In this document: positions 1 through 39,625 of the stretch, piece by piece
Position numbering within the stretch: the first letter of the stretch is position 1
Layout of the letters: every line of letters begins with the position of its first letter
IMG/VR virus record: IMGVR_UViG_3300034020_001270
Location: 1 to 39,625 of that record
Direction: 5' to 3' (one strand)
From: a virus
DNA length: 39,625 nt
The notes under the pieces: generated by a model
What the model saw: the letters and a program-made list of their open reading frames with translations, nothing else
What the model was told of the DNA's origin: nothing
The model's database searches: none
Translations under genes and position numbers: made by a program

Positions 1-123
1 GCGTTGATGTGTTGCGCCGGTTGCGGGATGGCTTTGCGAATGCGATCAGTGAGCCGCGGGCGGCCTTGGAGAATGCGCTGAATCATGTGCGGAACCTGGT
101 GGGGGAGCATCTTGGGCCAACTG
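1..123. repeat. Terminal overlap, identical to 39503-39625
   Basis: The first 123 bases match the last 123 bases exactly. With the tape measure frame continuing across the join, this indicates a circular or circularly permuted molecule cut by the assembler inside a tandem repeat. The same sequence also occurs at 39359 onward, so identity alone does not prove closure and the repeat copy number may be collapsed. Confidence 0.85.
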
Positions 124-1133
124 GGCAACAGATGTTTGATCGGGGGCGGGATGTGTTGCGGCGGTTAGGGGATGGCTTTCGCGAGATGGGCGGGCAGGCA
201 CGCGAGGAGATGCGGCGCGTGCTCGCTGATATTCAGGAGCGCGGCGTGGCGGAAGGGCTGGGGCTGCTGGCTGGGCGGATGTATGAGAAGGCACGCGAAG
301 GGATGGGCCGCTTTGTGGCCGGGGTGAACGAGGCGGCGCCGAACTTGCGAAATGATGTGCAGCGAGCGCTGAACGCGGTGACAGAGGTCGCCAACGGGTG
401 GATTGGTGGGGCTGGTAATCATTTGAATGCGAAGGGGCGCGAGGCGGTGCAACGGATGGCGGATGGGATGAATGCGATTAATCTGGCCGCTGGGATTGGG
501 GGTGCGCTGGGAAAGATTATTACGGAGGTGAATAATTGGAGTGGCGGGGCGGGGAACCATCTATTGGCAAAGGGGCGCGAGGCGATGGAGCGTTTCCGGG
601 ATGGGATGACCGGGTTTGACTTTGCGGGGAATTTCCGGGGGGCGTTGAATCGGATTGTGGATGAGGTGAACAACTGGTCGAATAGTGTGCGGGACCATAT
701 CTTCAACAAGGCCAAAGAGGTTGGACAGCGGCTGATGGATGGGTTGCGGGATGGCATTTCGGGCGGCATCTCTGCGGTTTTGAGCCAGATCCAGAATATT
801 ACCAACATGTTGCCGCAGTGGGTGAAGGATCAGTTGGGGATTCATTCGCCTTCGACGGTATTTGCCGGGTTGGGGCGGAATATTATGGAAGGGTTGGTGG
901 TGGGGATGCAGGAGTTGGCGGCGGCGCCGCAGGGGGTGTTGGCGGGGGTGGCGGCGAGTTTGACGCCGGGTGATAATAATGGGTTATCGGTCGGCGCTTC
1001 GGCAGGCGCTGGGGCCGTCTATAACAATCAGCGCACCACTCAGAATCATTTTACGGTGGCGAGTGGGACGAGTGCGGATGCGGATTTGATGGAGCGGGTG
1101 CGGGTGTTGAATATGCTTTATGGGGGGGCGTAA
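1..1133 (+). CDS. Tail tape measure protein, C-terminal part (continues from window end)
   Basis: This is the 3' part of the tape measure gene that begins at 37264; the frame is open from base 1 and continuous with the frame that runs off the window end. The protein sets tail length and lines the tail lumen. The visible part is a series of degenerate helical repeats with the recurring pattern GREA-x-RM/F-x-DGM and NNWS. It ends in a region typical of tape measure C-termini (IHSPSTVFAGLGRNIMEGL). Joining both parts over the 123-bp overlap gives about 1123 aa. A GATAA-N7-TTATC palindrome at 972-988 is read in frame as GDNNGLS near the C-terminus, followed by a CTTCGGCAGGC repeat fragment. The stop TAA overlaps the next ATG by one base. 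Any start inside this window end would be artificial. Confidence 0.9.
   Translation, partial: VDVLRRLRDGFANAISEPRAALENALNHVRNLVGEHLGPTGQQMFDRGRDVLRRLGDGFREMGGQAREEMRRVLADIQERGVAEGLGLLAGRMYEKAREGMGRFVAGVNEAAPNLRNDVQRALNAVTEVANGWIGGAGNHLNAKGREAVQRMADGMNAINLAAGIGGALGKIITEVNNWSGGAGNHLLAKGREAMERFRDGMTGFDFAGNFRGALNRIVDEVNNWSNSVRDHIFNKAKEVGQRLMDGLRDGISGGISAVLSQIQNITNMLPQWVKDQLGIHSPSTVFAGLGRNIMEGLVVGMQELAAAPQGVLAGVAASLTPGDNNGLSVGASAGAGAVYNNQRTTQNHFTVASGTSADADLMERVRVLNMLYGGA
967..993. repeat. GATAA-N7-TTATC palindrome, copy 1 (inside tape measure gene)
   Basis: GATAA is at 972-976 and TTATC at 984-988 with a 7-base spacer. Right flank GGTCGG as in other copies. It lies inside the tape measure coding sequence and is read in frame as GDNNGLS. 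Confidence 0.75.
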
Positions 1134-2005
1134 TGGCTGATTTTGTGACGGCAGCCCAGTATCAAGTGATCTGGCCAGATGCGGCGGAAACAACCGTTAC
1201 GATTAACGGGAGCAATAATGCGGCGCACTTGTCGCTGGATGGCGCGGGCATTCCGCCGATGACGCGGAATTTCATGGCGTTTGGTCAGGATGATGGCGGC
1301 ATTGACAAGGGGGTGCGGATTGAAGAGCGCCGGATGGTGTGGAAGCTGCTGATTGAGGCGACGACCGAGAGCAGCTTTGATAGTAAGCGGGATGCGTTGT
1401 GGAGTATTTTTCGCCCACTGGATGACCCGTTGCGGTTGCGGGTGACGAAGGCGAATGGGGATGTACGGCAGATTGATTTTTTTGTGGATGGGCCGATTGA
1501 GGTGGCGACGGGGCCGGGCTATCTGGGGATTGTTACGGTGCCATTGGTGGCGCCTGATCCGCTGTGGTATGAGCCGACGTTGCGCTCTGGGACTATGGCA
1601 ACGTGGCCGAGTACAGCCTTTCTGGCGACTATGCCGTATGGGGCGTATGGGGCGACGTGGCATGAATGGCCAGTGGTGAAAATCACGGGGCCGGTGACAG
1701 ATTTGGAAATTACGAATGAGCTGGCCACGGGGATCTATTTGGGACATATTGATTTTCGGGGCCATTCGATTCCAGCAGGGGCGACGTATACCGTGGATTT
1801 GCGGCCGGGGAAGAAGACGGTGGTTGATCATCTGGGGGCGAACAAGTTGACGGCGCTTTCCTCGTTTCACCGTTTGCAGTATTTTCGCTTCTATGCGGAG
1901 CCGCAGAAGGTGGGCGGGGTCAATACGCTCACGATCCGCCATGCGGGGGTGGGGGCAGGAGCGCAGATTGTTTTTGAGCGATATTCGAGGTATATAGCGC
2001 TATGA
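1133..2005 (+). CDS. Distal tail protein (Dit-like), copy 1
   Basis: This 290-aa protein follows the tape measure gene with a one-base stop/start overlap, the usual place for a siphovirus distal tail component that forms the ring at the tail tip. The N-terminal half resembles Dit families, and the central segment VTVPLVAPDPLWYEPT is shared almost word for word with the next gene. The C-terminal part has the LRPGKKTVVD motif of a galectin/Ig-like Dit C-domain, also shared. The two proteins are tandem paralogues covering their full length, so the pair arose by gene duplication. The exact division of labour is not visible in sequence. Identification rests on position, length and recalled family pattern. 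Confidence 0.82.
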   Translation: MADFVTAAQYQVIWPDAAETTVTINGSNNAAHLSLDGAGIPPMTRNFMAFGQDDGGIDKGVRIEERRMVWKLLIEATTESSFDSKRDALWSIFRPLDDPLRLRVTKANGDVRQIDFFVDGPIEVATGPGYLGIVTVPLVAPDPLWYEPTLRSGTMATWPSTAFLATMPYGAYGATWHEWPVVKITGPVTDLEITNELATGIYLGHIDFRGHSIPAGATYTVDLRPGKKTVVDHLGANKLTALSSFHRLQYFRFYAEPQKVGGVNTLTIRHAGVGAGAQIVFERYSRYIAL

Positions 2006-2871
2006 GCAATTATGTATCAGATGCAACCTATCAGGTGATTGTGCCGGATGGGGCGGCGACGGTTCACACGATAGCAGGAGCGACGCAAGCGCACCATGTG
2101 GAGTTGACGGCGTTGGGGACACCACCCGTGCAGCGTTGGTTGTATCGGCATCACCAGGCGGATGGCGGAGTTGATCAGGGGTTTCGGTTGGAGCCGCGCC
2201 GATTGGCGTGGGAACTATTCGTGCAGGATGAGGTTGAAACGGCCTTTGATGCGAAGTTGCAGGCATTGTATCGGCTCTTTAAGCCCTACGAGGAAGCGCT
2301 AAAAATAAAGGTGACCCGGAGTGGCGGTGCGGTGCGCCAGTTGGATTGTTTTGTGCAGGGGCCGGTGGAGTTGGCGCAGTCTAATCAGTTGGGGTTTTCA
2401 GGGATTGTGAAGGTGCCATTGGTGGCGCCTGATCCGCTGTGGTATGCACCGACGCAGAAGTTTGCGACGACGACGATTCCGACCAGTGGCGCGACCTTCA
2501 ATGTCGGTACGCAGGGGAATTATGAGACGTGGCCCGTCATTACGGTCACGGGGCCGGTGGCGGATCTGGTGCTGACAACCAGTATGGTAAATGTCTACAG
2601 GAGTGTAACGGCGGTGATTGATTTGACGGGGGTCAGCATTGCGGCAGGTGATACACGGGTGATTGATTTGCGACCGGGGAAGAAGACGGTGGTGGATAGC
2701 GCAGGGGCGAACAAGCTCAGTGAAATGGTGAATCAGAGTTGGGTGAATTTTCGGCTGTGGCCGGCGCCGTTTAAGGCGAGCGGGACGAATACGATTAGCT
2801 ACACCTGGAGCAGTCGCAGTACGGGGGCGTTTGTGCAGTTTGGTTACTATGATAGATATGTGAGTTTATAA
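2002..2871 (+). CDS. Distal tail protein (Dit-like), copy 2
   Basis: This 289-aa protein overlaps copy 1 by four bases (ATGA), so translation is probably coupled. It aligns with copy 1 end to end: both start YQVI-P-D, both carry DGG-D-G-R-E-RR in the first third, PLVAPDPLWY in the middle, and LRPGKKTVVD-GANKL near the C-terminus, and both end with Y-RY. The mid-region between the shared blocks has diverged strongly. It probably forms a second ring or an adaptor at the tail tip beside copy 1. Known siphoviruses generally carry one Dit, so the duplication is the notable point. Confidence 0.8.
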   Translation: MSNYVSDATYQVIVPDGAATVHTIAGATQAHHVELTALGTPPVQRWLYRHHQADGGVDQGFRLEPRRLAWELFVQDEVETAFDAKLQALYRLFKPYEEALKIKVTRSGGAVRQLDCFVQGPVELAQSNQLGFSGIVKVPLVAPDPLWYAPTQKFATTTIPTSGATFNVGTQGNYETWPVITVTGPVADLVLTTSMVNVYRSVTAVIDLTGVSIAAGDTRVIDLRPGKKTVVDSAGANKLSEMVNQSWVNFRLWPAPFKASGTNTISYTWSSRSTGAFVQFGYYDRYVSL

Positions 2872-2872
2872 T

Positions 2873-3976
2873 ATGTATATTTACCTAGCGCGCACCTATG
2901 GAGCGAATCCCTATATTTTGGATGGGATGATCGGGCTGAATTACACCAAGGTGGTGAATGATGTGGGAACAGCAATGATTACTGTGCCGGGGGACCATCC
3001 GGCGGTGACGGGGCTGGCGCTGGATGATGAGTTGGAGATCTGGCGGCAGGATTTGCATCCAGCGGCGAATACGCCGGTGTCGATTGATTTTCGGGGGTTG
3101 TATCGCGGGTTTACGCGGCGGACGATGGCGAACGGATTGGAGTTGGTCGATCTGTTCTTTTTTCATGAGACTGAGATCCTGCGAAGAATGGTGAATGCGT
3201 ATCCCTCCGGGCAGTTTGCGGTGACGGTGTGGAATGGGGTTCCCGTTGAGACGGCGATGGCGGCAATCGTGTATAACAATTCGAGCGGGCGCACAACGGA
3301 CCTGACCGCAGGCGCGACGCGGGTGACGGCGGCGACCAGCAAAGTATTGGGGGTGGACGCGGATTTGGCCGGGATTAATGTGGCGGATTATGCAAATCCG
3401 TACCGGAATGTGCTGACGGCGTTACAGGAGTTGGCGAGCGTGGCCAATGCGATCTTTATGGTCTGGAAGCCGACGGCGGCCACAACCACCTGGGGCGTTT
3501 ATGTAAAGAAGGAGACGCTGTTTTCGGATCGGCGTAACACGGTGATTTTCCAGCTAGAGCGGGGCAATTTGCGGGAACCGGCGTTGGATCAACGGACGAT
3601 GGGGGAGACGACGGTGGCGATGGTGGGCGGGGCCGGCGATGGCGCGGGGCGAACGGTGCGGACGCGCACAAGCGCTGGGCGGGATGCTAATCGGAATAAC
3701 TATGAGGGGTTTGTCGATGCCAGGCATTTGACAACGACGGCGGCGCTGGATGCGTATGGGGATGGGGTGTTGAATGAGCGCACGGCGCGCCCAATGCTGA
3801 CGTTCACACCAGTGCAGACGCCTGATTGTAATTATGGTGAGCATTACTTTTGGGGCGAGGTGGTGACCGTGCGGTATGGTGGACAGAGTTATGTGCATCG
3901 GATTGTCCAGGTTTCGGTGCAGTATTCGGCGGCTGGAGAGCAGATCCAGTTGGGGTTTGAGGAGTTACCAGCATAA
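2873..3976 (+). CDS. Tail tip/baseplate protein, ReqiPepy6 Gp37-like
   Basis: A 367-aa protein two bases after the second Dit gene. It has the pattern of the siphovirus Gp37-like (Tal/hub) family: an N-terminal half rich in beta strands describing a viewing of DDELEIWRQD and RGLYRGFTRR, a central helical part ALQELASVANAIFMVW, and a C-terminal YGEHYFWGEVVTVRYGG-Y--RI-QV-V-Y block typical of these hub proteins. It would form the tail tip that closes the tube and carries the fibre. No peptidase motif is evident. The stop overlaps the next ATG by one base. There is no obvious Shine-Dalgarno, so translation may depend on coupling to the upstream gene. Confidence 0.78.
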   Translation: MYIYLARTYGANPYILDGMIGLNYTKVVNDVGTAMITVPGDHPAVTGLALDDELEIWRQDLHPAANTPVSIDFRGLYRGFTRRTMANGLELVDLFFFHETEILRRMVNAYPSGQFAVTVWNGVPVETAMAAIVYNNSSGRTTDLTAGATRVTAATSKVLGVDADLAGINVADYANPYRNVLTALQELASVANAIFMVWKPTAATTTWGVYVKKETLFSDRRNTVIFQLERGNLREPALDQRTMGETTVAMVGGAGDGAGRTVRTRTSAGRDANRNNYEGFVDARHLTTTAALDAYGDGVLNERTARPMLTFTPVQTPDCNYGEHYFWGEVVTVRYGGQSYVHRIVQVSVQYSAAGEQIQLGFEELPA

Positions 3977-4476
3977 TGCAGCGGACAAACAACCCTTTGG
4001 AACAGTTGGCGACAGAAGTGGAGCGACTGCGGCGGCGCGTCCAGGCACTGGAGACCCAGGAGAGTGGGGTTTCGACGCATAACGCGGAGACGGTGGCGCA
4101 TGGGGCGACGGGGGCGGTGGTGGGAACGACGAACACGCAGACGCTGAGCAATAAGACATTGAATACGGCGGTGCTAGCGCGTTCAGACTTGGTCATTGCG
4201 ACGGATGCAATTACGGTGTCCAGGTCGCAGCATCGGATTGATACAGAGGCGGCGGCGGCGACGGATAACCTGGCGACAATCAATGGTGGTACGACTTTTC
4301 AGTTACTCTTGTTGCAATCGACCAATAGTGCGCGGGATATTACAGTGAAGCATGGGACAGGTAATATTTATTTGAATGGGTTGGCGGATTTTGTGTTGGA
4401 TAATAGCCGAGATGTGTTGGTGCTGATTAAGACCGGGGCTGAGTGGAATGAGGTTTGCAGGAGCAATAATGGTTAG
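3976..4476 (+). CDS. Tail fibre or tip attachment protein
   Basis: A 166-aa protein, last gene of the late rightward operon. Residues about 8-28 (LEQLATEVERLRRRVQALET) form a heptad coiled coil suited to trimerisation. This is followed by THNAETVAHGATGAVVGTTNTQTLSNKTLN, a pattern (HGATG-VVGTT-TQTL-NKTL) common in phage tail fibres and their collar regions. The C-terminal 80 residues are beta-rich with LQSTNSARDITVKHGTGNIYLNG and probably form the globular head. It is short for a full receptor-binding fibre, so it may be an attachment base or a tip protein. Confidence 0.72.
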   Translation: MQRTNNPLEQLATEVERLRRRVQALETQESGVSTHNAETVAHGATGAVVGTTNTQTLSNKTLNTAVLARSDLVIATDAITVSRSQHRIDTEAAAATDNLATINGGTTFQLLLLQSTNSARDITVKHGTGNIYLNGLADFVLDNSRDVLVLIKTGAEWNEVCRSNNG

Positions 4477-4634
4477 CCTTCGGCGAGTGTGGTAAAATAG
4501 CAAGCGCGCTGTTGCTTACTGACATGGGCGCAGCGTGATAGTCTGCATAATGGGGAGACCGAATGTCTCCCCACCCGACTGATAATATAGACTTATCAGT
4601 CGAGCAACACAACAACGGATTTAGGAAGGAACGG
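4477..4634. other. Intergenic region with two hairpins after the late operon
   Basis: No gene is supported here. A perfect 8-bp stem with a 5-base loop lies at 4552-4572 (GGGGAGAC / GTCTCCCC), just after a CATAAT sequence; no good -35 lies at the right spacing. It is followed by palindrome copy 2 and then the terminator at 4635. The stack of three hairpins may protect the 3' end of the tail transcript. Confidence 0.5.
4576..4602. repeat. GATAA-N7-TTATC palindrome, copy 2
   Basis: Core 4581-4597. Arms are perfect over 10 bp (CGACTGATAA / TTATCAGTCG) with a 7-base spacer. It lies between the last tail gene and the intrinsic terminator. Confidence 0.8.
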
Positions 4635-4670
4635 ATGGCGTCATGCACCTGGTGCGTGACGCCATTTTTG
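4635..4670 (+). terminator. Intrinsic terminator of the late operon
   Basis: A 15-bp inverted repeat (ATGGCGTCATGCACC and its complement with one G-U pair) is followed directly by TTTTTG on the + strand. It sits 160 bases after the last tail gene and faces the oppositely oriented integrase, so it would stop late transcription from running antisense into the integrase. Confidence 0.85.
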
Positions 4671-4671
4671 A

Positions 4672-5598
4672 TCAGAGGTTCCAGTTGTCGGCGGGGGAGG
4701 CTTTGGCCTGGGCGAGTTCGAGATCGGATTGGGCGAGTTGGGCGTAGATACGGACGGTGTCCATGCGTTCGTGGCCAAGGAGGGTTTGTAACTGGAGGAG
4801 GTTGCCGCCGTTACGCAGGAAGTTAATGGCGAAGGTGTGGCGGAATTTGTGGAGGGTGGCGTTGGCGACGCCGGCGCGCTTGGCACAGCGCTGGATGAGG
4901 TGGCGGAGGTTGTTGCGGTCGAAGTGGGTGAGATCCTGACAGGTGAAGAGGGGTTCTTTGGGGGCGGCGTTGGGACGGGTAGCGAGGTATTTCCAGAGAT
5001 GTTTTTTAGCACCGGCGCCGAGGTAGACGAAGCGGCCTTTGTCGCCTTTGCCGTGGCGGATGAGGAGTTGCCCTTTGGTATTGTCGTAGTCGTCTAGCTT
5101 GAGGTCGCAGAGTTCGGAGGCGCGCATACCGGTGTCGAGCAGGGTGGTGATGATGGCGCGATCGCGGAGGGCGGTGGGGCGGGTGGCGGCGGCCTGGCGG
5201 CCGGTCTTGGTCTTCCAGGCTTTGGCGTGGTGGCAGGCTTCGAGCATGGCGGCGATGTCGGTGCGGCTGTAGGGTTCGATGGGTTGGCGCTTGAACTTGG
5301 GGCGTTCGACTTTGCCGCGGATGATGTGGGGGGTGTTCAGTTCATGCTCGGCCCACGTCCAGAGCGAGGAGAGGGCGATCCAGGCGTTGGCGATGGTGCG
5401 CGATTTGAGGCGGTGTTGGGTTTTGAGGTAGTTGAGGAATTTGCGCACCTGGTCGCTGGTGATGGCGGCGAAGGCGGTTTGGGGGCCGATGTAGCTTTGG
5501 AAGCGTTTGAAGGTGTTGGTGTAGTCGGCGACGGTGTTGACGGAGAGATTACGCTGTTTTTCGAGCCAGTAGCCTTCGATGGCGGATTGGAGTTGCAT
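4672..5598 (-). CDS. int: Tyrosine site-specific integrase 1
   Basis: A 308-aa tyrosine recombinase that would join attP with a host tRNA gene. The N-terminal SAM-like core-binding domain covers about residues 1-90 and the catalytic domain 105-295. Visible active-site residues are R159 (DTGMRASEL), K184 (RHGKGDKGR), H250 and R253 (LHKFRHTFA), H276 (LLGHERMDT) and Y285. The open frame extends upstream through the tRNA fragment. The start at 5598 was chosen because AGGAGG lies at 5607-5612 with an 8-base spacer and because the protein then begins with a normal integrase N-terminus. It is immediately beside the attP core, as expected for a phage integrase, and its stop lies next to the late terminator. 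Confidence 0.93.
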   Translation of the reverse strand: MQLQSAIEGYWLEKQRNLSVNTVADYTNTFKRFQSYIGPQTAFAAITSDQVRKFLNYLKTQHRLKSRTIANAWIALSSLWTWAEHELNTPHIIRGKVERPKFKRQPIEPYSRTDIAAMLEACHHAKAWKTKTGRQAAATRPTALRDRAIITTLLDTGMRASELCDLKLDDYDNTKGQLLIRHGKGDKGRFVYLGAGAKKHLWKYLATRPNAAPKEPLFTCQDLTHFDRNNLRHLIQRCAKRAGVANATLHKFRHTFAINFLRNGGNLLQLQTLLGHERMDTVRIYAQLAQSDLELAQAKASPADNWNL

Positions 5599-5687
5599 AT
5601 CAGAATCCTCCTGAATGGGTGAACTGTGCTGTCTTCGGGCGATAATAATTATCAAGCGTCGGCTGATAATTTCCGGGTTTAAATGTC

Positions 5688-5730
5688 GAAGACCGCAAGG
5701 CCAGTGTAATAAACTGACTTTGCGGTCTTC
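5688..5730. repeat. Large inverted repeat in integrase leader
   Basis: GAAGACCGCAA and its perfect complement flank an inner, mostly paired segment (GGCCAGT / ACTGACT) and a 7-base loop. It lies between the integrase start and the attP core, so it could be an mRNA leader hairpin limiting read-through from the att site or an arm-type binding site. No U-tract follows on either strand. Confidence 0.55.
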
Positions 5731-5750
5731 AACCGAACAGGTATTCTTTT

Positions 5751-5795
5751 TGGTGGGTAAGATAGGACTCGAACCTACGACCTCACGGATGTGAA
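5751..5795 (-). other. attP core: 3' part of a tRNA-Val(CAC) gene
   Basis: Read on the minus strand, 45 bases fit the 3' part of a tRNA from position 32 to the CCA end: anticodon loop with CAC, anticodon 3' stem CCGTG, variable loop AGGTC, T arm GTAGG-TTCGAGT-CCTAT, acceptor strand CTTACCC, then A and CCA. The 5' half is absent, so it is not a working tRNA. Phages of this type integrate into the 3' end of a tRNA gene and rebuild it with such a copy. It lies about 150 bp upstream of the integrase start. An intact attP means this sequence represents the excised or packaged form, not an integrated prophage. Confidence 0.85.
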
Positions 5796-5823
5796 CAGCG
5801 GGTTGGGGGTTATTCGAGGCGCG

Positions 5824-5863
5824 ACCGCACTGATCGTGTTTTTTGCGATCAGTGCGGTTTTTT
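5824..5863 (+). terminator. Intrinsic terminator beside attP
   Basis: A perfect 13-bp stem (ACCGCACTGATCG / CGATCAGTGCGGT) with a 9-base loop is followed by a run of T on the + strand. It could block rightward transcription leaving or entering the att site. Confidence 0.85.
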
Positions 5864-6055
5864 GTTGCGCAAGATGGCCGATCCAGGGTGTTGGCGATTG
5901 GGTAAAGGTCGGGTGATAAGATACAGGACATAGTTATTATCGGTCGATATGATCGTTATTGGGCGGTTAGCTGACTGTGCGATCTGCTGAAAATCTTCGG
6001 GAGATAATCTTTTGTTATCAGTCGAGGAGGGGTTTTCTCTCTGGAAAGATTTGCG
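5864..6055. other. Intergenic region with variant palindromes, no gene
   Basis: No gene is supported. The stretch contains a variant of the dispersed palindrome at 5915-5941 in which the half-site offset is 22 bases, not 12, and a normal copy at 5998-6024. A small open frame here spans the palindrome and has no ribosome binding site. Confidence 0.5.
5998..6024. repeat. GATAA-N7-TTATC palindrome, copy 3
   Basis: Core 6003-6019, spacer 7 bases, followed by AGTCGAGGAGGGG as in copies 12 and 13. It lies in the gene-free stretch between the att site and the 3' end of the Excalibur-domain gene. Confidence 0.75.
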
Positions 6056-6490
6056 TCAATTGGTTGGCGGAATCGTTAGATAGCGCCAGTTGGGGGGCAG
6101 AGATTCACAGGCGATTTTGTCATCGTCAATGTCGAGATTGTGAATATCGCCAAAGCCAAGATTGAAACAGTAATCAAAACAACTTTGCGCTTCGGGTTGG
6201 GTGGCGAAGTCGCTACAGTTCTTGGTGTCGCTGTCGCAAGGGCAGGGGGCGGATGGGTTGGCGGTGGCGGTGGGTGTGGGTGTTATGGTGGCTATTGCCG
6301 TCGCTGTTGCCGTTGCGGTTGCGGTTGGTGTGGGGGTATGGGTAGTGATCGCGGTGGGCGTGGGGGTGGCCGTGGCGAGCAGGGTGGCGGTGGGGGTGGC
6401 GCCGGGTTGGGTTTGGATGAGCGGCAGGTAGACGATGGGGGGGATGGTTTGTAAAAAGAATACGATGACGAGGGAAACCAAAGCTTTCAT
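6056..6490 (-). CDS. Secreted Excalibur-domain surface protein (lysogeny-expressed moron candidate)
   Basis: A 144-aa protein beginning with a hydrophobic export signal (residues 3-24) ending in PPIVYLPLI, followed by a Thr/Pro/Ala-rich linker of about 50 residues. The C-terminal domain (about 83-130) has six cysteines, NCSDFATQPEAQ and a DIDDDKIACE loop, which match the Excalibur calcium-binding family. The signal and linker suggest display outside the membrane. It overlaps the 35-aa gene upstream by four bases (ATGA) and so belongs to the repressor transcript, meaning it should be made in lysogens. A role in superinfection exclusion or host-surface change is inference from that position. 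Nothing shows an enzymatic function. Confidence 0.82.
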   Translation of the reverse strand: MKALVSLVIVFFLQTIPPIVYLPLIQTQPGATPTATLLATATPTPTAITTHTPTPTATATATATAIATITPTPTATANPSAPCPCDSDTKNCSDFATQPEAQSCFDYCFNLGFGDIHNLDIDDDKIACESLPPNWRYLTIPPTN

Positions 6491-6594
6491 AGTAATTCCC
6501 AGCCTTCTTCGGTCCAGATGAGCCAGATACGTTGACGACGGCGCAGGCGCAGGGCCATGCGATAGAACAATTTTAGGTAATCATTTGGGGTCAT
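6487..6594 (-). CDS. Small basic protein between repressor and surface protein
   Basis: A 35-aa frame (starts MTPNDYLKLF, ends EEGWELL) that overlaps the repressor stop by 14 bases and the downstream start by four. A GAGG lies just upstream of its ATG. The middle is strongly basic (RLRRRQR) followed by IWLIW. The tight overlaps on both sides argue for real translation, at least as a coupling peptide. No family is recognised. Confidence 0.6.
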   Translation of the reverse strand: MTPNDYLKLFYRMALRLRRRQRIWLIWTEEGWELL

Positions 6595-7078
6595 GGTCCT
6601 CACCGATGATGTGCGGCGTATCAGCTTGGCGCATGGTTGCTGCCATGTTTAGCAGCAATGCCTGATCACGTGGCGTTAGTTCGGTGAAGATAGCGACGAA
6701 ACGTTGTATCAGTTTGAATACTTTAGGGTCTATTTCTGAATAATCAATTCTTTGTTCTTTTAATAGCTTTGCGTTCTTATCTTCATCATCCTCAGTTAAC
6801 CCTCCAAGCGGATCTTCCGTTAATCCTAGTAAATACTGAACAGAAACACCCAAAGCATCTGCCAACGAAAAGATAACATCTACACTGGGGTTTGTTACAT
6901 AACCGCGCTCTAGCTTCGATATGTAACTTCGGCTAATCCCTGATTTTTCTGCTAACTCCTCCTGTTCCCAGTGTAGATCGCTTCTGCTTAACTGCAAACG
7001 GTGAGCGAGTGACTTTTGTCGCTCCTCAAAGCGCTTTTGTTTTAGTGTGTTATCAATGGCCTTTGCATTCATGTTCAT
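6581..7078 (-). CDS. XRE-family repressor (CI-like)
   Basis: A 165-aa protein with a helix-turn-helix of the XRE/Cro-CI type at about residues 35-87: WEQEELAEKSGISRSYISKLERG is the recognition region, followed by PSVDVIFSLADALGVSVQYLLG. The C-terminal 75 residues are acidic then hydrophobic (FKLIQRFVAIFTELTPRDQALLLNMAATM) and probably dimerise; there is no LexA-type Ser-Lys peptidase, so induction is not by RecA-mediated self-cleavage of the usual kind. It is transcribed away from the early operon across a shared promoter region and probably keeps that operon off. The ATG at 7078 lacks a strong Shine-Dalgarno; a second ATG two codons on is possible. Confidence 0.88.
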   Translation of the reverse strand: MNMNAKAIDNTLKQKRFEERQKSLAHRLQLSRSDLHWEQEELAEKSGISRSYISKLERGYVTNPSVDVIFSLADALGVSVQYLLGLTEDPLGGLTEDDEDKNAKLLKEQRIDYSEIDPKVFKLIQRFVAIFTELTPRDQALLLNMAATMRQADTPHIIGEDHDPK

Positions 7079-7125
7079 AAATGATACATTTGTTTCCCGT
7101 TCTTGTTTCCCACAGGATTCCTAAG

Positions 7126-7154
7126 TGAATATTTTGCTTTTTGGGAGTTGACAA
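7126..7154 (-). promoter_or_regulatory. Probable repressor promoter (leftward)
   Basis: On the minus strand, TTGTCA (7154-7149) and TATTCA (7131-7126) are separated by 17 bases. Its -35 shares bases with the -35 of the rightward promoter, so the two probably compete. Confidence 0.55.
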
Positions 7155-7176
7155 CGCACTGCATTGTCATTATAAT
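7148..7176 (+). promoter_or_regulatory. Early rightward promoter (consensus sigma70)
   Basis: TTGACA at 7148-7153 and TATAAT at 7171-7176 with a 17-base spacer: a perfect consensus. It would drive the early operon starting at 7223, and such a strong promoter needs a repressor to allow lysogeny. Confidence 0.9.
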
Positions 7177-7190
7177 GTTCTTAAAAGAAC
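7149..7190. promoter_or_regulatory. Operator candidates in the divergent promoter region
   Basis: Two dyads overlap the early promoter. The first, 7149-7169, has 9-base arms (TGACAACGC / GCATTGTCA, one mismatch) around ACT and fills the spacer. The second, 7177-7190, is a perfect dyad GTTCTT-AA-AAGAAC at the transcription start. Related half-sites are GTTCTTG at 7099 and GAGAAC at 7204-7209. Either could bind the XRE repressor or the ribbon-helix-helix protein; the sequence does not say which. Confidence 0.6.
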
Positions 7191-7222
7191 TTATGAAGTC
7201 TTTGAGAACAAAGGGAGAGGGA

Positions 7223-7417
7223 ATGAATACCGATAATTTTACCGAACGATTACCAATGTTGCGTTGCACACCTGAAATGAAGAATGCGCTGCAAAAAATC
7301 GCTCAACGAAGTGTGGCGAGAAATATTGCAGATCACATGCGCTATGCACTTGAGCGCTATATCGAAGATAACGCAGAGTTGGTCGAATCAGAAGAAAAGG
7401 AAAAGGTGGGGGTATGA
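7223..7417 (+). CDS. Small ribbon-helix-helix-like regulator
   Basis: A 64-aa protein, first gene of the early rightward operon, with GGGAGAGG just ahead of its ATG. The segment LPMLRCTPEMKNALQKIAQRSVARNIADHMRYALERYI has the layout of an Arc/CopG ribbon-helix-helix: a short basic strand, a first helix ending near the turn, and a second helix. Its position next to the repressor across the divergent promoter is that of Cro or an early regulator. The tail is Glu/Lys-rich. The family call is moderate since the strand residues are not diagnostic. Confidence 0.68.
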   Translation: MNTDNFTERLPMLRCTPEMKNALQKIAQRSVARNIADHMRYALERYIEDNAELVESEEKEKVGV

Positions 7418-7620
7418 ACGAGTTTTTGGTGTTGCACATGTTGAAGGAGCGGTTACAGTTGATTGAAGGGCGGATGGAGAGCCGGGAGGCAGCGGCCCGG
7501 AATCCAGCGAACACGGGGCCGCTTTATGAACAAGGGGCATTGACGGAGTTGCGCAGCGAGCAGGCGTTTCTGCGCTATTTGATTGGGGAGATGGAGCGGG
7601 AAGGCGAGGGTGGGGTATGA
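7414..7620 (+). CDS. Small early coiled-coil protein A
   Basis: A 68-aa protein overlapping the upstream gene by four bases (ATGA). It is almost wholly helical with Leu/Glu/Arg repeats (MLKERLQLIEGRMESREAAA and LTELRSEQAFLRYLIGEME). The next gene is a paralogue with the same ending pattern (ELRSEMEFLQSVIGDLEKG), so the two are tandem duplicates that may pair. No function is recognised. Confidence 0.72.
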   Translation: MNEFLVLHMLKERLQLIEGRMESREAAARNPANTGPLYEQGALTELRSEQAFLRYLIGEMEREGEGGV

Positions 7621-7880
7621 CGCAGGTGGAGTTGATGTTTGCCTTGCGGCATCGGTTGAAGCTGGTGACGGAGCGGTGGGAATATGCCAGGGCCTACCAG
7701 TATGCGATTGAGCAGGAGCCATACGACCACCAACGGGAGGTGGAACATTGGATGAAGCAGGGGGCAGAGAGTGAGTTGCGGAGCGAGATGGAGTTTTTGC
7801 AGAGTGTGATTGGGGATCTGGAGAAGGGTGGCGGGGTGACTGGGGAGTGGTCGGCGATGGCGGCGCATTTGTTGAAGTAG
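7617..7880 (+). CDS. Small early coiled-coil protein B
   Basis: An 87-aa paralogue of the preceding protein, again starting in an ATGA overlap. It shares the plan of an N-terminal helix (MFALRHRLKLVTERWEYARAYQYA), a short variable middle, and a C-terminal helix ELRSE-EFL-S-IGDLEKG. The extra middle and the GEWSAMAAHLLK tail make it longer. Unknown function. Confidence 0.72.
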   Translation: MTQVELMFALRHRLKLVTERWEYARAYQYAIEQEPYDHQREVEHWMKQGAESELRSEMEFLQSVIGDLEKGGGVTGEWSAMAAHLLK

Positions 7881-8001
7881 GTCCCAGGGGGCGCTAACTT
7901 GTGGTGGTTCGACTAGCTCACCAACCGTTGGCGGCCACTGGGAGCAGTCAGGCGGGCTGGCTGTTCGATTTTTCTACTTTTATACGAGAGGGAGGTTTGT
8001 G
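7881..8001. other. Intergenic leader; first of two related leaders
   Basis: No gene is seen. The last 45 bases (GGCTGGCTG, T-rich run, ACGAGAGGGAGG) resemble the leader before 8217, so the two following small genes share a duplicated 5' region. Confidence 0.5.
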
Positions 8002-8166
8002 ATGACGACTGGGATGTATCGGATGTATCGGGCGGATGGGTTGGCGTTGCGGGTGTTGGCGGCGCTGTTGGTGATGATGTTGGCGGTGTATAGCTGTGAT
8101 GAGAGTGGGAATGATTACAGCGACCATGCGCGGACGGCTGACCGGGCGGAACGGACGTTGCGATAA
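8002..8166 (+). CDS. Small single-pass membrane protein or lipoprotein
   Basis: A 54-aa frame with GGGAGG ahead of the ATG. Residues about 14-31 (LALRVLAALLVMMLAVYS) are hydrophobic and followed by Cys-Asp, which could be an imperfect lipobox; the rest is charged and would face outward. It shares its leader with the next gene. No family recognised. Confidence 0.62.
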   Translation: MTTGMYRMYRADGLALRVLAALLVMMLAVYSCDESGNDYSDHARTADRAERTLR

Positions 8167-8216
8167 CGGGGTGGCTGGCGGTTTTGGTTTTTTGTTCAGA
8201 CGAGAGGGAGGTTGTG

Positions 8217-8444
8217 ATGGCGACGGCATTGATGTATGTGGGGCCACGGGTTGATCCGGTGGTGGTGGTGGTGCAGGCGTTGTTGTGGGCGCTGCTGTTG
8301 GTGGCGGGGCTGCTGGTGGCCGTGATGGTGGCGCCGGTGGTGTGGGCGGCGGTGGCGGCGCTGGTGGGCAAGCTGCTGATCGGGGCGGCGGTGGTTGGGG
8401 CGTATGCGGTGGTCTTGCGGCCAAAGGGGAAGGTACATGCGTAA
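8217..8444 (+). CDS. Small membrane protein, two helices
   Basis: A 75-aa protein with GGGAGG upstream. Two hydrophobic stretches (about 14-42 and 43-66, very rich in Val/Ala/Leu) with a short basic tail (RPKGKVHA). A holin-like size and layout, but it lies in the early region far from the cell-wall hydrolase, so that reading is weak. It overlaps the next gene by eight bases. Confidence 0.66.
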   Translation: MATALMYVGPRVDPVVVVVQALLWALLLVAGLLVAVMVAPVVWAAVAALVGKLLIGAAVVGAYAVVLRPKGKVHA

Positions 8445-8745
8445 GTGGTTGGTGGTTGGGCTGTTGGCGATGGTGTATGTGTGGGTGTCGTTGACGGCGG
8501 AGGTGCATAGCGAGGGGGCGTTTTTGCCGGTGGTGATGCAGCCGACGCCGGCGCAGAGCGAGGGGGTGTTTTTGCCGGTGGTGATGCAGCCGACGCCAAC
8601 GGCGGCGCCCACACCGCCGTTGGAAATGTCGGCGACGCGGTGGGTGAGTCCGTTGGCGACGCCGGCGCCGTGGTGGGTGAGTCCGTTGGCGACGCCGGCG
8701 CCGTGGTGGGTGAGTCCGTTGGCGACGCCGGTGGCGCAACCATAG
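8437..8745 (+). CDS. Secreted repeat protein with FLPVVMQPTP and WVSPLATPAPW repeats
   Basis: A 102-aa protein with a signal-like N-terminus (MRKWLVVGLLAMVYVWVSLTA). Then come two copies of SEG-x-FLPVVMQPTP, a Thr/Pro/Ala linker, and three copies of WVSPLATPAP ending VAQP. The longer upstream extension of this frame overlaps the previous gene fully and was rejected; ATG 8437 lies just inside that gene's end, which suits coupled translation. The FLPVV-PTP style resembles cell-surface linkers and the YLPLI-TP region of the Excalibur protein. Probably displayed on the host surface; function unknown. Confidence 0.68.
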   Translation: MRKWLVVGLLAMVYVWVSLTAEVHSEGAFLPVVMQPTPAQSEGVFLPVVMQPTPTAAPTPPLEMSATRWVSPLATPAPWWVSPLATPAPWWVSPLATPVAQP

Positions 8746-8809
8746 GATAGAGGGGATGGATATGGGGTGGTGGGGCGCTTTCGGCAGGCTCAGGGGCCGA
8801 TGCCTACAT

Positions 8810-8836
8810 CGACTGATAAGAATGCCTTATCACCCC
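8810..8836. repeat. GATAA-N7-TTATC palindrome, copy 4
   Basis: Core 8815-8831. Left arm CGACT as in copy 2, right arm ACCCC as in copies 14 and 15, so it joins the two arm types. It is preceded by a TTCGGCAGGCTCAG repeat at 8780 and followed by a REP-like repeat, all upstream of recombinase 2. Confidence 0.75.
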
Positions 8837-8852
8837 AGGAAACCCCACCTCT

Positions 8853-8878
8853 AGCCCATCCCCAATCTGGGGAGGGGA
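8853..8878. repeat. REP-like CCCC/GGGG inverted repeat, copy 1
   Basis: AGCCC-A-TCCCC then AATC then GGGGAGGGG. Similar elements lie at 24272 and 34567. It also places GGGGAGGGG close ahead of the recombinase start. Confidence 0.6.
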
Positions 8879-8891
8879 ACAGTTTGACGGT

Positions 8892-10118
8892 ATGAGAGAG
8901 AAGCAGGGTAGGCAGATGATCGAGTTGAGCGGTAGGCCAAACGGCGGGGTCGAGGTGATCACCGAGGCAGAGGAACAAGGGTATGCGTTGGTGTTGCCGG
9001 GAAGGACGCCGGCGCCACACTTTGCGGCGGTGTGGGGCGGGGCTTATGAGGGGGCAGAGGAGGGGCTGCGCCGGGTGTGGGATCGGCTGCGCGATGCGTG
9101 GTTGAAGACGAAGGAAGCGAAGAGCGGCAGTGCGCACACCCGGCGGAGTTATGAGTTTGCGACGGCGGAATGGCTTGATTTTCTGGCTACCCTGCGACAT
9201 GGGGACGGGCGGACGGTGAAGGCGTGGGAGGCGACGGCGGATCATGTACGGGAGTGGCAGTATGTGTTGTTGGAGGAGCGGGGGTTGTCGGGCAGTTCGG
9301 TGAATCAGCGGTTGGCGGCTTGCTCCAGTTACTACTCCTTTGTGATTCGGGAGAAGGGGTTGGTGGATGGGGTGGAGATTTCGGCCTTTATGGATCGGAC
9401 GGGGAAGACGCGCGAGAATCCGTTTTCGGGTGGGAATGTGCAGCGGGTGCGGACGAAGCAGTATGGCCATGCGCGGGTGCTGACGCACGCGGAGACGAAC
9501 CGGTTGATCACTTATCTGGACCAGCATAAGGGGACGCTGACGGGGGCGCGCAATTATGCGCTGATTATCACTTATTTGATGACGGGCTACCGGAATCATG
9601 AGGGGGTGAGTATGAAGTGGGGGGCGATTCGGCCCAACCGGAAGCAGCCAGGGGCTTTTGTTTTTGAGTGGCAGGGGAAGGGGGGGAAGAGCCAGAATGA
9701 TCCGTTGCCGCCACGGGTTTATCATGCGATTGTGCATTATTTGAAGGTGAGTGGGCGGTTCCCGGCAGAGATGGGGGCGGAGGAGTATATCTTTGTGCCG
9801 TTGGTGACACACAATGTGACGAATCTGCGGAATGTGAAGGAGGTGAGCGGGCATTTGAGTGAGAAGAGTGCGGTGCGGATTTTGCGGACGGCGCTGGCGA
9901 AGGCGGGGGTGAGTGACCCGGAGGGGGTGCGGTTGCATGATCTGCGCCACACCTTTGCGCACCGGTATCGCCAGGGGAATGGGGATTTGGAGGCGCTGCG
10001 GGAGCGCCTCCATCACGAGAGTTTGGCGACGACAGGGATTTATGCTCGGGAAGTTCTGGACGATCCGGTGGACGATTATTCGGAGTCGTTGTTTCAGAAT
10101 TTGCGGTTTGAGTTTTAG
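8892..10118 (+). CDS. Tyrosine recombinase 2
   Basis: A 408-aa tyrosine recombinase unrelated in detail to integrase 1. The first 75 residues are extra, then a core-binding domain (about 76-170) and a catalytic domain (190-390). Active-site residues visible are R234 (TGYRNHEG), K263/K266 (QGKGGKSQ), H349 and R352 (LHDLRHTFA), H375 (LHHESLATT) and Y384. All are present, so it should be active. No tRNA-like att core lies beside it. It stands alone between host-type repeats and a terminator, as if a separate cassette. It could resolve dimers of the circular genome, invert or integrate at another site, or be a captured element. Confidence 0.9.
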   Translation: MREKQGRQMIELSGRPNGGVEVITEAEEQGYALVLPGRTPAPHFAAVWGGAYEGAEEGLRRVWDRLRDAWLKTKEAKSGSAHTRRSYEFATAEWLDFLATLRHGDGRTVKAWEATADHVREWQYVLLEERGLSGSSVNQRLAACSSYYSFVIREKGLVDGVEISAFMDRTGKTRENPFSGGNVQRVRTKQYGHARVLTHAETNRLITYLDQHKGTLTGARNYALIITYLMTGYRNHEGVSMKWGAIRPNRKQPGAFVFEWQGKGGKSQNDPLPPRVYHAIVHYLKVSGRFPAEMGAEEYIFVPLVTHNVTNLRNVKEVSGHLSEKSAVRILRTALAKAGVSDPEGVRLHDLRHTFAHRYRQGNGDLEALRERLHHESLATTGIYAREVLDDPVDDYSESLFQNLRFEF

Positions 10119-10191
10119 CAGATGGCACGTTGCGGGCGGGCCGGCTGCGTCCTATCGCCGACCTCATGATACCGCAATTTTCTACTGGTGT

Positions 10192-10224
10192 AAAGCATTT
10201 GGTGTAGTTTCGCCATGCTTTTTT
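10192..10224 (+). terminator. Intrinsic terminator after recombinase 2
   Basis: AAAGCAT and ATGCTTT form the base of a stem with an inner GGTG/CGCC pairing, followed by a run of T. It separates the recombinase from the replication genes. Confidence 0.65.
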
Positions 10225-10243
10225 CTTACATAGGACATACGAG

Positions 10244-10450
10244 ATGGCTTACCAACCAAGGGTAGGGAAGACGCGCTGGCGGCGCTTGGTGGCGGAGCAG
10301 CAGCAACGCAATCGGGAGATGATTGTGGATTTGGAGCGGCTGTTGACGACGGCGCCGACGACGGAGGTGCGTAACGCGATTCTTCGGATGATCATTGCAG
10401 CCCAGGCGAACCTGTTGGATTTGGCAGAGTTGGCGACGATAGATGGTTAA
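10244..10450 (+). CDS. Small basic helical protein
   Basis: A 68-aa protein that opens the replication operon. N-terminal half strongly basic (RVGKTRWRRLVAEQQQRNR), then helical MIVDLERLLTTAPTTEVRNAILRMIIAAQANLLDLAEL. The layout suits a small DNA-binding or coiled-coil protein. No family recognised. Confidence 0.65.
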   Translation: MAYQPRVGKTRWRRLVAEQQQRNREMIVDLERLLTTAPTTEVRNAILRMIIAAQANLLDLAELATIDG

Positions 10451-10461
10451 AGGGGGGCGTG

Positions 10462-10704
10462 ATGATTGAGCAGGAGATGGTGGATGGGCGGGTGGCGTTG
10501 GTGGTGGAGCTGGGGCTGACGATGATGGCCTTTGGGCGGTGGCGACGGGTGCCGGTGGTGGGTGAGCAGCCGGCGGGAAAGTGGCTGTTTGAGCAGCGAC
10601 TGTATTGGGTGAATGGCGATGGGATGTTTCATAGTGGGCCGTTTGCCAGCATGGACGAGGGGTTGACATTTTTGGTGAAGTGGCATGGACGAGCGCTTGA
10701 TTGA
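10462..10704 (+). CDS. Small protein of unknown function
   Basis: An 80-aa protein starting at ATG 10462 with a run of G four bases upstream; a GTG one codon earlier is also possible. It reads as a compact alpha/beta domain with aromatic residues (KWLFEQRLYWVNGDGMFHSGPFASMDEGLTFLVKW). Its end overlaps the next gene by 20 bases. No family recognised. Confidence 0.65.
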   Translation: MIEQEMVDGRVALVVELGLTMMAFGRWRRVPVVGEQPAGKWLFEQRLYWVNGDGMFHSGPFASMDEGLTFLVKWHGRALD

Positions 10705-10897
10705 TCTGTTTACCTATGATTGTGCGGATCGGACGGTGCGAACGCGGTGCGCACGGCATATTGCGACGACGGGGCCTTATCGGATGGTGGGGCAACAGCC
10801 TTTTTCCCGGCGACGGGCGCCGTGGTTTAAGTGTAATGAGTGTGTTGAGGAATATTATTATTTTCAGGATAAGCGAGAGGATGGACAAGATGAGTAA
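10685..10897 (+). CDS. Small putative zinc-binding protein
   Basis: A 70-aa protein with TRCARH near residue 22 and KCNEC near residue 52, a CxxH/CxxC arrangement that could hold one zinc ion. Between them is a basic stretch (FSRRRAPW). The start lies 20 bases inside the preceding gene and its stop lies inside the following one. Zinc binding is inferred from spacing only. Confidence 0.62.
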   Translation: MDERLIDLFTYDCADRTVRTRCARHIATTGPYRMVGQQPFSRRRAPWFKCNECVEEYYYFQDKREDGQDE

Positions 10898-11441
10898 GGT
10901 GCAACAGCGAATTCGGGAAGCAGCGGAGTTGATTGAGGCGGAGAAGGGGGTAGCAGAGCGAGGGCGTTTTTTGGCGGCGGGGGCAGAGAAGGAATATGAG
11001 GTGCGGTTGGATGCCTGGCGGGAGGAGTGCCGGGTGTGGGCGGAGGAGTGGACGGCGAAGTTGTGGGCGCCGTGGCATGTGTGGAAGATTCGGTATGTGG
11101 CCTATGATGCGTTCTTTGCGGCGGCGGCAGCGGAGCAGGAATGGCCGATTGAGACGATCTATACGCTTGATGAGCCGGGGGATATTGTGGATGCGATGCG
11201 GCCGGTGGCGCTGGTGGAGATGGTGGATTATTTTGGGAAGGTGACGGCAGGGTTTGCGCTGGCGACGTTCTTGGATGGGGTGCGGGTGGATTATGGCGAG
11301 CCGAGTGTGACGGATCGACTGTGTCATCACCGCCAGCATTGGGCCGGGGGATATGTGGTGAATGTGCCGGCGCATGTGTTGGAAGAGCCGGTGGCGGCGC
11401 CGGTTTGTCCGAAGCAGGAGATGGGGGGCTGGGAGGAATAG
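10890..11441 (+). CDS. Hypothetical replication-region protein
   Basis: A 183-aa protein. ATG 10890 was chosen because GAGAGG at 10875-10880 gives a normal 9-base spacer; an ATG three codons earlier directly abuts it. The N-terminal 60 residues form a charged helix (VQQRIREAAELIEAEKGVAERGRFL), followed by a Trp-rich part (WAEEWTAKLWAPWHVWKIRYVAYDAFF) and an alpha/beta end. The window just before the primase suggests a replication accessory protein, but no motif confirms it. Confidence 0.6.
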   Translation: MSKVQQRIREAAELIEAEKGVAERGRFLAAGAEKEYEVRLDAWREECRVWAEEWTAKLWAPWHVWKIRYVAYDAFFAAAAAEQEWPIETIYTLDEPGDIVDAMRPVALVEMVDYFGKVTAGFALATFLDGVRVDYGEPSVTDRLCHHRQHWAGGYVVNVPAHVLEEPVAAPVCPKQEMGGWEE

Positions 11442-11525
11442 GCGAGATAGGATGGATAAGGCCCTGGTTGGTGGCGACTGGCCAGGGTGATCCTTTGATG
11501 AGTAACCAGAGAGAGAGTTTCGGCA

Positions 11526-14108
11526 ATGGATAGTGTAATTCAGGAGATCAAGGGTCAACTTAAGATTGAGGAGTTGATTGGGCAGACGTTGACGGTCATC
11601 GGGCGGGGGAAGACATTGACGACGACTGAGCATGACAGCCTGAAGATTTGGACGGATAAGCAGCAGTGGTATTGGTTTAGCAAGGGGGTGGGCGGGGATA
11701 TTTTTGATTGGTATATGCAGCAGGTGGAGAATTGTGGGTTTCGGGTGGCGCTGGAGGAGTTGGCGCGGCTGGCCGGGGTGGAGCTGAAGGCGCAGACGGA
11801 GGCGGAGCGCCAGGCGTGGGAGAGCCGGAAGAGTGAGGAGCAGAAGCGGGCGCAGATTTTGGAGTTGGCGGCGGGGCATTATGCGGCGCTGTTGTGGGGG
11901 CCGGATGGGCAGGTGGCGCGGGATTATTGCGCTGGCCGGGGCTGGACGGAGGCGACGATGCGCCGGGAGCGGTTGGGGTATAACCCGCTTTCGACGGATA
12001 AGCCATTATTATCAGCCGACCCGGTGAGGCCGCTTCATGCGCAGTTGCGGGAGGCGGGGTTGTTGGAGATGCCGTTGGCGAAGGCGGTGTTGAGCATTCC
12101 GCAGGGCCACCTGGTTTATGTCCACCGGGAGCGGGGCAAGGTGGTTTATCTCTCCGGGCGGGCCATCCATGAGAAGAAACGCCACTATAATTTGCCGGAA
12201 CAGATGGCGGGGCCGAAGCGGCCGTATGTGAATACGCCGGACGTCTCGTGTAGTGGGGCGGTGTTGTTGGTGGAGGGACAGGCGGATGCGGTGGCGCTGG
12301 GGCAGATTGGTGTCTCCTCGATGGCGCTGTGTGGGGTGAAGGGGGAGGTTTCTACCCTCACGGAGCAGGTTAGCCATGTGGCGCTGGATAATGATGAGGC
12401 GGGGCGGGCGAAGGCGCTGGAGTTGGCGCTGGGGATTGATCCGTTGTGCCGGGTGGTGCGGTGGCCGGCTGAGGCCAAGGATGCGGCGGAGGCGGTGAAG
12501 GCGGGGGCCGGGGCGGAGGATGTACGCCAGATGCTGGATGATAGTTTGACGGCGCTGGAGGGGTTGGCGATCAAGGCGGCGGCGGCGAAGGATGAGGAGC
12601 GGACGGCGTTGCTGCGGCGGTTCTTTAGCATTTATGAGGCGCTGGATACGATGGTGGCGACGGACCTAAAGCCGGATTTAGCCAAGCATCTGTGTGGGGG
12701 GAAGGTGAGTCAGTTTAACCGATTGCAGAAGGCCAACCAAGAAGAGCAGAAGGCCAACCAGGAAAAGGAGACGCCGGCACGCTATGAGTATAGCGCGGGT
12801 GGGGCGGTGGGTGGCCTGGTGTGGGAGCAGACGATCAATTGGGATGCGCTGGGCGGCGGGGTGTGCATGTATGCGGTGCGGCAGCCGGGCGGGAAGATTG
12901 AGTACCAGAAGACGGTGGATGTGGGTAATGTGACCTGCTTGCCCTACCCGGCAACGCTGGGGGTGATTCGGAATCAGCGGATTGTGCTTTTCCCGGAGAA
13001 GGCGGAGGAGTATGGCGGGGAGAAGCAGTTGGTGAAGGAGATCCAAGCCTTCTTGCATGATTGGTTTGACTTTGGTGATCCCTTTTATGAGAAGCTGGCG
13101 GCCTATTACATTCTTTTTAGCTGGCTGTATGACTGCTTTGAGAATCTGCCCTATCTGCGAGCGTTGGGCGATTATGGGACGGGGAAGACGCGGTTTATTC
13201 AGACGATTGGGGTGTTGTGTTATCGGCCGATGTTGGTGAGTGGCGCCAGTACGGCGAGTCCGATTTTCCGGCTGATTGATATGTTCCGGGGGACGCTGGT
13301 GATGGATGAGGCGGACTTTGCGAACAGTGATGCGGAGAGTGAGCTGATCAAGATTATCAATGTGGGCTATTACAAGGGCGGGTGCGTGATGCGCGCCGAG
13401 AAGGAGCCGGACACGGACATTTATGCGCCGGAGACTTATGACGTGTTTGGGCCGAAGATTCTGGCGACACGGAAGCCCTTTGGGGATCGGGCGGTGGAGA
13501 GCCGCTGTTTGACGAAGCGGACAACGACGGCGCGACCCAGGCCGGGTATCCCCTTTATGTTGAATGATAAGTTTTGGGCTAGGTCGAACACGCTGCGCAA
13601 TAAGCTGCTGATGTATCGGTTGCGGAATCATCGGCGGGTAGAGGTGGATGAGTCGCTGGCCAATGAGAGTGTGGAGCCACGGTTGAACCAGGTGACGATG
13701 GCGCTGAAGAGCATTATTGAAGATGTGGAGATGCGCCGGGAGATTGATATTTTTGTGTCGGCCTATAACCAGACGCTGATCAGTGATCGCCAGTTGACGA
13801 TGCCGGCGATTGTGGTGCAGTCGTTGGTGGATATTTATTACAACAATAAGAAGGATCTGCTGGGGAATGATTTGCGGGATTTGACGCCACAGGGGATTGC
13901 TGAACGGGCAAAGGAGATTCTGGCCGACCTTGACCCGGAGACGAAGGTGCATCCGCGGTTGGTGACGAAGCTCCTGCGCGAGGAGTTGGGGATTGTCAAT
14001 ATTGGGAAACGGCAGCATCCCGTTAGCCGCCGGTCGATGGTGGAATTGGAGGAAAGTGAGCTAGAGGCGTTGATGAAGCGCTATGGGATTGGGAAGCCCT
14101 TGCAATGA
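11526..14108 (+). CDS. Primase-helicase (Toprim plus P-loop ATPase)
   Basis: An 860-aa replication protein. Residues about 5-65 have the outline of the DnaG CHC2 zinc finger (ending SKGVGGDIFDW) but lack the cysteines and histidine, so zinc binding is lost. Residues about 243-300 form a Toprim domain (LLVEGQADAVAL with E250, VALDNDEAG with D288 and D290), the catalytic centre of bacterial-type primases. Residues about 545-600 carry Walker A (GDYGTGKT, K554) and Walker B (LVMDEAD), the phage replicative helicase part. The sequence at 11997-12013 is a GATAA-N7-TTATC palindrome translated as STDKPLLSADP between the first domain and Toprim. The iteron region that follows is the likely target of this protein, as in the P4 alpha system. 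Confidence 0.88.
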   Translation: MDSVIQEIKGQLKIEELIGQTLTVIGRGKTLTTTEHDSLKIWTDKQQWYWFSKGVGGDIFDWYMQQVENCGFRVALEELARLAGVELKAQTEAERQAWESRKSEEQKRAQILELAAGHYAALLWGPDGQVARDYCAGRGWTEATMRRERLGYNPLSTDKPLLSADPVRPLHAQLREAGLLEMPLAKAVLSIPQGHLVYVHRERGKVVYLSGRAIHEKKRHYNLPEQMAGPKRPYVNTPDVSCSGAVLLVEGQADAVALGQIGVSSMALCGVKGEVSTLTEQVSHVALDNDEAGRAKALELALGIDPLCRVVRWPAEAKDAAEAVKAGAGAEDVRQMLDDSLTALEGLAIKAAAAKDEERTALLRRFFSIYEALDTMVATDLKPDLAKHLCGGKVSQFNRLQKANQEEQKANQEKETPARYEYSAGGAVGGLVWEQTINWDALGGGVCMYAVRQPGGKIEYQKTVDVGNVTCLPYPATLGVIRNQRIVLFPEKAEEYGGEKQLVKEIQAFLHDWFDFGDPFYEKLAAYYILFSWLYDCFENLPYLRALGDYGTGKTRFIQTIGVLCYRPMLVSGASTASPIFRLIDMFRGTLVMDEADFANSDAESELIKIINVGYYKGGCVMRAEKEPDTDIYAPETYDVFGPKILATRKPFGDRAVESRCLTKRTTTARPRPGIPFMLNDKFWARSNTLRNKLLMYRLRNHRRVEVDESLANESVEPRLNQVTMALKSIIEDVEMRREIDIFVSAYNQTLISDRQLTMPAIVVQSLVDIYYNNKKDLLGNDLRDLTPQGIAERAKEILADLDPETKVHPRLVTKLLREELGIVNIGKRQHPVSRRSMVELEESELEALMKRYGIGKPLQ
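11992..12018. repeat. GATAA-N7-TTATC palindrome, copy 5 (inside primase gene)
   Basis: Core 11997-12013, arms TCGACG and AGCCGA. Read in frame as part of the linker between the CHC2-like and Toprim domains. Confidence 0.72.
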
Positions 14109-14420
14109 GAGTTGCGAAGGATGAAGGCAAAATCGGGGTTTTGGCAAAAAAAAATATTTTTTTTTGATTTACCGCCGATTTTGCCTTCGATCCTTCGCTA
14201 ATAAATCGTGTTGTTTTTCGATAGTTCGCAAAAACCGCCAAAAGTTGGGCCAAAACGCGAAGGATCGAAGGCATTGGGGTCATTCTATGTATGTTTCTAC
14301 TATAAAAATTAAAGTAGAGCGAAGGATAGCGAAGGATGAGCGAAGGATGAGCGAAGGATAATTTTTATCCTTCGGATGGTTGGGGGAAATTGGTGTAATA
14401 AAAGTTGCGAGGGTTTGGCG
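14109..14420. other. Probable replication origin with iterons
   Basis: A gene-free stretch directly after the primase-helicase gene. GCGAAGGAT occurs at 14114, 14257, 14319, 14329, 14340 and 14351, and in reverse at 14190-14198; the last four are spaced 10, 11 and 11 bases apart. The copies at 14114 and 14198 form a 23/24-bp inverted repeat around an A9-TA-T9-type AT-rich segment (14146-14169). A hairpin GAAGGATAA-TTT-TTATCCTTC closes the array at 14353-14373. Direct iterons, an AT-rich unwinding region and a neighbouring initiator-type helicase are what an origin needs. Function is inferred. Confidence 0.78.
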
Positions 14421-14891
14421 ATGGGAGGCAAGCGGAAGCGGTTATTGAATCGGGATGAGTTGCGGGGGGTGTTGTTGGCGATTAGTGATGAGCATTTGGC
14501 GGGGCGGTGGGCGCCGACGCTGTATGACTTTGACCGGTGGGTGCCGAAGGGGGTGAGTGATGGGCGGCGGCACATGAGCCGGTTGGCGATTGTGGGGGCG
14601 GCGGGGTGGCGGCGATTGGCGGAGGAGTTGACGGGGCGGGCCACCAAGTCGCGCAGTTTGGAGGCGCAGGAGCGGGTGGGGGCGGCGAAGGCGGTGCGGA
14701 AGACATGGCGGAAATCGTCCAGGCCGCTGGATGAGCCGGTGGGGCGGTTGCCGGCGAGTGAGTTGGTGACGGTGCTGGTGACGATGGGGGAGTGGCCGGT
14801 GATTGGGCGGTGGCGGGCGATGCGGGAGTGGGATCCGGTGCGGTTGGGGTATGTGGTGACGGGGGTTTATTCGACGTGGGAGGTGCGATGA
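14421..14891 (+). CDS. Basic hypothetical protein next to the origin
   Basis: A 156-aa protein starting MGGKRKRLLNRDELRG, with GCGAGGG upstream. It is rich in Arg and Trp. The segment LYDFDRWVPKGVSDGRRHMSRLAIVGAAGWRRLAEELTG resembles the helical DNA-binding repeats that accompany some homing-endonuclease-like proteins (a -W--L---G ending), but the match is weak. A second part LPASELVTVLVTMGEWPVIGRW may repeat that fold. The position suggests a DNA-binding role at the origin. The upstream in-frame extension runs into the iterons and was rejected. Confidence 0.62.
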   Translation: MGGKRKRLLNRDELRGVLLAISDEHLAGRWAPTLYDFDRWVPKGVSDGRRHMSRLAIVGAAGWRRLAEELTGRATKSRSLEAQERVGAAKAVRKTWRKSSRPLDEPVGRLPASELVTVLVTMGEWPVIGRWRAMREWDPVRLGYVVTGVYSTWEVR

Positions 14892-15124
14892 ATTGGTTGG
14901 TGGTGGTGGTGGCGGCGGGGGTGGCGTTGGGGGTGATGGTGATGGTGGTGGCGCTGGTGCAGGAGCGGGTGAACCAGCGGTTGGCGTCGGCGGAAAGGCG
15001 GTTGCGGTATCTGGAAGATAACGTGGTGTGGTCGGGTGATAATAAGGGATTATCGGTCGAGGGGCAGAAGCATAGGACTTATAGGATTGAGGGGAGGAAT
15101 GGGCGATGCAAGCGGGGTTTGTGA
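14888..15124 (+). CDS. Small membrane protein with coiled coil; C-terminus encoded by repeats
   Basis: A 78-aa frame overlapping the previous gene by four bases (ATGA). Residues 3-24 are a membrane helix (WLVVVVAAGVALGVMVMVVALV), followed by a short coiled coil (ERVNQRLASAERRLRYLE). The last 30 residues (from SGDNKGLSVEGQ) are translated from palindrome copy 6 and a heptad repeat, and the stop lies inside the next gene. The ancestral protein probably ended earlier. Function unknown. Confidence 0.58.
   Translation: MNWLVVVVAAGVALGVMVMVVALVQERVNQRLASAERRLRYLEDNVVWSGDNKGLSVEGQKHRTYRIEGRNGRCKRGL
15033..15059. repeat. GATAA-N7-TTATC palindrome, copy 6
   Basis: Core 15038-15054, left arm TCGGGT, right arm GGTCGAGGGG. 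Followed by a heptad-type repeat (ATAGGACTTATAGGA). It lies within the 3' end of a small membrane protein gene, shortly before the next start. Confidence 0.78.
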
Positions 15125-15312
15125 CGATTCGGAGGAAGGGTTGCCGGTATCATGGGCGGCGGGGGATGATTCAGCAGATTGAACCAACGAATGAGTTTCG
15201 GGTGCATAATGGGCAGCCCTATGATCTGTTGCATATCAAGTTGGAGCGGGATGCGAAGGTAGTGCGGGTGCCGAGTTATTTTGTGCCGGAGTATGATGCG
15301 ACGGCGCATTGA
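15106..15312 (+). CDS. Small SH3-like protein of unknown function
   Basis: A 68-aa protein. The pattern GFVTIRRKGCRYHGRRGMIQQIEPTNEFRVHNG looks like a small beta-barrel with a turn at HGRRG, comparable to KOW/SH3-type folds, but no family can be named. GGAGG is found at 15093-15097, with GGGCG closer to the ATG. Confidence 0.6.
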   Translation: MQAGFVTIRRKGCRYHGRRGMIQQIEPTNEFRVHNGQPYDLLHIKLERDAKVVRVPSYFVPEYDATAH

Positions 15313-15540
15313 TGAATGGCCAGTGAAAGGGGGTGATGGCTGGGAATTGATAATTGAAGATTGAGGATTGGTGATGGGTGGGTGTTTTGCGGCGCCACCC
15401 ATCACCCTGACCGCTGGGGCCGGTAAAGGATGGCCAGCGGCTGATTGGTGATTATACACCATGACGCCTTCCAGCGGATGTTTTTACAACCGTTGGGGGG
15501 CGTTTTGTTTTCGCCCTCCGGGATGAATGAGGAGGGTTTG
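15313..15540. other. Intergenic region with strong hairpin 15370-15406
   Basis: No gene is supported. A perfect 12-bp inverted repeat (GGTGATGGGTGG / CCACCCATCACC) with a 13-base loop lies at 15370-15406 without a U-tract, preceded by an AT-rich repeat-like run (AATTGATAATTGAAGATTGAGGATTG). ATGGCCAG occurs at 15316 and 15429. It could be a remnant of a host-type intergenic repeat. Confidence 0.5.
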
Positions 15541-15867
15541 ATGAAGGGGTTTTTGGGGTTTCATACGGTGAAGGTGGTTTTGGCGTTGGTGGGGGCGGAC
15601 TGGGGCTTTCAGACGACGGCGCAGGCGATGCAGAAGGGGCGGTGTTGGCGGCATCGGTTGCGGCATGTGTTGATGGTGGCGGCGTTGCAGGGGTTGTCAG
15701 CACGGACGGCGCGGGTGAGCTGGAATATGTGGGCGCTGTTTGTGGTGATTAATGGGGTGAGTCATTTTGTGATCGATTCGCTGCGGTTGGCGAAGTGGGT
15801 GGAGCAGGGGTTGCATGTGGCGGTGGCGGTGGTGACGGCGCCGTTGGTGAAGGAAGGGGGGCGGTGA
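15541..15867 (+). CDS. DUF3307-like membrane protein
   Basis: A 108-aa protein with AGGAGGG before ATG 15541. The pattern H-x(13)-DWGFQT, then K---W-HRLRHVL, then NGVSHFVIDSLRLAKWVEQGLHVAV matches the DUF3307 family of phage and bacterial membrane proteins, with its conserved FxxQ, His and HxxID-xK--xxxDQxxH residues. The family has no established function. It may sit in the inner membrane. The next gene starts inside its stop codon. Confidence 0.72.
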   Translation: MKGFLGFHTVKVVLALVGADWGFQTTAQAMQKGRCWRHRLRHVLMVAALQGLSARTARVSWNMWALFVVINGVSHFVIDSLRLAKWVEQGLHVAVAVVTAPLVKEGGR

Positions 15868-16133
15868 TGTTGAATGAGCATGTAATCATCATCGCAATGG
15901 CGCTGCTCATCTTCTGGCTGGCTTTCGGCGGCAAAGCGGGCCTGGTGGCGGCAATCCTCAGTGCAATTATGATGGTTGGAGCGTTACGCCATCCCGAAAT
16001 TGCCACAGGTAAACCGATGGCAGGCACGCAAGAGGAAAACTTACACGCAACGATGCTGCTAGTCGGTTTGATTCTCATTCCGCCGATGTTGTGGTTGTCT
16101 CTGAAACGATTGTTTAGAAGGGGTGGACAATGA
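15867..16133 (+). CDS. Small two-helix membrane protein
   Basis: An 88-aa protein starting one base inside the previous stop. Hydrophobic spans at about 5-35 and 60-80, with a basic tail (KRLFRRGGQ). From here to about 17.84 kb codons end in C more often and the G-rich strand bias weakens, so the block looks like a separate acquisition. No family recognised. Confidence 0.65.
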   Translation: MLNEHVIIIAMALLIFWLAFGGKAGLVAAILSAIMMVGALRHPEIATGKPMAGTQEENLHATMLLVGLILIPPMLWLSLKRLFRRGGQ

Positions 16134-16342
16134 ACGACTGGCAAGCAGAAATCAGGATTCTGGTTTACGGGGCAAACGACTGGCGGGGTAAATATGTCGC
16201 TTGTTTGTATGAGACTGAAGACTTGGCCGCCGCAGATGATGAGGCAATGAGGCGCGCCACTGGCAGTGGTGACACGCCACTGGAAGCGGCGGCGGCGCTG
16301 CTGAATTGCGCTGTTTCCGAAAGAAAGCGGTGGCAAAAATGA
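16130..16342 (+). CDS. Small soluble protein of unknown function
   Basis: A 70-aa protein overlapping its neighbours by four bases on both sides (ATGA). It reads as a small alpha/beta domain: an N-terminal strand pair (AEIRILVYGANDWRGKYVACLYE) and a helix with many Ala residues. It is the one non-membrane product of this block besides the 59-aa protein. No family recognised. Confidence 0.63.
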   Translation: MNDWQAEIRILVYGANDWRGKYVACLYETEDLAAADDEAMRRATGSGDTPLEAAAALLNCAVSERKRWQK

Positions 16343-16605
16343 TGTGGGCGCTTCTAATTTTCAGCCTGTGTTGCCTCGTCACCCCGTTCTTTGGGATCGG
16401 CGTGGCTGGGCTAATCGCCTGGGGGCTGTTGTCGCTGCTGTTCGGCGCTGCTGAACAGGGTGTCGAGCAAATGAGCGAAGCGGCGACCAGTGGCGACACC
16501 GGGCGCGCTGGCTGCTGGCTGTGGGCGGTTGGTGCGTTCGTTGCCGTTGGTGGTGCGGTTGTGCTGCTGGTGGCGCTGAGTGTTGCAGGAGGGTTGCGGC
16601 CATGA
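16339..16605 (+). CDS. Small membrane protein
   Basis: An 88-aa protein with two hydrophobic spans, residues about 3-36 and 60-84, separated by a short polar linker (EQMSEAATSGDTGRAG). It starts in an ATGA overlap. No family recognised; part of a run of small membrane proteins. Confidence 0.65.
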   Translation: MMWALLIFSLCCLVTPFFGIGVAGLIAWGLLSLLFGAAEQGVEQMSEAATSGDTGRAGCWLWAVGAFVAVGGAVVLLVALSVAGGLRP

Positions 16606-16892
16606 ATACATTGCTGATTATTTTAATGGGGATCATGTTGGCGCTACTGAATCCGTTGTTGCTGCTGGCAATGCCACTAATCCTGTGGGGCGTCAATAGC
16701 GCAGATCGGACGGAGAGCGCTGTTAGCAATGCCACAGGGAGCGGAGCGGCCGGCGGGTGTGTTGGTGGCATTGTTTTTGTCTTTTGCCTGATTGTTTTCT
16801 CGTTGGTTGGGCTGGCGTTGTTCGCTATGGCTATTGAGGGTAGCGATTGCCCCACGGCGCTGATCAATCAGGTGATGGGGCGGTGTCCATGA
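16602..16892 (+). CDS. Small membrane protein
   Basis: A 96-aa protein with an N-terminal span (about 3-32), a Ser/Gly-rich linker and a second span (about 52-80). ATGA overlap with the previous gene. The alternation of two spans and a polar linker copies the plan of its upstream neighbour, so they may be distant duplicates. Confidence 0.65.
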   Translation: MNTLLIILMGIMLALLNPLLLLAMPLILWGVNSADRTESAVSNATGSGAAGGCVGGIVFVFCLIVFSLVGLALFAMAIEGSDCPTALINQVMGRCP

Positions 16893-17008
16893 TACACGAT
16901 TCAAAGAGCATCATCGTTGCGCTGTGCATCGCCGGGGCCTTGTTCCTGGCTGGCTGGGGGTTCATCATCTACGGGTTGACGATGGCGACGGAGGGCTTAT
17001 GGTCATAA
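16889..17008 (+). CDS. 39-aa single-pass membrane peptide
   Basis: A 39-aa frame (MIHDSKSIIV start) joined by an ATGA overlap to the gene before and overlapping the next start by ten bases. Residues 8-31 form one membrane helix. Its place in an unbroken chain of overlapping genes supports translation. Confidence 0.58.
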   Translation: MIHDSKSIIVALCIAGALFLAGWGFIIYGLTMATEGLWS

Positions 17009-17178
17009 CAATCACTGTTCCGGCGCAAACGGTCTACATGCACGGCAACGCTCACCACTTGAGCCGCACCGGGTGTAACCGGTTGTTGGCGTGGCTTTTC
17101 GGTAATGCGGAGTTGATTAGGGGTTGGGACTATGGTGAGTATGTTTTCCGTGTGGAGGTGGATCGTGCAGAAGGTTAA
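16999..17178 (+). CDS. Small soluble protein of unknown function
   Basis: A 59-aa protein starting within the end of the preceding peptide gene. It has a beta-like N-terminus (MVITITVPAQTVYMHG) and an alpha/beta remainder with GWDYGEYVFRVEVDRAEG at the end. Longer versions of this frame begin inside the preceding gene without a ribosome binding site. No family recognised. Confidence 0.55.
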   Translation: MVITITVPAQTVYMHGNAHHLSRTGCNRLLAWLFGNAELIRGWDYGEYVFRVEVDRAEG

Positions 17179-17641
17179 AGAGCAGACACAAAACCGCTAT
17201 AACGGACTTGAGAACTTTGTCCAACCGGGGCAGACGACGGCCATGACCCGGCGACCACGAATTGAGGTGTTGCCGCCAGCGGAGACGACACACAGGCTTG
17301 ATGTGCCGATGCAGGCGACACAGCATATTGAGATGAAGACAAGCGCGGTTGACCGGAGTAAGGGGTTTTTGATTGCCAACGTGCCATTGTTCGGGGCGTT
17401 TGCGCTGGGCGTGTGGCTATTGTCGGGCCTGGTGACAACCACACCGCTATTTAGCTTCTTGGGGCTGTGCATCCTGTGGTCTTCGTTTGTGCTGGCCTGG
17501 CTGGCGTCCTACTGGTACACGTTGCGGGTGAGCGCTGAGGGGATCGCTATGTACGAGGCGAAAAGTAAATGGGGTGTGATTCAGGAAGAGCAGCGGCGCC
17601 GGTGGCAACACTATGATCGGCTTATCGAAGGGGAGGAATAG
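17132..17641 (+). CDS. Membrane protein with two helices
   Basis: A 169-aa protein from ATG 17132; a GTG at 17165 has a better Shine-Dalgarno (GGAGG, 6-base spacer) and would shorten the overlap with the upstream gene, so it may be the true start. The N-terminal 75 residues are soluble, two helices follow (about 82-102 and 108-128), and the tail is charged (EEQRRRWQHYDRLIEGEE). Probably a membrane-anchored cytoplasmic domain. Function unknown. Confidence 0.65.
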   Translation: MVSMFSVWRWIVQKVKEQTQNRYNGLENFVQPGQTTAMTRRPRIEVLPPAETTHRLDVPMQATQHIEMKTSAVDRSKGFLIANVPLFGAFALGVWLLSGLVTTTPLFSFLGLCILWSSFVLAWLASYWYTLRVSAEGIAMYEAKSKWGVIQEEQRRRWQHYDRLIEGEE

Positions 17642-17842
17642 ATGGACACTGTGATTGCGCTGCTTGCTATCGCACTAGTCGCGCACATGGTTAAGCCGCC
17701 GTTTCGCAGTAGGGCCATGCGCACAGACGGCAATATGTTTGCTGGCCTGGTGGCGGCGGTAATCTTCTTGGCGCTTTCCCTGATCAACCTGGGGGCAACG
17801 GTAGCGGCTGTAATCATGATGGGGGTGAGCCTATGGAACTGA
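17642..17842 (+). CDS. Small two-helix membrane protein
   Basis: A 66-aa protein with GGGGAGGAA before its ATG. Spans at about 3-18 and 34-62 joined by a basic segment (RSRAMRTDG). It closes the block of small membrane genes and overlaps the next gene by ten bases. Confidence 0.65.
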   Translation: MDTVIALLAIALVAHMVKPPFRSRAMRTDGNMFAGLVAAVIFLALSLINLGATVAAVIMMGVSLWN

Positions 17843-18393
17843 CACAACTGATTGAACGGACGCAGGATGTACGCCAGGCGTTGCCGGGGCCGAGTGTGAA
17901 ACAGCGGTTGGCGCAGGCGGCGGCGGAGTTGAGCCATGCGGGGGAGAATCAGATGCGGGTGGAGTTGTTGAATGAGGCGACGCTGGCGTTGGTGCGGGTG
18001 TTGTATGAGGTTGACCCGGATGGGGTGCCGGCGAATCTGGATCGGCGGACGTTTCGGTTGTTGGTGCCGGCGCCGTGGGGCCGGGCGGGTTGGCGGAAGT
18101 GGGGGTTGCGGTATTGGGAGAGTGAGATTTTCAAGCGGATTTTGCAGGTGCGGTGTCAGGTTAGAAGGGGGGCGCCGTTGTTTGATTACAATGAGGCGGC
18201 GCGGACGTGGCATTTGAATTGGGCTGATTATCCGCGGTTGGATCTGGCGCTGATGTATTGGAAGCAGCAGCCGATTACGTTGAAGGAGTGGCGGTTGCAC
18301 GCGGATGTTTATCGGATGCGTGCGTATGAGCGGATGAACAGACACCGGCATGATGCCGGGGGCGAGGGGGATAGCGAAGACGGCACGATGTGA
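17833..18393 (+). CDS. Hypothetical soluble protein
   Basis: A 186-aa protein, returning to the G/T-rich codon style of the phage. It is helical at the N-terminus, then has a Trp/Arg-rich middle (APWGRAGWRKWGLRYWESEIFKRILQVRCQVRRG) and an acidic, Gly-rich end. No catalytic motif is visible. It ends the operon that starts at 15541. Confidence 0.6.
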   Translation: MELTQLIERTQDVRQALPGPSVKQRLAQAAAELSHAGENQMRVELLNEATLALVRVLYEVDPDGVPANLDRRTFRLLVPAPWGRAGWRKWGLRYWESEIFKRILQVRCQVRRGAPLFDYNEAARTWHLNWADYPRLDLALMYWKQQPITLKEWRLHADVYRMRAYERMNRHRHDAGGEGDSEDGTM

Positions 18394-18584
18394 GCGTGAA
18401 ATGAGAGCGAAGTTAGCACGATGCGAGAGCGATGGGTGAGCGATGGGTGGGGGAAGTGTGTCATAGGGTGTAGCTCAGGGTATCGCGAACCAGAGGTAGG
18501 AATTGGGTGGGGTGATAATTCTCTATTATCACTCCACCTTGGATGGGACAAATAGGACAGATACGAGAGATAGGATGGGGGGGT
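18394..18584. other. Intergenic region with palindrome and heptad repeats
   Basis: No gene. It contains short runs of GCGA/GAGC repeats near 18395-18440, palindrome copy 7, then a heptad-type run (ATGGGACAAATAGGACAGAT style) at 18543-18580 that ends in a purine-rich stretch before the next ATG. Confidence 0.55.
18509..18535. repeat. GATAA-N7-TTATC palindrome, copy 7
   Basis: Core 18514-18530. Arms are unusually long: GGTGGGGTGATAAT against ATTATCACTCCACC with one mismatch. It precedes the Toprim gene. Confidence 0.8.
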
Positions 18585-19481
18585 ATGCCTAAGATTTCAT
18601 ATATCGAAAAGCAGTTCAAGGTTGATTCGTTGGCGTTGATCGAGCGGTGCAATGCGGTGATCGTGGACTATCAACGGCAAGGGTTTTCCCTCACTTTGCG
18701 GCAGCTTTATTATCAGATGGTGAGTCGGAATATTATTGAGAACACGGAGCGCAGTTACAAGCGGCTTGGTGATCTGGTTAGCAATGCGCGGTTGGCGGGG
18801 CTGATTGATTGGAATGCGATTGAGGACCGTGGGCGGAATTTGCGCCAGAATGGGCATTGGTCAACGCCGGCTGAGATTATTCGGTCGGCGCGGCGCAGTT
18901 ATCGGGTTGACAAGTGGGAGGGGCAGCGCTACCGGCCGGAAGTGTGGATCGAGAAGCAGGCGTTAGAGGGGGTGATTGCGGGGGTGTGTAGTCGCTTGGA
19001 TGTGCCGTATTTTGCGTGCAAGGGCTATAACTCGCAGTCAGAGCAGTGGGGGGCGGGGCAACGGTTGCGGGGGTATATGCAGGCTGGGTATGAGCCGATT
19101 ATTTTTCACTTAGGCGACCATGACCCTTCGGGGATTGATATGACCAGGGATAACCGGGATCGGCTTGAGATGTTTATGGGGGGCGTCGAGTTGCGACGGT
19201 TGGCGCTCAATATGAGCCAGATTGATGAGTATCAGCCGCCACCCAACCCGGCGAAAGAGTCGGATTCGCGCTTTGCTTCTTATATCGAGTTGTATGGTGA
19301 TGAGAGTTGGGAATTGGATGCGCTGGAGCCGCAGGTGCTGGTTGGCTTGATCGAAAGCGCCGTTCTAGGGATTCGGGATAATGAGCCGTATGAACGGATG
19401 GTGGCGTTGGAGAATGAGGGGATTCGCTTGCTGCAAACAGTCGAAAGCCACTGGGATGCGGTGGTGGAATATTTGGGGTGA
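18585..19481 (+). CDS. Toprim protein resembling Topo VI-A/Spo11
   Basis: A 298-aa protein. Residues about 33-60 (GFSLTLRQLYYQMVSRNIIEN) match the winged-helix segment of Topo VI-A/Spo11 that holds the DNA-cleaving tyrosine (R-x-x-YY; here Y42/Y43). Residues about 118-185 match the Toprim part: VWIEKQAL (E123) and HLGDHDPSGIDM (D178, D180, D185), close to the D-x-DP-GI-I motif of that family. No B-subunit ATPase gene is seen, so it would act alone or with a host partner. Possible roles are DNA nicking, replication priming/resolution or anti-plasmid defence. Family assignment is from recalled motifs. Confidence 0.72.
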   Translation: MPKISYIEKQFKVDSLALIERCNAVIVDYQRQGFSLTLRQLYYQMVSRNIIENTERSYKRLGDLVSNARLAGLIDWNAIEDRGRNLRQNGHWSTPAEIIRSARRSYRVDKWEGQRYRPEVWIEKQALEGVIAGVCSRLDVPYFACKGYNSQSEQWGAGQRLRGYMQAGYEPIIFHLGDHDPSGIDMTRDNRDRLEMFMGGVELRRLALNMSQIDEYQPPPNPAKESDSRFASYIELYGDESWELDALEPQVLVGLIESAVLGIRDNEPYERMVALENEGIRLLQTVESHWDAVVEYLG

Positions 19482-19498
19482 CATGATGAGGTGACAAG

Positions 19499-19630
19499 AT
19501 GAAAAGAAATACAATAACGGGTGAGCAGATGGCCTTGTTGGTGGAGGAGCGGGCGGCGCCAGTGCCGATGGTGGCGGCGAAGCGGGGGGTGGGCGGGAAG
19601 CGGCGGGGCAGTTGGTGTTGGGAGATATAA
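19499..19630 (+). CDS. Short basic peptide
   Basis: A 43-aa frame (MKRNTITGEQ start) with GAGGTGA seven bases upstream. The C-terminus is basic and Gly-rich (AAKRGVGGKRRGSWCWEI). Too short to place in a family; translation is plausible but not certain. Confidence 0.42.
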   Translation: MKRNTITGEQMALLVEERAAPVPMVAAKRGVGGKRRGSWCWEI

Positions 19631-19641
19631 CTTAAGGGCAA

Positions 19642-19671
19642 CCGACAATAACCGCACGGGTGTGCTATAAT
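19642..19671 (+). promoter_or_regulatory. Extended -10 promoter ahead of packaging genes
   Basis: TGC-TATAAT (extended -10; TATAAT at 19666-19671) with CCGACA 18 bases upstream. The -10 context GGTGTGCTATAATGGGGG is nearly the same as at 23098-23116, so the two promoters are probably related. The start would fall at about 19678, inside the stem of the terminator that follows. Confidence 0.65.
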
Positions 19672-19673
19672 GG

Positions 19674-19725
19674 GGGGTGTGCGGCGAGGGGGAGGGGTGA
19701 TGCGAGGGCCGCACACCCCTTTTTT
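19674..19725 (+). terminator. Intrinsic terminator just after the promoter
   Basis: A perfect 12-bp stem (GGGGTGTGCGGC / GCCGCACACCCC) with a 22-base loop followed by TTTTTT. It would end transcripts from upstream genes. Transcripts from the promoter at 19642 would stop after about 48 nt unless antiterminated. Confidence 0.82.
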
Positions 19726-19823
19726 GTTGGAGCGCATGATTTACCATTTATTTACGATTATATATATGTTGGCGACGACGGGTTTTGGGTGTGGTTGGTT
19801 GCGGGACTGGCCACACCCACCTT

Positions 19824-19850
19824 CGGGTGATAAGGGTTTGTTATCGGTCG
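19824..19850. repeat. GATAA-N7-TTATC palindrome, copy 8
   Basis: Core 19829-19845, left TTCGGGT, right GGTCGGGGG. Followed by a heptad-type run (ATGGGAGTAATGGGATAAGG) directly before the CHAT gene. Confidence 0.78.
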
Positions 19851-19878
19851 GGGGATTGATGGGAGTAATGGGATAAGG

Positions 19879-20610
19879 ATGGATATGGTGGGGAAGTTGC
19901 GGGTGTTGGTGGTGGCGCCGGCGCATTCGGATCTGCCGAATGTGGCGGCGGAGGTGGCGGCGGTGGCGGGGCATCATGAGGCGGTGGTGTTGCCGGGGGT
20001 GGTGCGGGATCGGGATATTGCGGCGGCGATTGAGGCGGGGCCGTATGATGTGGTGTGGTTTGCGTCGCATGGGAGTTCGCAGGGGATTTTGTTGAGTGAT
20101 GGGCTGCTGAGTATTGATGGGGTGGGGCAGTATGTGCGGACGGCGGCGGCGGGGTTGTGTGTGCTGAATTCGTGCGAGAGTGAGGAGGTGGCGTTGGCGA
20201 TTATGGCGACGACGCACGCTGATACGATTTGCACGATTGCCGAGGTGCAGGATCGGGATGCGAGCCGATTGGCGATCCTGCTGGCCAGGGAGTTGGCGCG
20301 CACGCCGGATTATCAGGAAGCTTATGAGTTGGTGCGGCCGGCGAGCGGGAAATATCGGTATTACCGGGCGGGGGATGGGGCGTATCGTAGCCGGGATCGG
20401 GATCGGGAGCGTGAGGGGGAATGGCAGGAGTTGCTGGTATCGGTCTATGAGCTACGATCCGATGTCCGGGTGATGCGGACGTGGTTGACGGTGATTCTGT
20501 TTGGGCTGGCGCTGGTGGTGGCGGTGGAGGTGGCGCTGTGGGTCTATACGGGGAGCATTGCGCGGGAGTTGGCGTCGTATGCGAATGAATTGGAGCGGCT
20601 AGCGCGCTGA
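19879..20610 (+). CDS. CHAT/caspase-like peptidase with C-terminal membrane anchor
   Basis: A 243-aa protein. Residues about 7-150 show the caspase-fold pattern of CHAT peptidases: a first strand LRVLVVAPA, then YDVVWFASHGSSQGILLSDG with the catalytic His64, then GLCVLNSCESEEVA with the catalytic Cys99. A basic linker (RSRDRDRERE) leads to one membrane helix at about 202-223 and a short helical tail. CHAT proteins usually belong to bacterial conflict and signalling systems. A membrane-tethered, single-gene version in a phage between a promoter-terminator unit and the terminase genes is unusual. It could act in superinfection exclusion, lysis timing, host-protein cleavage or abortive response. 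The substrate cannot be read from sequence. Confidence 0.82.
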   Translation: MDMVGKLRVLVVAPAHSDLPNVAAEVAAVAGHHEAVVLPGVVRDRDIAAAIEAGPYDVVWFASHGSSQGILLSDGLLSIDGVGQYVRTAAAGLCVLNSCESEEVALAIMATTHADTICTIAEVQDRDASRLAILLARELARTPDYQEAYELVRPASGKYRYYRAGDGAYRSRDRDREREGEWQELLVSVYELRSDVRVMRTWLTVILFGLALVVAVEVALWVYTGSIARELASYANELERLAR

Positions 20611-20646
20611 CTTCGTGTAGACAACGTTTGCGGCTGGGGGTAGAAA

Positions 20647-21309
20647 ATGGGCCGGAAGGATGGAAACTCCGAATTTTCCGGTTTTACGGCGCCAGGCAAT
20701 GCGCCGGGGCAAGCGGAGAGCCGGGTGAGTAAGGAGCGGCTGGAGGGGTTGTTGGCGGCGCGGCGGGCGTTGCCGGAGCCTTCGTTTGCAGAGGCGACGC
20801 CGGAACCGGTGGCATGGGAGGCGCTCTATCGGGATTTGTTGGAGGAGCGGACGGCGGATGGGAAGTTGCGGTGGGACTGGCGGAAGGCGCTGTATATTGC
20901 GTGGTCTTGCGTGCCGACTGGGCAGCGCTGGCCAAAGTATGAATATGAGTTGGCCAGCGATTTTTTGGGGTTGACCAACACGCGCACGATCCGCGAGTGG
21001 AAGTTGAAAGACCCGGAGATTGAGGAGCGGATTGCGGCGGGGCCGAAGCGGTTGTTGTTGGGCCATGTGGCGAATGTGTTGGAAGCGCTGGTGTTGGTGG
21101 CCACCCAAGCGGATGCGAAGTCGCACCCGGACAGAAAGTTATTTTTGGAACTGACGGGGCAGTATAAGCCGGCGGGCAAGGTCGAGCTAACGGGCGAGGG
21201 TGGCGGGCCGATTGATGTGCGCGAGGTGGGGGAGTTGAGTGACGAAGAGTTGGAGCGTATTGCCACAGGACGCGGCTCAGGAGTTATTAAACAGGCGCAA
21301 CGCACGTAA
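20647..21309 (+). CDS. terS: Terminase small subunit
   Basis: A 220-aa protein directly upstream of, and overlapping by 71 bases, the large terminase gene. The middle (about 80-135) is helix-turn-helix-like: WRKALYIAWSCVPTGQRWPKYEYELASDFLGLTNTRTIREWKLKDPEIEERI, the DNA-recognition part of small terminases. The end VRELGELSDEELERIA-type pattern (here VREVGELSDEELERIATG) is typical of small subunits that contact the large one. It would recognise the packaging site. Circular permutation of the assembly suits headful packaging, but cos packaging is not excluded. Confidence 0.83.
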   Translation: MGRKDGNSEFSGFTAPGNAPGQAESRVSKERLEGLLAARRALPEPSFAEATPEPVAWEALYRDLLEERTADGKLRWDWRKALYIAWSCVPTGQRWPKYEYELASDFLGLTNTRTIREWKLKDPEIEERIAAGPKRLLLGHVANVLEALVLVATQADAKSHPDRKLFLELTGQYKPAGKVELTGEGGGPIDVREVGELSDEELERIATGRGSGVIKQAQRT

Positions 21310-22765
21310 AGGGCTGCTGGCCTTTACTCAATATACCTATCCCCAATATCAGGCTGACCTGGTGCATGGGTTGATTGCGGGGCATTTGGATCGGGTGGTG
21401 GCGGGGGAGATCCGGCGCTTGATGATCTTTGCGCCGCCACAACATGGGAAGAGTGAGTTAACCTCAGTACGGTTGCCGGCTTATTGGTTGGGGCGCCGGC
21501 CGAATGACCCAATTATTATTACAAGTTATGGGGCTGAGCTGGCGGAGAGTAAGAGCCGGCAGGCGCGGGATATTGTGGAGAGTGGCGAGTATCGGGCGCT
21601 CTTTGGTGATCTGCGGGCGGGTGAGATTGAGTCGGTGCAGGTGCGGCCGGATAGCCGGGCGGTGCAGCGCTGGCAGTTGATGCACCCCAACCGAGGGCGG
21701 GTTCTCGCCGTCGGCGTGGGTGGGCCGGTGACGGGGCATGGTGCGCTGCTGGGGATTATTGATGACCCACATGAGAATTGGGAAGAAGCGCAGAGCGCGA
21801 CGATGCGCCGGCGGGTGTGGGAGTGGTATCGGGGGACATTCCGCACGCGCATTTGGGAGGGCGGGGCGATTGTGCTGATCATGACCCGGTGGCATGAGGA
21901 TGATCTGGCGGGGAAGTTGTTGAAGGAACAGCCAGGGCAATGGACGGTGTTGCGGTTGCCGGCGATTGCAGAGAGCCAGGAAGAGCGGGATAACAATAAT
22001 CGGTTGATGGGGTTGCCGCTGGGGGAGCCTGATCCGTTGGGGCGGGCGGCAGGGGAGGCGGTGGCGCCGAAGCGCTACAGTGCGACGGAGTTGCAGAGCA
22101 TTGCCAAGGACGTGGGGAGTATGGTCTTTGGGGCGGAGTATCAGGGCAGCCCACGGGCGACGGAGGGCAATCTGATTAAGCGGCCCTGGTTGCGGATTGT
22201 GACTCAAGCGGCGCCGGCGACGCCTTACCGGATTCGTTATTGGGATAAGGCGGCGAGTGTGAGTAAGAGCGCCAAATTCAGTGCCGGGGTACGGCTGGCG
22301 ATTGCGCTGGATGGGCGGGTGGTGATTGAGGATGTGGTGCATGGGCAGTGGACAACCAAGGAGCGACGCAACGTGATGTTGCAGACGGCCCAGTTGGATG
22401 CGGCGGCGTTTAACAATGGGGTCTTTGTGTTTATTGAGCAGGAGCCGGGGTCGAGCGGCGTGGATAGTGTGCAGGATGAGATTGCGTTGCTGGCTGGTTA
22501 CCCGGTCTTTGCGGACAAGGCGACGGGTGATAAGGATGTGCGGTTGATGCCGTTTATTGCGCAGGCTGAGGCGCTGAATGTGGTGTTGCTGCAAGGGGCG
22601 TGGAACCAGGTCTATATTGATGAGATGGTGGTGGTTCCCAATGGGACGTATCGCGACCAGGTGGATGCAACGGCGGGTGCCTATAATCGGGCGATTGAGT
22701 TGGTGCGGACGCCGCCGGCGAGAACCGTGGTACATGAGGAGTTTGTTTCGATTTCGCAATTCTGA
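21239..22765 (+). CDS. terL: Terminase large subunit
   Basis: A 508-aa packaging motor. ATPase: Walker A variant APPQHGKS at 65-72, Walker B LLGIIDDP with D175/D176, coupling motif MTRWHEDD at 215-222. Nuclease: YWDKAA with D336 in an RNase H-like fold, VFIEQEPGSSG with E400/E402, and a further acidic cluster GDKDVR. This is the family described as putative large terminase with a C-terminal nuclease domain. The GTG at 21239 overlaps the small subunit gene; a TTG about seven codons on is an alternative. Translation is probably coupled. Confidence 0.93.
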   Translation: MTKSWSVLPQDAAQELLNRRNARKGLLAFTQYTYPQYQADLVHGLIAGHLDRVVAGEIRRLMIFAPPQHGKSELTSVRLPAYWLGRRPNDPIIITSYGAELAESKSRQARDIVESGEYRALFGDLRAGEIESVQVRPDSRAVQRWQLMHPNRGRVLAVGVGGPVTGHGALLGIIDDPHENWEEAQSATMRRRVWEWYRGTFRTRIWEGGAIVLIMTRWHEDDLAGKLLKEQPGQWTVLRLPAIAESQEERDNNNRLMGLPLGEPDPLGRAAGEAVAPKRYSATELQSIAKDVGSMVFGAEYQGSPRATEGNLIKRPWLRIVTQAAPATPYRIRYWDKAASVSKSAKFSAGVRLAIALDGRVVIEDVVHGQWTTKERRNVMLQTAQLDAAAFNNGVFVFIEQEPGSSGVDSVQDEIALLAGYPVFADKATGDKDVRLMPFIAQAEALNVVLLQGAWNQVYIDEMVVVPNGTYRDQVDATAGAYNRAIELVRTPPARTVVHEEFVSISQF

Positions 22766-22774
22766 GAGGTGTGT

Positions 22775-22975
22775 ATGGCGTTTCGGGATGTGCGCTTAAA
22801 AGAAGGAAATCGGTTGGTGTTTCGGTTTGACCCGGAGCAGGATGTGGTGGCGATTGTGGTGCGGGGGGAGATGGTGGAGATCAACCTGGATGAGTATCGG
22901 TTACCCCATCAACGGAGACAGGGTATGATGGGGGTGGATTTTCGACGGATTGAGGGACGGGAGGAGAGCGACTGA
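22775..22975 (+). CDS. Small protein after terminase
   Basis: A 66-aa protein starting at ATG 22775 with GAGAGGTG just upstream. It is beta-rich (LVFRFDPEQDVVAIVVRGEMVEINLDEYR) with a basic, acidic-ended tail. It ends the packaging operon before a terminator. No family recognised. Confidence 0.65.
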   Translation: MAFRDVRLKEGNRLVFRFDPEQDVVAIVVRGEMVEINLDEYRLPHQRRQGMMGVDFRRIEGREESD

Positions 22976-22995
22976 TAATAAGGCGTTATCGGTCG
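22969..22995. repeat. GATAA-N7-TTATC palindrome, copy 9
   Basis: Core 22974-22990, arms CGACT and GGTCG. It contains the stop codon of the preceding gene and is followed by a heptad run and the terminator at 23016. Confidence 0.78.
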
Positions 22996-23015
22996 AGGGG
23001 ATAGATGGGAGTTAT

Positions 23016-23050
23016 AGGGCTGATGGGTTTGCCATCGGCCTTATTTTTTT
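23016..23050 (+). terminator. Intrinsic terminator of the packaging operon
   Basis: An 11-bp stem with two G-U pairs (AGGGCTGATGG / CCATCGGCCTT), loop GTTTG, followed by ATTTTTTT. It separates packaging genes from the late promoter. Confidence 0.85.
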
Positions 23051-23082
23051 GGTTGGGCGCGCCTAAGTGGGAATTTTTCTCA

Positions 23083-23111
23083 TTGACAGGGGGCGATAGG
23101 TGTGCTATACT
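23083..23111 (+). promoter_or_regulatory. Late promoter (extended -10)
   Basis: TTGACA at 23083-23088, 17-base spacer, TATACT at 23106-23111 with TGC before it. Strong match to sigma70 consensus, so probably constitutive. It is the only good promoter seen before the long lysis-head-tail block. Confidence 0.82.
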
Positions 23112-23117
23112 GGGGGC

Positions 23118-23231
23118 TGCTGATTCCTCTGGTTGTGAATTGAAGAGACGGGTGGTGGTTGCCGGCCATTGCCCACGAACGCCGTAAGAGCGTCATTGAC
23201 CTGGTTTGCCAGGTTGGTGGCGCTCTTTTTA
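23118..23231 (+). ncRNA. Late leader RNA ending in terminator (6S-like arrangement)
   Basis: From the predicted start near 23118 to the terminator U-tract is about 114 nt with no supported gene. A strong promoter, a short leader and an intrinsic terminator before the late genes copies the lambda pR'-6S RNA-tR' layout, where an antiterminator lets polymerase pass. No Q-like gene is recognised here, so regulation is inference. It could equally be a stand-alone small RNA. Confidence 0.55.
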
Positions 23232-23236
23232 TTTTC
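23186..23236 (+). terminator. Leader terminator before late genes
   Basis: Outer 10-bp stem (AAGAGCGTCA / TGGCGCTCTT, one wobble), inner 6-bp stem (ACCTGG / CCAGGT) with loop TTTG, then TTTTTATTTT. It lies 12 bases before the next gene start. Confidence 0.82.
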
Positions 23237-23247
23237 CGGGAGTTTTT

Positions 23248-23880
23248 ATGGCGCGGTTATCCCAAGGTGCGGAATTTATGAAGTTGCAGATCCAGCCGAT
23301 TGATCCGCCGGCTGGGTTCGGGAAGTATGTGGTGAAGGATATTTTTACCACAGCGGATGGATCGTGGGATATGAATGGGACGATCTTCTCCATCACATCG
23401 TGGGCGCGTAATGGGTATCTGAAGCCGATGGGGTCGCCGGATTATTTTGATGACGCCGGCGGGGCGACGCATTTGTTTGCGCGGGTGGAGGATGAGAACG
23501 GGCGGGCGAAGGCGCTGGATGTGCGCTTTTTTACGGGCAATCTGGCTGTTGCGGAGAATACAGGGCAGAAGAAGAGCGGCTGGGCCAATATGTTTATGAA
23601 TGGCGATTCGGCCTTTTATATCGAGCAAGGGCAGCGGGGGCCGTGGTCGGCGATTCCGCTGGTGCCTTATGCGGAGGCGGTGACGGGGTTGGGGTTGCCG
23701 AATCGATGGCATGTTTCGACGTTTGTGGTGTGGAAGTGGCAGCCGGCCCAAGTGGTGACACCGCCGATTGATCCGCCAGTTGAGCCGCCGGTGGGTGGTG
23801 ACGTGGAAAAACGCCTGGCGTGGTGCGAGCGGGAGATTCGCCAGTTGAAAGGGTTGTTGAAACAGTGGACGGGGGAATGA
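23248..23880 (+). CDS. Hypothetical late protein with Pro-rich linker
   Basis: A 210-aa protein, first of the late block; GGGAG lies six bases before its ATG. Residues about 11-165 form a beta-rich domain (FTTADGSWDMNGTIFSITSWARNGYLKP, HLFARVEDENGRAKALDVRFFTG). It is followed by a Pro-rich linker (PPIDPPVEPPVGG) and a short C-terminal helix. A globular domain on a linker suits a carbohydrate- or wall-binding partner of the adjacent hydrolase, which starts within its stop codon. That role is inference. Confidence 0.62.
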   Translation: MARLSQGAEFMKLQIQPIDPPAGFGKYVVKDIFTTADGSWDMNGTIFSITSWARNGYLKPMGSPDYFDDAGGATHLFARVEDENGRAKALDVRFFTGNLAVAENTGQKKSGWANMFMNGDSAFYIEQGQRGPWSAIPLVPYAEAVTGLGLPNRWHVSTFVVWKWQPAQVVTPPIDPPVEPPVGGDVEKRLAWCEREIRQLKGLLKQWTGE

Positions 23881-24263
23881 GCGCCGCCGGGCATGAACGC
23901 CTGGCGGCGTTGGATGATACGCAGTTGCTGGCGCTGTGCATTTGGGGTGAGGCACGGGGAGAATCGGTGACGGGGCAATTGGCGGTGGCGCATGTGGTGT
24001 TGAATCGGGCGGCGAGTCCGCGTTGGTGGGGGCATGATGTGCGGTCGGTGATCTTGAAGAAATGGCAGTTTTCGTACTTCAATAGTCGGTCGCCGGGGCC
24101 GGGGTTGGTGCAGTTGGCGATTGCGGAGTTGGCCATGGGGAAGTTGACGCTTGATCCGACGTTGGGGGCGACGCATTATCATGCGGTAGGGGTGACGCCG
24201 GATTGGACGCGGTTGCTGCGGCATGTGGTGGATATCGGGCGGCATCGGTTTTATGTGGAGTAG
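23877..24263 (+). CDS. Cell-wall hydrolase (endolysin, SleB/Hydrolase_2 type)
   Basis: A 128-aa enzyme. LALCIWGEARGES-GQLAVAHVVLNRA, QFSYFN and ATHYHAVGVTPDWTRLLRHVVDIGRHRFY match the Hydrolase_2 family of peptidoglycan-cleaving enzymes (SleB-type lytic transglycosylase/amidase), with the conserved E in WGEARGE as the catalytic residue. It has no signal peptide, so release would need a holin. ATG 23877 overlaps the preceding stop by four bases; a longer frame upstream lies within that gene. The following 54-aa membrane protein is the holin candidate. Confidence 0.88.
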   Translation: MSAAGHERLAALDDTQLLALCIWGEARGESVTGQLAVAHVVLNRAASPRWWGHDVRSVILKKWQFSYFNSRSPGPGLVQLAIAELAMGKLTLDPTLGATHYHAVGVTPDWTRLLRHVVDIGRHRFYVE

Positions 24264-24271
24264 ACCCTACC

Positions 24272-24299
24272 CCCAGCCCTCCCCAGATCGGAGAGGGGA
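24272..24299. repeat. REP-like CCCC/GGGG inverted repeat, copy 2
   Basis: CCCAGCCCTCCCC and GAGAGGGG around AGATCG, next to palindrome copy 10. Same kind as the elements at 8853 and 34567. Confidence 0.6.
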
Positions 24300-24307
24300 G
24301 TAAAGGT

Positions 24308-24334
24308 CGGGTGATAACTCTTTCTTATCAGTCG
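24308..24334. repeat. GATAA-N7-TTATC palindrome, copy 10
   Basis: Core 24313-24329; right flank AGTCGAGGAGGGG supplies the ribosome binding site for the next gene. Confidence 0.78.
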
Positions 24335-24342
24335 AGGAGGGG

Positions 24343-24507
24343 ATGATGCTGAAGCAGTGGGTGGAGACGGTTTACCGGGAGCATGGGATGGTAGGGGTTG
24401 GGGCGTTGGTGTTGATTTTGTTGGTGGCGGTGTTGGGGTTGGCGAAGGCGGCGGGGATGGAAGTTGGCGAGGCCTGGCAGTTGATGATGGGGTGGTTGAA
24501 TGGCTAA
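24343..24507 (+). CDS. Small single-pass membrane protein, holin candidate
   Basis: A 54-aa protein with GAGGAGGGG before two possible ATGs (24343 and 24346). One hydrophobic span at about 16-37 (MVGVGALVLILLVAVLGLAKAA), charged N-terminus and a short amphipathic tail. It follows the endolysin and overlaps the portal gene by eight bases. Holin or holin-like activity is inferred from size and position only. Confidence 0.62.
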   Translation: MMLKQWVETVYREHGMVGVGALVLILLVAVLGLAKAAGMEVGEAWQLMMGWLNG

Positions 24508-26134
24508 ACGGAGTTCGCAGACAGCGCAGATCCAGCAGTTGCAAGGGGAGAATATCGAGTTGCAGGAACGCCTGGCGGCGCTGGAGATGGCGTTGGAGGC
24601 GGATGGTTGGCGGATGCTGACGATGCAGGCCGATCAGGAGTTTAGCCGGGAGGGGTTGCGGCTGATCACGGAGTTGAGCCGGATTATGTCGCTGAAGAAT
24701 CCGCTGATTAAGCGCGGGGTGCAGGTGCAGCGGCTGTACGTGTGGGGTCAGGGTTGGAATGTGAAGGCGAGTGACCCGGATGTGCAGGGCGTGCTGGACG
24801 CTTTTATGAAGGACCCGAAGAATCAGGTGGAGTTGACGAGCCACCAGGCGCGGATGCAGAAGGAGACGGAGCAGACGACGGATGGGAATACCTTCTTTGT
24901 CTTCTTTGTGAACGCGTTGACGGGGCGGGTACGGGTGCGCACGTTCCAGTTTGAAGAGGTGATCGAGATTGTGTGTGATCCGCAGGATGCGAAGTCGCCG
25001 TGGTATTACAAGCGGTCTTGGTCGGAACAGACGTTGGATGCCGGCAGCGGGGCGATTGCGACGATGGTGAAGACGGCGTATTACCCGGATTGGCGTTACA
25101 ACCCGGTGAACAAGCCGGCGAGTATTGGGAGCTATCCAGTGCGGTGGGAGAATCCGGTTTACCACATCAAGACGGGCGGGTTTTCTAACTGGAAGTTTGG
25201 TTGTTCGGAGATTTATGCGGCGATTGATTGGAGCCGGGCCTATAAGGAATTCCTGGAAGACTGGGCGAGCATTGTGCGCGCTTATCGTCGATTCGCTTTC
25301 CAGTTGAGTACGCCGGGCGGGAAGAGTGCGATTGCGGCGGCCAAGGCCAAGCTGGGTACGACGTATGGCGCTGGTGGGCTGGGGGCGGAGACGAATCCGG
25401 CGCCGGTGGTGGGTAGTACGTTTGTGGCGGGCGACAATGTGAATTTAACACCGGTGCGCACATCCGGGGCGACGGTGGCGGCGGAGGATGGGCGGCGGTT
25501 GTTGTTGATGGTGGCGGCGGCGGTGGGGTTGCCTGAAACGTTTTTTGGCGATGTGAGCGTGGGGACGCTGGCCACGGCGAGCAGCCTTGACCGACCGACT
25601 GAGTTGGCGATGCGGGACCGGCAGACCTTTTGGCAGGATATTTTTCAAGCCATTTTTGATTTTGTGTTGCTGTGGGCGGTGAAGGCGCCACGGGGGCCAC
25701 TGCGGGGGCTGGGAACGGTTGTCGTCGAGCGGGATGGGGATGAGATTAGCGAGACGGTGGATTGGGGCGATGTAGACGCGCATATTGATATTGATTTTCC
25801 GCCGATCAGGTCGGAGGCGTTGGATGCGCAGATGCGGGCGATTGTTTCGGCGGCGACGCTGGATGGGAAGGCGCCGGCGGGGACGCTGGATCTGATGACG
25901 ACGGCGCGATTGATGTTGGTGGCGCTGGGGGTGGATGATATTGATGCCATTTTACAAAAACTCTTCGACGAAGAGGGGCGGGCGTTGAATCCGGTGGGTC
26001 AGGGGGTGGATGGGACAAATGGGAGTGATGCGACGGATGGGGCGACGGATGGCGCTGCGGTGGAGGCGATGATGGTGCGGGCGGTGCGAGAGTTGCGGGA
26101 TGCGTTGGTGCGGTTGCGTGAAGGCGTGGAGTGA
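24500..26134 (+). CDS. Portal protein
   Basis: A 544-aa protein that forms the dodecameric ring for DNA entry at one capsid vertex. It starts with a coiled coil (about 9-35), then the portal core: LITELSRIMSLKNPLIKRGVQVQRLYVWGQGW, the wing and stem region around VRTFQFEEVIEIVCDPQDAKSPWYYKRSW, and the later ATASSLDRPTELAMRDRQTFWQDIFQAIFDFVLLWAV segment seen in portals. The last residues (VGQGVDGTNGSDATDGATDG) are encoded by a heptad-type ATGGGAC repeat at about 25997-26050. The order portal, head proteins, capsid agrees with the call. Confidence 0.85.
   Translation: MAKRSSQTAQIQQLQGENIELQERLAALEMALEADGWRMLTMQADQEFSREGLRLITELSRIMSLKNPLIKRGVQVQRLYVWGQGWNVKASDPDVQGVLDAFMKDPKNQVELTSHQARMQKETEQTTDGNTFFVFFVNALTGRVRVRTFQFEEVIEIVCDPQDAKSPWYYKRSWSEQTLDAGSGAIATMVKTAYYPDWRYNPVNKPASIGSYPVRWENPVYHIKTGGFSNWKFGCSEIYAAIDWSRAYKEFLEDWASIVRAYRRFAFQLSTPGGKSAIAAAKAKLGTTYGAGGLGAETNPAPVVGSTFVAGDNVNLTPVRTSGATVAAEDGRRLLLMVAAAVGLPETFFGDVSVGTLATASSLDRPTELAMRDRQTFWQDIFQAIFDFVLLWAVKAPRGPLRGLGTVVVERDGDEISETVDWGDVDAHIDIDFPPIRSEALDAQMRAIVSAATLDGKAPAGTLDLMTTARLMLVALGVDDIDAILQKLFDEEGRALNPVGQGVDGTNGSDATDGATDGAAVEAMMVRAVRELRDALVRLREGVE
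25997..26050. repeat. Heptad-type repeat inside portal gene
   Basis: ATGGGAC, AAATGGG, AGTGATG, CGACGG, ATGGGG, CGACGGATGG: the intergenic heptanucleotide pattern seen elsewhere, here translated as Asp/Gly/Thr-rich residues near the portal C-terminus. Confidence 0.5.
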
Positions 26135-26154
26135 TAAGAAGGAATTATCAGTCG
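26128..26154. repeat. GATAA-N7-TTATC palindrome, copy 11
   Basis: Core 26133-26149; its first base-triplet TGA is the portal stop codon and the flank AGTCGAGGGGGG serves as ribosome binding site for the next gene. Confidence 0.78.
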
Positions 26155-26166
26155 AGGGGGGAATAG

Positions 26167-28539
26167 ATGGGGTCGATTAGCGATATTTATAAGTTTCGGG
26201 AGGTTGATCAGAAGGGGAACCCATTAAATGGATTTGGCGGGGTATTTATCGAGACCTTTGAATCTTATACGCCGGGAAGTAAGTGGTTGGAAAGCAAGGC
26301 GACCGGGGACATTATTCAGGTAGATGGGAATACAGCCGCAGCATCCTATTTGGTTATTTCAAAGGACCCGTTAGCACCAGGGACGGAAAGCGTGGTTACC
26401 GCGGTGATGAATTTTCCTACGCCTTTAGAAATGGCGATGGGGATTCATTTATCACAGCGCACATTCGGGCAGGAATTTGCCATAGAAATTGTGGACACAG
26501 GGCCACTGATTTCCCCTGTAGCGGAAAGAGCGATTTCGGCTATTTCACAAACAACGACAACATTGACGATTGACACCATAGCCGCTCATGATCTACTACC
26601 AGGGATGCGGATCGGGATCTATGGGGTCACAGATTCGCGATTAAATTACCCGGCATTAGTCGTATTGACCGCACCTAGTGCAAATCGTGTTACCGTTGCT
26701 TCTGGGCCGAATGGAACGATTCCGAGTTTGACGGTTGGGCCGTTTGCTTCAGGGATGATTTATTACCGTCCAGCGTTGGGCTATTCGGCAAATGGTACGA
26801 GCATGATTTTTGAGAATGGCACGGCAACCAACGCGAGTTTCTATTCGCGTGCTGATGCCGGAGATACTTTGCCGGGGGCAGGCATAACCGGCACTCATCA
26901 ATCAACGATAGGCTCAACGGCATCTGTGCAAGCAGTAAATGCGCCCAACAGCTATGCGTTTCAACCAACAACAGAATATCGGTCGTATTTGCAACAGGAT
27001 CGTGTGCAGTGGAGTGATGTTGCCGTAGACAGTACGGGATTGATGACAAACCGTTTGCTTAGAACACAGGTGGTACCGAGTAGTGAAAAGCTCTATAAGT
27101 TGCGCATTCGAGCCATCAATAGCAAGGGGTTGTCGGTTCCCATCGGGCAAATAGTCAGCATCGCCAAAAGCGGGACGACGACGGCCACTGTGGTGCTTCA
27201 TCAGGCGCACGGCCTAACTACAGGCGACAACATTAACCTGTATGGCGTGCGTGATCAGACGAATTTTCCCAACCTGGCGGTGGCCACAGTGGTGGCATCG
27301 GTTGTGAATTCGACCACGATTACCGTGGTGATTGGGAGTGCGGTGACGGCGACCAGTTATGGTGGGTATGTTGCGCTCTGCAATGGTGGCAATCTTATGT
27401 CGGCGCTAGGGGCGATTGCGCAGGTGGCGGCGAGTGCGGTGCTGGCTGGGGGCGTGCTGACGATTACCGGCAATGCGGCCTGGGCTGGGCTATTGATTGG
27501 CGATTATGTTAATGTCACCGGGTTGCGGGTGGATGGGACTGGCGCTAGTCTGGATTGCGATGGCGCATGGAAAGTTAGAAACATTAGTACGACCAGCCTG
27601 GAATTGTTACCATTGCCGGGGACAACCGCACCAACTGACTTTGCTTCGACCAACTGTGGTGGCGGCATCATCAAGAGATCAGATCTACGGATTTCGTATG
27701 CGCGGTTGTTCGCTTATCAGCGGCAACGGGTTGAAATGTTGCCGCGGCCGAGCCAAGACGCCAGTCAAGCCGTGCCGGTGCAGATTACTGGTGGTAGCAA
27801 CGTTTCCATGAGCGCCACCCAATCGAGTCGGGTGACACTCGGCAACGGCTGGTACATGGAGCCTGACAATGTGTTGTTTGCCGATGTGGCCACTGCCGCG
27901 CTGACGACGACCACGACCACGGCGACTATTATGCCAACGCCAGTTGGGGCGGCGGCGGAATTTAACATTGTGGTGACGGCGGTGAGTGGGACGAGTGCGA
28001 CGCTAGACGTAGGGATTGAGGAGAGCGACGACTCAGGCGTGAACTGGTACCGAATCTACGATTTTCCGCGGATTACGACCACCGGCGCGTATCGGTCGCC
28101 GGTGCTGCCGCTCAGTGGCAACCGGCTGCGCTATGTGCAGACGGTTGGCGGGACAACCCCATCGTTTACGCGGGTGCTCAACCGAATCACGCACCAAATG
28201 GTCAGCCCTCCACCGTATCGGCAGGTTATAGATCGTGCTGTGGCGGTTGGCACATTGAATGCCACGACGGTGGCATTAAAAAGTAATGGGGCCAAAAATA
28301 TCCAGTTGGTTTTGTCGATGGGGGCGATTACGACCACGGCGCCGGCGCTACAAATTGAAGGTAGCGACGACAATGGGGCGACGTGGTACGCGATTGGCGC
28401 GGCACTGACCGGCGTGGCAAGTGCGACAGTCCAGGTTACGGTCAATGATTTCAATGCTGACTTGCTTCGGGCCAGGGTGACAACGGCTGGGGTAGGGGCA
28501 ACGCTAGGCTACGCATTGTTGAAGACATACGGGGCATAA
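26167..28539 (+). CDS. Large structural protein of unknown type (virion surface candidate)
   Basis: A 790-aa protein between the portal and decoration genes. It is beta-rich with many Thr/Ser/Val repeats and appears to be built of several immunoglobulin- or jelly-roll-like units; segments such as TTATVVLHQAHGLTTGDNINLYGV and IDTIAAHDLLPGMRIGIYGV recur, suggesting a duplicated domain (twice or three times). Two later units (DVGIEESDDSGVNWYRIYDF and IEGSDDNGATWYAIGAAL) are also repeats of each other. Codon use is more even and less G-biased than the neighbours, especially in 26200-27150, a sign of recent exchange. It may be a receptor-binding or capsid-surface protein. No family is recognised with confidence. 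Confidence 0.7.
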   Translation: MGSISDIYKFREVDQKGNPLNGFGGVFIETFESYTPGSKWLESKATGDIIQVDGNTAAASYLVISKDPLAPGTESVVTAVMNFPTPLEMAMGIHLSQRTFGQEFAIEIVDTGPLISPVAERAISAISQTTTTLTIDTIAAHDLLPGMRIGIYGVTDSRLNYPALVVLTAPSANRVTVASGPNGTIPSLTVGPFASGMIYYRPALGYSANGTSMIFENGTATNASFYSRADAGDTLPGAGITGTHQSTIGSTASVQAVNAPNSYAFQPTTEYRSYLQQDRVQWSDVAVDSTGLMTNRLLRTQVVPSSEKLYKLRIRAINSKGLSVPIGQIVSIAKSGTTTATVVLHQAHGLTTGDNINLYGVRDQTNFPNLAVATVVASVVNSTTITVVIGSAVTATSYGGYVALCNGGNLMSALGAIAQVAASAVLAGGVLTITGNAAWAGLLIGDYVNVTGLRVDGTGASLDCDGAWKVRNISTTSLELLPLPGTTAPTDFASTNCGGGIIKRSDLRISYARLFAYQRQRVEMLPRPSQDASQAVPVQITGGSNVSMSATQSSRVTLGNGWYMEPDNVLFADVATAALTTTTTTATIMPTPVGAAAEFNIVVTAVSGTSATLDVGIEESDDSGVNWYRIYDFPRITTTGAYRSPVLPLSGNRLRYVQTVGGTTPSFTRVLNRITHQMVSPPPYRQVIDRAVAVGTLNATTVALKSNGAKNIQLVLSMGAITTTAPALQIEGSDDNGATWYAIGAALTGVASATVQVTVNDFNADLLRARVTTAGVGATLGYALLKTYGA

Positions 28540-28543
28540 CGAC

Positions 28544-28570
28544 CGACCGATAATAAACGCTTATCGGTCG
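28544..28570. repeat. GATAA-N7-TTATC palindrome, copy 12
   Basis: Core 28549-28565. The most perfect copy: ACCGACCGATAA and TTATCGGTCGGT pair over 12 bp. Right flank GGGAGGAAG is the ribosome binding site of the next gene. Confidence 0.82.
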
Positions 28571-28586
28571 GTGGGAGGAAGGGCGA

Positions 28587-29648
28587 GTGGCTGAGTTATC
28601 CGTTTTTTCGCCGGGGTATGATGGGGCGGGGTTTGTGACGCAGGCGGCGGACAGTGGTGGGGATCAGTTTGAGAATACGGGCGATACTGTTTTGTATCTT
28701 CAGAATGCGGGGGCGGGGTCGATTACGGTGACGCTGACGCCGGATTTTGATCCGCGGGGGTTGTTGTTTGCGCCGGTGCAGGTGGTGGTGGCGGCGGGGC
28801 AGATCCGGTTGGTGGGGGCGCTGTTGCGGCAGTGGTGGAGCAACAGCGCTGGCAAGGTGGTGATGGCCTATTCGGGGGTGAGTGGGCTGAGTGTGGGGGT
28901 GATGCAGTTGGGTAGCCGGTTGAAATATGACGCTGCGGCTTTTTTGCCGTCGGCGTTATCTGGCTTGATCTTGTGGCTCGATGCCAGCAACCTAGCTTCG
29001 CTCTTTCAGGATGATGCAGGGGCGACGCCGGTAGCGACGAACAATGACCCTGTGGGGCGATGGGCGGATCTGTCTGGGGCAGGGAACCATGTGATGCAGG
29101 CGACGGGAACAGCCAAGCCAACGTACAAAACGGGTGTGCAGGGTGGGTTGCCGGGGGTAAGTTTTGATGGCGGAGATTATTTGGATGGGGTGGCGACGTA
29201 TGCAAGCTATCCGCTGACGATTGTGGGGGTGGGGAAGCAGTCGGCCACACTGGGGGCGACGCGCGGGTTGGTTTCGCTTTATCACTCGACCACGTTTGGG
29301 ACGCGTATGTGGCTAGGAAGTACGGATCAGCCATCGTTGGCAGTAGCGACGCCATCAACCCAACGAACCGCACCAATCTCTATCGGTGCGAATGCGCCGT
29401 TTGTTTTTGGCGGGAGTGTTACGCCGATCAATGCGGTGGCATTGTCTAACAATAGTTTTACAACAATAGCGGCTCATGCGGCAGGGCTGGTGTCGAACAA
29501 CATTGCCATTGGTCGATTCAATATCAATACAGCGACGAATTTAATGAATGGTCATATTTGTGAGGTGCTGATTTACAACCGAGGGCTGACAATATTTGAG
29601 CTGGAGCGGGTAGGCAGCTACTTGAATACGAAGTGGGGGGTCTATTGA
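28587..29648 (+). CDS. Decoration protein with C-terminal LamG-like domain
   Basis: A 353-aa protein starting at GTG 28587 after GGGAGGAAG. Residues 1-110 are a paralogue of the complete small protein at 35783 (shared GD-x-x-NTGDTVLYLQNAGAGSITVTLTP and GLLFAPV). The rest (about 120-353) has the LamG/concanavalin-like pattern: GLILWLDASNLASLF, VGRWADLSGAGNHVMQ, LPGVSFDGGDYLDG and the closing GHICEVLIYNRGLTIFELERVGSYLNTKWG. Such domains bind sugars. A virion-attached base plus LamG points to weak adhesion of particles to glycans. The virion-binding part is inferred from its paralogue and from lying among head genes. Confidence 0.8.
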   Translation: MAELSVFSPGYDGAGFVTQAADSGGDQFENTGDTVLYLQNAGAGSITVTLTPDFDPRGLLFAPVQVVVAAGQIRLVGALLRQWWSNSAGKVVMAYSGVSGLSVGVMQLGSRLKYDAAAFLPSALSGLILWLDASNLASLFQDDAGATPVATNNDPVGRWADLSGAGNHVMQATGTAKPTYKTGVQGGLPGVSFDGGDYLDGVATYASYPLTIVGVGKQSATLGATRGLVSLYHSTTFGTRMWLGSTDQPSLAVATPSTQRTAPISIGANAPFVFGGSVTPINAVALSNNSFTTIAAHAAGLVSNNIAIGRFNINTATNLMNGHICEVLIYNRGLTIFELERVGSYLNTKWGVY

Positions 29649-30475
29649 TGGCGCCGGCGACACAGTCGTTGCAAGCGGCGCTAGATCATTTCCTGGAGGC
29701 GGCGAGCGTGGCGGCGAAGTGGCGGACGCTTGATCCGCTGGTGAGCCGCACGGAGCGCAAAGTTGCCGTGGTGATGAAGCGGCAGTTACAGGCGTTTCTG
29801 CGGGGCTTTGCCCAGTTGCGAGGGCGGATTGATGAGAGCCGGCTGCAAGAGGCGTTGTCGGCGGATGATTGGGTGGCGGTGTGGGAGCGGGTGGCGGCGG
29901 CCAGCACGGAACGGATGTTTGACCCGTTGCAGGCGGCGATGCGGGCGGCGTTGGAGCGGGGGGCGACGGAGACGATTGCGGACGTGGGGGTGAATATTGC
30001 GTTCAACCTGCGGCATCCACGGGCCGAGGCTTACCTGCTGGAGCATGGGTATGGGCTGATCAGCCAGATTGATGGGACGACGCGGGGGAATCTGGCGACG
30101 ATTATCAATGAGGGCATCCGGGAGGGGTGGAGTTATAACCGGATTGCGCGGGAGATTACGAGCCTGTACAGCTTTATGGGGGCGGAGAAGCCGCAGGCGC
30201 ATATTGATAGCCGGGCGCATTTGATTGCGGTGACGGAGATTGGGAACGCGTATGAGGCGGGGAGTGCGCTGATTGTGCGGGATTTGCAGGATGCCGGGTT
30301 GCAGATGGAGAAGAAGTGGCTCACCGTCGGCGATGCCCGGGTGAGTGACGGCTGCCGCAACAACCAGGTGCAGGGGTGGATTCCGTTTGCGCAGAGCTTT
30401 AGTAGTGGGCATCAACATCCGTTGCGGTTTCCGGGGTGCCGGTGTACGGCGCTGTATCAAAGGAAGCAAGCATGA
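29648..30475 (+). CDS. Minor head protein, Mu F-like
   Basis: A 275-aa protein starting one base inside the preceding stop. The C-terminus carries the Phage Mu protein F-like motif: KKWLTVGDARVSDGCRNNQVQGWIPFAQSFSSGHQHPLRFPGCRCTALY, with the conserved D-R-C and P-x-C-R-C residues. The N-terminal 170 residues are helical. Such proteins sit at the portal vertex or inside the head and help early assembly and DNA ejection. Its place between portal and protease fits this. Confidence 0.86.
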   Translation: MAPATQSLQAALDHFLEAASVAAKWRTLDPLVSRTERKVAVVMKRQLQAFLRGFAQLRGRIDESRLQEALSADDWVAVWERVAAASTERMFDPLQAAMRAALERGATETIADVGVNIAFNLRHPRAEAYLLEHGYGLISQIDGTTRGNLATIINEGIREGWSYNRIAREITSLYSFMGAEKPQAHIDSRAHLIAVTEIGNAYEAGSALIVRDLQDAGLQMEKKWLTVGDARVSDGCRNNQVQGWIPFAQSFSSGHQHPLRFPGCRCTALYQRKQA

Positions 30476-30648
30476 GTGGGTTGGGGGTGGCGGCTTTTCT
30501 TGTGTGGTTGACGGTGGTGTTGGTGCTGTTGCGCCGGGCGCTGTGGGTGATGGCGAGGCCGGTGGAGATGGTGGATGAGGGGTTTGATAGGGATGCTGGC
30601 TGGTGTCCTGGTTGCAATTTGCCGATGGAAATTTGTCGTCATGATTAG
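30472..30648 (+). CDS. Small membrane protein with cysteine pair
   Basis: A 58-aa protein overlapping the Mu F-like gene by four bases. One membrane span (about 6-24), then GWCPGCNLPMEICRHD at the end, whose three Cys and one His could bind zinc. A membrane protein within the head cluster is unusual. No family recognised. Confidence 0.6.
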   Translation: MSGLGVAAFLVWLTVVLVLLRRALWVMARPVEMVDEGFDRDAGWCPGCNLPMEICRHD

Positions 30649-30655
30649 GAGTCGT

Positions 30656-30682
30656 CGGGCGATAATGCTTTGTTATCGGTCG
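30656..30682. repeat. GATAA-N7-TTATC palindrome, copy 13
   Basis: Core 30661-30677, left TCGGGC, right GGTCGAGG. Followed by a heptad run up to the protease-scaffold start. Confidence 0.78.
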
Positions 30683-30683
30683 A

Positions 30684-30728
30684 GGATTGATAGGGTGGGA
30701 CGGATGGTAGTGATGGGAGGAATAGGGG
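30684..30728. repeat. Heptad-type intergenic repeat
   Basis: ATTGATAGGGTGGGACGG then ATGGTAGTGATGGGAGGAATAGGGG: decayed ATGGGAN heptads. The last units provide GGAGGAATAGGGG as ribosome binding site for the following gene. Confidence 0.5.
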
Positions 30729-31778
30729 ATGAATGAGGAGCATGGGCCGGATATGATGGAGGCGACAGAGGGGGCATTGCGTGGGGCGGTGGTGCCGTTG
30801 GTGGAGCGGGCGGTGCGGCGGGATGGGACGATCCCGATTAAGGTGATTAAGCCGGGGTGGGGTAGCACGGGCTATTACCCGGCAGAGGTGTTGGAGCGGG
30901 ATGGGCCGAAGGTTTTTACGCCGGGCGTGCAGATGTTTTGGGACCATGCGACGCCAACCGAGGAGGCAGAACGGCCAGAGGGCAGCCTGAACGATTTGGC
31001 GGCGGTGTTGACGACGCCGGCGCGCTGGGATGGCAATGGGCCGGAAGGGCCGGGGCTGTATGCGGATGCGAAGGTGTTTGAGGCGTATCAGGCGCCGGTC
31101 AATAATCTGGCGCCCCATATTGGGGTGAGCATTCGGGCCTTTGGCAAGGCGGCCCAAGGGACGGCGGAGGGCCGGCAGGGGCGCATTATTCAGGAAATCA
31201 CGAGCGTGAGTTCGATTGATTTTGTAACGAAGCCTGGTGCGGGCGGGCGAATTGTGGAGATGTTTGAGGCGGCGCGCACGGGACAGAGAGACGCGGATCT
31301 TGGTGGAGCGGATGACGCTCAGAGCAAAGGAGATGAGACGGTGAGCAAGGAATTAGAGGGGAAGTTGACGGAGGCGCAGGGACGCCTGGCGGCGCTGGAG
31401 CAGCAGAATGCACGGTTGCAGGAGGCGTTGTTGCTGCGTGATGCACGGGAGTTTGTGCGCGGGCAGTTGGTGGGGGCGCCGTTGCCGGAGATGACGAAGC
31501 AGCGGTTATATGAGGCGTTGACGCTGGCGCCGTCGATTACCGATGGGAAGTTGGACACGGCGGCCTATGCACAGCGGGTAAAGGAGGCGGTGGCAGCGGA
31601 AACGGCGTACCTGATTGAGGCGGTGAGTTGGAATACGGGGCAGATTCAGGGGATGGGGGGCGCGCCGGCGGCGACAGAGGTCGATCCGGTGGCGGTGCAG
31701 AAGCGGTTATCTGAGGCGTTTGGCCGGCTGGGTCTGAGTGAAAAAGAGGTTGCGCACGCGGTGAACGGGCGGGCGTAA
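30729..31778 (+). CDS. Head maturation protease fused to scaffold
   Basis: A 349-aa protein. The N-terminal 175 residues (PIKVIKPGWGSTGYYPAEVLERDGPKVFTPGVQMFWDHATPTEEAERPEGSLNDLAAVLTTPARWD, then VSSIDFVTKPGAGG) match a group of phage capsid-maturation proteases that begin with this WGSxGYYP pattern. Residues about 205-245 form a strong coiled coil (KELEGKLTEAQGRLAALEQQNARLQEALLLRDAREFVR), typical of scaffold, with a helical C-terminus. The protease would cleave head proteins and itself during maturation. An internal start at 31341 may make scaffold alone. It lies just before the decoration and capsid genes. Confidence 0.8.
   Translation: MNEEHGPDMMEATEGALRGAVVPLVERAVRRDGTIPIKVIKPGWGSTGYYPAEVLERDGPKVFTPGVQMFWDHATPTEEAERPEGSLNDLAAVLTTPARWDGNGPEGPGLYADAKVFEAYQAPVNNLAPHIGVSIRAFGKAAQGTAEGRQGRIIQEITSVSSIDFVTKPGAGGRIVEMFEAARTGQRDADLGGADDAQSKGDETVSKELEGKLTEAQGRLAALEQQNARLQEALLLRDAREFVRGQLVGAPLPEMTKQRLYEALTLAPSITDGKLDTAAYAQRVKEAVAAETAYLIEAVSWNTGQIQGMGGAPAATEVDPVAVQKRLSEAFGRLGLSEKEVAHAVNGRA
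31341..31778 (+). CDS. Possible nested scaffold product (internal start)
   Basis: An in-frame GTG at codon 205 of the protease-scaffold gene is preceded by AAAGGAG (31326-31332) with an 8-base spacer and opens exactly at the coiled-coil domain (MSKELEGKLTEAQ). This would give a 145-aa scaffold like lambda Nu3 within the C gene. The site is visible; use of it is inferred. Confidence 0.5.
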   Translation: MSKELEGKLTEAQGRLAALEQQNARLQEALLLRDAREFVRGQLVGAPLPEMTKQRLYEALTLAPSITDGKLDTAAYAQRVKEAVAAETAYLIEAVSWNTGQIQGMGGAPAATEVDPVAVQKRLSEAFGRLGLSEKEVAHAVNGRA

Positions 31779-31835
31779 CTTCGGCAGGCTCAGTTATCGG
31801 GTGGTTTAGTCGGTGGATAGGAAGGGGAAAATGAT

Positions 31836-32207
31836 ATGGCTGTAAATATGGTTAATGCGAATGGGAATCAGATTGAGGCGACGATTGCCAGTAAGGCGAG
31901 TGGTGATCCGGCGCTGGTGGGGCAGATGCCAGGGGTATGCCTGACGGCGACGGATGGCGCGGGGCGGACGGTGGTGAAGACAGATGGGATTTTTAGTATG
32001 TCGGTGCGTGGGGTGAATGACGCCGGCAACGTGGCGGTCAACAACGGCGATATTCTTTACTACTTGGAAGCGGATACGCCGAAGCTAGGGAAGAAGGCGA
32101 CGGCGGGGGTACGCTTTGGGTATGCGTGGAGTCCCAGTGTGGCGCCGGGTGCGCAGTTGATTGCGAGTGGGGCGACGGCGACGATTACGGTAAAGATTGG
32201 GTATTAG
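31836..32207 (+). CDS. Capsid decoration protein (DUF2190-like)
   Basis: A 123-aa protein just before the capsid gene. The pattern DPALVGQMPGVCLT, FSMSVRGV-DAGNVAVNNGDILYY, then KLGKKATAGVRFGYAWSPSVAPGAQLIASGATATITVKIGY matches the DUF2190-type family of small beta proteins that cement the outside of the capsid. Preceded by a CTTCGGCAGGCTCAG repeat and AGGAAGGGG ribosome binding site. Confidence 0.8.
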   Translation: MAVNMVNANGNQIEATIASKASGDPALVGQMPGVCLTATDGAGRTVVKTDGIFSMSVRGVNDAGNVAVNNGDILYYLEADTPKLGKKATAGVRFGYAWSPSVAPGAQLIASGATATITVKIGY

Positions 32208-32231
32208 GGCGTAAGGCCAGTCGCACCGATA

Positions 32232-32266
32232 GGATCGAATAGGATGGATGGGATGGATATTGGGAA
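32232..32266. repeat. Heptad-type intergenic repeat
   Basis: ATAGGATCGAATAGGATGGATGGGATGGAT: short heptad-like units just upstream of the major capsid gene. Confidence 0.5.
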
Positions 32267-32280
32267 GAAGGGGAGATGGT

Positions 32281-33474
32281 ATGAGTGAGATGTATGGGGT
32301 GTTGAGTGAAGGTGGGCTGCGTGGGTTCACGCGCCATCGTAGCCAGAAGCGGCAGGCGGCGGTGTCCAGTGCGGCGGCGCTGTGGGCGGATTTGATGGCG
32401 GGGCGGGCGCCCAGCTATTTCTTGCAGGAGGCATTGGCGCCGCGGACGCCGGCGGTGGCGCGGGCGATTGAGGGCAGTTATCCGGGGCTGTTTCAGTTCC
32501 AGGAGGCGATGACGCGCAGTGATTTCCCGTTGCTGACGGGGGATGTGATCGACCGGATGATGTTGGCGCGCTATCGTGAGTTTCCTTCGCCGTGGCGGTC
32601 GTTTTGCAAGGTTTCTAATACGCTGCGAGATTTCCGCACGGTGCGCCGGATTGCCATGGACGGGGCCGAAAGCGTGTGGCAGACCCAGGGCGAGACGGAG
32701 GAGTTGGAATACACCCAGGTGAGCGAGACGGGGTATACGTATGCGCCACAGAAATACAGCCGCGGCGCCCGGATTTCGTTTGAGGCGTTGATGAATGATG
32801 ATCTGGATGCGTTTACGTCGATTCCGGATCGGCTGGGGCGTGGTGGGGCGCGCACGGTGGCGCGGTTTGCGACTGGGCTTTATGTGGATGCGAGCGGGCC
32901 ACACGCGTCGCTCTATACGGCGGGGAATGGCAACCGGGTTACGTCTAATCCGCCGTTGAGCGTGGCGGGGTTGGGGACGGCGTTCAACCTGCTGGGGGGC
33001 TTTGTGGATGCGGGGGGCGATCCGATCTACGTTGAGGAGGCGATCCTGGTGATTCCTCCCCAGTTGCGGGTGACGGCGAACAACATCTTAAATCAGTTGA
33101 GCGTTGATGTGACGGCGAGCGGTGGCACGGCGGCGCAGACGGTGCGGGTGAACAATTGGATTGTGGGGAATTTGGAGTTGGTGGTTGATCCGTACATTCC
33201 GATTGTGGCCAGCACGGCGAACGGACAGCAAAGCTGGTTCCTTTTTGCCGATCCAAGTGTGGGGCGGCCGGCGCTGGAGGTTGGTTTCCTTTCCGGGTTC
33301 AATGAGCCGCAACTCTATCAGAAGGCGGGCAATACGATGCGCCTGGGGGGCGGGATGGATGAGATGGCAGGGGATTTCTCGACCATGAGCCAGGAGTATA
33401 AGGGGGTGGTGGCGTTCGGTGGGACGCGCCTGGACCCGAAGAGCACGGTGGGGAGTAACGGGACGAATAGTTAG
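32281..33474 (+). CDS. Major capsid protein (Mu gpT-like, HK97 fold)
   Basis: A 397-aa protein, starting after GGGGAGA. The pattern PGLFQFQEAMTRSDFPLLTGDVIDRMMLARYREFPSPWRSFCKV, followed by RTVRRIAMDGAESVWQTQGETEELEYTQVSETGYTYAPQKYSRGARISFEALMNDDLDAFTSIPDRLGRGGARTVARFA, is characteristic of the gpT-like major head subunit with the HK97 fold: E-loop region rich in E/Y then the spine helix. It ends with the VAFGGTRLDPK strand. It is the main shell protein and would be a target for the preceding protease. Confidence 0.9.
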   Translation: MSEMYGVLSEGGLRGFTRHRSQKRQAAVSSAAALWADLMAGRAPSYFLQEALAPRTPAVARAIEGSYPGLFQFQEAMTRSDFPLLTGDVIDRMMLARYREFPSPWRSFCKVSNTLRDFRTVRRIAMDGAESVWQTQGETEELEYTQVSETGYTYAPQKYSRGARISFEALMNDDLDAFTSIPDRLGRGGARTVARFATGLYVDASGPHASLYTAGNGNRVTSNPPLSVAGLGTAFNLLGGFVDAGGDPIYVEEAILVIPPQLRVTANNILNQLSVDVTASGGTAAQTVRVNNWIVGNLELVVDPYIPIVASTANGQQSWFLFADPSVGRPALEVGFLSGFNEPQLYQKAGNTMRLGGGMDEMAGDFSTMSQEYKGVVAFGGTRLDPKSTVGSNGTNS

Positions 33475-33479
33475 TTGGT

Positions 33480-33506
33480 GGGGTGATAACGATTTGTTAT
33501 CACCCG
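33480..33506. repeat. GATAA-N7-TTATC palindrome, copy 14
   Basis: Core 33485-33501. GGGTGATAAC against GTTATCACCC is perfect over 10 bp. A heptad run (AATAGGAGTAATAGG) follows. Confidence 0.8.
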
Positions 33507-33532
33507 GCTATGAGAGCAATAGGAGTAATAGG

Positions 33533-33784
33533 ATGGATGAGGATAAGCGGAGAAAGTTGCCGGCGCCGGTGACGACGACGGAGGAGTTTTTGCACGCGAC
33601 GGTGGTGGAGTTGCGGGCGTTGGTGGCGGTGGTGGAGAAGCTGACCGAGGTGCTTACCCCAGAGGTGGCGTTGGTGGCGGATGCGGGGGAGTGGCCGGAA
33701 GTGGTGGAACTGGTTGAGGCTGCACCAGAGACGCCGGCGGATGAGGCGGCGCCCAAGAAGAGCCGGAAGAAGGTAGCGGAGTAA
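33533..33784 (+). CDS. Small acidic head-region protein
   Basis: An 83-aa protein after AGGAG. An N-terminal helix (FLHATVVELRALVAVVEKLTEVL) is followed by an Ala/Glu/Pro-rich stretch and a basic end (PKKSRKKVAE). Similar small proteins between capsid and connector genes are common and of unknown role. Confidence 0.65.
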   Translation: MDEDKRRKLPAPVTTTEEFLHATVVELRALVAVVEKLTEVLTPEVALVADAGEWPEVVELVEAAPETPADEAAPKKSRKKVAE

Positions 33785-33785
33785 G

Positions 33786-34175
33786 ATGGCCTTTAGCTAT
33801 GATCTCAACACCGACGTGGGCAAGGTGCGTTTGCTGATTATGGATAACCAAAGCACTGCTTATCTCTTTGAGGATGGGGAGTTGTCGGCGTTCCTGCTGA
33901 TGGAAGGGGATGTGGTGCGGCGGGGGGCGGCGCTGGCGTTGGAGACGATGGCCAGTAATGAAGCCTATGTGAGCAAGCGGATTGAGATTCTAGATTTGAA
34001 GACGGATGGGCCGGCGGTGGCGGCTTCACTGCTGAAGCGGGCGGGGGAGTTGCGCAGCCAGGCTGACCGCGACGAGCAGGCCGAAGAGGGCGGGGCTTTC
34101 GATATTGCGGAGTGGGTGGTTGATGACTTTAGCGGTCGGGAGCGCCTGGCCAAGGAGTGGTTACGCGGTGGCTAA
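33786..34175 (+). CDS. Head-tail connector (adaptor, gp6-like)
   Basis: A 129-aa helical protein directly after the small acidic gene. VGKVRLLIMD---TAYLFEDGELSAFLLMEGDVVRRGAALALETMAS matches the start of head-tail adaptor proteins that dock under the portal (short N-terminal acid-rich helix, FTDEEL-type motif here FEDGEL, then AAALALETMA). It overlaps the next gene by eight bases. Confidence 0.83.
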   Translation: MAFSYDLNTDVGKVRLLIMDNQSTAYLFEDGELSAFLLMEGDVVRRGAALALETMASNEAYVSKRIEILDLKTDGPAVAASLLKRAGELRSQADRDEQAEEGGAFDIAEWVVDDFSGRERLAKEWLRGG

Positions 34176-34545
34176 TCCACAGGGGTTGATTCATCCTAGA
34201 CTGATGAGCAGGTTGCAGCCCAACCACTTCCCTGATCTGTGTACGATTCAGCAGCCGGTGGAAGGGCAGGATAGTTATGGGCAGGTTACGCGCGCTTGGG
34301 CGGCCTTGATCGGGCATGTGAATCTGCGGTGTCGATTGGCGCCAGAGATTCAGCGGTCGGGGGAGTTTCAGCCGCAGGGGCAGACCTATGGGCGCCATTC
34401 GCATCGGTTGTTGTTATCCGGCTATTATCCGACGATTACGGCGAAGATGCGGGTGGTGGTTGGCGGGGAGAGCTACCAGGTGGTGTTAGTGCAGCCGGAT
34501 AGTGAGGGGTGGTCGACGCGGTTGTTGGTGGATGTGGTCGAATGA
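34168..34545 (+). CDS. Head-tail joining protein (head closure)
   Basis: A 125-aa protein, GTG start with AAGGAG ten bases upstream; an ATG at 34204 is a less favoured alternative. LCTIQQPVEGQDSYGQVTRAWAAL-GHVNLRCRL and the closing WSTRLLVDVVE fit head-closure proteins (phage head-tail joining family), small beta barrels that seal the connector. Its stop codon lies within palindrome copy 15. Confidence 0.77.
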   Translation: MANPQGLIHPRLMSRLQPNHFPDLCTIQQPVEGQDSYGQVTRAWAALIGHVNLRCRLAPEIQRSGEFQPQGQTYGRHSHRLLLSGYYPTITAKMRVVVGGESYQVVLVQPDSEGWSTRLLVDVVE

Positions 34546-34565
34546 TAATCCGTTGTTATCACCCC
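34539..34565. repeat. GATAA-N7-TTATC palindrome, copy 15
   Basis: Core 34544-34560, left CGAAT, right ACCCC. The stop codon TGA of the head-closure gene is part of the left half-site. A REP-like repeat follows directly. Confidence 0.76.
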
Positions 34566-34566
34566 G

Positions 34567-34595
34567 CCCCAGCCTTCCCCCAATTTGGGGAGGGG
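34567..34595. repeat. REP-like CCCC/GGGG inverted repeat, copy 3
   Basis: CCCCAGCCTTCCCC and GGGGAGGGG around CAATTT. Third copy of this type, again beside a GATAA-N7-TTATC palindrome. Confidence 0.62.
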
Positions 34596-34616
34596 AGTAG
34601 ATCAGGAGAGCGTGAG

Positions 34617-35111
34617 ATGGAGTTGCAGATTGTTGGCAGCAGGGAAGTTAGGGCGCATTTGGATCGGATGGATGACGCGACGCGGGGGCGGACGTTGGTG
34701 CGGGCGCTGGTGAGTGGGGCGTTGATTATCCAGAATGCGGCGAAGCAGTTGGCGCCTTACCGGACGGGGAATCTGCGGCGGTCGATTCATATTGGGGGTC
34801 GCAGTGATCTGGCGCATGATTTTGAGAATACGACGGGGGGCGAGCTGGAGCCACCACGGATTAGCACGAATGAGGTGCAGGTCTTTGTGGGGACGAATGT
34901 GGAGTATGCGCGCCAACGGGAGTATGGTGGGGTGATCGAGGCGAGGAATGCGCCGTGGCTGGTGTGGCAAGATTATGAGGGGAATTGGCATCGGGCGCGA
35001 CGGGTGGAGCAGGCGGCGACGCCGTTTCTGCGGCCGGCGCTGGATGAGAATCGGGATGCGGTGCGGCGGGAAGTGGCGGCGGCGTTGCGACAGTTGATAG
35101 GGTTGGGGTAG
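34617..35111 (+). CDS. Tail completion protein, HK97 gp10-like
   Basis: A 164-aa protein. LVRALVSGALIIQNAAKQLAPYRTGNLRRSIHI is the hallmark of the HK97 gp10 family (helix, then P-x-RTG-LRRSI), followed by VFVGTNVEYARQREYGG and the closing FLRPALDENRDAVRREVAAAL. This family joins the tail to the head-closure complex. Start ATG 34617 after CAGGAGAG. Confidence 0.87.
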   Translation: MELQIVGSREVRAHLDRMDDATRGRTLVRALVSGALIIQNAAKQLAPYRTGNLRRSIHIGGRSDLAHDFENTTGGELEPPRISTNEVQVFVGTNVEYARQREYGGVIEARNAPWLVWQDYEGNWHRARRVEQAATPFLRPALDENRDAVRREVAAALRQLIGLG

Positions 35112-35114
35112 GCG

Positions 35115-35519
35115 ATGTTGCAGAAGCTAAAGGCTTATTTGACCGGCTACGCGGCGTTGGCGGCGTTGGTGGGGAATCGGGTGTATGCGCTGCGATTGCC
35201 CCAGCAGCCGGTATTGCCGGCGGTGCGCTATCGGCGGATTAGTCGGCGGCCGGTGCATGTTAAAGTGGGCGTGAATGAGCCGCTGGTGTCGTTGCGGGTG
35301 CAGTTTGATGTGGTGGCCAATAGCTATGGCAGCCTGGAGGATGTGGCGACGGTGCTGCGGACGGCGCTTTATGCGTACAAGGAGACGGCGCCGAAGGTGA
35401 TCCAGGTGATGATTGAGAATGAGCAGGATTTTGAGGAGACGGAGCGGGGCGCCGGCGGTGAAGCGCAGATGCGAAGAGTGATCGATGCGATGATTTGGTG
35501 TCACGAGGAGGTTTCATGA
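35115..35519 (+). CDS. Tail terminator protein (DUF3168-like)
   Basis: A 134-aa protein four bases after the gp10-like gene. LKAYLTGYAALAALVGNRVYALRLPQQPVLPAVRYRRIS, VSLRVQFDVVANSYGSLEDVATVLRTAL match the tail terminator fold (gpU/DUF3168), which caps the tail tube at its upper end and sets the point of head joining. It overlaps the next gene by four bases. Confidence 0.82.
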   Translation: MLQKLKAYLTGYAALAALVGNRVYALRLPQQPVLPAVRYRRISRRPVHVKVGVNEPLVSLRVQFDVVANSYGSLEDVATVLRTALYAYKETAPKVIQVMIENEQDFEETERGAGGEAQMRRVIDAMIWCHEEVS

Positions 35520-35737
35520 GTGAACAGGTGACGGAAAAAACACAGCTATATGTGGCGCTGCGGCGGATTGGGGGCGATGGCGAGGTGTGGTTGCCGGGGT
35601 CGCTGATTGCGTTGACGGATGCGAAGGCGGCGATCCTGATGGCGAAGGGGGTGGTGGCGGCGCATGTGGAGACGACGCCGCCGGCGATTGAGGAGGCGGT
35701 GATCGTGGTGCATGAGCCGGTGGTGGCGGTGGGGTGA
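35516..35737 (+). CDS. Small protein between tail terminator and tube genes
   Basis: A 73-aa protein starting in an ATGA overlap. EKTQLYVALRRIGGDGEVWLPGSLIALTDAKAAILMAKGVVAA suggests a small alpha/beta unit in which an N-terminal strand pair is followed by a helix with an A-L-K-G-V pattern, as in small tail-assembly accessory proteins. The end is Val/Glu/Pro-rich. No family recognised. Confidence 0.65.
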   Translation: MSEQVTEKTQLYVALRRIGGDGEVWLPGSLIALTDAKAAILMAKGVVAAHVETTPPAIEEAVIVVHEPVVAVG

Positions 35738-35782
35738 TATGGGCGTTATAGGGATGAATAGGATGGATGGAGAGGGGGGAAG

Positions 35783-36118
35783 ATGGCGGCGATTGCGATT
35801 TTGCGGCCGACGTTTGCGGGGTTGACGTTGACGACCCAGGCGGCGGCGGGTGGCGGGGATACGTTGCAGAATGATGGGCAGACCGTGCTTTATGTGAAGA
35901 ATGGGGGCGGGGCTTCGATAAATGTGACGATCACGCCGGCGGCGACGCCGGATGGGTTGGCGTTTGCGCCACGTGTGGTGGCGGTGGGGGCGGGGGCAGA
36001 GCGGCTGTTGGGGCCGTATCCGCCGGTGTTTTTCAATGATGTGAATGGCCAGGTGGCGGTGACCTACAGCGCGGTGACGAGCGTGGTGGTGGCCGGCATT
36101 GGGATTTTGGGGGTGTAA
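35783..36118 (+). CDS. Small decoration-type protein
   Basis: A 111-aa protein identical in plan to the first 110 residues of the LamG protein at 28587: GGGDTLQNDGQTVLYVKNGGGASINVTITP and GLAFAPRVVAVGAG-R-LGP. It has a beta-sandwich outline. Being next to the tail-tube gene, it could decorate the tail or capsid, while the 28587 protein carries the same fold with an added glycan-binding domain. A heptad run and GAGAGGGGGGA precede the ATG. Confidence 0.75.
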   Translation: MAAIAILRPTFAGLTLTTQAAAGGGDTLQNDGQTVLYVKNGGGASINVTITPAATPDGLAFAPRVVAVGAGAERLLGPYPPVFFNDVNGQVAVTYSAVTSVVVAGIGILGV

Positions 36119-36120
36119 CG

Positions 36121-36597
36121 ATGGCGCAGACGACAGCGGCTTTTGCAAAGAGTAACTATCGGATTGATGTAAGCGTGAATGGTTCGACTTGGACCAATAT
36201 TAGTGGCAATGCGGCGGATGTGAAGACCAGCGGCGGGGAGCAGTTGACGGGGGAGCAGCAGACGGCGGAGAATCAGGCGCCGGTGGTGGTGGGCAGTAAC
36301 AAGACGGCCGCCGTAAAGGTGGATGTCAATATTATTTACACCGAGACTTCCGGCGAGGCGTTCCAAATCGTTTGGTCGCGCTACGAATCGACGACTAAGA
36401 CGATTTGGTTGCGGTGGAGTCCCAGGGGGGGCAACACCGGGGATGAGCGGTATGTGGCGAGCAACAATGCGGGGACGGCGGTGGCTTGCCCGATTGTAAA
36501 TTGTCTGCCGCCGGATCTGGATGCGAACAGTGGCGATCCGGCGCTGTGTTCGTTTAGCATCCTGGCGCCGCGCTTGGTGCAGGAAGTGGTGCCGTAA
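36121..36597 (+). CDS. Major tail tube protein
   Basis: A 158-aa protein with the tail-tube pattern: an N-terminal NYRIDVSVNGSTWTNISGNAADVKTSGGEQLTGEQQTAE, a beta stretch around KVDVNIIYTETSGEAFQIVWSRYESTTKTIWLRWSP, and a closing ILAPRLVQEVVP. Tube proteins form stacked hexameric rings. Its position before the chaperones and tape measure agrees. Shares its stop base with the next ATG. Confidence 0.8.
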   Translation: MAQTTAAFAKSNYRIDVSVNGSTWTNISGNAADVKTSGGEQLTGEQQTAENQAPVVVGSNKTAAVKVDVNIIYTETSGEAFQIVWSRYESTTKTIWLRWSPRGGNTGDERYVASNNAGTAVACPIVNCLPPDLDANSGDPALCSFSILAPRLVQEVVP

Positions 36598-36968
36598 TGG
36601 AGCAGTCCATTCTGAATGGGGAAGGGATTGACGCACCTGGTGCGGGAGCGCTGCCGGTGGCGCCGATTGTGACGCCGCCGACGTTGAAGCCGGCAGAGAT
36701 GGGGGCGGTGAAGGTCAACTTTGTGAAGCGGGCGCCGGTGGAGGTCAATGTCGATATTGACCGGATGACCTGGGAGGATTATAAGAAGATCCAGGGGCTG
36801 ACGGCGAATGTGGACGAGCTACCGGAAGCGGAGATGATGGAGAAGTTGATCGACGTGATTAACCTGGTGACGGATGTGGATTTGCGGAGTTTGCCGGCAC
36901 GGGTGATGAATGAGGTGATCGCGCAGGTGGTGAACGGGTTTAAGGCGGAGGCGGACACAAAAAACTAA
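36597..36968 (+). CDS. Tail assembly chaperone (gpG-like, pre-frameshift)
   Basis: A 123-aa protein made without frameshifting. PVEVNVDIDRMTWEDYKKIQGLTANVDELPEAEMMEKLIDVINLVTDVDLRSLPARVMNEVIAQVVNGFKAE is the usual DMTWDDI-type start of the chaperone domain and ends in a helix. It should bind the tape measure during tail assembly. The final codons contain the slippery site AAAAAAC just before the stop. Confidence 0.84.
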   Translation: MEQSILNGEGIDAPGAGALPVAPIVTPPTLKPAEMGAVKVNFVKRAPVEVNVDIDRMTWEDYKKIQGLTANVDELPEAEMMEKLIDVINLVTDVDLRSLPARVMNEVIAQVVNGFKAEADTKN

Positions 36969-37162
36969 GGACGGCCTTATTCGCGCATTTGTGGGCGGGG
37001 GGGCCGATGCCGCAGGAGTATCTGGAGTTGACGCTGTGCCGGGAGTTTCATGTGCTGCCGAGTGAGTTGGGCAGGGAGCCGGTGGGCAATGTGCTGCGCG
37101 TGCTGACGATGATGGATGTGGAAGGCCGGGTGCGCAAGGCACGAGCGGCGGTCAGGAAGTGA
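36597..37162 (+). CDS. Tail assembly chaperone -1 frameshift product (gpGT-like)
   Basis: A -1 shift at 36959-36965 (A AAA AAC, in the right frame) skips the stop and reads on from base 36965 to 37162, giving about 188 aa. The added 65 residues begin LRTALFAHLWAGGPMPQEY and contain the compact helical T domain ending VRKARAAVRK. This matches gpG/gpGT of lambda and related siphoviruses. The downstream frame has no good start of its own near its beginning; an ATG at 37007 is internal. Confidence 0.82.
36959..36965 (+). promoter_or_regulatory. Programmed -1 frameshift site
   Basis: Canonical X-XXY-YYZ heptamer A-AAA-AAC, in phase with the gpG frame and followed at once by the stop TAA. Confidence 0.85.
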
Positions 37163-37206
37163 TGAGGTGGCGGGTGGCAAGGGCTTGTCATCCGCCATTT
37201 GTTTTT

Positions 37207-37233
37207 CGGGCGATAAGTGATTGTTATCGGTCG
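37207..37233. repeat. GATAA-N7-TTATC palindrome, copy 16
   Basis: Core 37212-37228, left TCGGGC, right GGTCGGGG. It separates the chaperone genes from the tape measure gene. Confidence 0.78.
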
Positions 37234-37263
37234 GGGTTGGGGTGGGAGTTATGGGGGTGGGGC

Positions 37264-39625
37264 GTGGCGGATGAGTTGAAGATTATTCTGCGGGCGATTA
37301 ATCAGGCGAGCGGGCCGATTGATGATGTGCGGGGGAGCATGAGCCGGTTGAGTGGGGCGGCTGGTGACCTGCATACCAAAGCGTTGCTGCCGTTGCGGAA
37401 TATGCTGGGGTCGGGGTTGAAGGTGGCGGCGGGGGCAACGGTGGCGGCGGTGGGGGCGCTGGTGGCGACGATTGGGAGCAGCGTGGGCGCGGCGGCGGAT
37501 ATGGAGCAAGGGATTGCCGATATTTCGGCGGCCATGGGGGCAAGCACGGAAGAGACGGGCAAGCTGAAGAAGTTGATTGAGAACTTGGGGTTTGATCCCC
37601 AGCTCAAGGTGACCGCAACCGAGGCGGCGGAGGCGATTGGGACGCTGGGAACGGCGGGGTTATCAGTTGACGAGATTTTGAATGGGGCGGCGCGTTCGAC
37701 GGTGTTGCTGGCCAATGCGACGGGCGCCCAGTTCGGCGACGCGGCGGGGATTGCGTCGGATGTGATGAGCCTGTTCAACATCAAAGCGGCAGACATGGCG
37801 CGGGCGGTGGATGGGATTACGTCTACGACCATTGCTTCTAAGTTCAATATTAATGATTATCGCCTGGCGTTGGCGCAGGCCGGTGGCGTGGCGGCGACGG
37901 TGGGGGTGGGCTTTGACGATTTTAACGCGACGATTGCGGCGATTGCGCCATATTTCGCTTCGGGGTCGGATGCCGGCACGTCCTTTAAGACGTTCCTGCA
38001 GCGGCTGATTCCTGCGTCATCTGCCGCCGAAGATTCCATGCGGGCACTGGGATTAATATCATTGGATGTAGGATTGGCAGCCAAAGGACTGAGTGAAAAA
38101 CTTGGTTATGAGGTTGCTCCTACAATGGAAGCCGTCAAGGAGGCTGCTGCCGAATACACTTATCAAATATTGGATGTAAAAGCGGGGAGTAAGGAATTAG
38201 CCGAAGAAACCGAAAAATTGCTGAACCAGTATCGACGCAATGAATTTTTTACAGCCACAGGCGAAATGAAGGATATGAGCGAAGTCGTCGGGGTGTTACA
38301 GGGTGCGTTTAAGGATCTGACCGAAGAGCAGAAAAACGAGCAACTCGCCACCATCTTTGGCACGGATGCGATGCGGGCGGCGGCGGCCATGGCAGGGATG
38401 ACGGAACAGCAGTTTGCCGATCTGAAAGCGACCATGGCCAAGACGGATGCGGAGGAGTCGGCGGCCAAGCGGATGGATACCTTCCGCGGGGTGATGGAGA
38501 TTCTGGGTGGCGTGGTGGACACGTTGAAGGTGCAGATTGGGGATGCGTTTCTGCCGACGTTGCGGCGGCTGGCAGAGTTGTTTACAGCGCAGGCGCAAAT
38601 ACATGGACCGGCGATTGTAGAGATGTTTCGGGGGTTGGCCGGGCAACTGGAGGTTTCGTTGCAGAAGTTTATGCCGTGGATTGAGCAGGCGCTGCCGCGG
38701 TTGATTGCGCAGATTCCCGGCGTGGTGGCGAATATGATCGAGCTTGGTAAGCAGTTTGTGGCGGCGGCGACGATGGTTTATAACGCAGTGGCGCCGGTGG
38801 TGTCGTTTGTGGCCGGCCTGGTGGATTTGAAGGGCATCCTGTTGATTGTGGGCGGGCTGATGGCGGTGAGTGCGGTGGCGTCGGTGGTGAGCTTTGTGGC
38901 GTCGATTGTGGGGGCGGTGGCGTCGGTGGTGAGCTTTGTGGCGTCGATTGGTGGGGTGCTAGGGTCGCTGGGCGGCTTGGGGGTGGCGCTGGGTGGCGCT
39001 GGGGCTGCGTTTACGGCGATCCTGGCGGCGATTGGGCCGGTGATTCTGATTGTGGGGGCTGTAGGGGCGGCGATTGCGGCGCTGTATTTGGCCTGGCAGA
39101 ACAATTGGTTTGGGATTCGGGATATAACGCAGCAGGCGTTGGCGATGGTGCGCGATTTGTTGGCTAATTTTCCAGAGACGATTGCGGGGCTGAAAGAGGC
39201 ATTTTTCACCTGGGCCAGTGGGGCAATGCAGCGGTTGCGGGATGGCTTTACTGCGGCCAAGCAGATGGTATTGGATGGGTTGGGTTGGGTTGTTGATGGG
39301 ATACGCAGCTTTTTTGGCGAGCGGATTGTGCCGTTGGGGCAACAGATGTTTGACCGGGGCGTTGATGTGTTGCGCCGGTTGCGGGATGGCTTTGCGAATG
39401 CGATCAGTGAGCCGCGGGCGGCCTTGGAGAATGCGCTGAATCATGTGCGGAACCTGGTGGGGGAGCATCTTGGGCCAACTGGGCAGCAGTTGTTTGATCG
39501 GGGCGTTGATGTGTTGCGCCGGTTGCGGGATGGCTTTGCGAATGCGATCAGTGAGCCGCGGGCGGCCTTGGAGAATGCGCTGAATCATGTGCGGAACCTG
39601 GTGGGGGAGCATCTTGGGCCAACTG
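37264..39625 (+). CDS. Tail tape measure protein, N-terminal part (continues at base 1)
   Basis: The frame opens at GTG 37264 and runs off the window end; it resumes at base 1 and ends at 1133. Residues 1-80 are helical with ADELKIILRAINQASGPIDDVRGSMSRL. The TP901-type tape measure core follows: GIADISAAMGASTEETGKLKKLIENLG, ATEAAEAIGTLGTAGLSVDEILNGAARSTVLLANATG, LGLI-type helices and a FGTDAMRAAAAMAGMTE block. Near 38800-39060 lie hydrophobic helices (VASVVSFVASIVGAVASVVSFVASIGG and AILAAIGPVILIVGAVGAAIAAL) typical of tape measure membrane segments. A 48-residue repeat (GVDVLRRLRDGF start) begins near 39358. The ATG at 37251 is out of frame. Confidence 0.88.
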   Translation, partial: MADELKIILRAINQASGPIDDVRGSMSRLSGAAGDLHTKALLPLRNMLGSGLKVAAGATVAAVGALVATIGSSVGAAADMEQGIADISAAMGASTEETGKLKKLIENLGFDPQLKVTATEAAEAIGTLGTAGLSVDEILNGAARSTVLLANATGAQFGDAAGIASDVMSLFNIKAADMARAVDGITSTTIASKFNINDYRLALAQAGGVAATVGVGFDDFNATIAAIAPYFASGSDAGTSFKTFLQRLIPASSAAEDSMRALGLISLDVGLAAKGLSEKLGYEVAPTMEAVKEAAAEYTYQILDVKAGSKELAEETEKLLNQYRRNEFFTATGEMKDMSEVVGVLQGAFKDLTEEQKNEQLATIFGTDAMRAAAAMAGMTEQQFADLKATMAKTDAEESAAKRMDTFRGVMEILGGVVDTLKVQIGDAFLPTLRRLAELFTAQAQIHGPAIVEMFRGLAGQLEVSLQKFMPWIEQALPRLIAQIPGVVANMIELGKQFVAAATMVYNAVAPVVSFVAGLVDLKGILLIVGGLMAVSAVASVVSFVASIVGAVASVVSFVASIGGVLGSLGGLGVALGGAGAAFTAILAAIGPVILIVGAVGAAIAALYLAWQNNWFGIRDITQQALAMVRDLLANFPETIAGLKEAFFTWASGAMQRLRDGFTAAKQMVLDGLGWVVDGIRSFFGERIVPLGQQMFDRGVDVLRRLRDGFANAISEPRAALENALNHVRNLVGEHLGPTGQQLFDRGVDVLRRLRDGFANAISEPRAALENALNHVRNLVGEHLGPT
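39359..39625 (+). repeat. 144-bp tandem repeats in tape measure gene
   Basis: A 144-bp unit begins at 39359 and again at 39503; the two are identical over all 123 bases of the second that are in the window. Base 1 restarts the same unit. Units encode 48 residues (DVLRRLRDGF and NALNHVRNLV). Tape measure length tracks tail length, so copy number would change tail length in whole-unit steps. Confidence 0.85.

Follow-up and report, generated by a model that had tools for sequence, protein, structure and literature searches.

A predicted membrane-anchored CHAT protease carried as accessory cargo at two sites in phage genomes

Directly in front of the terminase genes of the viral genome analysed here (the window, 39,625 nucleotides in full), a gene on the plus strand (19879..20610; ATG start) encodes a protein of 243 aa that almost certainly has a CHAT fold and is very probably anchored in the membrane. 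The gene was delimited by its open reading frame, a Pfam CHAT match and homologues, and we consider its product likely to be an active protease. Phages themselves carry this stripped-down, apparently membrane-anchored CHAT protein as cargo; its presumed active site is kept across distantly related phages, and its gene occupies two unrelated sites.

A short CHAT domain with a coiled and hydrophobic tail

The CHAT/caspase-like identity, proposed in an earlier sequence-only reading, was borne out by Pfam, an AlphaFold2 model and Foldseek matches. Over residues 17-102, the match to Pfam CHAT (PF12770) scored 34.3 bits (cut-off 24; E 2.3e-8). Among the related contigs, designated here by L and a number, the homologues in L006, L029, L097, L098, L099 and L105 also scored above the cut-off, and that of L009 scored below it (19.9). 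Only positions 101-201 of the Pfam model were matched by the window protein, and 112-256 by L105. Judged by its alignment to this model, the window protein is a short form of the CHAT domain family, in which the first hundred model positions are unmatched.

The AlphaFold2 model had a mean pLDDT of 82.5, with higher values in the CHAT part (83-92 in most 10-residue blocks). Its strand order is caspase-like, starting with a strand (residues 8-14), a helix (22-32), a strand (34-40), a helix (44-52) and a strand (58-62) after which the histidine follows. The model continues with a hairpin (69-78), a helix (79-89), a strand with the cysteine at its end (93-100), a helix (102-112), a strand (115-119), a helix (125-141) and a strand (159-162). 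The CHAT domain was delimited to residues 8-165 (19900..20373, plus strand) and is followed by a long helix (167-242). When the model was compared with solved structures using Foldseek, the SAVED-CHAT structure 8tl0 ranked first (E 6.5e-9), followed by legumain, caspase-6 and separase. A second AlphaFold2 model, that of the distant member in L097, also retrieved 8tl0 first, with gingipain R next, and the family sequence profile reached 8tl0 at E 2.4e-5 with His and Cys aligned. Structure prediction, a check suggested together with the earlier reading, therefore found a caspase fold with 8tl0 as the best solved match. The viral structure library BFVD yielded one clear full-length match, the unnamed 264-aa protein A0A1P8DJ94 (E 2.9e-13, TM 0.61/0.56, 22% identity), which on the strength of this model comparison is probably another viral member.

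NCBIfam gave no match to the window protein, nor did PADLOC 2.0.0, which covers known systems only, at E values up to 10. The only PHROGs match of the CHAT protein, to a tail sheath at E 0.51, was disregarded, and glutamate-receptor matches in a PDB sequence search were judged to be chance. A prohead (head maturation) protease was also discarded, as the CHAT protein has no head-protease match and the head protease/major head protein is encoded by a separate gene (32248-33474).

The presumed catalytic residues are His64, in SHG (codon at 20068..20070, plus strand), and Cys99, in NSCES (codon at 20173..20175, plus strand), the latter aligning with the Cys of NAC in 8tl0. Both had been singled out from the sequence alone; their positions were confirmed in the open reading frame, and the conservation set as a check on the earlier reading held, both residues being invariant in all ten aligned homologues. 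This alignment comprised nine contigs of distinct sequence plus L100, a near-duplicate of L099, and had 33 invariant columns, including H64, G65, N97, C99 and S101. In the closest comparable group, dN/dS was 0.08-0.10 in the CHAT part vs 0.11-0.26 in the tail, so that both parts are under selection, with the tail changing faster. Since independent homologues at 31-47% identity retain the dyad and the CHAT part is under purifying selection, a chance open reading frame was ruled out.

Downstream of the CHAT domain, a charged helix with coiled-coil character (residues 167-203; 20377..20487, plus strand) forms the first part of the long model helix, and the family profile matches GCN4-type coiled coils. 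It leads into a predicted transmembrane helix (residues 204-222; 20488..20544, plus strand), whose mean Kyte-Doolittle hydropathy of 2.51 over 19 residues agrees with the C-terminal membrane helix of the earlier reading. By hydropathy, a coil followed by a hydrophobic C-terminus was found in nine of the ten aligned homologues: the window, L009 and L006 proteins have one hydrophobic segment in the tail, and those of the L097 group one or two, with none above the threshold in L105. Membership of the XhlA-type hemolysins/holins was ruled out for this tail, whose segments have no such Pfam match. No signal peptide was seen, and an Arg-rich stretch lies N-terminal of the helix; a cytoplasmic orientation is therefore expected for the CHAT domain.

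Homologues, genomic sites and accessory distribution

Initial single-sequence searches with the window protein matched only one almost identical contig. Relatives reached via the terminase gene, L009 (47% identical) and L006 (35%), encode the same kind of protein before the gene for the small terminase subunit (TerS). Alignments of these first members led to a second group (L029/L101, L097, L098, L099/L100 and L102), and then to L105 and a broken copy in L104. The latter, at positions 9914-10500 of a 38-kb viral contig, has the N-terminal half with the His but lacks the Cys half, and its coil and transmembrane part is out of frame. Homologues were found only in viral contigs. A tblastn search of an isolate phages collection with the window, L029, L006 and L105 proteins retrieved none, and no match to the window protein was found in plasmids. 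The plasmid matches of the L006, L029 and L105 members were distant CHAT-like stretches in haloarchaea, Nostoc/Calothrix and Streptomyces. Two scans of genome contigs were also negative, although they used few seed patterns and so bear little on cellular genomes.

A 123-bp direct terminal repeat makes the window look like a complete phage genome. It encodes two integrases and a repressor, suggesting that the phage is probably temperate. The two tyrosine integrases lie at 4672-5931 (minus strand) and 8892-10118 (plus strand), and L009 likewise has two, at 4116-5402 (minus strand) and 7251-8561 (plus strand).

The CHAT gene occupies two sites. The first, in front of the terminase genes, is used in the window, L009, L006 and L105, the last with a different terminase. 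In the window, the upstream neighbour is a gene annotated as 'DNA topoisomerase' by PHROG (18543-19481). Directly downstream lies the gene for TerS (20647..21309, plus strand), identified by its place before the gene for the large subunit (TerL), a weak PHROG match and its clustering with the small-terminase genes of other carriers; TerL itself follows at 21239..22765 (plus strand; PHROG 38, E 1.3e-87). The second site, within the head-tail connector genes, is used in L029, L097, L098, L099 and L102. Here, the reading frames abut or overlap those of the head-tail genes in several carriers (TGATG in L097 and L102, ATGA in L029), from which it follows that the CHAT gene belongs to the late operon at this site. 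It is missing from the second site in 26 distinct relatives, which were found via the major head protein, have the same connector gene and extend at least 900 bases behind it.

The first site was also found with other content. In L005, whose TerL is 83% identical to that of the window, DNA homology upstream of TerS consists of a 25-bp promoter (88%), with nothing clear after it until homology resumes at the window TerS. Behind this conserved promoter, precisely where the CHAT gene would lie, L005 encodes a 128-aa protein with a coil and a transmembrane segment but no CHAT domain (L005:8986-9372). Its PHROG matches are all weak (phrog_6324, E 2e-4; hemolysin, E 0.046). A homology test of this gene against the CHAT tail found nothing, so that the two swapped genes have place and architecture in common but not sequence.

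In an all-against-all comparison of eight carrier loci, CHAT was the sole gene common to all of them. The genes shared among some carriers were CHAT, terminase, neck/tail-completion and integrase genes. This agrees with the earlier description of the protein as a lone version, and a conserved partner gene was ruled out by the same comparison. Small membrane-protein reading frames overlap, with their starts, the end of the CHAT gene at L006:5022-5297 (91 aa) and at approximately 10827-11055 of L097 (~74 aa, also in L102); such neighbours are not conserved across carriers.

Given the two sites, the 26 relatives without the gene, the swap in L005, the broken copy in L104 and the absence of a shared partner in the loci compared, we are highly confident that the CHAT gene is an accessory 'moron', that is, cargo that different phages have acquired at permissive positions. 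With such a distribution, its product is probably used against other phages or against the host, and not as a structural component.

Promoter, hairpin and expression

Upstream of the CHAT gene in the window, a sigma-70-like promoter (CCGACA-18-TATAAT with a TG extension, 10/12 matches; 19642..19671, plus strand) is followed by a hairpin of 13 pairs with a T-run (19673..19727, plus strand; -28.9 kcal/mol, z -4.0). This hairpin may be a terminator, an attenuator or a small RNA of roughly 50 nt. Rfam gave no match. The extended -10 motif TGTGCTATA(A/C)T is present at two positions in the window and at one each in L005 and L009. The L005 promoter (8757) is in the same place as that of the window, and a hairpin with a T-run but of different sequence separates it from the gene for the coil and transmembrane protein. 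In L009, the promoter reads straight into CHAT-TerS-TerL, the CHAT start being ~30 bases away without an intervening hairpin. Such a promoter precedes the CHAT gene in the window, where the hairpin intervenes, and in L009; the motif was not found at the connector-site copies. Comparison of these upstream regions indicates that the local promoter is conserved. At its end (positions 1-80), contig L105 opens with a long T-run that lies directly before its CHAT gene.

The promoter-terminator unit reported in the earlier reading is thus real, its promoter recurring in L005 and L009. The further claim that the protein would be made with the packaging genes stands in part. It is in line with the L009 arrangement, and no terminator was found between the CHAT gene of the window and the terminase, but in the window the strong T-run hairpin parts promoter and gene, which makes the timing there less certain.

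A second unit lies beyond TerL, at 23083-23230 of the window. Its extended -10 is the same (TTGACA-17-TATACT, TGTGCTATACTGGGGG), and visual inspection suggests a T-run hairpin ~75 bases on; folding of part of the unit was no better than that of shuffles.

Relation to known systems and possible functions

Known CHAT proteases are immune or cell-death effectors whose activation usually depends on a fused sensor or a partner complex: the fused switch is SAVED in SAVED-CHAT, and TPR, with Cas7-11, in Csx29. The window protein is a member of the CHAT family, but it is neither a SAVED-CHAT nor a TPR-CHAT protein and is not part of a known CHAT system. SAVED-CHAT (8tl0) shares the CHAT protease domain with it and is its best match both by fold and by profile. 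However, the window protein lacks the SAVED ligand-sensing domain (CHAT was the only Pfam family above its cut-off) and has a coil stalk and a predicted membrane helix instead; it is also phage-borne, with no CRISPR neighbours seen. The clan CD peptidases caspase, legumain, gingipain and separase resemble it in their core fold and in having His and Cys after consecutive strands, whereas its sequence family is CHAT and the TM-scores are only ~0.40-0.48. Csx29 (TPR-CHAT, Craspase) is also a His/Cys CHAT protease, whose dyad H615/C658 is needed for cleavage, and has the same C-E-S at the active cysteine (C658-E659-S660, corresponding to C99-E100-S101 in the window protein) (PMC10028731). Unlike Csx29, the window protein has no TPR repeats according to Pfam, no pseudo-caspase CHAT1 half and no Cas7-11 partner, and it is predicted to be membrane-anchored. 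Searches of open-licence papers retrieved no description of phage-encoded CHAT proteases, membrane-anchored ones included, which, with subscription papers outside their scope, is weak evidence of novelty.

We tentatively favour, at somewhat less than even chances, a role for the CHAT protein in conflict with another phage, most likely superinfection exclusion. The accessory status, the gene's own promoter and its swap with another gene for a coil and transmembrane protein tilt the balance towards a moron-type conflict role over lysis or processing. Exclusion in particular is favoured because it has precedents in position and logic. Tab, from JBD26, is a prophage-expressed defence moron that lies between the small and large terminase genes and has its own promoter (PMC10884400), a setting similar to that of the CHAT gene. 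SieA, an inner-membrane exclusion protein, and HK97 gp15, which blocks DNA injection (PMC10883804), are likewise products of accessory phage genes. None of these three is described as a protease in these papers, and their likeness to the CHAT protein is one of genome position, promoter or location, not of sequence. SNIPE provides a precedent for a catalytic effector tethered to the inner membrane and acting at phage genome injection (PMC13190303), but this membrane-bound protein is a nuclease of unrelated sequence and serves as an analogy only.

Under the exclusion hypothesis, the protein would be a minimal CHAT cysteine endopeptidase (His64/Cys99) on the cytoplasmic side of the inner membrane, attached by its C-terminal helix, with the coiled-coil stalk probably dimerising or oligomerising it. 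The anchor and stalk would replace the sensor or regulatory domain that is fused to the protease in known CHAT proteins. Control would then come from place and clustering, the stalk grouping CHAT copies on the inner membrane. The tether would keep the protease where an incoming phage delivers its DNA and pilot proteins, so that cutting a protein of the phage or of the host there would block or abort superinfection. We infer proteolytic activity, topology, oligomerisation, trigger, substrate and exclusion phenotype alike. If active, the protein would provide a compact system for studying the control of a caspase-like protease through membrane location and oligomerisation alone, and would bear on whether phages use proteolysis, beyond nucleases and receptor blocks, against competitors or to steer the host. 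A broader proposal, to which we give a little less than one chance in three, is that of a so far undescribed 'solo' family of caspase-like phage proteases that a coil stalk fixes to the inner membrane, without sensor or partner, and that would act as interchangeable cargo sensing and shutting down competing phages at the membrane.

Several points run against exclusion. The strong hairpin parts the window promoter from the CHAT gene, PADLOC, limited as it is to known systems, has no match, and the copies at the connector site should be expressed late, while an exclusion protein has to be made in the lysogen or early in infection. This late-operon position is the best argument against exclusion; it supports a late lysis or takeover role and keeps lysis and other late-stage roles alive. 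Made alongside the structural genes, the CHAT protease could act late in infection on a membrane or division protein of the host or the phage, its cleavage timing or helping lysis, a reading to which we assign roughly one chance in four. The overlapping start and stop codons at the connector site, the reading frames for small membrane proteins overlapping the CHAT end in L006 and L097/L102, and the content of the terminase site in relatives are all consistent with it: coil and transmembrane genes precede the terminase in L005 and L020, and holin-like genes do so in L021 and L024 (Phage_holin_4_1, E 0.008 and 4e-4, below the cut-off). However, the endolysin of the window (Cell Wall Hydrolase, 23820-24263) is encoded elsewhere, beyond TerL, the small membrane-protein neighbours vary among carriers, and most relatives have no CHAT gene and so must lyse without it.

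Slightly less probable still is counter-defence, in which the CHAT protease would cleave or titrate a host defence protein, such as a host CHAT protein or a CBASS or type III CRISPR component, at the membrane. The accessory distribution fits such a role, and a phage copy could share substrates with the immune CHAT proteases Csx29 (PMC10028731) and SAVED-CHAT, the latter acting in bacterial immunity as cited in PMC11417357. Yet the late-operon position at one of the sites would be late for this purpose, a membrane tether is not obviously needed for it, and no cognate substrate gene was seen nearby in the eight carrier loci.

We consider it improbable that the protease acts in signalling by cleaving a membrane-bound regulator or a protein of its own phage. 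The precedent is Craspase, which cuts Csx30, a sigma-factor inhibitor, at a single site (PMC10028731), and the window model has a weak Foldseek likeness to DdvA, described as a transmembrane anti-sigma factor (E 2e-3, TM-score 0.43). This likeness is at the fold level only, and no sigma or anti-sigma gene is common to the carriers. An inactive membrane scaffold, with the caspase fold kept and the activity lost, is marginally less probable again: pseudo-caspase domains do exist, as in CHAT1 of Csx29 (PMC10028731), but the dyad is invariant down to ~31% identity and purifying selection is strong.

Upstream of the topoisomerase gene, the window contains a run of small reading frames (14792-17842), which have no PHROG and no clear Pfam matches; the predicted products of several are membrane proteins. 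Part of this run (17132-17641 and 17833-18393) has its counterparts in L005 and L104.

Follow-up and report, generated by a model that had tools for sequence, protein, structure and literature searches.

A promoter-leader-terminator unit before the late genes of a phage genome and a small upstream protein as its candidate switch

Introduction

How are the late genes of a phage reached when the strong promoter in front of them leads almost directly into a terminator? In lambda, late control runs through the promoter pR′, a leader, the terminator tR′, and the antiterminator Q, and known Q proteins need not resemble one another. Late-gene timing in phages outside the well-studied host groups is largely unknown; a literature search of titles and abstract openings found no description of late control in Chloroflexota phages. 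Here, we analyze such an arrangement in IMG/VR virus record IMGVR_UViG_3300034020_001270, the whole of which (39,625 bases) is referred to below as the window.

Results

Genome context

An exact 123-base repeat occupies both ends of the record, so the genome is probably circular, at ~39.5 kb. Recognized gene products include two tyrosine recombinases, a Cro/CI-type repressor, a primase, a terminase, and a capsid protein. The portal is 47% identical to one on a Chloroflexota MAG contig (L152), which does no more than hint at the host. A distant DNA search of positions 22500 to 24200 in the phage collection returned no matches. Copies of a ~144-nt repeat lie at the record join (39359 to 39625 and 1 to 184), inside a long frame that spans the ends and is probably the tape measure gene. 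After the primase gene, a large A/T-rich inverted repeat (14114 to 14198) has near-perfect arms around A and T runs, and GAAGGAT repeats extend to 14369.

The window also contains sixteen exact GATAA-N7-TTATC palindromes, with similarity that extends into the flanks and spacers that are all different (0.49 expected even with one mismatch allowed). Their positions are

972, 4581, 6003, 8815, 11997, 15038, 18514, 19829
22974, 24313, 26133, 28549, 30661, 33485, 34544, 37212

Twelve were found in each of the records of two relatives, L007 and L011, and none in the reversed control. Their spacing is far more even than random (CV 0.33, 0.26, and 0.40 versus ~0.9). In the window, a tyrosine recombinase gene (8892) has one of the palindromes immediately before it, and so do its homologues in L011 and L089. 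These palindromes are reminiscent of mycobacteriophage stoperators and of SPBRE, the dispersed repressor sites bound by MrpR (PMC10516654).

A strong promoter runs into a strong terminator in front of the late block

The late junction contains the following elements:

23014 to 23044, + strand: terminator that closes the terL operon a short way before the promoter (13 pairs, then TTTTTT)
23083 to 23111, + strand: promoter TTGACA-17-TATACT with TGC extended −10 (11/12 matches)
~23118 to 23232, + strand: predicted leader RNA of ~115 nt (predicted start to end of T tail)
23137 to 23150, + strand: GAATTGAAGAGACG box common to L007 (from the alignment with L007)
23150 to 23174, + strand: first leader hairpin, structured, without a T tail (from the leader fold)
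23177 to 23194, + strand: GAACGCC-GTAA-GAGCGTC, a degenerate Com-type target whose second copy lies in the terminator 5′ arm
23186 to 23227, + strand: intrinsic terminator, 19 bp with 9 G-C pairs, then TTTATTTTCC, T tail to ~23237
23248 to 23880, + strand: first gene after the terminator, of unknown function, 49% identical in L007
23820 to 24263, + strand: reading frame with a cell wall hydrolase domain (lysin; PF07486, E 5.3e-19)

The promoter at 23083 is the best of 9 promoter-like sites in 15000 to 27000 and, as a sigma70-type match, outscores every other + strand site in the window, confirming the promoter proposed in the first-pass annotation. Only two other + strand sites, 7148 and 19642, scored at least 12, and the late block has no other strong + strand promoter. 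Transcription is predicted to start at ~23118, leaving ~68 nt to the terminator stem, so the computed spacing and the ~115-nt RNA agree with the ~70 and ~114 nt estimated earlier. The terminator is the best of 7 terminator-like sites in the same 15000 to 27000 region and is separated by 20 nt from the first lysis-side gene; the portal region lies downstream of the cell wall hydrolase gene. The leader (23117 to 23236) folds at −49 kcal/mol (z −3.8), a value equaled by none of 200 shuffles. The terminator had been described as two-part, but only the second hairpin has a T tail and is a terminator; the first is a structured hairpin.

Under a fixed rule (extended −10, terminator of −18 kcal/mol or lower within 260 nt, loop size limited), two promoter-terminator pairs were found in the window, at 4470 and 23083, the latter being the stronger, while 40 dinucleotide shuffles gave 0.2 pairs on average and 2 at most. 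A further unit was missed by the rule because of its limit on loop size:

19642 to 19722, + strand: second promoter-terminator unit, CCGACA-18-TATAAT with TGC, upstream of the CHAT, terS, and terL genes

The CHAT-domain protein of the window (19879 to 20610; PF12770, E 2.3e-8), beside the terminase genes, is possibly a defence or effector gene; CHAT homologues adjoin the promoter-terminator unit in L011, L270, and L311.

The unit recurs in relatives and changes place

Relatives were gathered via TerL and portal searches. L007 (TerL 83%) and L011 (TerL 74%) have the unit where the window has it; L137 and L164 have one at a different late junction, ahead of the head protease gene. There is no unit between terL and portal in L164, L087, L138, and L140, where it lies elsewhere or is absent from the piece examined. 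The unit therefore changes place, and a fixed terL-portal feature was rejected as its description. Among 85 loci, units near terL account for 14 rows on the terL strand, one of them a copy of the window, versus 2 on the opposite strand.

When a holin found beside such units was used as a query, 10 loci were obtained, 2 of them without most of the upstream DNA. All 8 loci with upstream DNA (7 distinct, 3 of the 8 being query records) have a near-consensus promoter, a leader, and a strong terminator directly before the holin, as read by eye and, for several, also automatically. Among units of this other kind, not linked to the small gene considered below, the gene upstream in L166 (4871 to 5704) encodes a DnaA N-terminal domain (PF11638, E 3.1e-10), and the same domain was read by eye for the upstream gene in L168, L175, and L180. 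Repeat-rich noncoding DNA precedes the promoter, and a replication origin perhaps lies beside the late promoter.

Some leaders carry RNA genes

The window leader has no Rfam family at gathering level (the best weak match, E 1.3, lies outside the leader) and no tRNA, and a known structured RNA or tRNA was thus rejected as its identity. The suggestion that the short RNA is itself the product may hold in view of the relatives: tRNA-Met is present in matching leaders of L011, G004, and L262, and another tRNA in L311. The ~1-kb leader of G004 contains five 38-nt repeats with spacers, the tRNA-Met, a G+C-rich stretch, and a terminator with the same arms. Its mini-array (L248:2861-3189), located between promoter and tRNA, is CRISPR-like, with spacers of ~35 nt, two of which are alike. 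The leaders of L007 (z −7.1) and L164 (z −5.9) are strongly folded. The leader RNA may thus also be a product.

A small protein gene accompanies the unit

No recognizable Q homologue had been reported for this DNA, and profile searches agree: PF03589 and PF06530 each matched 0 of 13 records. PF06323 also matched 0 of 13, but as no control genome matched it either, this result is uninformative. The antiterminator had been expected to be one of the small early genes, whereas the strongest candidate belongs to the terL operon and lies directly upstream of the promoter:

22775 to 22975, + strand: small protein gene, 66 aa, candidate RNA-binding antiterminator, from a family found directly upstream of promoter-terminator units

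Relatives keep this small gene directly before the promoter-terminator pair, which makes it a good candidate for a read-through switch. The family gene directly precedes the unit in the window and in L011, and in L007 it lies upstream with inserted genes between. L137 and L164 were judged to be members by eye before the profile scored them (E 0.0037 and 0.025). A profile search of other records recovered the ~65-aa family in 1 of 10 (G004), with a promoter immediately after it. Scanning for a terminator form taken from the G004 type gave 75 stretches, including L262, L270, L311, and L296, all four with a family member upstream (that of L296 being weak, E 0.43, and that of L262 recognized by eye only); no member was recognizable upstream in the terminator-pattern loci L266, L275, L282, and L306.

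All profile matches with E <0.5 among 47,194 open reading frames lie upstream of a unit, in several gene orders, in a set that is partly biased, as some loci had been fetched by terminator. For this reason, a search with the protein alone was run. It returned 13 loci, the new ones being L326, L327, L328 (with its copy L329), L330, and L331. L328 has a promoter, two tandem elements, and a terminator. L327 has the element, but its terminator lies only ~735 nt downstream. L326 and L330 have weak or variant unit forms, and in L331 a promoter is accompanied by a variant element shortly before a start codon, with no clear terminator; a strong terminator right after the family gene is absent from these three. 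In all, 15 family members were obtained in differing gene orders, each followed by the unit or, in some, by a weaker version.

The predicted structure of the 66-aa protein improved from pLDDT 62 with 3 sequences to 75 with 10, the latter model having four strands and a short helix. A structure search with the model gave no PDB match at E ≤0.001 (best VIA Z 4.1), and the best match in a sequence search had E 0.29.

The terminator arm contains a tandem element resembling the target of Com

In many relatives, the terminator contains a tandem GAGCGCC-N2-3-GAGCGCC, its second copy within the 5′ arm. The H. sputorum Com protein selects NGAGNNCC(N)2-3GAGNNCCNN by SELEX (PMC6483171), and the tandem of the relatives is the same motif. 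A loose GARYGYC pair, a form devised after viewing the loci, lies within 1.2 kb downstream of 12 of the 15 family members (0.012 expected per region). The published motif, fixed beforehand, was found downstream of 5 of the 11 members fetched by neither terminator nor motif pattern (0.016 expected per region): it is present in L007, L011, L248, L327, and L328 and absent from the window, L137, L164, L326, L330, and L331.

The window protein has no cysteine, and the window record has no match to PF10122. Alignment of the 15 family members with 3 Com-like proteins by hhalign gave an equivocal similarity, with a probability of 4.2 and E 0.0098 over 21 columns. L269 (PF10122 E 6.4e-5, just under the cut-off) and L295 (E 0.057) encode Com-like zinc ribbons upstream, and two CxxC pairs were seen by eye upstream in L276; all three are terminator-pattern loci. 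A search of titles and abstract openings found no report joining Com to antitermination.

Discussion

The promoter, the terminator, the tandem element in its 5′ arm, the recurring unit, and the linkage of gene and unit in several gene orders are observed, and they likely constitute a leader-terminator switch of the late operon. The specific form that we favor, at a probability of about 0.45, is that the upstream 66-aa protein switches the late operon on by binding the leader RNA and blocking the terminator. Polymerase would start from the promoter at 23083 and by default stop at 23186 to 23232, releasing a short RNA. Once accumulated, the 66-aa protein would bind the tandem GA(G/A)CG(C/T)C element of the nascent leader; because one copy of the element contributes to the terminator 5′ arm, bound protein would prevent the hairpin from forming, and polymerase would continue into the lysis, head, and tail genes. 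Timely expression of the 66-aa gene, its binding of the leader RNA, and read-through as a result of binding are what we infer from this arrangement.

This protein-operated switch is consistent with a unit that keeps its position in L007 and L011 and also turns up at further late junctions, with the same-strand excess of units near terL, with profile matches that all lie upstream of units, with the published Com motif downstream of 5 of 11 members, with the scarcity of other high-scoring + strand promoters, with the further terminator-like hairpin at 37201, farther into the late block, and with the five distinct members added by the protein-alone search, only L328 of which has the full set of promoter, elements, and terminator, the others being weaker or variant. 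Against it, the window element is degenerate and fails the published Com motif; the protein has neither cysteine nor PF10122 match; the profile similarity of its family to Com-like proteins is equivocal; in L326, L330, and L331 the gene is not directly followed by a strong terminator; and the holin units and most other searched records (all except 1 of 10) are without a recognizable family member. Another factor may therefore serve the holin-type units.

Such units, together with the pR′-tR′ layout, are what an unrecognized Q-type protein would account for. Using a DNA element in the −35/−10 spacer, as AlpA and lambda Q do, it would load on polymerase and make the enzyme ignore this and later terminators, the small protein being either the loading factor itself or unrelated. 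PMC7969949 and PMC11150451 place the elements of AlpA, Q, and, putatively, GafZ in that spacer, and A-10 C-9 R-8 was found there in 7 of 25 units versus 27 of 834 other promoter-like sites (p 2e-5), and in 4 of 21 held-out units (p 0.0055). This feature was, however, chosen after inspection of the units, a blind dinucleotide scan of the spacer ranked a different dinucleotide best, and the promoter at 23083 lacks it; weakly enriched in units and absent there, the spacer element was set aside. With PF03589 and PF06530 also unmatched in 13 records, we regard Q-type loading as unlikely here, while giving it real weight. The likeness to lambda noted at the outset stands for the layout, which the units of the relatives back. 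A put-like RNA antiterminator was rejected as a general rule, since among the holin loci the shortest leaders lack a stable hairpin upstream.

As the other main rival, the unit could be an RNA-cargo cassette in which the short RNA (a tRNA, decoy, or regulatory RNA) is the product, the terminator merely ends it, and the late genes are reached by ordinary leakage or from another promoter. The tRNAs, the CRISPR-like array of G004, and the strong folds in L007 and L164 speak for such cargo. The window leader, however, carries no tRNA or Rfam family, the terminator of the window, L007, L137, and L164 is followed immediately by the next gene, and the late block offers no second strong + strand promoter; a cassette appears unlikely. 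Far less probable is a role in translation, in which the protein would bind the leader so that the start of the following gene becomes accessible, the way Com acts on mom: Com activates mom translation by RNA binding (PMC6483171), and L331 has its variant element shortly before a start codon with no clear terminator, yet for the window, as for most relatives, the element forms an arm of a T-tailed hairpin that lies before, and not over, the ribosome-binding site.

Extending the protein-operated switch to the whole family, we tentatively propose, at somewhat under even odds, that these cysteine-free, Com-like proteins of ~65 aa are a new phage antiterminator that reads tandem GAGCGCC in the leader terminator and travels with the unit between late junctions, RNA cargo being housed in the interval between promoter and terminator. 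The novelty would lie in the regulator, in its RNA target placed within the terminator, and in the RNA cargo that the interval carries. If so, a single reporter could bring together the small gene, the short RNA element, and the terminator for testing, and the Com idea would be extended from translation to transcription. A leader switch might also account for the gathering of noncoding RNAs, a CRISPR-like array among them, ahead of late operons.

The arrangement shares with lambda a strong promoter, a short leader, an intrinsic terminator, the lysis and head genes that follow, and a regulator gene just upstream; it differs in that no testable Q family matches and that the candidate is a 66-aa protein whose likely target is the leader RNA. 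In Pseudomonas aeruginosa (AlpA) and Caulobacter (GafZ), too, an antiterminator turns on lysis or particle genes behind a terminator; in contrast, AlpA is reported to recognize DNA sites within the promoter, and GafZ putatively does so (PMC7969949 and PMC11150451). Phage Mu Com, a zinc-finger RNA-binding protein (PMC6483171), controls translation of mom, whereas the family described here lacks the zinc-binding cysteines, falls outside PF10122, and has its element in a terminator arm; common to both are the small size of the protein and, in many relatives though only in degenerate form in the window, a tandem GAGNNCC-N2-3-GAGNNCC beside the family gene.
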